From Mogibacterium sp. (GTDB lineage: Bacteria > Bacillota > Clostridia > Peptostreptococcales > Anaerovoracaceae): 35,220 bases of DNA. The position numbers were made by a program, and so were the translations under genes. Under the pieces are notes generated by a model. The model saw only the letters and a list, made by a program, of their open reading frames with translations. It was not told where the DNA came from and searched no databases. Shown here piece after piece: positions 1-35,220 of this stretch. Location of the stretch: positions 135,294 to 170,513 of the forward strand of contig JAFRDH010000025.1 of the NCBI GenBank assembly GCA_017403955.1, given 5' to 3'. Position 1 is the first letter of the stretch. Every line of letters begins with the position of its first letter.

Positions 1-205
1 GACCGCCCTTGCAAAGCGTATGGTAACTGACTTTGCGATGGGTGACTGGCTCGATGAAAATGCTCATGTAGCACTCCTCAGGAAGGCAGACCAGTTATCA
101 AAGGATGTTCTCGAAGAACATAAAGAAAAACTGACCGGCCTTGCAGATGAGCTCGTTGCAAGAGGAAGCATTACAAAGGAAGAAATCGAAGATTTCCTGA
201 AATAA
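1..205 (+). CDS. FtsH-like (M41 family) protease, C-terminal end only
   Basis: The window opens inside this gene; the frame is open from base 2 and ends at TAA 203-205, giving 67 residues. The segment TALAKRMVTDFAMGDWL resembles the M41 peptidase helix of FtsH (AT-LARRMVT-x-GM). The rest fits the usual final helices, with 'LLRKADQLSKDVLEEHKEKL' followed by 'LADELVARGSITKEEIEDFL'. FtsH proteins are membrane-bound AAA+ zinc metalloproteases that degrade misfolded and regulatory proteins. The stretch between the RMVT helix and the terminal helices looks shorter than in classical FtsH, so it may be a soluble AAA-M41 relative. The ATPase domain and the HExxH zinc site lie upstream of the window and cannot be checked. 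A clear terminator follows. Confidence 0.6.
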   Translation, partial: TALAKRMVTDFAMGDWLDENAHVALLRKADQLSKDVLEEHKEKLTGLADELVARGSITKEEIEDFLK

Positions 206-231
206 GGCGAACGGAAACTGATCGAAAAACG

Positions 232-269
232 ACGCTGCCGCGCTGAATAATCAGCACGGCAGCGTTTTT
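232..269 (+). terminator. Rho-independent terminator of the FtsH-like gene
   Basis: The arms ACGCTGCCG (232-240) and CGGCAGCGT (257-265) pair perfectly, and the inner CTGA/TCAG extends the stem around an ATAA loop with one mismatch. A run of five T follows at 265-269. It lies 27 bases after the stop codon. Confidence 0.9.
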
Positions 270-368
270 ATTGCCGCAATTCCCCCGGGTCAGGATGTGT
301 GAGCTGCCGGCTGAGTATATTACTATGCAGGAATCAACACGATCAGGAACGGAATGAGAGGTGCGGTC

Positions 369-1148
369 ATGAAAATGAGAAAAATCAATATTACAGGAGA
401 TGTCCACGGGTATCAGGATTCACTGGAAGAAATAGTCGGGACCATGGAACGCGGAGATATTCTGATCGTCGCAGGAGATTTCGGGTTCGGGATGTTCGAT
501 GATGTTTCCCGCTCTGAGAAATCATTCTTTGACGAGATCAATGAAAAGGGCGTCATCATCCTGTTCTGCGACGGTAATCATGAGAACTTTGACGAGCTGA
601 ACGCACTTCCGGTATCTGAATGGTGCGGCGGAAAGGTCCACAAAGTAAGAGACAACATCATGCACCTGATGAGAGGGGAGGTGTACGAGATAGACGGTGA
701 GAGGATCTTCGTGTTCGGCGGAGGCTTCAGTGCGGACCTCGGGATCAATCCTTTCAGAGTGCCGGGGGTCGCGTACTGGAAGGAAGAGATGCCGTCCGAG
801 GAAGAATACGCAAACGGCCGGAGGAATCTCGTGAAGACCGGATATAGGATCGATCACATCATCACACATACGTTGCCTGAGGATACGCTCAGTGCGCTCA
901 GAGGTTTCAAGGACCTGCCTGAGGAAAGACCGCTGAGGTACTATCTGCAGCACGATGTTTTCGACATGCTCGCAGACACCAAACGTTTTATCAAAGAACC
1001 AAAGTACAAATTCTGGTATTTCGGTCATGTCCATATAGACGAAGAACTCTGGAGAAGACAGTACGCGCTCTTCAAATATGTAAGAGATCTCAGGACCGGA
1101 GCGATAGTTTACACGAGAACGAAACATGTAGACAAAACCCACCTCTAG
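369..1148 (+). CDS. Calcineurin-like metallophosphoesterase
   Basis: This 259-residue protein carries the ordered metal-binding signature of the calcineurin-like phosphoesterase superfamily. GDVHG lies near residue 10, GDFGFG near 36 and GNHE near 75, followed by 'IITHTLPE' (the GH/TH position) and GHVH near the C-terminus. Such enzymes use two metal ions to hydrolyse phosphomonoesters or diesters; the substrate cannot be deduced. There is no signal peptide or membrane segment, so it should be cytosolic. I chose ATG 369 because GAGAGGTG lies just upstream; an in-frame ATG at 354 has no such site, and another ATG sits at 375. It precedes the kinase-vWA-PP2C operon by 111 bases on the same strand and could be co-transcribed with it, but nothing ties them functionally. 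Confidence 0.88.
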   Translation: MKMRKINITGDVHGYQDSLEEIVGTMERGDILIVAGDFGFGMFDDVSRSEKSFFDEINEKGVIILFCDGNHENFDELNALPVSEWCGGKVHKVRDNIMHLMRGEVYEIDGERIFVFGGGFSADLGINPFRVPGVAYWKEEMPSEEEYANGRRNLVKTGYRIDHIITHTLPEDTLSALRGFKDLPEERPLRYYLQHDVFDMLADTKRFIKEPKYKFWYFGHVHIDEELWRRQYALFKYVRDLRTGAIVYTRTKHVDKTHL

Positions 1149-1259
1149 CACTCCGGTATACCGAATCCCCCCCGGACCGGAAGTCAGAATAATAGTTCCT
1201 GTATTCTATCAGTGTAAACAAACGGGAAGGAATCCTCTTGGTAAAGGAGAATCAATAAG

Positions 1260-2591
1260 ATGGCAGATATACAGACAAGCATCAGAAAAAATCAGAAGAT
1301 CAAATTGCTGAACGGGCAGACAGTGACTGTGACCGGCAAAATCGGAGAGGGCGGCCAGGGCATTGTCTATCGCGTTAAGGTAGACGGCACGAATGAAGAA
1401 AAGGCCATGAAGTGGTACTTCATGTATAAGATCAATGACCCTAAGTCCTTCTGCAGCAATCTGGCGGATAATGTTGCGACAGGATCCCCGTCGGAAACTT
1501 TTGTGTGGCCGGAACAGCTGACAGAAGTAACGAATGGTTCCTTCGGCTATATCATGGAGATCATTCCGGACAGATACAAAGCACTTTCCAAATATCTGCA
1601 GGCCAGGGTATCTTTCAAAAGCTGCAGTGCAATGGTAACTGCGGCGATCAATATCGTCGAAGCATTCCAGCAGCTGATCAATAAAGGATACAGTTTTCAG
1701 GATATCAATGACGGGAGTTTCAAGATCGACCCTACGACAGGTGATGTCCTTATTTGTGATTGCGACAATGTCGTTTCATTCGGAAAAGCATCCGGGATCA
1801 GCGGAAAAGCAAGATATAAGGCGCCTGAAGTAGTTCGCGGAGATACGCTTCCTAACAAGGTGACGGACAGATACTCCCTCGCGGTCATCCTGTTCCTGCT
1901 TCTTGTCGGAAACCATCCGCTGGAAGGTGCGAGATCGAATGTGCCTTGCATGACAGGCAAGTATGAACGCAGATTCTATGGCCAGGAGCCGGTCTTCATG
2001 TTCGATGAGCAGCTCGATGTCAACAGACCTGTTCCGGGACTTCACAGGAACGCGATCGCGCTCTGGCCGTGTTATCCGGACTTCATCAGAAAAGCATTCA
2101 TCAGATCTTTCAGCCAGGACAGCCTTCTGAGAAGTGAGGGGCGTCTGATCGAACAGGAATGGCTGATGCTTCTGGTGCGGCTCAAGAGCTGCATCGTAAG
2201 ATGCATGAACTGCGGATGCGAGTATTTTGCCGAAAGCACAATAGCTACAGCTTGTCCGGACTGTATGGCATACAACACACCGCCCGGATATCTCAGATTT
2301 GACAAGAAGAGAACGAATGTAGAAATAACAATACCTATAGCCGATGGCGCGAAACTATACGAAGCTGAGCTGGACGAAAGGAGCAAGGATTACAATACAG
2401 TTTCAGCAGAAATACTGGTAAAACCCGGTAAATACGGACTTAAAAATCTGTCGAAGAGCGTATGGGAGATAACTGCTCCGGGCGGAAAGACAGTCAAAAA
2501 AGCACCGGGTGAAGTCGCTGTACTCGGAACAGGATTCCGTATCGATTTCGGTAACGGGGTGACTGCAGAAATAGTCGCTAACAGCAGATAA
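1260..2591 (+). CDS. Divergent Ser/Thr-type protein kinase with zinc ribbon and FHA-like C-terminus (TerY-P triad kinase)
   Basis: Of 443 residues, the first ~300 form a kinase fold. The glycine loop is GEGGQGIVY (29-37) and the ATP lysine is K51 in 'AMKWY'. The catalytic loop 'FQDINDGSF' has D148 but no HRD histidine or arginine. The DFG position reads 'ICDCDN' (D167/D169), and the activation segment ends in 'YKAPE'. A four-cysteine zinc ribbon follows (C315, C318, C332, C335). The last ~90 residues are beta-rich with 'GLKNLSKSVWEI', typical of FHA-like phosphopeptide-binding sandwiches. In described TerY-P triads this kinase type accompanies a vWA protein and a PP2C phosphatase, and both follow here. 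The start has AAAGGAG ten bases upstream. The kinase, ribbon and context are firm; the FHA call is by pattern only. Substrates are unknown. Confidence 0.85.
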   Translation: MADIQTSIRKNQKIKLLNGQTVTVTGKIGEGGQGIVYRVKVDGTNEEKAMKWYFMYKINDPKSFCSNLADNVATGSPSETFVWPEQLTEVTNGSFGYIMEIIPDRYKALSKYLQARVSFKSCSAMVTAAINIVEAFQQLINKGYSFQDINDGSFKIDPTTGDVLICDCDNVVSFGKASGISGKARYKAPEVVRGDTLPNKVTDRYSLAVILFLLLVGNHPLEGARSNVPCMTGKYERRFYGQEPVFMFDEQLDVNRPVPGLHRNAIALWPCYPDFIRKAFIRSFSQDSLLRSEGRLIEQEWLMLLVRLKSCIVRCMNCGCEYFAESTIATACPDCMAYNTPPGYLRFDKKRTNVEITIPIADGAKLYEAELDERSKDYNTVSAEILVKPGKYGLKNLSKSVWEITAPGGKTVKKAPGEVAVLGTGFRIDFGNGVTAEIVANSR

Positions 2592-2642
2592 CACTGATCA
2601 GATAATAATATTTCTAATGATTATATTAATGGAGGAAAAACT

Positions 2643-3383
2643 ATGGGAATGATCGATAGAGTAGAAGTGCCAAGGAAAGTTTGTCCGGTTATTATTCTTG
2701 CTGACAAGTCTATCAGCATGGACGGACTGCCAATTGGTTCAGAAAACGCAGCAATAGAGGGAATACTTCCGGAACTGGCTTCCATGAATAAAGAGAATCC
2801 GGATGCGTTCATAAAGTTCGCTCTGATGGAGTTCAGCACCGGTGTGAACTGGAAGACCGGTATTGACGGCCTTGTAGACCCTGCTGAATATAAGTGGGTG
2901 GATCTTGTAGCAGACGGGGCAACATCATTCGGACTTGCATGCAAAGAGCTTAACAACAAACTTTCCGTGAGCCACGGATTCATGAAGCAGGCGAGCGGTT
3001 CTATGTCACCTGTCATTATCCTTATTTCAGACGGAGAGCCGACAGACAGCTACAGTGTGGCGCTGGCAGAACTCAAGAAGAACAACTGGTTCAAAGTAGC
3101 AGCTAAGATCGCTATTGGTTACGGCAAAGCAAATGACAAAGTTCTTGAGGAGTTCACAGGCAATCCGGAAACTGTTATCCATACTAATGATGTTCAGGAA
3201 CTCAAGAACCTTATCAAGTTCGTTGCGATCACATCTTCAATGGTAGTAAGCACAGGACAGGCAACGAAAAGCAATACAGATACTAATGCAGATCCGGACG
3301 ACACAACATCCGTTGTAGCTGACGCTCTTAAGCAGGCACAGGCAGCATTGTCAGATGCTACGGATCCAGGCGAAGAATGGTAG
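2643..3383 (+). CDS. TerY-like von Willebrand factor A domain protein
   Basis: This 246-residue protein is essentially one vWA domain. The MIDAS metal site is complete: DKSIS (D21, S23, S25), a threonine at 94 in 'DGATSFG', and D130 in 'LISDGEPTD'. vWA proteins bind partners through a metal ion and often act as scaffolds. Short cytosolic forms of this kind (TerY) are found with tellurium/stress-response genes and, with a kinase and PP2C, in the TerY-P triad. The last ~45 residues (Thr/Asp/Ala-rich, 'DPDDTTSVVADALKQAQAAL') look disordered and could be a docking tail or kinase substrate, which is inference. GGAGGAAAAACT precedes the ATG. No TerC, TerD or TerB homologue is in the window, so the 'Ter' label marks only the family. 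Confidence 0.9.
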   Translation: MGMIDRVEVPRKVCPVIILADKSISMDGLPIGSENAAIEGILPELASMNKENPDAFIKFALMEFSTGVNWKTGIDGLVDPAEYKWVDLVADGATSFGLACKELNNKLSVSHGFMKQASGSMSPVIILISDGEPTDSYSVALAELKKNNWFKVAAKIAIGYGKANDKVLEEFTGNPETVIHTNDVQELKNLIKFVAITSSMVVSTGQATKSNTDTNADPDDTTSVVADALKQAQAALSDATDPGEEW

Positions 3384-3401
3384 AAAAGAAGTGGTATACA
3401 A

Positions 3402-4343
3402 ATGATTCGTTACAGACTATATGCCGGTACCGCACCGGGACCGAAGTATCAGGAAAAAGGATGGGATTGCCAGGACTGTTCCAAAATATTCACCTTCGAT
3501 GATACTCAGATAGCAGTACTTGCAGATGGTCATGGGAGCGGCAACTGCTTTCGCAGTGAGCACGGAGCCAGGATCGCTTGCGAAGCGGCAATAAAAATGA
3601 CTTGGCTTTACAGGGTGTTCGAGGACAGGAGCAAGAATGTCCAGAGATTCTCTGACAGTGGTATTGAATCATTCAAGTATGCTATCGCAAAAGAATGGAG
3701 ATTATCAGTCAGAGAGGACTGGATCAAGAGAGCAAGCAGAACTCATAAACTCGGAGATGGGGAGGTGAGATACGCCGCGGTCAAGGAAAAATTCCTTGAC
3801 CGCTACAATTCAGAAGATAAGAACATTGTAGAACGTTATTTATATACCGCCTACGGAACGACGCTCCTGCTGGCGGTATCGATCGAGAATCAGGTCCTGC
3901 TTCTGCAGATCGGAGACGGGACCTGCGTAGTTCTGAGACGTGACGGAACTTTTTGCTGCCCCATCCCGGTAGATGAAAACAACTATCTCAACGTCGTCGT
4001 GTCGATCTGCGAAGAAGACGCTGATCTCAAAATGAGACATGCGATCATCGACTGCGATGAGGATTCACCGCAAGCACCGGTCGCGATCTTCATGACTTCT
4101 GACGGAGTTGACGACTGCTTCCCGGTATTCGAGAACGATAAGCATCTCTACGGACTTTGTTCGGTGATCATCGAGAATATCCTTGAGAACGGATTCGAAG
4201 CGACCGAGAAAGAAATGACCAAAGACCTGCTTCCGGGACTGACAGAAAAAGGCAGTAAAGACGATATTTCGATGTGTTACCTCGTGACCGAGGACATGGA
4301 TGCCCTGAGAGAGGCACTTGAGGCGAGTAAGACAAATGATTGA
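3402..4343 (+). CDS. PP2C-type serine/threonine phosphatase
   Basis: The 313-residue protein shows the PP2C metal-site motifs. These are 'CQD' near residue 25, 'LADGHGSGN' (D42, G43), 'IGDG' near 170, 'MTSDGVDD' (D234) and 'SKDDIS' (D287/D288). PP2C enzymes are Mn/Mg-dependent phosphatases that reverse Ser/Thr phosphorylation; the natural opponent here is the kinase at 1260-2591. A charged insertion around residues 75-145, rich in Arg/Lys/Glu, lengthens it relative to minimal bacterial PP2Cs. It starts 18 bases after the vWA stop and its end overlaps the next gene, so translational coupling is likely. No signal peptide or membrane helix is visible. Confidence 0.92.
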   Translation: MIRYRLYAGTAPGPKYQEKGWDCQDCSKIFTFDDTQIAVLADGHGSGNCFRSEHGARIACEAAIKMTWLYRVFEDRSKNVQRFSDSGIESFKYAIAKEWRLSVREDWIKRASRTHKLGDGEVRYAAVKEKFLDRYNSEDKNIVERYLYTAYGTTLLLAVSIENQVLLLQIGDGTCVVLRRDGTFCCPIPVDENNYLNVVVSICEEDADLKMRHAIIDCDEDSPQAPVAIFMTSDGVDDCFPVFENDKHLYGLCSVIIENILENGFEATEKEMTKDLLPGLTEKGSKDDISMCYLVTEDMDALREALEASKTND

Positions 4344-5088
4344 ATGCAGATCCAAGTATTACAGAACAAGACTGGAAACTGAGGAAGATAAGGCTGTGTA
4401 TGACTGCATACTTGATGGTATGCGGAATATAAAAGAGGAGATACGGATCGATGACGCGCTGTTCCCAAGCTACCGGACTCCTCTCACAGTCATTCTTGAT
4501 TATGTTCTTTTGGACAATCCCGGCCTGTTCTACGTCGATACCGGAGAGTTGTATATCCAGACGTCTCCGTGGAGGGGAGTGATCGTCAAGTACAGATTCC
4601 CTGAGAAAGAAATCGCAAGGATAGAGGCAAAGCTTCTTGCGGCTGTTTATCATGTGATCGCCGCAGCTGCCGGAAGCAGGCTGACGCTCGACCAGACGGA
4701 ACAGTTCCTGCACGATTTCCTGGCGCTGAATGTCACATATGAGCATGATGATCACACTTATCACAAGGCGCATTCGATCCTCGGCCCGATCATGCATGGA
4801 AGATCAGTATGCGAGGGTTATGCCAAAGCATTCAAGCTCTTATGTGATGCTGCCGGAATCTCCTGCATCGTGATATGCGGAGATGCAGGTGATCCTGTGA
4901 CCGGTGAGTACGGCGGTCACGCCTGGAATGTCGTAAAAATAAACGGAAGATGTCTGCACGTTGATGTAACCTGGGACAGCTGCATCAGAACGCCGGATCA
5001 TCTTCCGCATCAGTACTATAACCTCAGTGATGCCGAAATGGCAGCCGATCACAAATGGGACAGGTCGCTGATGCCTGTGTGTCCGTGA
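4336..5088 (+). CDS. Transglutaminase-like cysteine protease-fold protein
   Basis: The 250-residue protein has the transglutaminase-core triad. Cys159 lies in 'SVCEGYAKAFKLL', His195 in 'GGHAWNVVKI' and Asp210 in 'LHVDVTWD'. The form 'CEGYAKAF...GHAWN...HVDVTWD' is that of bacterial members that may act as proteases or peptide-modifying enzymes; the N-terminal 130 residues are helical and not recognised. No signal peptide is present, so it should be cytosolic, unlike many wall-associated relatives. ATG 4336 overlaps the PP2C stop by eight bases and has GAGGCGAG upstream; an in-frame TTG at 4318 is a weaker alternative. It closes the kinase-vWA-PP2C operon, and its stop lies only 11 bases from the convergent ATP-grasp gene, leaving no room for a separate terminator. 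Confidence 0.85.
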   Translation: MIECRSKYYRTRLETEEDKAVYDCILDGMRNIKEEIRIDDALFPSYRTPLTVILDYVLLDNPGLFYVDTGELYIQTSPWRGVIVKYRFPEKEIARIEAKLLAAVYHVIAAAAGSRLTLDQTEQFLHDFLALNVTYEHDDHTYHKAHSILGPIMHGRSVCEGYAKAFKLLCDAAGISCIVICGDAGDPVTGEYGGHAWNVVKINGRCLHVDVTWDSCIRTPDHLPHQYYNLSDAEMAADHKWDRSLMPVCP

Positions 5089-5099
5089 TCGGCAAAAGA

Positions 5100-6278
5100 T
5101 CATTCTACTTCGATTTTGATATTACCGAGCGCTTTGTGGAGCGCATCGATGGACTCCTGAAGGGTCTCGCCCTTGGTTATTACATGACCAATGCGGTGAG
5201 GCCCGATTTTAAATTTGGAGACTTTGGTGCCGAGAGCTCTGTCGAACTGGACTTCAACAATAGCAGGGTCCTCAGGGTTGTTGTCAGTCTGAGATACGAG
5301 GATGCCTTCTTTGTTGCTGTAGAGCAGATGGCATGCGCAAGGATTGTGCTGATCTGTCGGGAAATCCGCATGCTCGCCCATTGCGACTTTGATCATATTC
5401 TCGTAGTAATCGATTCCGTAGTAGATCGAAACGAGCTCAACGAGACATGTGCCGCCTGCGCGTCCGCCGATCTCGAGAACATAAGGCTTGCCGTCTTTGA
5501 GAATGAAATCCGCATTGATCGCGCAGTTGTCGAGCTTCATAGCTTTCACAGCTGCAGCAAGAGTCTTTTCCATATCTTCCATTACTGCAGGCTCAGCATC
5601 GTATGGTGCCCAGTGACCGATCGGAACTCCGACATCCCCATCGAATACATAATCACCGTGAGGCATGCAGAATTCGAGCTTTCCGTCCTGAACGAAAGCC
5701 TGCGCACCGCATTCTTCACCTTCGATGAACTCTTCTACGATGAACTGGTCCGATCTTGTTACGGCTTTGGCAGCATCGCGCGCAGCATCGAATTCATCCA
5801 GCGTATCTACGCGGGTGATGCCGCGGCTCCCGGAGGAATCGATCGCTTTGACCATTACAGGGAAACTGAAATCGCTGAGCTTGCCTGCAAGATCCTCGTC
5901 ATCATAATTAAGTATGCGGAATTTGGCGGTCCTGACGCCATTCGCCTCATACGCTTCTTTCATCAGGATCTTGTCTGTAGCGATAGCGGCTGCTTCTGCT
6001 GAAAGCCCCGGAAGTCCGAGCGCGTCACAAACTTTGCCGACTGTGATGATCGCAACGTCAGTACCGGAAGTAACGATACCGTCGATCTTCTCTTCACGTG
6101 CGATCTTGAGGATCGCTTCATAGTCAGTCGTATTTTCATAATAGACCTTATCCGCGATCGCGAAGCCCGGATAATTGCCCGGAATACTTGTTACGATGAC
6201 ATATATACCCATGCTCTGGGCTTTTTTGATCAGCGGCACCTGGTAGATCCCGGCGCCGAGTATAAGTAGTTTCTTCAT
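5100..6278 (-). CDS. ATP-grasp domain enzyme (carbamoyl-phosphate synthase/biotin carboxylase-like)
   Basis: The 392-residue protein begins with a Rossmann-like pre-ATP-grasp domain ('KKLLILGAGIYQVPLIKKA'). The ATP-grasp fold follows, with 'TDKILMKEAYEANGV', the ATP-lysine segment 'FPVMVKAIDSSGSRGI', 'FIVEEFIEGEE', and the metal/ATP residues of 'NADFILKDGKPYVLEIGGRAGG'. ATP-grasp enzymes join a carboxylate to an amine or similar acceptor through an acyl-phosphate. Relatives of this size are common in surface-glycan clusters and probably modify a sugar or attach an amino acid; the substrate is not readable. Its ATG overlaps the stop of the upstream glycosyltransferase gene as ATGA, so the two form a minus-strand operon. 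Its Shine-Dalgarno sequence lies within a 15-bp tandem duplication. Confidence 0.85.
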   Translation of the reverse strand: MKKLLILGAGIYQVPLIKKAQSMGIYVIVTSIPGNYPGFAIADKVYYENTTDYEAILKIAREEKIDGIVTSGTDVAIITVGKVCDALGLPGLSAEAAAIATDKILMKEAYEANGVRTAKFRILNYDDEDLAGKLSDFSFPVMVKAIDSSGSRGITRVDTLDEFDAARDAAKAVTRSDQFIVEEFIEGEECGAQAFVQDGKLEFCMPHGDYVFDGDVGVPIGHWAPYDAEPAVMEDMEKTLAAAVKAMKLDNCAINADFILKDGKPYVLEIGGRAGGTCLVELVSIYYGIDYYENMIKVAMGEHADFPTDQHNPCACHLLYSNKEGILVSQTDNNPEDPAIVEVQFDRALGTKVSKFKIGPHRIGHVITKGETLQESIDALHKALGNIKIEVE

Positions 6279-7264
6279 TTTTCAGCTCCTTGCTCTTCAG
6301 CTCCTTGCTCTTCCTGCTTAGTTTCGTGATTCCCCGTGTATACCTGCCGCACAACGAATTGCGGGTTGTTCGTGGCATCCTGGAACAATCGCCCTATGTA
6401 CTCGCCGAGCAATCCGAGCGTGAACATGATGATGCCCGAGAAGAAGCAGAGAGCGATCATGATGGATGACCAGCCGAGTGCTACGTTCGGCAGTACGAGT
6501 TTACGGATGAGTATGACCAGAGCTCCGATCACACCGATCACTGACAGGAACATGCCCATATACTGAGCGAATCTCAGAGGCACGATCGAGAAGCCCATGA
6601 TGTTGGACCAGAGTGCGACGAGTTTCTTGAAGCTGTAGCCGGATGCACCGTAGGCTCTGTCAAAATGTTCAACAGGTACGCTCGCGATCTTGTCGAGTGC
6701 GGTCGTACGCAGGAACAGCCCCTGAAGGTGAGTGTATTTACTCTTGTACTGTACTGCATAGTCGCGGACATACTTGCGGATGATGAAGAAACTCGATGTC
6801 TTCATATCCTTAGGTTTGCCGATGAGTATACGGACTGTGGTGAAATTCATCCAGGTGCCGATACTCCTGATCGGGCTCTTGTATTTGCGCTCAGGATAGT
6901 AAGCGTATACGATATCGTAGCCCTCATCGATCTTCTCGAAGAGTTTTGCGAGCTGGGAAGGGTGTGTCTGCATATCATCATCCATCGAAATGATGAAATC
7001 GCCCTCTGCATAGTTCATTGCAGCAAGCGAAGCATTATGCTGGCCCCCGTTCCTGGCGAGCTCGATGACTTTGACGTAGTCGTGATCGTCAGCGATAGCT
7101 CTCAGCTCACGGACCGTTTCGCCTCCGTCCGGGGAGCAGTCGTCTGTAAGAACGAACTCATAAGGGACACGGCCCATTTTCTCCATCTCCGCGGCAGTCA
7201 TCTCTACGACCTGCCTGATCGTATGTGAAGATTTGTAACATGGAATTACTATTGAATAAAGCAT
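6275..7264 (-). CDS. GT2-family glycosyltransferase with two C-terminal membrane helices (DPM/ArnC type)
   Basis: The 329-residue protein starts with 'LYSIVIPCYKSSHTI' and has the GT-A nucleotide-sugar motifs 'LTDDCSPDGG' and 'SMDDDMQTHP', followed by 'HLQGLFLRTTAL'. Two hydrophobic helices lie at roughly residues 230-250 and 265-290, the usual arrangement in enzymes that move a sugar from a nucleotide donor to a lipid carrier such as undecaprenyl phosphate. It probably makes a lipid-linked sugar for the adjacent surface polymer; donor and acceptor are unknown. GAGG lies nine bases before the ATG. It heads a two-gene minus-strand operon diverging from the flippase operon across 191 bases. The C-terminus (QEEQGAEEQGAEK) is a low-complexity tail made by the 15-bp duplication. 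Confidence 0.9.
   Translation of the reverse strand: MLYSIVIPCYKSSHTIRQVVEMTAAEMEKMGRVPYEFVLTDDCSPDGGETVRELRAIADDHDYVKVIELARNGGQHNASLAAMNYAEGDFIISMDDDMQTHPSQLAKLFEKIDEGYDIVYAYYPERKYKSPIRSIGTWMNFTTVRILIGKPKDMKTSSFFIIRKYVRDYAVQYKSKYTHLQGLFLRTTALDKIASVPVEHFDRAYGASGYSFKKLVALWSNIMGFSIVPLRFAQYMGMFLSVIGVIGALVILIRKLVLPNVALGWSSIMIALCFFSGIIMFTLGLLGEYIGRLFQDATNNPQFVVRQVYTGNHETKQEEQGAEEQGAEK
6283..6312 (-). repeat. Two tandem copies of a 15-bp unit at a gene junction
   Basis: The unit CAGCTCCTTGCTCTT (plus strand) occurs at 6283-6297 and again at 6298-6312 without change. Read on the minus strand it encodes the EEQGA/EEQGA repeat at the C-terminus of the glycosyltransferase. It also contains AAGGAG, the ribosome binding site of the following ATP-grasp gene, which is therefore present twice. 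Confidence 0.9.
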
Positions 7265-7440
7265 TATATAAACCTCAATTGTAAAAATCTGAACAGCTTA
7301 AATACGGCTGACGCAAGCAGCCCGTACTTTCTATGAATTTACTACATTTCAGGGAAAAAATAAAGACGCATAGCATAAATGCTCTGCCGATCGGAAAAAC
7401 GACTTTGCCGAATATGAAGAATGTGCCCCCTCTTTTATGA

Positions 7441-7455
7441 TATAATCAATTATCT
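7441..7455 (+). promoter_or_regulatory. Candidate -10 element immediately before the flippase start
   Basis: A perfect TATAAT occupies 7441-7446, only nine bases before ATG 7456, and no Shine-Dalgarno sequence lies between. Transcription starting at the normal distance would begin at or next to the ATG, implying a leaderless or near-leaderless message. The -35 region (around 7418-7423) has no good TTGACA match. Confidence 0.5.
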
Positions 7456-8742
7456 ATGGACATTAAACAATTACTTACCAAAACGAATAACGTCAAGAGG
7501 AGTTCTTACGTCTGGAACGCAATCAACGCGTGCGTTTCGGCGATGGTCTCGCCGCTGATCCTTATCGTGATCACAAGATCCAATCCGCAGGACCTCGAAG
7601 ATGCGGGGATTTTTTCTATAGCTTTTGCTGTAGCGAATCTTCTGCTCTTCCTCGGACAGTACGGGTTCAGAAGATTCCAGTCGTCAGACGTAAACGAGAG
7701 ATACAGTTTCGAAGAGTACTACGGGATCAGATTCATAACCTGTATCGCTATGATGGCCGCGGCTCTCGGGTATTGTATCTACGGGAGCATATTCAAAGCA
7801 TATTCGATGAAGAAGTTCTTCGTAATATTGCTTATCTGCGGACTCAAGCTGGTCCAGGCGTTCTCGGATGTTATCCACGGACGTATGCAGCAGCTGGGGA
7901 GACTGGATGTCGCGACCAAATCCTCGTGCACGAGATATATCTTTGAGATCGCTTCTTTCTGCATCGTATATATCATAACGCATGATCTTCTTCTGGCTTC
8001 GTGCGTATGCGTGGGAGTATCGGTCCTGGTATTTTTCATCACGTCATATAATGTCGGAAGAGACTATTGCAATTACAAGCCGAGCTATGAATGGCAGGCA
8101 ATGAAGCGCTTATTCATAGAAGGCTTCCCGCTTTTCCTGAGTCTTTTCCTCAATATGTATATAAGCAACGCTCCTAAGTACGCGATAGACACATACCTCA
8201 GTGAAGATATCCAGGCTCTCTACAATCTGGTATTCATGCCTGCATATGTGATCAGTCTGGTCGCTCACTTCATCTTTAACCCGATTCTTACGAGTTATGC
8301 AGAGGTGTGGGCAAAACGGGAATTCAGGAAGTTCCGCTATCTGGTCCTGAGGCAGTGCGCTGTTGTAACGGGCCTTACGGTGCTTGCGCTTGCAGTCGCA
8401 GCGACCATAGGGATCCCGGTCCTCTCGTGGATATACAGCGTCGATCTGTCGCAGTACAAATCAGATCTTTGTATCGTCGTTATCGGAGGAGGAATGCTTG
8501 CTTTCGCGACATTCTTCAACACGGTCATTACTATCGTAAGACTCCACAGGACGCTCCTTTACAGCTACGGAGCTACAGCACTCGCGGCACTTCTGTTATC
8601 TAAGTATTTCGTAGTGAATTACGGAATAACAGGAGCCGTGATCATGTACACTGTCCTGATGACGGGTCTTGCAATCATACTCGCAGTTATCACCTTCCTC
8701 AAGATTGGCAGAGAAACCAAGAAAGAAAGGCTACAGATATGA
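7456..8742 (+). CDS. Polysaccharide flippase (Wzx/MATE-like)
   Basis: The 428-residue protein is almost wholly hydrophobic with about twelve membrane segments. It begins with the amphipathic-then-helix pattern 'KRSSYVWNAINACVSAMVSPLILIVITR' (two parts joined) seen in polysaccharide-export flippases of the MOP superfamily. Such proteins move undecaprenyl-linked oligosaccharide units across the membrane. The neighbouring nucleotide-sugar and lipid-sugar genes support this role. ATG 7456 is the first start after a TATAAT and has no ribosome binding site. The purine-rich AAGAGGAG at 7494-7501 leads to no in-frame ATG until codon 30, which would cut into the first helix. Its last four bases overlap the start of rmlA (ATGA). 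Confidence 0.85.
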   Translation: MDIKQLLTKTNNVKRSSYVWNAINACVSAMVSPLILIVITRSNPQDLEDAGIFSIAFAVANLLLFLGQYGFRRFQSSDVNERYSFEEYYGIRFITCIAMMAAALGYCIYGSIFKAYSMKKFFVILLICGLKLVQAFSDVIHGRMQQLGRLDVATKSSCTRYIFEIASFCIVYIITHDLLLASCVCVGVSVLVFFITSYNVGRDYCNYKPSYEWQAMKRLFIEGFPLFLSLFLNMYISNAPKYAIDTYLSEDIQALYNLVFMPAYVISLVAHFIFNPILTSYAEVWAKREFRKFRYLVLRQCAVVTGLTVLALAVAATIGIPVLSWIYSVDLSQYKSDLCIVVIGGGMLAFATFFNTVITIVRLHRTLLYSYGATALAALLLSKYFVVNYGITGAVIMYTVLMTGLAIILAVITFLKIGRETKKERLQI

Positions 8743-9644
8743 AGGGAATCATACTCGCCGGAGGCGCCGGCACGCGGCTTTACCCGCTCACAATAGTTAC
8801 ATCCAAGCAGCTTCTCCCGGTTTATGACAAGCCGATGATCTATTACCCGCTCTCGACTCTGATGCTGGGTAAGATCAGAGAGGTGCTCATTATAAGTACT
8901 CCTGAGGACACACCACGTATCAGGCAGCTTCTGGGAGATGGTTCACAGTTCGGAATGGAGCTGTCGTATGCCGTCCAGGAAAAGCCTGAAGGTCTTGCAC
9001 AGGCATTTACTATAGGAAGAGAGTTCATCGGAGACTCTCCTTGCGCAATGGTTCTCGGAGACAATATTTTCTATGGAAACGGTCTCAACGCCAAGCTGAG
9101 AGCAGCCCGCAATGCAGCTGAGGCCGGCAAAGCAACGATCTTCGGCTACTACGTTGAGGACCCGAAGAGATTCGGCATCATGGAATTCGAGAAAACCGAC
9201 GAGGATAACGGACACGGGGTCCGGATCCTTTCAGTAGAAGAGAAGCCAAAAGAACCTAAGAGCAATTATGCTATCGTCGGACTGTATTTCTATCCTGCAG
9301 GTGTCAGCGATATGGCAGCAGAGGTAAAACCGAGCGCCAGGGGAGAGCTGGAGATCACGACTCTCAACGACATGTACCTCAAGCAGGACCGTCTCAACGG
9401 ACAGCTCCTCGGAAGAGGTTTTACCTGGATGGACGCAGGAACATTTGACAGCCTGCAGAAAGCGACAGATTTCGTTTCGATGATCGAGCAGTATCAGGGC
9501 ATGACCATTTCCGCACCTGAAGAAATCGCTTACCATCTCGGATGGATCGATGCAGAGGGGCTCAGAAATGCAGCAGCACGTTACGGCAAGAGCCCGTACG
9601 GAGACAGACTGCTCGCCGTACTCGAAGGTAAGGTCGTTATTTAA
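8739..9644 (+). CDS. rmlA: Glucose-1-phosphate thymidylyltransferase
   Basis: The 301-residue protein matches RmlA/RfbA over its full length. It has the nucleotide-binding 'GIILAGGAGTRLYPLT', 'SKQLLPVYDKPMIYYPL', 'QEKPEGLAQAF', the metal/sugar site 'LGDNIFYG', 'VEEKPKEPKSNYA' and 'GELEITTLN', then 'GFTWMDAGTFDSL'. It joins dTTP and glucose-1-phosphate to give dTDP-glucose, the first step to dTDP-rhamnose and related deoxysugars. It overlaps the flippase stop by four bases and is followed after 21 bases by rmlB. Neither rmlC nor rmlD is in the window, so either they lie elsewhere or the pathway leads to another dTDP sugar. Confidence 0.96.
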   Translation: MKGIILAGGAGTRLYPLTIVTSKQLLPVYDKPMIYYPLSTLMLGKIREVLIISTPEDTPRIRQLLGDGSQFGMELSYAVQEKPEGLAQAFTIGREFIGDSPCAMVLGDNIFYGNGLNAKLRAARNAAEAGKATIFGYYVEDPKRFGIMEFEKTDEDNGHGVRILSVEEKPKEPKSNYAIVGLYFYPAGVSDMAAEVKPSARGELEITTLNDMYLKQDRLNGQLLGRGFTWMDAGTFDSLQKATDFVSMIEQYQGMTISAPEEIAYHLGWIDAEGLRNAAARYGKSPYGDRLLAVLEGKVVI

Positions 9645-9665
9645 CATAAGAAAGGAAACTACACC

Positions 9666-10685
9666 ATGAAAATACTCGTTACCGGCGGCGCCGGATTTAT
9701 CGGCAGCAATTTCGTATTCTATGAGCGCGCAAAGCATCCTGAAGATGAGATCGTTGTTGTAGATGCGCTTACCTATGCCGGCAATCTCGAGACGCTCAAG
9801 AGCGTTATGGACGATCCGTGCTTCAAATTCGTCAAGGCGGATATTGCGGACAGAGACGCTATGGATGAGCTCTTCGACAAAGAAAGATTCGATGTCGTAG
9901 TCAATTTCGCGGCAGAATCTCATGTCGACAGATCGATCGAAGACCCGGGAATTTTCCTCAGGACCAATATCCTCGGAACTCAGGTGCTGATGGACGCTGC
10001 TCGCAAATACGGAGTCAAGAGATTCCATCAGGTAGGAACCGACGAAGTTTACGGAGACCTCCCGCTCGACAGGCCGGATCTCTTCTTCACAGAAGACATG
10101 CCGCTCACAGCATCGAGCCCGTATTCCGCATCCAAGGCTTCCGCAGACCTTCTGGTCATGGCTTATCACAGGACTTACGGACTGCCTGTTTCGATCAGCA
10201 GATGCTAGAACAACTACGGCCCGTATCAGGTCCCGGAGAAGCTGATCCCTCTTATGATAGCCAATGCGCTTGCTGACAAGCCTCTGCCTGTTTACGGTGA
10301 AGGACTGAATGTACGTGACTGGCTCTATGTAGAGGATCACTGCAAAGCGATCGACATGATCATCAGAGAAGGCCGCGTCGGAGAAGTCTACAACATCGGC
10401 GGACATAACGAGAAGGCTAATATAGACGTTGTAAAGACGATTCTCAGACAGCTCGGCAAACCTGAGAGCCTTATCACTTATGTAACGGATCGTAAGGGAC
10501 ACGATCTGAGATACGCTATCGATCCTGCCAAGATCCATGAGGAACTCGGCTGGCTGCCTGACACCAAGTTTGATGATGGTATCGCGCAGACTATCCAGTG
10601 GTACCTCGATAACGAAGACTGGTGGAAGAAGATAGTCAATGGGGAATATAGAGATTATTACGAGAAGATGTATGGAAACAGGTAA
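9666..10685 (+). pseudogene. rmlB: dTDP-glucose 4,6-dehydratase, interrupted by an in-frame TAG
   Basis: The reading frame matches RmlB/RfbB from 'KILVTGGAGFIGSNFVF' to '[21 protein letters not shown]', 340 codons, but codon 181 (10206-10208) is TAG. The stop falls in the conserved 'SRCSNNYGPYQ' segment, where the family has serine; one base change from TCG would explain it. Upstream are the NAD site, 'TDEVYGD' and 'SPYSASK' (catalytic Tyr/Lys); downstream is the substrate-binding half ('PEKLIPLMI', '[11 protein letters not shown]', '[11 protein letters not shown]'). The enzyme converts dTDP-glucose to dTDP-4-keto-6-deoxyglucose. The frame is otherwise intact on both sides, so this is a very recent mutation, a sequence error or a readthrough site. 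TAG is an ordinary stop elsewhere in the window, so genome-wide recoding is unlikely. Confidence 0.9.
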
Positions 10686-13671
10686 ACATTTCCGCGAGGG
10701 AATCGACGAGATCGAACTAAAACTGAATAAAAAGCCAGGTCTGTTCAAACAGATACTGATCTATACGATCATGTTCCTGATCACTGCAGCAGGAGCATAC
10801 GCATTCTTTATTCTGGGCAAGTCTACTTTCCTGAAGGCTGCTGCAGGCGGCAATAAAGACGGGATAGCACAGATCTATCCGTCTTACGTTGCGGTCAAGC
10901 ATCTTGTTCAGGGGCTGATCGCAGGACAGGGCATGAGCGGCTGGAACTGGAGCATCGGACTTGGCGGCGAGAACTGGAACATGTTCGCGGCCAAGCTCGC
11001 AAATCCGTTCACTTACCTTATAATCGCCGCGCCGGATGATAAGATCGACCTCAGCTATACTTTGGTGGCTGTGTTCAAACAGTACTGCGCAGGACTTACT
11101 TTCATGTTATTCGGCAGGAAAGTGGGCTTCGATCACAGACAGAATATCATGGGCGGAATGTGCTACGCATTCTCGATGTGGATGTTCATGACAGCTACTG
11201 CCCAGAGCGGTTTTGATACCGCTGCGATACTCTTCCCGCTGCTTGTACTCGGCGCAGAGAAGATCATAGAGAACGAATCACCGCTTCTCTTTATTCTGAC
11301 GGTGTTCTTCTTCCTGACGTCCGGAGTCGTCTGGGGCTATGCCGCCGGCATAATGATCGTTATTTACTATTTTGTCCGCAGCATCATTTCAGGTAAGCTC
11401 AGAGACTTCCCGCATTTCGGCAAAACTACGGGATTATACATCCTCAGCGGTATCGCAGGAATCCTGATCGCGGCGGCATTCGTTGCGGAGATCCTGCTCA
11501 GCATGACAAGCGCTACGACGGACACAGGTTCCGGCAAGCAGGCATGGTTCACGCTCAGGCAGTATATCGGAGTGCCGATCGCTTTATATAAGGCAGCTCA
11601 GACCGGAGCGCCTTCATACAGCGCGATAGGACTTCCGATCATCGGCGTCATGATGATGCCTCTGATGATCCCGGGGATCTTTAAGAAAAAACCGCAGGCT
11701 TTCATGGCTGTAGCGTGTCTTGTGGGGACGCAGATCCCGGCTGTATGCAGATTGTTCAACGGGCTCAGCTATCCGTCAGGAAGATGGTTCTTCATGGTCG
11801 CGTTCTTCGTGACATGGGCAGCGATCGAGAATCTGACTATGGATACTTTCAGGTCTGTGTGGAAATGTCTGGTGATGGAGCTGTGGGTGCTGCTCACGGC
11901 AGGATGGGTCATCTATACGTATATCCCGATGGGGATGTCAGGCAAGAAAACTGCATTCACCGCAGCCTGCGGTATCCTGTTCGCGACATTTATCGTCATC
12001 GTCGGGCATATCAAGGCAAGAGAAGAATACAAAGAGAGTCAGGGACTGCCGCTCAGCAGCGGTTTTGCCGGTCTGATCAGGAAGTCCGCAGTGCTCCTTA
12101 TCGCTCTTGCGGTCATGGCGGATATCGTTGAAATAGAAACGATCGGTTCTTTCACTCGTGCAATGGACGGAGTCCCGGGCTATTCACATGTCGGAGAGGC
12201 TTATTCCGGAATCATGGCAACACCTGAGACCGCTGTTCCGGAGATCCAGGCAGCCGACCCGGATTTCTACAGATCCGATCAGGTGGATGGCTATTACGGT
12301 ATCAGGACATCAGGGGCCAAGGTCAACGAGAACATAATGTTCAATACGAGATCTGTTTATACCTGCTTCTCATCGGCCCCAAGCGCATGGCATGAATACA
12401 ACAAGGCTGTCGGCAATGCTGCAGGCAACTACCGCAGGACGCTGATCGCTTCGAATGACAACCGCGCGATGCTCGACTACCTCACAGGCGTTAAGTATTT
12501 TGTTGGAAAGTCTGAAAACGATACCAAGAAAAATCACGCTTCGCTCTACGTCCCGTTCGGATACGAAAGAGTCGAAGATGTAAACGGCTACGAAGTTTAC
12601 AAGAATAAGTACTGCATGGGACTCGGTACGACATATGATAAGTACATCACCGAGGAAGAGTTCTTCAAGTACCCGGTAGAAGTACGTGAGCAGGTCCTCA
12701 TGCAGGCTGCAGTTCTTCCGGAACGCTATCACGAAAATACTGAGAAAATCGGCAACGTCAAGCATGCGACAACAGATGACATCAAGCTCAAAGTCAATGA
12801 AGTCGACTACAAGATGGAAGCCGTAAAGAAATGTGAGATCGATCCGGATGCCAGGCAGATCACAGTATTCAATCTCGCAGAAGTCGTTGACGGCAAAGAA
12901 GAAAAGACTTCCGGCAAGTTCAACATAACTCTGCCGGAGATCAAGAACAGCCAGGTCATCCTCGCGTTCGAGAATTTCCGCCGTCAGGAATTGAACTATG
13001 ATGACACAGCAATGCTGTTCTACGGAAAAGTTCCTGAATGGAAAAACCAGAGTCTGCTGGCAAAGATCAGGAGAAAATCCTTCAAGGACAACACCGGATT
13101 CAAGATCACAGCCAAAATCAGCCAGAACGGCAGCAAGAAGGGCGCGAAGTGCGAGGCAGGCGGTGTAAGAAGTTTCAATGATATCGACACCTACGACCTC
13201 AATCTCGGCTACTTTGATACACTTTCCGGCGATGTAACAGTACAAATCTCGAATCACGGATACTACACCTACGATGCCATCAAAGTCTATGCGATCCCGA
13301 TGGATGGTTACGAAAAGAACGCTGCAAAGCTCGACGCCGCCAGCTACAAGATCGAGAACTGGGATAACGATTACGTGAATGGTACTGTCAACAATGAAGA
13401 AGACAGGATCCTGTATCTGTCCATTCTGAGAAATCCGGGATGGCACATATATATCGACGGTGAGAAGGCACACAAGATCAAGGACGTCAACATTTCGTTC
13501 ATCGGAGCGATGGTGCCTGCAGGAAGTCACCAGGTCGAACTGGTTTATGAGTATCCATACCAGAGGCTCATCTTCGGAGCGATGGGTGCAGGCGTGATAC
13601 TGATGCTCGTTCTCGTGATCCGTTATCACGTCAGACGCAGGAAAAACAAAGCAGAATCTGCGGAATATTAA
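10672..13671 (+). CDS. YfhO-family large membrane protein
   Basis: This is a 999-residue polytopic protein. A short basic N-terminus leads into about a dozen hydrophobic helices over residues ~30-500, an extracytoplasmic region (~510-960), one more helix ('[20 protein letters not shown]') and a basic tail. The early loop '[18 protein letters not shown]' and overall plan fit YfhO proteins, GT-C-like membrane proteins linked to glycosylation of lipoteichoic acid or other wall polymers. The late '[20 protein letters not shown]' and '[15 protein letters not shown]' are typical of the family's C-terminal beta domain. I chose ATG 10672 (overlapping rmlB by 14 bases, with GAGAAG upstream) over ATG 10639, which overlaps much more. 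The substrate is unknown. Confidence 0.8.
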
Positions 13672-13822
13672 TAATTATTAAAGATGAATAGTTATTAAGC
13701 TAAGTCATTTCTGTTTCATAATCATTATAAAATAACAATTACCGAGAGTATTATGAGCAGACATGACATGAATCTATCTTGATGAGTGAAAAGTCTGACT
13801 TTGAGAAAAAGGAAGTGCAATC

Positions 13823-15052
13823 ATGAAAGATAGAAATAATATCAAAAGAATCGCAGCCCTGTTGCTCTCTTTTGTTATGACTCTTTCAATGTCCGGCTTC
13901 GCATTCACAGAAGTTTTCGCAGATGATACAGAGGATATTGAACCGATAACGAGAAGAACAATAAGTGTCAAATCGATCGATGACCCGAGTCTGGTCCGCA
14001 AGAGCGGCAAAGCGATCAATCTCAGGTCGATGCTCGGCGAGAAAGACACAGGATACAGCGTCGTTCAGGGGAGCTGCACAGACGGAAAGTATGCATATTA
14101 TATGATGGTTTCCAGTGCAAATCAGAAGGGCAGAGTTCTCAAGGTAAGGATGTCGGACCGCAAGGTCGTAGGCAAGTCTAAAGCCCTGGATGTGAACCAC
14201 GGCAATGGAATGTGCTATGACTCAAAGCGTGACCGCCTCGTTATCGTTACATATTATTCTTCACGAAAACTCCTCGTGTTCGTCGATGCAAAGACACTTG
14301 AACTTCAGAAGACTGCAAAAGTCAAGTTCAAATATTATAACGAAGAGAACGATGAGAAATATGAAGATAACACTGTAAACGCAGCTGACCGCAAGAGAGG
14401 TCTGACTGCTATTGCGTATAATGCCCGTTATGATTGTTATGTTGGAATGGAGAGCGGCTTTCATGATATTATTATCTACAATGCCGAGACTCTCCAGGCG
14501 ATCGGCAAGGCAAACACCAAGGTAACTGAAAAATATCCAGGTGTATGGCAGTCAATGGACGCTGACGATCAGTATGTTTACTATGTTCTCAGCAGATATA
14601 ACGGTTCGCAGCCTTATAACATCATTCTGTGTCTGGACTGGCACAGTGAAAACCTCGAGCCGGTCCGCAAGGGCGAGAAGAAGTTTATCGAAGAGGCATG
14701 GTATTGCGGCAAGCAGAGCGATCCTGAGAAGAGAACAGGAACGCCTTCAAGGGTGATACGTGTCAACACTCCGTACGAGATCGAAAGCCTTTACCATACA
14801 ACTGACAGCAAGACCGGACAGCATCACTTCTATCTGTCCGAATACCACAGCTCGCCGAAATACGGCTGGGTGACCAAGAAGGTCAAGTGGAAAAAGGTCA
14901 AGAAAAAAGTAAAATGGAAAAAGGTCAAGAAGAACGGCAAGTGGAAGTGGAAATATAAAAAGAAAAAGGTCTGGAAATATAAGAAAGTAAGGAGATGGCA
15001 GCAGGTCGGTATCAACAGGGACGACAATGTCTACGATATTGGAGTATTCTGA
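13823..15052 (+). CDS. Secreted beta-propeller-like protein with Lys/Trp/Val-rich insertion
   Basis: The 409-residue protein has a signal peptide: basic start, hydrophobic core 'IAALLLSFVMTLSMSGFAF', and likely cleavage after 'VFA' near residue 33. The body contains repeated strand-like units such as 'YSVVQGSCTDGKYAYYMM' and 'YDSKRDRLVIVTYYSSRKLLVF', which suggests a propeller-like sensor or binding domain; I do not recognise a named family. Residues 349-392 are an extraordinary run of Lys, Trp, Tyr and Val (KVKWKK repeats) placed just before the last strand 'DDNVYDIGVF'. The strong positive charge suggests electrostatic attachment to teichoic acid or other anionic wall polymer. The start has AAAAAGGAAG upstream, and 151 AT-rich bases precede it. 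Confidence 0.75.
   Translation: MKDRNNIKRIAALLLSFVMTLSMSGFAFTEVFADDTEDIEPITRRTISVKSIDDPSLVRKSGKAINLRSMLGEKDTGYSVVQGSCTDGKYAYYMMVSSANQKGRVLKVRMSDRKVVGKSKALDVNHGNGMCYDSKRDRLVIVTYYSSRKLLVFVDAKTLELQKTAKVKFKYYNEENDEKYEDNTVNAADRKRGLTAIAYNARYDCYVGMESGFHDIIIYNAETLQAIGKANTKVTEKYPGVWQSMDADDQYVYYVLSRYNGSQPYNIILCLDWHSENLEPVRKGEKKFIEEAWYCGKQSDPEKRTGTPSRVIRVNTPYEIESLYHTTDSKTGQHHFYLSEYHSSPKYGWVTKKVKWKKVKKKVKWKKVKKNGKWKWKYKKKKVWKYKKVRRWQQVGINRDDNVYDIGVF
14867..14998 (+). repeat. Purine-rich coding repeat (KVKWKK units)
   Basis: This stretch is almost entirely A and G on the plus strand, built from imperfect units around AAGGTCAAGTGGAAAAAG. It encodes the Lys/Trp tail. The close similarity between adjacent units suggests expansion by slippage or unequal recombination. 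Confidence 0.8.
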
Positions 15053-15087
15053 TGCCGGCTGCGGCAACAGCTCCCAATTAAAAACTG

Positions 15088-16248
15088 ATGGTATTTACAT
15101 TTTATTTAAGAAGAGTAATAGAGGCGCTTTTGATCGGAACTGCAGTGTCAGCTCTTATGACCCCGGTCAGCATCAAGCTTGCTTATAAGCTGGATGTTAT
15201 CGACAGACCGCGTGACGACAGGCGAGTTCATGACAGGCCGATACCAAGATTCGGAGGGCTTGCGATTTTCTGCGGATCTATGGTGGCAATGATCATACCG
15301 GCCACGATGAACAGCAACATCAGGATCGCGATGATCGGAGGTACTCTGATGTATCTGCTCGGTGTATGGGATGATATCAAGGACCTGCGTCCGATCGTCA
15401 AATTCACAGGGCAGGTCGCGATCGCTTCTCTGATGTTCGCAATGGGCATCAGGATCCGGTTCATCAACACCATCCTGGCACCGACTCTGGCAAATCCGAA
15501 GGCGATCGTATTTTTCAGCACGGGACTTGCGTATCTGATCACAGTCCTGTGGATCGTCGGTATCACCAACGCAGTTAATCTGATGGACGGTCTTGACGGA
15601 CTTGCTGCAGGATGTACAGCGATCATGGCGCTTTCCCTTGCGTATGTTGCATATATCCATGGAATAAGGCTCGGAATGATGCCTGTATGTGTAGCACTTG
15701 TAGCGATTGCAGGAGGATGTCTCGGATTCCTGCCGTACAATTTCTCCCCCGCGAAAACCTTCATGGGCGACGGGGGCGCCTTGTACTTGGGCTACATGAT
15801 AGCGGTGCTTTCTGTCATATCACCTCTTAAGAGAGCGACGATGGTAGGAGCGATCATTCCTATGCTGGTTCTTGCTGTGCCGATTTTCGACACAGTTTTT
15901 GCCATGGTAAGGAGACTTGCGCGTCAGGAATCGATCATGAAGGCGGACAAAGGGCATCTGCACCACCACCTCATGGCTGCAGGTTTCGGACAGAGACGTT
16001 CGGTACTGATCATGTACGGCATCGTTGGTATCATGGGTGTCGTAGCAGTTCTCATAAGCCGCAGCTTATACAAAGACGCATTCTTCCTGGCTATGATCGC
16101 GATGCTTTATCTGGGCATTATAGTCATACCGAAACAGCCTAAGAAGGATCTGATGAGCATAATCACATATGATACTGCAGGAAGCCACAACAAAGAAGAC
16201 AACAGTAAAGAGGACTTAGATGGCACAGACGACAAACAAGAAAAATAG
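15088..16248 (+). CDS. Undecaprenyl-phosphate GlcNAc-1-phosphate transferase (TagO/WecA type)
   Basis: The 386-residue membrane protein has about ten hydrophobic helices and the MraY/WecA signatures. These are D95-D96 in 'GVWDDIKDL', 'NLMDGLDGLAAG' near 164-175, 'FMGDGGALYLGY', and 'KGHLHHHL' carrying the histidine motif. It links a sugar-1-phosphate, normally GlcNAc, to undecaprenyl phosphate, the committed step for wall teichoic acid or related polymers. The hydrophilic C-terminal ~35 residues (Lys/Asp/Glu-rich) are probably cytosolic. No good ribosome binding site precedes ATG 15088; the frame has no better upstream start. Its 3' end overlaps the LCP gene by 29 bases, an operonic link between polymer initiation and polymer attachment. 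Confidence 0.92.
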   Translation: MVFTFYLRRVIEALLIGTAVSALMTPVSIKLAYKLDVIDRPRDDRRVHDRPIPRFGGLAIFCGSMVAMIIPATMNSNIRIAMIGGTLMYLLGVWDDIKDLRPIVKFTGQVAIASLMFAMGIRIRFINTILAPTLANPKAIVFFSTGLAYLITVLWIVGITNAVNLMDGLDGLAAGCTAIMALSLAYVAYIHGIRLGMMPVCVALVAIAGGCLGFLPYNFSPAKTFMGDGGALYLGYMIAVLSVISPLKRATMVGAIIPMLVLAVPIFDTVFAMVRRLARQESIMKADKGHLHHHLMAAGFGQRRSVLIMYGIVGIMGVVAVLISRSLYKDAFFLAMIAMLYLGIIVIPKQPKKDLMSIITYDTAGSHNKEDNSKEDLDGTDDKQEK

Positions 16249-17515
16249 AAAACCATCAATATTCTTTCCATCTTTAGTAATATATAAAATACTTGTGATC
16301 GTGATGCTGCTGGTCGCTATCGGTTTTCTTGCTATGATGACCGTAGTGAAAGCCCTCCCGTCTAATATTACTATGCCTCTGGTCGGAATAATGGTCGCGA
16401 TGCTCATCATTGCTTCCATCCTCCTGGCGAGAAGAAACAGATTCATGAGATTCCTCGGAATTATCGTGGCTGCTGCATTCATCGCTGTCTACGGCCTCGG
16501 CATCCACTACCTGACATCGACTTATGCCATGTTCTCTAACATTGCGTCAGAGTCATCAGGAGTATCGCCGCAGAGCGGAAAGGATGTCACGCAGGAAGCG
16601 TTCAATGTATATATTTCCGGAATCGATCAGTGGACTGTCGAGAGAGGCTACGACCTTGAGAGAAGTGACGTCAACATGATCGTCACAGTCTGCCCGTCGA
16701 CAAGAAAAGTTTTGCTGACTTCGATCCCGAGAGACGCTTACGTTCCTCTTCACAGGACCGGAACGATGGACAAACTGACGCATACCGGCATCTACGGTAT
16801 CGATGAGACACTGAATTCAGTCGAAGACTGGATCCATATCCCGATGGATTATTATGTCAAAGTCAACTTTAACGCATGCGTCCATATCGTCGATGCGATC
16901 GGCGGGATCGATGTCAAATCCCCTAAGAAGTTCAAATCCAAGATCTCGAGATACAGATATAAGAAGGGCTGGAACCACCTCAACGGCAAGCAGGCTCTCT
17001 ATTATGCAAGAGAACGTAAGGCTTTCAAGGGCGAGGACCAGCTGAGAGTCAAGAATCAGCAGCAAGTAATGGAGGCGGTTCTCAAGAAGATGATGTCATC
17101 CTCCACGCTGCTCACCAGTTACGGCGAGATCATGAAGACGCTCGGTGATGAGATGGAGACCAATATGCCTCAGTCAGATATCGAGGCACTCATCAGGATG
17201 CAGCTCTCAGATCTTGGCGTCTGGGACATCCAGAGCCAGAGAATGTCGGGCGAGTATGAAATGGAGATCGTTGCTTCGATGGATCCGAGCAACAAATATC
17301 AGGTGCTCAAGGTCGATCCGAAGGTCTTCGATGAATGTCTTGAAGGAATCGACAAAGTCATGAATCCTACAGAAGAGGAGATCCAGGCGACCATCGAGAA
17401 TAAGAAGAAGGCCAATCTGATGAATTTCATCAACAGTCTGAGAGGCAAAACATCCAAAGATGACAGTGAAGAAAGTGAAGAAGGCGAGGCTGCCGGAGAA
17501 GAAGCTGCAAACTGA
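16220..17515 (+). CDS. LytR-CpsA-Psr (LCP) family wall-polymer ligase
   Basis: The 431-residue protein begins with a short cytosolic arm and three hydrophobic helices (roughly 20-45, 50-68 and 75-95). An extracytoplasmic LCP domain follows, with 'ISGIDQWTVERGYDLERSD' leading to 'DVNMIVTVCPSTRKVLLTSI' and then 'PRDAYVPL'. The pyrophosphate-lipid binding region 'DYYVKVNFNACVHIVDAIGG' and the late arginines in 'ALYYARERKAF' and 'DQLRVKNQQQVMEAVL' are also present. LCP enzymes transfer polymers such as teichoic acid from undecaprenyl pyrophosphate to peptidoglycan. Three N-terminal helices instead of one is a recognised variant. The C-terminus is acidic (Glu/Ser/Ala-rich, ~30 residues). It overlaps the TagO/WecA-type gene. 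Confidence 0.93.
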   Translation: MAQTTNKKNRKPSIFFPSLVIYKILVIVMLLVAIGFLAMMTVVKALPSNITMPLVGIMVAMLIIASILLARRNRFMRFLGIIVAAAFIAVYGLGIHYLTSTYAMFSNIASESSGVSPQSGKDVTQEAFNVYISGIDQWTVERGYDLERSDVNMIVTVCPSTRKVLLTSIPRDAYVPLHRTGTMDKLTHTGIYGIDETLNSVEDWIHIPMDYYVKVNFNACVHIVDAIGGIDVKSPKKFKSKISRYRYKKGWNHLNGKQALYYARERKAFKGEDQLRVKNQQQVMEAVLKKMMSSSTLLTSYGEIMKTLGDEMETNMPQSDIEALIRMQLSDLGVWDIQSQRMSGEYEMEIVASMDPSNKYQVLKVDPKVFDECLEGIDKVMNPTEEEIQATIENKKKANLMNFINSLRGKTSKDDSEESEEGEAAGEEAAN

Positions 17516-17551
17516 TTCTTGCACGGCATCTTTCCGGTGATCAGTTAAATA

Positions 17552-18733
17552 ATGAAAACCAGAATCTATAAATACGATAACGTTAAAGCTCTATTGATAT
17601 TTCTTGTAGTTATCGGACACATGACGACAGATTATGTGTCCGATTCTCATTTGGTAAGATGGATCACTTTGTGGATCTATATGTTCCATATGCCTGCATT
17701 CATATTCATATCAGGCCTCATGCACAAGCAATATATCACGGAGGAGAAAGCGTCACTTGGCATCAAAGGCGAAACAAAGCTGAGATGGGACAAAGTATGG
17801 GGGCTATTCTTCTGCGGATATGGTCTCAAACTGTTCCTGCAGTTCACCAGAACACTCATGGGCCAGCACCCTCTCTGGCATACTATCGCAGAACCGGGTA
17901 TTCCATGGTATCTGTTCGTAATGGCAGAGTATGAGCTGCTGTTCTATCTGATGAGAAGGATCGACAGCAAGGTGAAGCCCTGGGCCGTTATTACGGGAGC
18001 ATTCGCTCTCAGTGCTGTCATAGGTTACTTCCCTGTGATTGGAGACACGTTCTGTCTGTCAAGAATGATCAATTTCCTTCCTATATATTCTATAGGCTAC
18101 TATCTCGATATGAAGACAGTCCTCGCATTCTTCGAGGACGCACGCCGCAAAACGGTTCTTGCTGTCGGCGGCTGGATCGTAATTATTGGCACGATGCTCC
18201 TCTGCTATTTTGCAAAGTGGGGCGCGTACAGCTGGCGAAAGTGGTTCACCGGAAGGCGTTCATACGAATTCCTGACTGACTTTTTCAGCTATGCTTACAA
18301 ATACGGCTGGTGCATAAGGATAGCTGTCTGGGCTTTTGCCATCCTTATAACGATTGCGATCATCGCAGTCATTCCTGATCGTAACAGCGGTTTCATAACA
18401 ACGATCGGCTCAAGAACTATCCAGGTCTATTTCTGGCACAGACCTCTTTGCTACTTATTCAGGAACTGGATGGTCCTGCCAAAACTCGTGATGTTGTTCG
18501 GCGGGACTTATGACACTGCTCTCGCAGGGCAGGCAAAAGGCCTTGCTTTCGGCGGAAGCACTTTGTCCATGGTGGCTGCCTTTGCGGTCTACTGTCTGAT
18601 CGGCGCATTGATCACAGCATTCTTCAGCCTGAAGATATTCGAACACCCGACCAAAGAACTGATGGATCTCGGCCGCAAACTCGGGGATCACATGGGTAAT
18701 AACAAGACTGCGAAAAATCAAAAAAGTGCTTGA
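17552..18733 (+). CDS. Acyltransferase 3-like membrane protein (fucose 4-O-acetylase related)
   Basis: The 393-residue protein has about ten hydrophobic helices and opens with 'RIYKYDNVKALLIFLVVIGH', the start typical of acyltransferase-3 membrane O-acetylases. The histidine at the end of that helix matches the conserved catalytic position, followed by 'IYMFHMPAFIFISGLM'. Later it has 'GSRTIQVYFWHRPL', also characteristic. Such enzymes O-acetylate sugars of surface polymers, consistent with the preceding polysaccharide and LCP genes. Only a weak GGTGAT ribosome-binding-like site precedes the ATG. Its final codons contain the -35 element of the rpsF promoter, so the gene boundary and that promoter overlap. 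Confidence 0.88.
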   Translation: MKTRIYKYDNVKALLIFLVVIGHMTTDYVSDSHLVRWITLWIYMFHMPAFIFISGLMHKQYITEEKASLGIKGETKLRWDKVWGLFFCGYGLKLFLQFTRTLMGQHPLWHTIAEPGIPWYLFVMAEYELLFYLMRRIDSKVKPWAVITGAFALSAVIGYFPVIGDTFCLSRMINFLPIYSIGYYLDMKTVLAFFEDARRKTVLAVGGWIVIIGTMLLCYFAKWGAYSWRKWFTGRRSYEFLTDFFSYAYKYGWCIRIAVWAFAILITIAIIAVIPDRNSGFITTIGSRTIQVYFWHRPLCYLFRNWMVLPKLVMLFGGTYDTALAGQAKGLAFGGSTLSMVAAFAVYCLIGALITAFFSLKIFEHPTKELMDLGRKLGDHMGNNKTAKNQKSA

Positions 18734-18758
18734 TTTTCGCGTTGCGATACATTAATAT
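18730..18758 (+). promoter_or_regulatory. Candidate promoter of the rpsF-ssb-rpsR operon
   Basis: TTGATT (18730-18735) and TAATAT (18753-18758) are separated by 17 bases, the optimal spacing. Each matches the sigma-70 consensus at four of six positions. The predicted start near 18765 lies just before two leader hairpins and about 70 bases before the rpsF start. Confidence 0.55.
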
Positions 18759-18765
18759 TAATGGG

Positions 18766-18812
18766 CATGTCAATCAAGACATGTTAACTTTCTGCACCGG
18801 GCGAACCGGTGC
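18766..18812 (+). promoter_or_regulatory. Structured leader of rpsF, possible S6:S18 autoregulatory site
   Basis: Two hairpins precede rpsF: CATGTC/GACATG (18766-18771 with 18778-18783) and GCACCGG/CCGGTGC (18794-18800 with 18806-18812, loop GCGAA). rpsF operons in many bacteria carry a leader RNA bound by the S6:S18 complex, with a conserved CCG element. Here CCG occurs in the second stem. Position supports the idea, but I could not confirm the published consensus fold. Confidence 0.4.
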
Positions 18813-18837
18813 CAATATGACCACAGGAGGTGTCAAC

Positions 18838-19125
18838 ATGAGAGATTATGAACTTCTATTCGTGCTTGATCCAACTCTGGACGAGGAGAAGAAGGCAGCT
18901 CTGGTTGAGACAGTTAAGTCTGTTATCAACGCAGGCGGCGAGGCTGGCGAAGCTGATGTTTGGGGCGAGAGAAAGCTTGCTTACAGCATCAACAAGAAGA
19001 ACACAGGATACTATGTAGTTCTTCCGTTCAAGGCTGAGGCTGATCTTCCTAAGGAACTCGACAGAAGACTCAGGATCAATGAGAACGTAATGAGACATAT
19101 CATCGTATGTCAGGACGAAGAGTAG
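18838..19125 (+). CDS. rpsF: 30S ribosomal protein bS6
   Basis: The 95-residue protein reads 'MRDYELLFVLDPTLDEEKK' at its start, then 'VWGERKLAYSINKKNTGYYV', and ends 'RLRINENVMRHIIVCQDEE'. These are the typical landmarks of S6, which binds 16S rRNA with S18 in the platform of the small subunit. The frame is open further upstream, but AGGAGGTG six bases before ATG 18838 fixes the start. It is followed after 19 bases by ssb and then rpsR, the standard Bacillota order. Confidence 0.98.
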   Translation: MRDYELLFVLDPTLDEEKKAALVETVKSVINAGGEAGEADVWGERKLAYSINKKNTGYYVVLPFKAEADLPKELDRRLRINENVMRHIIVCQDEE

Positions 19126-19144
19126 CAGAAAGGCAGGGTCGGAT

Positions 19145-19651
19145 ATGAACAATGTCATATTAATCGGAAGATTGGCAAGAGATCCTGAACTCAGCTATAC
19201 ACCTAGCACACAGACAGCAGTTGCTCATTTCACGATCGCAGTCGACAGACCTAGAAGAAATGGCGAAGACGCTGGTGCAGATTTTATTCGTATAACAGTG
19301 TTCGGAAGACAGGCAGAGACATGTGACCGTTATCTTGCAAAGGGCAGACAGGTTGCAGTCCAGGGCAGAATCCAGACCGGCAGCTACAAGAACAGAGAAG
19401 GTGTCACCGTTTATACAACTGATGTCGTTGCTGACAGAGTTGAGTTCCTCGGAGGCGGCCAGGGTAATAACCAGGGCGGATCTCAGGGCGGTAACTACAA
19501 CCCACAGAGCAGAGGCGGATTTGGCGGACCACAGGACACCGGCTTCGGAGCACCACAGGATACTTTCGGCGGATCACAGGACTCCGTGCTCGGAGACTTC
19601 GATGACCTTCCGGATACATTCCAGGCAGCCGAAGATGATATTCCATTCTAA
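19145..19651 (+). CDS. ssb: Single-stranded DNA-binding protein
   Basis: The 168-residue protein has an N-terminal OB fold ('[19 protein letters not shown]', '[18 protein letters not shown]', '[20 protein letters not shown]'). A Gly/Gln/Asn/Pro-rich linker of about 50 residues follows, then an acidic tip ending in DDIPF, the motif that recruits replication and repair partners. It coats single-stranded DNA during replication and repair. The linker has recurrent PQDT/GSQDS units. It lies between rpsF and rpsR in one operon. Confidence 0.98.
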
Positions 19652-19671
19652 GAAAGGGGAAAGCACGAATC

Positions 19672-19920
19672 ATGATGAACAACAGACCTAAGCGCATGAA
19701 TACAGGCATGAGAAGACGTAAAGTGTGCCAGTTCTGTGCTGACAAGACAAAGAAGATCGACTATAAGGATGCTGAGACTCTGAAGAAGTACATCACAGAG
19801 AGAGGCAAGATCCAGCCAAGAAGAGCAACAGGTACATGTGCAATGCACCAGAGAGCAGTTGCTAAGGCTATCAAGAGAGCAAGAGTAGTCGCACTCCTTC
19901 CTTTCGACGCAGAGCAGTAA
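19672..19920 (+). CDS. rpsR: 30S ribosomal protein bS18
   Basis: The 82-residue basic protein has the S18 core '[20 protein letters not shown]', then '[20 protein letters not shown]', ending '[10 protein letters not shown]'. It keeps the cysteines of the zinc-binding form: CQFC near residue 20 and a cysteine/histidine pair in 'GTCAMH'. S18 partners S6 on the 16S rRNA platform. ATG 19672 is used here because GAAAGGGGAAAG lies upstream; the ATG directly after it (19675) is also possible. A terminator follows. Confidence 0.98.
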
Positions 19921-19949
19921 AAGCGCAGCTGCATAAGCAGACAACAGAC

Positions 19950-19983
19950 AAAGCCGTTACACATAAAGTGCAGCGGCTTTTTT
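19950..19983 (+). terminator. Rho-independent terminator after rpsR
   Basis: AAGCCGTTACAC (19951-19962) pairs with GTGCAGCGGCTT (19968-19979), with one mismatch and one G-U, around an ATAAA loop. A run of six T follows at 19978-19983. It closes the rpsF-ssb-rpsR operon. Confidence 0.85.
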
Positions 19984-20030
19984 CGTGCGCCGGAAAAAGG
20001 CAGTGCCGGAAAGTCCCCCCTCGCGGAATG

Positions 20031-20068
20031 CCGCCCGGCTGGCAGGTAAACTGAAAAAGTCGGGGCGG
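20031..20068 (+). other. GC-rich inverted repeat in the rpsR to small-ORF gap
   Basis: CCGCCC (20031-20036) can pair with GGGGCGG (20062-20068) across about 25 bases, inside a 190-base gap (19984-20174) that is GC-rich at first and AT-rich near its end. No known riboswitch class is recognised. It may be leader structure or chance. Confidence 0.25.
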
Positions 20069-20174
20069 TCGTATACCAATTGCAATATCCCCGGCAGCAA
20101 AGTGAATTTCAAAATTGAATAAAATGAATTCATAAGGTAGCACAATGAAATTATTGAAGAGAAAGGGGACCACC

Positions 20175-20387
20175 ATGAAAAAGAACATGAATGAAGCAAA
20201 ATCAAAAATGCTCAAGAGAACCCTTGGCGAAGCAATGCTTTTCACAATGGTAATGCTTCTCGCCACAAAGCTCTTCGGATGCGGTCACGAAGACCTGTGT
20301 CCGGTAACCGTTGTTACCATCGTCATTGCAGTGGCTGTTGGCTTCACTGTAATCATCACAGTACTTAAGGAGGTCATTGACCAGTAA
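20175..20387 (+). CDS. Small two-helix membrane protein
   Basis: This 70-residue ORF is read from ATG 20175, chosen because AAAGGGGA lies five bases upstream; an in-frame ATG at 20145 lacks such a site. A charged N-terminus ('MKKNMNEAKSKMLKRTLGEA') leads into two hydrophobic segments ('MLFTMVMLLATKLF' and 'TVVTIVIAVAVGFTVIITVL'). Between them is a short loop with two cysteines (GCGHEDLC). The two-helix form resembles small membrane subunits or toxin-like peptides, but I do not recognise a family. It precedes the unknown helical protein and ClpP-like gene by 79 bases that contain a hairpin. Confidence 0.7.
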   Translation: MKKNMNEAKSKMLKRTLGEAMLFTMVMLLATKLFGCGHEDLCPVTVVTIVIAVAVGFTVIITVLKEVIDQ

Positions 20388-20388
20388 G

Positions 20389-20414
20389 AGGCCGGCAGCA
20401 AAAGCTGCCCGGCC
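20389..20414 (+). terminator. Hairpin after the small membrane protein gene, without T-run
   Basis: GGCCGGCAGC and GCTGCCCGGCC pair around an AAAA loop with one bulge. The following bases (CGTCCTGATAAT) contain no T-run, so it is either a weak terminator or an mRNA-stabilising stem between 20387 and the next gene. Confidence 0.45.
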
Positions 20415-20466
20415 CGTCCTGATAATATATTTGAATCATCAGCATGATTGATGAAAGGGGAAGAGA

Positions 20467-20910
20467 ATGGATAAAAGAATGGATAGCAAGACTGCAATAA
20501 ATGAATACATCCGCATCAGACTCCCTAAACCGGAATGTGAAGATAAGGCATTATATATAGCCCGCAAGTCGCATTCGTCTGTCGATGACGCTAAGAAGTT
20601 CCTCAATGCATGGAATTATTTTAACAAGATCAGCGTGAAGAATATCAGCAACATGAGCGAAAAGCATATCCGCATGATCTCCATCAGAACAGGGCTTAGT
20701 GCAACTGCTGTCCGCGAAATGTTCTATTTCGCGAATAAGTATGACATCGAAAACGGCCTTTCCGACAATGCGTTCTTTGTCAAGATCTATCCGACACTCG
20801 AGTCGTACATGACGGCAGAGAAAATCACCTTCGAAGAGGATGATGCATCTGAAATCTCAGAAAAAGGCGAAGATATGGATAATGATAATGATCCGGAAAA
20901 GATCAAGTAG
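20467..20910 (+). CDS. Unknown small helical protein with acidic tail
   Basis: The 147-residue protein is not recognised. It is predicted by eye to be alpha-helical. Residues ~65-90 ('ISIRTGLSATAVREMFYFAN') have the rhythm of a helix-turn-helix, with a turn at 'TGLSATAV', so DNA binding is a weak possibility. The last ~30 residues are strongly acidic (EEDDASEISEKGEDMDNDND). AAAGGGGAAGAG lies directly before ATG 20467; a second in-frame ATG follows at codon 5. It is nine bases from the ClpP-like gene and clearly in its operon, so it could be a regulator, adaptor or substrate of that protease. Confidence 0.7.
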   Translation: MDKRMDSKTAINEYIRIRLPKPECEDKALYIARKSHSSVDDAKKFLNAWNYFNKISVKNISNMSEKHIRMISIRTGLSATAVREMFYFANKYDIENGLSDNAFFVKIYPTLESYMTAEKITFEEDDASEISEKGEDMDNDNDPEKIK

Positions 20911-20919
20911 GAGGCAGAT

Positions 20920-21519
20920 ATGGCAAATTCTATTTTTGAAAAACCGGGAATACTCAAGGAATCGTCAAGCGGATATACGCATGTCAAGATCGAAGAAGAG
21001 CTGATGCTCACAAGGGAGATTTTCGTGATCTCCCCGGTCGATGCCGACACAATGAGTGCGCTTTTCATGCAGGTACTCTACCTTTACAGAGAAGATCCGG
21101 ATAAAGAGATAACGATCTACATCAACAGTCCCGGCGGAGAAGTCCAGAGCGGAATGGCTGTCGTAGATCTCCTCGGAATGATCGGGACCCCGGTAAGGAC
21201 TGTATGTATTGGCACCGCCGCTTCGATGGGCGCGATGCTTTTCCTGGCAGGAGACAAGCGCGAGATGATGCCGAGCTCCAGACTGATGATCCATGATCCG
21301 TCACTGAGCGGAGGATCGTTCGACGGCAAGAAGCCTGCGGAGATCGAGGCTGAACTCGAAAGACTGAAAGAGACGCAGGAAATGATCGGCAAAATGATAG
21401 CAGAGAAAACAGGCAAGAGCATTGAGGAGGTGCTTAAGATCACAGCGAGAGATACCTATTTCAGCCCGGAGGAAGCGATCGAGTTCGGACTTGCAACGGG
21501 CGTTGTCACGAAAATATAA
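20920..21519 (+). CDS. ClpP-like serine protease subunit
   Basis: The 199-residue protein has the ClpP fold with a complete Ser-His-Asp triad: Ser102 in 'GTAASMGAML', His125 in 'RLMIHDPS' and Asp178 in 'ITARDTYF'. The oxyanion/substrate strand 'ITIYINSPGGEVQSGMAVVD' is also present. ClpP subunits assemble as barrels that degrade proteins fed by Clp ATPases. The usual 'HQP' after the histidine is 'HDP', and the segment between Ser and His is two residues shorter than in E. coli ClpP. With the genomic setting, this suggests a dedicated paralogue, not the housekeeping enzyme. No ClpX, ClpA or ClpC unfoldase gene is nearby. TAGGAGG precedes the ATG. Confidence 0.9.
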   Translation: MANSIFEKPGILKESSSGYTHVKIEEELMLTREIFVISPVDADTMSALFMQVLYLYREDPDKEITIYINSPGGEVQSGMAVVDLLGMIGTPVRTVCIGTAASMGAMLFLAGDKREMMPSSRLMIHDPSLSGGSFDGKKPAEIEAELERLKETQEMIGKMIAEKTGKSIEEVLKITARDTYFSPEEAIEFGLATGVVTKI

Positions 21520-21533
21520 CGGGGAGGTGCGAT

Positions 21534-22265
21534 ATGGATCCGACAATCAGAGTAAAAACACCTCTGGACGTCAGGCTTGCACGTCTCAAAAAGTGCAAAT
21601 CACCATCGCCTGAATTCTCGTTCTGGCTGATGGAGAAAGCAAGTGAGACTTCTGTGATCGATTCTCTCAGGTCGAATAACGCTGAGGCAGAAGCGGCAGC
21701 ACTTCAGCAGGTCTGCAGCAGACAGTTCAGAAAGAACCCCCGCAGCATCACATTCGGTGATCTTGCTGTACTTCTGACCTCCTGGTACATGGGCAATAAC
21801 GATAATAATGATGAATTTTTCATCTATCTTATCAGTTTTATCCGCTTCCTTGAAAAGAACATAAGCGTTTCCTTAACAACTCACTACAGACGCTCGTCCA
21901 AAATGGAGCTGAATGCGGGAGAGCTGAACTACATGGAAGAAATGCTCCAGATCCCGATCATAGATTACATGCAGAAAGTCATGGAACTCGGTATGCCGGC
22001 GCAGAGCAAGGAATGGTTCGCGGATTACTATAATGTCAGCAGGTTTGACGAGTATACCGATCTCAGAACGTTCCTGAAAGAGATACTGGATGATCTGAAA
22101 TATAAGGATGGAACTTTAAACAGTGAGAGCCTGGTCAAGCTGGTAGCGGACGGTAAGAGACTAAGCGATCTGCCGCGCAAAATATTCCAGCCCCTTATGA
22201 ACACCATAGCAATTCCGATCGCATTTATTGCTATTGAATCATTAGAGATCGGACAGGAGGATTAA
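21534..22265 (+). CDS. Unknown helical protein between ClpP-like and VirD4-like genes
   Basis: The 243-residue protein is not recognised. It has no signal peptide. The N-terminus is basic ('TPLDVRLARLKKCKS'), the middle is rich in Tyr, Asn and aromatic residues ('VLLTSWYMGNNDNNDEFFIY'), and it ends in a hydrophobic stretch ('IAIPIAFIAIESLEI') followed by an acidic tip. ATG 21534 has GGGGAGG upstream. It starts 14 bases after the ClpP-like stop and ends 11 bases before the VirD4-like gene, so all three must be co-translated from one message. A role as adaptor between protease and ATPase is only a guess. Confidence 0.7.
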   Translation: MDPTIRVKTPLDVRLARLKKCKSPSPEFSFWLMEKASETSVIDSLRSNNAEAEAAALQQVCSRQFRKNPRSITFGDLAVLLTSWYMGNNDNNDEFFIYLISFIRFLEKNISVSLTTHYRRSSKMELNAGELNYMEEMLQIPIIDYMQKVMELGMPAQSKEWFADYYNVSRFDEYTDLRTFLKEILDDLKYKDGTLNSESLVKLVADGKRLSDLPRKIFQPLMNTIAIPIAFIAIESLEIGQED

Positions 22266-22276
22266 CAGGAGACAAA

Positions 22277-23485
22277 ATGATGGACAGAAGCAGATATCAA
22301 GGTGAACATATACTGGCAGCGGGTATTACTCTCGGTACAGATACCTGGCAGACAGGTATTAACAACAATATCCTCATCTTCGGTCCAAGCGGCGCCGGTA
22401 AGACACGAGGCTATGTTGAACCGAATATCCGTAACTGCAGCAATGAAAGTATCATCGTCAGTAATACAAAAGGCGAGCAGGAAGCAAAGCACAGAGAAGA
22501 CCTTCTGAGAAAAGGCTATAAGGTGCTGAAGATAGATTTCACGGATCTGAGCGCGGGGTGTGGTTACAACCCGATGGACTATATCAGATACGACCCGAAA
22601 ACAGACCTTTACAATGAGCAGGATATCATCTCGCTCTGTATGTGCCTGGTCCCTGATACCGGGAGTAATGACCCTTATTGGGAACAAGCGGCAAGACAGT
22701 ATCTTGCATGCCTCATCGCGTACGTACTTGAGGCCCTTCCGGAGGAAGAGCATACTCTGGAATCTGTAGTAAAACTCGTAGAAAGACTCGGCGACCAGGA
22801 ATTTGATATGCTCGTCAGAGAGCTGTCGGCATTCAAACCGGACAGCACGATCCCGGGAAGATACGAGGCGATCAGAGGCGTATCCGACTCGCCGAAAACA
22901 GATGCAAGCGTCAAAGCTGTTCTTTCCACAGCACTGGATACTCTCAGATTCGATACAGCGCTGGCTCTTTACAAGAAGCCGCAGAAGATCGATCTGTCCA
23001 TGTTCGGAAGAGAGAAAACGGCGCTGTTCATAACGATCAGCGATACTGACCGTTCACTGGACAAACTGGCTAACGCACTTATGACACAGATACTTCAGAT
23101 CCTCTGCCGCAGCGCGGACCATGATTACGAGAATCATTATCTGGATATTCCGGTAAGAATGTATCTGGACGATTTCGCCACAAACCTGTACATACCGAAT
23201 TTTGATAACATCATTTCAGTAATACGTTCCCGTGAGATCTACGTAAGCGTTATCCTGCAGAGCATCACGCAGCTCGAAGCACTGTACGGGGAGGCCAAAG
23301 CCAAAACGATCATCAATAACTGTGATCAGCAGCTTTACCTCGGAGGACAGGATATCGATACAGCGAGATTTGTCTCTGAGAGAGCAAACAGGAATCTGTC
23401 GACAATATTGTCACTCCCGATCGGGCATGGATTCCTGTTCATCAGAGGAGAGAAGCCAAGACCGATCATCAGTTACGCAAGATAA
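22277..23485 (+). CDS. VirD4/TraG-type ATPase lacking membrane segments
   Basis: The 402-residue protein matches the motor domain of type IV coupling proteins. Walker A is GPSGAGKT (36-43) after 'NILIF'. 'NTKGEQEAKHREDLLRKGYK' follows, then 'KIDFTDLSAGCGYNPMDYI', a Walker B-like 'MYLDDFAT' and the late 'VILQSITQLEALYG' with 'CDQQLYLGGQD'. In conjugation such hexamers pump DNA or proteins through a secretion channel. Here the N-terminal transmembrane anchor is absent and no relaxase, VirB4 or other channel gene is visible, so it probably works as a cytosolic motor. Walker B reads LDDF where coupling proteins usually have LDEF; Asp in place of Glu may alter hydrolysis. It ends the first block, followed by a terminator. 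Confidence 0.88.
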   Translation: MMDRSRYQGEHILAAGITLGTDTWQTGINNNILIFGPSGAGKTRGYVEPNIRNCSNESIIVSNTKGEQEAKHREDLLRKGYKVLKIDFTDLSAGCGYNPMDYIRYDPKTDLYNEQDIISLCMCLVPDTGSNDPYWEQAARQYLACLIAYVLEALPEEEHTLESVVKLVERLGDQEFDMLVRELSAFKPDSTIPGRYEAIRGVSDSPKTDASVKAVLSTALDTLRFDTALALYKKPQKIDLSMFGREKTALFITISDTDRSLDKLANALMTQILQILCRSADHDYENHYLDIPVRMYLDDFATNLYIPNFDNIISVIRSREIYVSVILQSITQLEALYGEAKAKTIINNCDQQLYLGGQDIDTARFVSERANRNLSTILSLPIGHGFLFIRGEKPRPIISYAR

Positions 23486-23509
23486 AACAAATTTCCTAAA
23501 TGAAAGGTG

Positions 23510-23534
23510 CGGCAGCATTTCTGCCGTTTCTTTT
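23510..23534 (+). terminator. Rho-independent terminator after the VirD4-like gene
   Basis: CGGCAG (23510-23515) pairs with CTGCCG (23521-23526) around a five-base loop, CATTT, and is followed by TTTCTTTT. It separates the ClpP/VirD4 block from the next gene. Confidence 0.75.
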
Positions 23535-23594
23535 CGTTGGTGAGGATTCCCTCGTGTGTTATTATTTACATGTGAAAGTGCGATATTATTGATT

Positions 23595-23634
23595 ATCCCC
23601 CGTGCGGCAGTGTAACTGCGGGGATTGTTATAAT
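23595..23634 (+). promoter_or_regulatory. Extended -10 promoter with an upstream dyad
   Basis: TGTTATAAT at 23626-23634 combines a TGn extension with a perfect TATAAT (23629-23634), so a -35 box is not needed; none is seen. Just upstream, ATCCCC (23595-23600) and GGGGAT (23620-23625) form a dyad over the -35 position. The predicted start falls in or next to AAGGAG at 23641, giving a very short leader. Confidence 0.55.
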
Positions 23635-23654
23635 TGATACAAGGAGTTTGCAAA

Positions 23655-25022
23655 GTGAGTGACGGAAAAGATAAAGGCTCGAATGATAAAAGTCTGAATA
23701 AGGTAGAAAACACCTCGTATATCTTTATCCCTTTCAGATATGGGGACAGGGAGATATTCAGGGATCTGGTCGGCTCGCTGGGAAACAGCGGTTCCTGGAA
23801 CAGAGAGAAGATCAATGTCAAATACATGCTGAGGTATGTAGCGGACAAGATCAGTTCCGGAGATGAAGAGACCTGTCAATGTTTCCTGTTCAGCCTCAAC
23901 GATACAGCCAGGGAGGCCTTCGGTATCCCGGAAAGAGACGAGTGGTGCAAGATCCCTGCTTACAATTACAGGGGAGAAAAAGTGCAGCCGCTGTTCAGGA
24001 TCGTAGATATCAAGCTGTTCTGCTTCAGAACAGGAGTGGGTATATTCGCGATACGCATCAACCTTGAGAAAGATGATCCTTTCTGGGTGTCAAATGCACT
24101 GTTCCACCTCAAGAAAGTTTCGAAGACCCGCATAATTACAGGAAGAGGCAAGAGCACATTCCTCGGTATGGCGAAGGATCTGGCAAGGGCATTCAGCTAC
24201 ATTGAAGGATTCGAACCGGACTTTTTCTTCTATACATACGAAGGGAAAGAACGTGCGAATGTGCTGACATTCCTCACGGCAGACTCGAAAGATGATTTCA
24301 GTAAAGAAATGTTCTATCTGAGACGCTGCTACAGCGAGGGTTACAAATATCTTAAGAATGCAAAACAAGAAGAAGAGGAGCTCCACACACCATCAGCGGG
24401 GATGAACTGGGGCGTTTCGCCGGAAGCAGCGGTATGTATCGCATGCCCGGACGCCGGGATCGGCAATTTCCTGGAATCGCAGTTCTTCGGGAACTTCAAC
24501 AGCCAGTATCTGCTGATGTATGTCCTGCTTCTCCATCAGAAATACGTTTTGTATATGTACCTGACTATTATCGGCAACAGCGACAGGAACGATCTGGAAA
24601 CGCTGGAAGACTACAAGAACCAGCTGTACGCATTTGAAACGGACTTCGTTTTCAGCTGCATCACTGAGGTCCCGCAATATCAGGTGCTGTATGACAAAAT
24701 CGCCAAAGCTTTTGCCTTGAGAGACATGTATCAGGATGTGCACGAACCGATACTGTCACTGGGTGAAGTCAGAAGAGCCGCTACGGAAAAGGAGCAGGCG
24801 CAGAGAGACAAAAGCCTCAACAGCGCGATCCTCATGCTGTCACTTCTTAGCGTTTTCTCTGCATTGGTAGACAGCTTCGACTTCTGGAATGAATTATTCG
24901 GAGAAATATTCGGCGGAGTGCCGCAGGTAGGTTTCTGGATCACCAAAGTATTCCAGGTCGTCTGTATCATTGCAATTATATATATCGGAATCAAAGTTTA
25001 CCGGAAGTTTAAAGAATCATGA
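23655..25022 (+). CDS. Unknown protein with two C-terminal membrane helices
   Basis: This 455-residue protein is read from GTG 23655, because AAGGAG lies eight bases upstream; an in-frame ATG at 23634 falls inside the promoter. It has a soluble N-terminal region of about 370 residues ('SYIFIPFRYGDREIFRDLV', 'KTRIITGRGKSTFLGMAKDL', 'MNWGVSPEAAVCIACPD'). A charged helix follows, then two membrane helices near the end ('NSAILMLSLLSVFSALV' and 'WITKVFQVVCIIAIIYIGI') and a short basic tail. Helical stalk plus two terminal membrane helices recalls CorA-type topology, but the GMN motif is absent, so ion transport is not claimed. A membrane-attached sensor or effector is possible. It overlaps the 2H phosphoesterase gene by four bases. 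Confidence 0.75.
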   Translation: MSDGKDKGSNDKSLNKVENTSYIFIPFRYGDREIFRDLVGSLGNSGSWNREKINVKYMLRYVADKISSGDEETCQCFLFSLNDTAREAFGIPERDEWCKIPAYNYRGEKVQPLFRIVDIKLFCFRTGVGIFAIRINLEKDDPFWVSNALFHLKKVSKTRIITGRGKSTFLGMAKDLARAFSYIEGFEPDFFFYTYEGKERANVLTFLTADSKDDFSKEMFYLRRCYSEGYKYLKNAKQEEEELHTPSAGMNWGVSPEAAVCIACPDAGIGNFLESQFFGNFNSQYLLMYVLLLHQKYVLYMYLTIIGNSDRNDLETLEDYKNQLYAFETDFVFSCITEVPQYQVLYDKIAKAFALRDMYQDVHEPILSLGEVRRAATEKEQAQRDKSLNSAILMLSLLSVFSALVDSFDFWNELFGEIFGGVPQVGFWITKVFQVVCIIAIIYIGIKVYRKFKES

Positions 25023-25435
25023 AATACAAATATATTGGATGCTTTTTCGACCTCGAGGAATCAAGGGCGCTGAGAAGACTCAGCAGATTCAGAGGCCTCA
25101 AAAAAAGAATAAAAAGCCTTCATGTCACTATAGAATATGATCCGGAGGAAGTAGACACTGATCTTTTTGGCGAAGAGATCGAAGTAAGAGTGATCGGATA
25201 CGGGAACAACAGGAGGAATGAAGGGCTGCTGGTAGAGGCCCATTCAGATAACCCCGTCATCCAGGCGATGATCGACCGCATAGAAGTTCAGCATATTACT
25301 TTGTCCAGAGCGCCGACTGCTGAATCAGTAGATACCAAACATCTGAAATTCAGGGAGATCAAACCGCTCACAGTAAAAGGACGCTTCGGTGGGTTTTCAG
25401 AAGAACTCGGACCAATAGTAGGAATCAACAAGTAG
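25019..25435 (+). CDS. 2H phosphoesterase superfamily protein, RNA-repair-like
   Basis: The 138-residue protein carries two HxT motifs, H35-V-T37 and H92-I-T94, separated by about 55 residues. This is the paired-histidine signature of 2H phosphoesterases (LigT, tRNA-ligase cyclic phosphodiesterase and relatives). The surrounding strands fit: 'KSLHVTIEYDP', 'VRVIGYGNN', 'NEGLLVEA', 'VQHITLSRAP' and the final 'LTVKGRFGGF'. Members open 2',3'-cyclic phosphates or related linkages in RNA or nucleotides. The protein begins on an ATGA overlap with the preceding membrane-protein gene, so the two are translationally coupled. Acting on tRNA ends or on a cyclic nucleotide messenger are both plausible; neither is shown by sequence. 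Confidence 0.75.
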   Translation: MKYKYIGCFFDLEESRALRRLSRFRGLKKRIKSLHVTIEYDPEEVDTDLFGEEIEVRVIGYGNNRRNEGLLVEAHSDNPVIQAMIDRIEVQHITLSRAPTAESVDTKHLKFREIKPLTVKGRFGGFSEELGPIVGINK

Positions 25436-25450
25436 AAAAGGAGACCGGCA

Positions 25451-27181
25451 ATGAATATCAGCAATACCACAATCACAACAAGACTGGAAAATGCACTGCA
25501 TGGACTGCAGGATGAGTTCAAGGGAATCATCGATACGAATGATTTTATCGTGGCGATGAACATGGTCATCAAAGCCGAAGGCAAGTCTGATTATAAGAGC
25601 AAGCTTTCGGTTCTTTATGATATGTTCGATATCTGCGGGATCAAATATGAGAAAGACCGTGAACTCGATTATTACAAAAAGCTGGTCATTGAGAGTGACT
25701 TCCCTTCCTATGCCAAGATCGAGGCACATATGCTCGATGCACTGTTCCGGAGATTTGAGAAATATCCTTCCCCTTCAGATTATATGAAGAGGATCGTTGA
25801 CAGAATGTGCGATGAAGACGATAACTGGCAGGACGATACCCTGAGACTCAGGATCCTGAAGCAGTTTGTGAAATACGGAAACAGTCTTAGGGATGCCGGA
25901 TATGAGGGCGGCGCGTACGTAAAGAAATATGCCAAAGAGCATGGCTGCAGCAAAGACTTAATAAGTAATATCGACCACCTGCTCTACTTTGTGGATGACC
26001 GTATTTTCGGTGTTCTCGAGACTGCGACAAGAGACCAGAGACGTCCGAGAGGCACCTATGGGCTGCTCAAGATGGTAGATGATCTTGCGCAGGGCAAATT
26101 CCGTACAGAAGGAGCGACCAAAGTAGCGCTTTATCTGTTCGCGATGGCTTTTGGCATGACTTATTATTATGAGGCAGCCAAGAACAAAGTCTTTGATCCG
26201 GTATCTGACATCGATATCAACCTCTTCAGAGACTACTACACCAACAATTTCATCAGATTCATCACAGAACCATACCGCGGCAGACTCAACGAATATGAGA
26301 TCGATCCGTCAGGACAGGGTATCAACTACAAGAACTATGCCGAGATGGTATATCTGTATTACATCAATACTGATCTGACTCCTGCAGAGAAAATCAAGAA
26401 GTCTTCCGAGATGATCAAAAGGATCAAGGACAAAATGAAGGGCAAAGAACCTTCCGCCGATGCGGACAAGAGACCGTCCGGCAGCAGAGACTTCAAGAAG
26501 CTGATCGTTCATAATCAGAATGTCATTCATTGCGAGGATATCCTTGGTCTTGATGAAGAGAGCTTTGAAAAATTCCTTTGCACATACTACAATTGCGACG
26601 CTTCCAAGGTCGGCAACAATCCGATCAAGCTCGAAGCATCGCAGAATTCCGCTTTTGCAGTATACAAAGAACTGCTCGGCGACATCACCAAACGAGGCAT
26701 CTCACTCGATAAATGCAACTATGGACTCTGGTTCACAGATGTCAGCGCTTTCGTTTCCCGCAACCTCAACAGAGTCAGACGGTACACAGATTTTATCTTA
26801 GAAAAATACGATAACTTCATGGATCTTCTCATCAGTGTCAACAGCTATATCGGAGTGACACAGGCACAGGCTGTTTTTCACGGGAATCCGAGAGACGCGC
26901 GCGACTGGAATAATCTTGCAGTCGCAAGGCCAAAAGTGCTCAGCATAGATTCTGCTTCTGCAGTAACAAGAGGCGCGATCGTTGTTGCATTCTATTATCT
27001 CTATAACGCAAAACATGAAGGGGATGATCTGTTCAAGACACAGAGCTTCGAAGATTACTTTAACGATTTCAAAGCGGAAATAGATAAATACCTGGAAAGA
27101 GCTCATTACAATCTCTTCAGCGGCAGAGATCTGTTCGACGTTCTTACAGCATTCTCTTCATATGCTTTTACTTATCTCTAG
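25451..27181 (+). CDS. Unknown 576-residue protein
   Basis: I do not recognise this protein. It looks mostly alpha-helical and soluble, with no signal peptide. A possible hydrophobic helix, 'VALYLFAMAFGMTYYYEAA', lies near residue 225 and another, 'GAIVVAFYYLYNA', near 515. A basic, flexible segment ('KKSSEMIKRIKDKMKGKEPS' through 'ADKRPSGSRDFKK') divides an N-terminal half of about 310 residues from a C-terminal half rich in Asn and aromatic residues. AAAAGGAG lies eight bases before the ATG. It follows the 2H phosphoesterase by 15 bases and precedes PP2C by 36, so it belongs to the same message. As the largest uncharacterised member of the block it could be the core or a substrate of the kinase. 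Confidence 0.7.
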   Translation: MNISNTTITTRLENALHGLQDEFKGIIDTNDFIVAMNMVIKAEGKSDYKSKLSVLYDMFDICGIKYEKDRELDYYKKLVIESDFPSYAKIEAHMLDALFRRFEKYPSPSDYMKRIVDRMCDEDDNWQDDTLRLRILKQFVKYGNSLRDAGYEGGAYVKKYAKEHGCSKDLISNIDHLLYFVDDRIFGVLETATRDQRRPRGTYGLLKMVDDLAQGKFRTEGATKVALYLFAMAFGMTYYYEAAKNKVFDPVSDIDINLFRDYYTNNFIRFITEPYRGRLNEYEIDPSGQGINYKNYAEMVYLYYINTDLTPAEKIKKSSEMIKRIKDKMKGKEPSADADKRPSGSRDFKKLIVHNQNVIHCEDILGLDEESFEKFLCTYYNCDASKVGNNPIKLEASQNSAFAVYKELLGDITKRGISLDKCNYGLWFTDVSAFVSRNLNRVRRYTDFILEKYDNFMDLLISVNSYIGVTQAQAVFHGNPRDARDWNNLAVARPKVLSIDSASAVTRGAIVVAFYYLYNAKHEGDDLFKTQSFEDYFNDFKAEIDKYLERAHYNLFSGRDLFDVLTAFSSYAFTYL

Positions 27182-27217
27182 AAATTCACAGGAAACAAGC
27201 GAAAGGATGTAAGAGAA

Positions 27218-27928
27218 TTGATCGATAGATACAGTCATATCGGAAAGTGGCATGCCGATACAGACGGCGATAATCAGGACTATATCTGCAGCGGCAAATA
27301 CGGAAAGAACTCTGTAATAACGCTGGCAGATGGAGTGTCATCATGCAAAGAGTCAAAGACAGGCGCTAAGATCACTGCTGACACGGTAACGAATCTATTC
27401 CTGAAGAAGGGGGAACTGCTTCAGGAATACAGTGAGCAGGATATTGCCAATATGACTCTGGTTGAAGTGCTGTATGAACTGGAACAGGCAGCAGGATCAG
27501 ATAACCGGGAGATCGAAGATTACTCAAGTACGATCGCGAGTGTACTTCATGACAAGAAAAATAAACGTCTGATGTGCATGAGCCTCGGGGACAGCCTAAT
27601 AATCGGGACTTCCGGAGAAGACTGTTATGTCCTGACTTCGCCTTATGACAGCAGAAAAGGCTGCTGTGTGACAACGACACAAGGGGCGGAGACACAGACA
27701 CAGATACGAATAATAGATGACGCAGAGATCGATTCAGTGATCATCCTCTCAGACGGAGCATGGCGCCCGTTATTCGAAAGAGGGAGCATGAAAAAAGACA
27801 TCCGGAGTATGCTTGCGGCAGAGGACTACGAAGGACTCAAGAACTACCTGACTGAACAGAACGGAAATGACGATTACAGTTTTATCACAATGGATATAAC
27901 CAGAAAATCAGGGAAGGCACTTAAATGA
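27218..27928 (+). CDS. PP2C-type phosphatase (second copy)
   Basis: The 236-residue protein has the short bacterial PP2C plan: 'DGDNQDYI' near 16-23 with the first metal aspartate, 'ITLADGVSSCKES' (D38, G39), 'MCMSLGDSLIIG', 'IILSDGAW' and 'NGNDDYSFI' at the end. It is smaller than and only distantly similar to the PP2C at 3402-4343, so the two are not recent duplicates. The start is TTG 27218 with GAAAGGA ten bases upstream; the nearest ATG, at 27208, is followed at once by TAA. Its stop overlaps the start of the giant kinase as ATGA, so phosphatase and kinase are made together and probably act on the same targets. Confidence 0.85.
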   Translation: MIDRYSHIGKWHADTDGDNQDYICSGKYGKNSVITLADGVSSCKESKTGAKITADTVTNLFLKKGELLQEYSEQDIANMTLVEVLYELEQAAGSDNREIEDYSSTIASVLHDKKNKRLMCMSLGDSLIIGTSGEDCYVLTSPYDSRKGCCVTTTQGAETQTQIRIIDDAEIDSVIILSDGAWRPLFERGSMKKDIRSMLAAEDYEGLKNYLTEQNGNDDYSFITMDITRKSGKALK

Positions 27929-30900
27929 ACAAGCGCAAGTTTCTGAAAAACAAAATCACGCTTTATGGTCTGAGTGACGGAAAGCAATTCGAAAGGACAT
28001 TCACGATAAGCAGGGTGATCGATGCAGGAGCGGATGGCATATGCTATGAAGCAAGCCACGAGAAAAGCAGCAAAGGCGTTCTCAAGGAGTTCTATCCGCT
28101 GCAATTACCTGGATTTGAGCGAAACGAAGACGGTCATCTGATCTATGACCCTGAATTCGGAGGAAGCCGCAGGATATTTCTCCGAACCAAAGAAGAGTTC
28201 ATCAATCAATATGAAATGCTGCTCGATCTGAGAGGCAAAGAAGGGAACAACGATTTTGCGACTTTTATCCCGCCTTTCGAACTGTACTATGGACCGATGG
28301 ATCTAGAACACGGTGACAGTACAGTATACGTATGGACACCGCAGCCGGAAAGCGTGACTTTCAGCAAGATCTGCGATGAGATACACAAACATCCCGATGT
28401 AAGGCCTGAATACAAACTGTTCATAGTACTGAAGGCTATCGAGACCCTGACAAAATGCATTTACTCTCTGCACATGGAAGGTTTTGTGCACAGAGACATC
28501 AAGCCATCGAATTTCGGATTTCTCAAACGCGGAAATGAGATGCTGACACAGTCCATATCTCTGTTCGATATAGATTCGATCACTTCCGTCATGAACAAAA
28601 GCACGATGGAAAGAGGGACCGAAGGCTACTGCGAACCTGATTTCGGGAAGAAAAGATTCAATAATCAGACTGATATCTATTCGATCGGAGCAACGCTGTT
28701 CACAGCGCTCATAGTAACGGACGAGGCCAAACAGGCCGGTTATAAATTCAGAGAAGAATTCTGGGATGATCTCGGAGAAATGGTCCGTGAATCGGAGCTC
28801 ATCAAGGCATCCGAGAGGAATTCGGACTCAAGACTCAGAAATATTTTAACAACGATATTGAAAGGTTGTCTTTGCGGCAGGAACAAGAGATATGAACGCT
28901 GCGAAGACCTTCTTGAAGACATTGAGAAAGCGCTTTTCTATACCCTCCCGCCTGAAATTTCGAAAAACAATCGAACAGGAGAGAGATGGGTGCTTGCGGC
29001 AGCTGAGAAGAAGCTTGACGCAAACAAAGAAAAGAACTCTTCTCTTGTCATGATGTATCACCTATATGAGCATCCGCTCTACACCTTTGCTCCTGATGAA
29101 GAGGACGAACTCAACATCATGATCACCGGACTCGGATTCTACGGGCAGAAATTCCTCGACATGTGTCTTCAGACCGGCCAGATCGCGGGGAAGCAGATGA
29201 ATGTCTTTGTGATCACAGAGAACGATACCGACCGGGAGGTCTACCTCGAAGAAAGACCGGGACTTAAAGATTTCTTTGATATTTCCGTCCCGTCCAGAGA
29301 GATCTTCTACCAATGTCCGGAACCGTACGGAAGGATCATCTTTGAAACTGTACAGCGCGACAGATCAGATGATGAAGGATTTTGCGATCTTCTGCAGAAA
29401 ACACTGATGAAATACGGCAGGAAGCATCGCATCCACTATATTTTCACAGACCTTAATTATGACAAACTGAACTCCCGCGTTTCGACAGCTTATTCCAAGG
29501 TAATAAGCGATTCCGGCAAACCGTGTCATATTTGCTATGCGTGCGAAGACAGCGGCGAGACCTCGAAAAACAAGAAATCAGTCAGGAAAAATATTTATCC
29601 TGTCTATATGAATTCAGATGTGAGGAAATCCGAATTATATCCTCAGATCGAGAGAATGGCATTCAATGTCCATCTAGTCTGGGAGAGGAACCTCAATCTG
29701 GATTACAATTTCATCAAAAAAGAATTCAGAAAACCATACAACCATATTTCATGTGTCACTTTTGTCGTTTCTCTCAAGCATAAGCTCCACAGCATCGGCA
29801 TCGATCCGGATGAAGTTTCATTTGAGGAAGCGGCACAGTCATTCAGCGCGCTCATAACTTCCGAGGATGCTTCGAACGTGCGCAACGGACTGATCTGGAC
29901 CGAACACAGACGGTGGGTAGCCGAGAAAATCTGCAGCGGCTGGAGCAGACTTACTGATCCTGAGCGCATTCTTGCGGGAGTTACCAAGGACGAGAGAGCG
30001 AAGAAGCACGTATGCATCGTAAGAAGCAGGCCGTTCCTGACTCTGAGCGAAGACTCCTGGCAGAAGAAAGACAAGCAGAAATGGGACAAAGCATCGGATA
30101 AAGAGCTGAACAAGCTCGATGACCTTGACCGCCTGTCTGTAGATATGCACAGACTATATGTCAAAAGGGCTAAGGAGATCAGGAGAAGAGGTCTTAATAC
30201 GGTGGGAAGTCTCACCGAGCTGAAATACCTGGTCCAGAGTGCGTCAGGGCAGCAGGACGCAGGGATCAGAAGTGTATTTGAAGAATGGTACGCATGCATC
30301 CGGAACATCTGGGAAGGAGACCGGTCCGGAATAAGAAGGTACAAGAGCCTCAGACTCGCACTGGAAAACAGCGCTGAAAAACTGGATGAAAAGACATGTG
30401 CTGCCATCAAAGAAGAAATCAAAGAGTTCGACGCATATTTCCATCCGGTACTTGCAGGCAACGAGTATTTTGACTGGAAGAAAAATGACATAGAACTGAT
30501 AGACAATATCCCGTTTATCCTCACATACAGCGAGAAGATCTATCTGGTGATCCCGTTCCATGCAGGGAAAACTGCTGATGAACTGTTCACCAACGTGGCT
30601 GCAGCGACGCTCGTCAACCCGGAGAAGATACTTTATCTGTATGAAGCCGGGGATGCGAAAGACCTCGATGCACTCGCAGAGGCTTTCCCGAAGGTGACCG
30701 CGTACCTGAGAGGAAAGAACCTCAAATCATCAACAGAATTTATTGTGATACACGATGGACAAACGCTCACGGAAAAGGTTATCGAAGAGGCTGTCACAAA
30801 TGCGGGCGGTGTCCTTCGCAGGACGCTTGACACCGGAGCATTAGAAGATCAGGACCGGGAAGAAGTTCTGAAAAAATATCTGAAAGAAACATGCAGAGGA

Positions 30901-31857
30901 AAGAGCGTATTTACCGGGGACGGCAGTGACGCGCTTACTTTTATCAATAAATCACCATTCATCACAGCCGCAGATATGGCCGTTCTGGCAGGCACTTCAG
31001 CTGAATGCACAGAAAAGCCTGAGTTCGAAGAAGAGCATGAAGAGCTCTGGACTAGGTACTGCGAAGATCCCCGTGAATGGAAAAGATTCTGCACCACGCT
31101 CGGAAAGCTGGCTGCAGAAAATGACACTTTGGCTGTTTTCGACACGAAGGCTGCATCTCCAAAGAAGGAACCTGACGAATACCGATATATTCTTCCGGGA
31201 TTCTGCATAACAGGAGCGATGAAAGTCATAGACGGCCTGAAAGAGTGCTGCCTGATCGGGCAAAACAGCTTTATCACCGGCTACTCGTCGGATTCTTACG
31301 AAGTAAAGATATACGACAGGTATGGGCTCAAAGAACAGTACGACAAGCTGTTCTCGAATATTTTCGCACTGATATCGCCTGACGCGATAAAAATGGTCGC
31401 CGGAGACAAGACCACCGTGGTATGCGATTATCTGACGATCGACGAGATCGACCGCGCAGAACTGGACGGACCTCTGACTGACTATTTCAGGGCAAAGGGA
31501 TTCATAATCACGGATGACGAAGGTGACGGAACGTGCAGACTGATCTTCGGATCAACGCAGATCAAGATGCTGCTCACAGACGCAAGGCGGATCATTGGGC
31601 TGCAGGTCTACCATGAAGCAAAATCGCTCGGCCTGTTTGATGATGTCGTATCAAGACGGCCGTCGGAAGATGAGGATCATTACGTAGTAATCATGACGCA
31701 CGGACTGAACAGTTATTTTGTCAGTTGTTGTGACGCAGCCGGAGAGAAAGCAGCGAAAGCACAGCTTTGCCGCATCGCGGAACGCTCCGGAGTCAATGCG
31801 ACCGTCAAAGTCCTCCGCAGGAACAACATACGGAAGCAACTGGAGGCATTACTTTAG
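27925..31857 (+). CDS. Giant multidomain protein: Ser/Thr kinase, Rossmann-like domain, RyR-like domain and unknown C-terminal region
   Basis: The first ~340 of 1310 residues form a Ser/Thr kinase: weak glycine loop 'DAGADGICYEAS', lysine K54 in 'VLKEF', intact HRDIKPSN (189-196), DID (215-217) in place of DFG, and 'GTEGYCEPDF' as activation-segment end. Residues ~395-580 look like a nucleotide-binding Rossmann domain, with 'IMITGLGFYGQKFLDM' giving GLGxxG. Residues ~640-750 resemble the prokaryotic RyR domain ('LIWTEHRRWVAEKICSGWSR', 'HVCIVRSRPFLTLSED', 'LDDLDRLSVDMHRLY'); TrkA-N-like plus RyR is a known bacterial pairing. The last ~500 residues are not recognised but include alternating strand/helix segments ('KIYLVIPFHAG', 'KILYLYEAGDA') and 'EELWTRYCEDPREWKRFC'. 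A ligand-gated kinase is a fair inference. GGGAAGG precedes the ATG. Confidence 0.8.
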   Translation: MNKRKFLKNKITLYGLSDGKQFERTFTISRVIDAGADGICYEASHEKSSKGVLKEFYPLQLPGFERNEDGHLIYDPEFGGSRRIFLRTKEEFINQYEMLLDLRGKEGNNDFATFIPPFELYYGPMDLEHGDSTVYVWTPQPESVTFSKICDEIHKHPDVRPEYKLFIVLKAIETLTKCIYSLHMEGFVHRDIKPSNFGFLKRGNEMLTQSISLFDIDSITSVMNKSTMERGTEGYCEPDFGKKRFNNQTDIYSIGATLFTALIVTDEAKQAGYKFREEFWDDLGEMVRESELIKASERNSDSRLRNILTTILKGCLCGRNKRYERCEDLLEDIEKALFYTLPPEISKNNRTGERWVLAAAEKKLDANKEKNSSLVMMYHLYEHPLYTFAPDEEDELNIMITGLGFYGQKFLDMCLQTGQIAGKQMNVFVITENDTDREVYLEERPGLKDFFDISVPSREIFYQCPEPYGRIIFETVQRDRSDDEGFCDLLQKTLMKYGRKHRIHYIFTDLNYDKLNSRVSTAYSKVISDSGKPCHICYACEDSGETSKNKKSVRKNIYPVYMNSDVRKSELYPQIERMAFNVHLVWERNLNLDYNFIKKEFRKPYNHISCVTFVVSLKHKLHSIGIDPDEVSFEEAAQSFSALITSEDASNVRNGLIWTEHRRWVAEKICSGWSRLTDPERILAGVTKDERAKKHVCIVRSRPFLTLSEDSWQKKDKQKWDKASDKELNKLDDLDRLSVDMHRLYVKRAKEIRRRGLNTVGSLTELKYLVQSASGQQDAGIRSVFEEWYACIRNIWEGDRSGIRRYKSLRLALENSAEKLDEKTCAAIKEEIKEFDAYFHPVLAGNEYFDWKKNDIELIDNIPFILTYSEKIYLVIPFHAGKTADELFTNVAAATLVNPEKILYLYEAGDAKDLDALAEAFPKVTAYLRGKNLKSSTEFIVIHDGQTLTEKVIEEAVTNAGGVLRRTLDTGALEDQDREEVLKKYLKETCRGKSVFTGDGSDALTFINKSPFITAADMAVLAGTSAECTEKPEFEEEHEELWTRYCEDPREWKRFCTTLGKLAAENDTLAVFDTKAASPKKEPDEYRYILPGFCITGAMKVIDGLKECCLIGQNSFITGYSSDSYEVKIYDRYGLKEQYDKLFSNIFALISPDAIKMVAGDKTTVVCDYLTIDEIDRAELDGPLTDYFRAKGFIITDDEGDGTCRLIFGSTQIKMLLTDARRIIGLQVYHEAKSLGLFDDVVSRRPSEDEDHYVVIMTHGLNSYFVSCCDAAGEKAAKAQLCRIAERSGVNATVKVLRRNNIRKQLEALL

Positions 31858-31891
31858 CCCCCACTTATCAATACGCAACGATAACGAACGG

Positions 31892-31897
31892 TATAAT
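31892..31897 (+). promoter_or_regulatory. Candidate -10 element upstream of the 55-residue ORF and sigma factor
   Basis: A perfect TATAAT lies 50 bases before ATG 31947. The -35 region has no clear TTGACA match. The longer string TATAATCAATTA (31892-31903) recurs exactly at 7441-7452 before the flippase gene. Confidence 0.5.
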
Positions 31898-31946
31898 CAA
31901 TTAACAAAGATTATATCGTTTTGCATGAAAGGATAAGGAAAACAAG

Positions 31947-32114
31947 ATGCTTTTGTTATCGATCTTGATCTTGATCTTAATATTGAAATATATCATCTAT
32001 CCTTTGCTGATACTGACAGGAAAATTCACAGTGGGATTATGCCGCCTGGCTGTAAAGGTGATCGGTGCGATAGCTATTCTGATGTTGATCGTGACAATGG
32101 CTTACAGCACATAG
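31947..32114 (+). CDS. Short hydrophobic protein, 55 residues
   Basis: ATG 31947 opens a 55-codon frame ending at TAG 32112-32114. It begins 'MLLLSILILILILKYIIYPL' and ends 'VTMAYST'. Two hydrophobic segments (about 1-22 and 36-51) flank a basic middle ('TGKFTVGLCRLAVKV'), so it should be a small two-helix membrane protein. AAGGAA six bases before the ATG, the perfect -10 upstream and the neat fit before the sigma-factor ribosome binding site (stop 23 bases before its ATG) support real translation. It resembles type I toxin-like or small regulatory membrane peptides only in general composition. A sigma-factor regulator is a guess. Confidence 0.6.
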   Translation: MLLLSILILILILKYIIYPLLILTGKFTVGLCRLAVKVIGAIAILMLIVTMAYST

Positions 32115-32137
32115 CAGATGGACCAAAAGGAGTTTTT

Positions 32138-33007
32138 ATGGGAAAGAAGAAAAATACAGATAGACTTGACGACATCTCGGGTTTGACAACGATAGATCTG
32201 TTGAAAATCGACATCGATAAAATTCCGCGTCTGTCGCAGGAAGAAATAAATGAATTGGTGCTGAAGGCGCAAAATGGCGATGAAGCAGCCAAAGATAAGG
32301 TCTGGAGAAGCAATATCGGGCTCGTACTCCAGGCTGCAAGGAAAAAAAGTGAAAGAGATAAAAGGTTATCCCTCGAAGATTTCGTACAGGAAGGGGTGAT
32401 CGGTCTCGGCACAGCTATAGACAAATTCGATCCTTCCCGCGGAAACATGTTTTCTACGTATGCGGTATATTGGATCTATCAGGCAATGGGTAAGGCAGCC
32501 GAGAAAAAAGGCAGGACCATCACGCTTCCTGCCAGCGCCCAGGAGAAGATCCGCAAACTGCTCAAAGCGCAGAAAGAGCTCGAGCAGGAGCTTCAGCGTG
32601 ATCCTACCATTGATGATTATGTGAGAAAACTCGATATGCCGGTAGAGGATGTGATCGACACGATGATCAATGCCGACATGATTTATTCTCTCGATTATCC
32701 GATGGGTGAAGATGAAGAAGAGACGCTGCTCGACCTCATCTCAAATAAAGAAGGCAGTACGGGCGCTGACTCCGGGTCGGATAATAAGTATTCGGCGCTC
32801 AAGGTAAGATATTGTCTTCTGACTCTTTCTGACAGGGAGAGGTTCGTTCTTATCAGAAGATATGGCCTTGACGGCATGAGAAAGCAGACTCTCGAGGAAC
32901 TCGGGATCGAGCTTGGGGTCACAAGAGAACGTGTCAGACAGATCCAGGCCAAAGCGACCCGCAAATTCGTCGATCGTTTTAATAACATGAGCGACGATGA
33001 TTTTTGA
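32138..33007 (+). CDS. RNA polymerase sigma-70 family factor
   Basis: The 289-residue protein has sigma region 2 ('DFVQEGVIGLGTAIDKFDPS' followed by 'FSTYAVYWIYQAM'), a region 3 with 'GRTITLPASAQEKIRKL', and region 4 with 'LSDRERFVLIRRYGLDG' and the helix-turn-helix 'TLEELGIELGVTRERVRQIQ'. It directs RNA polymerase to promoters. Region 1.1 is absent and the protein is shorter than the housekeeping factor, but regions 2.4 and 4.2 resemble primary sigma factors, so it is probably an alternative group 2/3-type factor. AAAAGGAG six bases before ATG 32138 sets the start; the frame is open further upstream but overlaps the 55-residue ORF. The PolC-like gene follows 27 bases later. Confidence 0.92.
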   Translation: MGKKKNTDRLDDISGLTTIDLLKIDIDKIPRLSQEEINELVLKAQNGDEAAKDKVWRSNIGLVLQAARKKSERDKRLSLEDFVQEGVIGLGTAIDKFDPSRGNMFSTYAVYWIYQAMGKAAEKKGRTITLPASAQEKIRKLLKAQKELEQELQRDPTIDDYVRKLDMPVEDVIDTMINADMIYSLDYPMGEDEEETLLDLISNKEGSTGADSGSDNKYSALKVRYCLLTLSDRERFVLIRRYGLDGMRKQTLEELGIELGVTRERVRQIQAKATRKFVDRFNNMSDDDF

Positions 33008-33034
33008 TGCCTGCTCTGATAGAAAGGGAAGAAA

Positions 33035-34858
33035 ATGAAATACTTTGTAAAAGATAATTCCGGCAACCACCCTTCCGAGACGGTTTCAGACGGCAGGGGC
33101 AGTGACCGGATAAGAACCGGAGATCTTGTTGAGCAGGCTGCAGGCCGTGGGGCGAATGCAGTCTGCATTTTAGAGTACAATAGTGTGACCGGCTTTCCCG
33201 GGGCATTTGATACATGCAGGAAACTCGGCCGTGCCGGTAAACCGGTAACTCTTGTCTACGGAGCTGTTTTCGATACGACAGATCCTGAAGCCGGTTTGGC
33301 CGGACTGATACCGATCACCCAGAACGGCGTGACAGCTCTTTACAGGTTTATCACGAAAGCCTATTCCGGGTACGCATCCGGCAGTAATGCGGAACCAAAG
33401 GTTCCGGTCTGTGAGATAGAGCAGACGGTCAAAGAGTCAGACGGAGATCTTGTCAGCATCCGGATGGCTGACATAGACGAACTTCTGACAGATCATAATC
33501 TTAACGTTATCGCTGATCTTGCCAAAGGTATCCGCCCTTGGCCAGCAGGACAATTCCGCCCGCACCTGGAGAGCGAATTCTGCAGTCTGGTGGAAAAAGT
33601 GTATAAGAACGCTCGCGATTTATATGGGGACCCACTTCCTGAAGCAGTCCGTAAAAGACTGAAAACAGAGATTGAAAAGATATATTCTAATGGCTATGCG
33701 CCATTTTTTGTAGTTGCCGAGAAGTTCGCTGAAGGTTTTATGCAGGAATCGATCCCGCACGGATTCAGAGGCCTCATCGGTTCTTCTCTGGTGGCGTTCC
33801 TGCTTGAAATAACAGATATCGATCCGCTCCCACCTCATTATTTCTGTCCGCTGTGCGGCCGCTTTCACATGCCTTCATCGGGATCTGAGTACAAAACGGG
33901 ATTGGATCTTCCTGACAGGAAGTGTCCTTCCTGCGGAGAAGTAATGGAGAAAGACGGTTTCGGTATACCAACTGAGACCTTGTATGGTTACTATTGGGAC
34001 AGGGAGCCTGCAATTTTTTTCAATATCCCACCGGCCGCCCGATGGGCAGTACTGAACACGCTCGCAGAAATGTTCGGTGAAGAAAATGTTTTGCTCGGCG
34101 GCAGCGGAACCCCGGGAGGGATCCATCCCGGTGCTGTTCTGATAGTGCCTCCGGGGGTAGATGTCAACCGGTTCACGCCTCTGATGCCTACCGGAGACAA
34201 GAATCTCAGGAATTTCAAGGTCACGCAACTTAGCTGCCTCGGCCTCGATATACCATTTCTCCGTATAGACTTCCTCGGATATGAGCAGATGCAAACCTTG
34301 TCTGATCTGCAGGATGGCAGTCTGAAACTGTATACAGATCTTCCGGAAAATGCTGCAGAAGTACTCAAACTGTTCGAGCCGGGTGCAGACCGCGCCGGTA
34401 TCCCTGACTTCGGAACCGAATTTGCCGAAGAACTTATCAGGCTCACCAGGCCCAAGACCGTCGACGACCTTATCAGGCTAAGCGGACTCATGCACGGCAC
34501 CGGAGCATGGCTTGGCAACGGAGAGAATCTGATCAAATCAGGTAAAGCGGGTTTCCGCGACCTCATAACCTGCCGCGATGATATCCTTGAATATCTCACC
34601 GAAAAGGGTATGGACAGAAAAGACGCATATGACATCATGACTTTAGTGCGTAAAGGCCGTCCGCTCAAACCCGAAATGATATCTCTCATGAAAAGAAACG
34701 ATGTTCCTGACTGGTACATCGAATCCATGTCAAAGATCAGGTATCTCTTCCCAAGAGGCCACGCAGCCGAATATGTAATGACAGCACTGAGACTCGCATG
34801 GTTCAAAATCCACCGCCCTGAACTCTTCAGACAATTTGTCCTGAAACAAAAAGATTGA
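33035..34858 (+). CDS. Shortened PolC-like (C-family DNA polymerase) protein lacking catalytic aspartates
   Basis: The 607 residues align by eye with PolC from the PHP region to the end of the polymerase: 'GFPGAFDTCRK' (PHP), 'HGFRGLIGSSLVAFLLEITD', 'PLPPHYFCPLCGRF' with four zinc cysteines (271, 274, 297, 300), 'KDGFGIPTETLYGY', 'TPGGIHPGAVLIVPPGVDV', 'GIPDFGTEFAEELI', 'LSGLMHGTGAWLGN', 'CRDDILEYLTEKGMD' and 'FPRGHAAEYVMTALRLAWFK'. PolC is normally ~1400 residues. Missing are the exonuclease and a large part of the fingers between residues ~358 and 361. The catalytic PDIDLNF reads PAIFFNI (324-331), though the third aspartate survives (D412, LRIDFLG). The PHP histidine motif reads 'ILEYNSV'. 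It should be inactive as a polymerase, perhaps a regulator or decoy. GAAAGGGAAG precedes the ATG. Confidence 0.85.
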   Translation: MKYFVKDNSGNHPSETVSDGRGSDRIRTGDLVEQAAGRGANAVCILEYNSVTGFPGAFDTCRKLGRAGKPVTLVYGAVFDTTDPEAGLAGLIPITQNGVTALYRFITKAYSGYASGSNAEPKVPVCEIEQTVKESDGDLVSIRMADIDELLTDHNLNVIADLAKGIRPWPAGQFRPHLESEFCSLVEKVYKNARDLYGDPLPEAVRKRLKTEIEKIYSNGYAPFFVVAEKFAEGFMQESIPHGFRGLIGSSLVAFLLEITDIDPLPPHYFCPLCGRFHMPSSGSEYKTGLDLPDRKCPSCGEVMEKDGFGIPTETLYGYYWDREPAIFFNIPPAARWAVLNTLAEMFGEENVLLGGSGTPGGIHPGAVLIVPPGVDVNRFTPLMPTGDKNLRNFKVTQLSCLGLDIPFLRIDFLGYEQMQTLSDLQDGSLKLYTDLPENAAEVLKLFEPGADRAGIPDFGTEFAEELIRLTRPKTVDDLIRLSGLMHGTGAWLGNGENLIKSGKAGFRDLITCRDDILEYLTEKGMDRKDAYDIMTLVRKGRPLKPEMISLMKRNDVPDWYIESMSKIRYLFPRGHAAEYVMTALRLAWFKIHRPELFRQFVLKQKD

Positions 34859-34866
34859 CATAAGAA

Positions 34867-34952
34867 ACCGGACAAGACAACCTGCCCGGAAAAGAAGATT
34901 AATCGAAAAAGACACTTAACCGGAATAGACGATTGACCGGAAATCAGTAACA
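34867..34952 (+). repeat. Degenerate 17-bp tandem repeat, five units
   Basis: Units start at 34867 (18 bp), 34885, 34902, 34919 and 34936, around the consensus ACCGGAAAAGACGATTA. Four of five keep CCGGA and one has TCGAA. The array starts nine bases after the PolC-like stop. The period is too short and the copies too uneven for CRISPR. Confidence 0.7.
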
Positions 34953-35049
34953 ATAACCGCTGCAACAGTTGGAAATTCATGCTCTATAACTTTATTTGGG
35001 GCCAATCAAAAATGACGCTTTTGCAATAATTGGGGTAAGAGCGAACACG

Positions 35050-35082
35050 GGGCTGTCGCACAATAAAAGTGTGGCAGCTCCA
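35050..35082. terminator. Hairpin between the PolC-like gene and the partial minus-strand gene
   Basis: GGGGCTGTCGCAC pairs with GTGTGGCAGCTCC around AATAAAA, with two imperfect pairs (one is a wobble on either strand). It lies right after the stop of the minus-strand gene. There is no strong T-run on either side, so it is at best a weak terminator. Confidence 0.4.
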
Positions 35083-35083
35083 T

Positions 35084-35103
35084 TTATCCGGCGTTATCCG
35101 GCG
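35084..35103 (-). repeat. 10-bp tandem duplication across a stop codon
   Basis: TTATCCGGCG occurs twice head-to-tail (35084-35093, 35094-35103). On the minus strand the second copy read supplies the TAA stop of the partial gene. Because the unit is not a multiple of three, gain or loss of a copy would change the C-terminus. Confidence 0.75.
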
Positions 35104-35220
35104 CATTCCCGGTAGCCAGAGCGTTCTGTATTATCAGCTCCGCTGACCCTCTCTTGAGCTGGCATATCCTGTGCATATCCTGAACGTACTCTTCGCTCAT
35201 GCCGCACTGCAGCCAGTCGA
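35084..35220 (-). CDS. C-terminal end of an unknown protein, truncated by the window edge
   Basis: The minus-strand frame entering at 35220 is open for 44 codons and ends at TAA (35086-35084). The residues read 'DWLQCGMSEEYVQDMHRICQ' and then 'LKRGSAELIIQNALATGNAP', ending DNAG. The composition looks like a real protein: amphipathic helices with balanced charge. The family is not recognised, and no start or domain can be seen. It converges on the PolC-like gene. Confidence 0.5.
   Translation of the reverse strand, partial: DWLQCGMSEEYVQDMHRICQLKRGSAELIIQNALATGNAPDNAG

Follow-up and report, generated by a model that had tools for sequence, protein, structure and literature searches.

A giant kinase, a PP2C phosphatase and a separable ClpP-VirD4 gene pair in Mogibacterium: gene make-up suggestive of a novel system for alarm and self-defence

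Ten closely packed genes at 20175-31857 of a 35,220-nucleotide stretch of DNA (the window) from Mogibacterium sp., a bacterium of the gut, combine a protease, an ATP-driven motor, a phosphatase and a giant kinase with several proteins of no recognised family. Do these genes form one system, and what might such a system do? An earlier note, made from the sequence alone, had proposed a single undescribed system while allowing that its two blocks may be separate.

Layout of the block

The ten plus-strand frames described in the note and the spacing between them are real, and most had been read correctly. The left-hand block consists of A (20175-20387; 70 aa, one predicted membrane helix) and B (20467-20910; 147 aa), for neither of which profile searches found a family, followed by the ClpP gene C (20920-21519), by D (21534-22265; 243 aa), without a significant profile match, and by E (22277-23485), a VirD4/CD1115-type motor. 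Successive intervals are 79, 9, 14 and 11 bases. A gap of 169 bases separates E from F and contains a hairpin with a T-rich tail (23509-23527, plus strand), which is a pattern match only, as 16 terminator-like sites were found against a mean of 12.1 (sd 3.7) in shuffles, no clear excess. The right-hand block runs from F (23655-25022; 455 aa), read from a GTG at 23655 with an earlier TTG at 23634 possible, through G (25019-25435; 138 aa) and H (25451-27181; 576 aa), to the phosphatase gene I (27218-27928) and the giant J (27925-31857). Overlaps of 4 bases join F to G and the PP2C gene to J, while 15 bases lie between G and H and 36 between H and PP2C. The ClpP, VirD4-like, PP2C and kinase calls were all borne out by profile search (CLP_protease 3.9e-49, T4SS-DNA_transf 8.4e-40, PP2C_2 2.1e-22 and Pkinase 3.2e-10, respectively).

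The core of H, PP2C and J

A scan of 85,000 species returned 69 loci with relatives of H, named as Bacillota and Synergistota, i.e., two phyla; L094 and L132 share one contig, and L123, L126 and L139 duplicate L082, L083 and L004, respectively. J lies downstream of H on the same strand at 63 of the 69 loci, and PP2C stands between the two at 41 of these and is absent there at the other 22, an arrangement that agrees with the proposal of kinase and phosphatase as partners. Judged by gene order, H-PP2C-J is a widespread core module, and one copy of it makes up the right-hand half of the block. We found no description of H-PP2C-J or of the whole module in the literature, and to this extent the claim of an undescribed multi-gene module held. 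The module is patchy, being present in 2 of 197 family genomes, its own included, and in none of four genus-mates. H itself was modelled as all-helical (pLDDT 85.7, pTM 0.87); it belongs to no known family by profile, and the model gave no confident fold match. The phosphatase carries ADG, GDS and SDG, which we take to be PP2C motifs.

J is a composite protein. The Pkinase match covers residues 170-320 and is followed by an RCK/TrkA-like domain (approximately 361-567), a weak RyR-like segment (approximately 646-711) and a Can2/Card1-like region (approximately 871-1310) with a CARF domain and a PD-(D/E)XK nuclease fold, which the earlier note had missed. The RyR domain that it did report is less certain: the Pfam model PF02026 gave no match in the window protein, and only 2 of 30 J proteins fell below 0.1, but an RyR profile built here matched weakly at a consistent position. 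These parts are likely ligand-binding modules and are compatible with the suggestion that J senses a ligand. The window copy no longer has the nuclease motif, which is intact in 38 and lost in 14 of the 52 assessable J proteins (54 full-length, minus L130 and L145, in which J is cut by contig ends). The catalytic Asp of the kinase is kept in all 30 aligned J proteins, and kinase-only forms of J occur (L122, 367 aa; L128, 391 aa).

RyR-only sequences are present at 25 of the 69 H loci and Pfam-confirmed TIR proteins at 11, both far over background (79 genomes, that of the window among them, with rounded sizes that add up to ~191 Mb), and STAND genes are also found among the neighbours of module relatives. 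The window itself has neither a TIR nor an RyR-only gene. This clustering of TIR and RyR genes with module relatives suggests an ADP-ribose signal and makes a connection between bacterial RyR domains and such signals testable.

The ClpP-VirD4 pair and its link to the core

The ClpP of the block has Ser102, His125 and Asp178, presumably its catalytic triad, which are invariant in six aligned ClpPs from such pairs (dyads), while among the remaining dyads those of L184 and L186 differ at the Asp position. A second ClpP-like gene with 39% identity to C lies elsewhere in the genome. E has a Walker A motif at residue 36 and a Walker B-like stretch at 295. D lies between ClpP and the motor in the window, and no gene occupies this position in ten other measured dyads.

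The dyad stands beside the core at 6 of the 69 H loci, as well as in the window. From the other side, 7 dyads were found in 391 class genomes, and in the stretches examined only that of the window was near an H gene; no H, PP2C or J relatives were present in the stretches fetched around the dyads L183-L188. ClpP occurs at seven H loci, among them L094, where it lies on the other strand and VirD4 is missing; the ClpP frame of L114 has a stop within the coordinates used. As the ClpP-VirD4 pair is mostly found away from H, an obligate single system fails. However, the 1.15 Mb of H flanks contain 6 dyads against roughly 0.01 expected, a rough estimate from 7 dyads in 391 genomes of ~2.4 Mb that is probably too low because at most four candidate places per genome were scored and the search for ClpP covered 60 motor loci and eight fetched stretches. 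Moreover, the dyads beside H come from two motor lineages (a single clade was rejected, p-AU 3e-31). Together, these results speak for a recurring association and not for coincidental proximity, and on the evidence of gene neighbourhoods the block is two linked but separable modules. Thus, the single system of the earlier note survives for H, PP2C and J but not as an obligate unit with the dyad, and its caution that the blocks may be separate is favoured by the 63 H loci without a dyad but tempered by the recurrent link. It had looked to co-occurrence with homologues of the 576-, 455- and 243-residue proteins (H, F and D): the kinase tracks H, ClpP is mostly elsewhere, and F and D gave no matches where searched.

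The remaining proteins are less readily placed. Residues 229-442 of F resemble PADLOC CorA-like models (6.8e-11), a likeness that the earlier note did not mention, and two C-terminal membrane helices are predicted (387-405 and 428-446), which makes F a candidate membrane effector. CorA-type channels carry a GMN motif in the loop between two helices; this loop in F has no GMN, and the sole GMN of the protein (residue 249) lies well N-terminal to both helices. F matched only itself in the 197 family genomes and had no relatives in plasmids or at the 69 H loci, and D had no significant match where searched, these loci included; hence, neither can be linked to the system. No relatives of A, B or G were seen in the fetched loci, the 69 H loci among them, nor were an A gene and a sigma factor seen after rpsR in flanks from 11 genus-mates. 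The call of a 2H phosphoesterase for G is supported by two motifs, H35-x-T and H92-x-T, but its profile match, to a PHROG RNA ligase, is weak (1.7e-4). We regard A, B, D, F and G as putative additions to the system.

Possible function and relation to known systems

The make-up of these genes hints at an alarm and self-defence system of a new kind. Our best reading, to which we give about even chances, is a conflict system that senses nucleotides, is gated by phosphorylation and can exchange its outputs. PP2C would hold the system dephosphorylated until J binds a signal of infection or stress, most likely a nucleotide of the ADP-ribose or adenylate type that TIR or other enzymes produce; the giant kinase would then phosphorylate H or other partners and release an output that halts growth, possibly as a defence against phages. 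In most relatives the built-in output may be the CARF-nuclease of J. As these nuclease residues are lost in the window copy, its output is probably the kinase itself together with separate effectors, the CorA-like F and the ClpP-VirD4 pair, in which a hexameric motor of the VirD4 type may substitute for ClpX or ClpA and feed the protease. A fuller version, in which the kinase reads nucleotide alarms through RCK, RyR and CARF, PP2C and H provide balance, and the exchangeable executioners include a hitherto unknown ATP-dependent protease of ClpP fed by an anchor-free VirD4/FtsK-HerA-type motor, is more speculative, and as a whole we think it unlikely. If true, reversible phosphorylation, nucleotide alarm signals and CARF nucleases would be united in one protein and a family of DNA-pump ATPases would have been recruited to power ClpP; as relatives are named in Bacillota and Synergistota, these results would extend beyond one strain.

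It is somewhat less likely than not that two independent conflict modules share an island because defence genes cluster, the dyad having a role of its own. The hairpin-containing gap, the absence of the dyad from 63 H loci and the isolated dyads, one of which (L188) adjoins a UvrD helicase and an MkoA/DpdJ-like protein, favour independence, but the excess of dyads in H flanks, the two motor lineages and a dyad immediately downstream of the kinase-only J of L128 speak against it. A degraded conjugative element, comprising a VirD4 coupling protein with a hitchhiking ClpP, is already disfavoured and very improbable. By sequence E belongs to the CD1115 family of conjugative VirD4 proteins (NCBIfam conju_CD1115, 260.9 bits versus a cut-off of 250), but the clade of E separates with full support (100/100) from nine conjugative VirD4s, each taken as the longest frame of a short locus, and two being truncated. 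None of the 14 clade members, E included, has a predicted membrane helix, as compared to 7 of the 9 conjugative rows, ClpP accompanies 13 of the 14, and no relaxase, T4SS or other conjugation genes were recognised among the ten block proteins and ten neighbours.

Another alternative is a toxin-antitoxin arrangement resembling KKP, the PfkA-PfkB-PfpC kinase-kinase-phosphatase anti-phage module (PMC11341870), with the kinase as toxin, PP2C as antitoxin and H as adaptor or target, while RCK, RyR, CARF and a nuclease remnant only tune the kinase. KKP itself is a precedent, and the invariant kinase Asp, set against the variable loss of the nuclease motif, and the kinase-only J proteins are consistent with this scheme. 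It nevertheless seems rather unlikely given one kinase instead of two, the 22 loci without PP2C between H and J and the many intact nuclease motifs. A cassette for housekeeping or envelope-stress signalling is improbable: RCK and CorA-like parts could mean ion homeostasis, but the patchy distribution, the relatives across two phyla, the TIR, STAND and RyR neighbours and the flanks of genus-mates all count against it.

The conflict system that we favour shares parts with several known ones. In ClpXP and ClpAP, ClpP works with a Clp/Hsp100 ATPase partner; the dyad likewise places a ClpP with an intact triad beside a ring-type ATPase gene, but this ATPase, a putative partner, is of the VirD4 family. 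Membership of MADS was considered and rejected, as PADLOC matches to the mad6 kinase (22.8 bits) and mad8 ATPase (20.8 bits) were weak and NCBIfam MAD6 scored 31.6 against a cut-off of 460. With the Can2/Card1/VC1899 CARF-nucleases of type III CRISPR (PF09002) J shares the CARF domain and the PD-(D/E)XK fold, but its nuclease sits behind a kinase and RCK, and the window copy lacks the catalytic residues; the genome of the window, which is 95% complete, gave no hit to the Csm1/Cas10 model TIGR02578, the one model used. Kinase-AAA-CARF-wHTH proteins, described in the CARF/WYL survey (PMC4012209), also join kinase and CARF in one chain, whereas J has no recognised AAA+ or wHTH part but has RCK/RyR, a Card1-type nuclease and PP2C and H as partners. 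TIR and RyR genes, known from Thoeris, TIR-cADPR signalling and cADPR-binding RyR proteins (PMC13232231), also lie near module relatives, but no ThsA/ThsB pair was identified with the module. The likeness to KKP is that a Ser/Thr kinase and a PP2C are encoded together, with phosphorylation-based toxicity as a plausible output. However, KKP consists of two kinases and one PP2C, whereas the block has one of each among ten proteins, PP2C is often missing from the module, and the module kinase is fused to RCK, RyR, CARF and nuclease parts and accompanied by H.

The ten-gene block and its conserved core

The window (G000:C18:135294-170513) reaches the end of its contig on the right. The ten plus-strand ORFs A to J of the block (20175..31857), with the gaps and overlaps described in the earlier note, were borne out when the sequence was re-read, and profile searches recovered the ClpP (C), the VirD4/CD1115-type motor (E), the PP2C phosphatase (I) and the kinase (J). 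The reading of G as a 2H enzyme is less firm: it has two H-x-T motifs and weak profile support. F has a CorA-like C-terminal part with two C-terminal membrane helices, and the profile searches gave a convincing family for none of A, B, D and H.

One system had been proposed from all ten genes; the right-hand block, H-PP2C-J, is a conserved module. A two-sequence alignment of H (576 aa, modelled as all-helical), scanned at E 0.001, gave matches in 17 of 391 class genomes, with H proper only in the window's own genome, G306 and G428; we read the remaining matches, all in one inserted stretch, as unrelated. The first relatives found carried H, PP2C and a J relative in the same order. A second scan, with a four-sequence alignment against 84,980 species genomes, gave 69 loci, three of which duplicate the places of L004, L082 and L083 and two of which share one contig. 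By tblastn, 63 of the 69 have a J relative (the others being L089, L102, L112, L140, L142 and L147) and 42 have PP2C somewhere. In all 63, H comes before J and both are on one strand; a PP2C was detected between the two genes in 41 of these loci but not in the other 22.

The block follows rpsF-ssb-rpsR, an operon conserved in 11 genus-mates, in whose fetched flanks (short; L199 ends at rpsR) no A gene or sigma factor was seen. Because of this, and because H is rare in the family (2/197 genomes, the window's own included; 0/4 genus-mates searched), the block looks like a patchy addition to the genome. The sigma-70 family factor (32039-33007) directly follows the block, and beyond it lies a 607-aa PolC-like ORF (33035-34858) with Pfam matches of palm and finger type only; L057 has a fragment similar to the latter, with a TIR gene and a J relative of Card1 type nearby. 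Small Gly/Tyr-rich repeat proteins lie near the J-type genes of both L057 (13457-13777) and L082 (11688-11903). Elsewhere in the window, a 409-aa ORF (13823-15052) without a Pfam match lies between genes for YfhO and a glycosyltransferase.

The ClpP-VirD4 dyad

In six of the 69 H loci (L088, L095, L114, L119, L128 and L149), ClpP and then a short VirD4 come after J, on its strand. By our own estimate, which may be low, the number of dyads to expect in H flanks is about 0.01. In the 391 class genomes, at least seven short motors are preceded by ClpP, giving seven dyads in five genomes (the window's, G522, G560 with two, G335 with two, and G484). Among 60 motor loci searched for ClpP, matches occurred only in the window's own and those other class-genome dyads; no ClpP turned up beside the long conjugative motors, whose flanks reached at most 1.5 kb. 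A motor tree separates 14 short motors from nine conjugative ones (100/100 support), and a membrane helix is predicted in 0/14 of the former versus 7/9 of the latter. ClpP accompanies 13 of the 14, the exception being a short soluble VirD4 in L055 (8966-10222; G131), whose adjoining gene is GntR-like by eye. ClpP and motor are at most 21 bases apart or overlap in ten measured dyads (L114 lies outside the measured set), and an intervening gene occurs only in the window, where it is D.

The window motor pairs with that of L183 (51% identity, 97/95), outside the six H-linked motors, and a single clade of window and H-linked motors was rejected (p-AU 3e-31). The dyad therefore adjoins H-J in two motor lineages, preceding H-J in the window and following it in the remaining cases. 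A 504-596-aa protein, helix-turn-helix-like by eye, lies upstream of the dyad three times (L184, L186, L187); the copy in L184 matches mad1 weakly and nothing in Pfam. In L188 (2260-13733) the dyad is next to a UvrD helicase and an MkoA/DpdJ-like protein of 1409 aa, and three unknown genes follow downstream.

Candidate signals and outputs

RyR-only sequences are present in 25/69 H loci, at most 300 bases after J in 19, and two were confirmed by Pfam (3e-34 and 2e-37). The background of seven RyR matches in 79 genomes (about 191 Mb) leads us to expect about 0.04 in the 1.15 Mb of H loci. Of 13 TIR candidates in H loci, 11, spread over 11 loci, were Pfam-confirmed; 58 background matches in the 79 genomes predict about 0.35. 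Some of the confirmed TIR domains are in STAND-like proteins, one of which is a TIR-NACHT-TPR-RyR fusion upstream of H in L088 (6358-9798). The window itself contains neither an RyR-only nor a TIR gene; its genome has TIR genes on other contigs and, on contig C22 (L224, 8776-13197), an RyR-only gene flanked by two predicted-membrane-segment proteins with RyR-like ends. As phage RyR proteins bind or cleave 2'/3'cADPR made by TIR (PMC13232231), an ADP-ribose signal for the module would be a reasonable guess.

The most likely reading of the module, in which we infer every functional step, is a conflict system that senses nucleotides and is gated by phosphorylation. PP2C would hold the system off at rest, and a signal acting on J would switch on the kinase and thereby an output. 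The putative outputs appear exchangeable between loci: the fused nuclease in most relatives, ClpP-VirD4 behind the kinase-only J of L128 and perhaps, in the case of the window, F and the dyad alongside targets of the kinase. Four dyad loci that keep the nuclease motif count against a simple output swap. A 669-aa unknown protein after the kinase-only J of L122 (12449-14458) may resemble the N-terminal region of F.

Comparison with known systems

The literature searched, with subscription papers mostly outside its scope, held no description of an H-PP2C-J or ClpP-VirD4 system, and the window's genome gave no match to a Csm1-type Cas10. A CARF survey notes kinase-AAA-CARF proteins as well as genes of the VC1899 family that lie outside CRISPR (PMC4012209). 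J shares its C-terminal fold with Card1/Can2, but the window J lacks the catalytic residues. KKP and H-PP2C-J have a kinase and PP2C in common, whereas KKP has two kinases.
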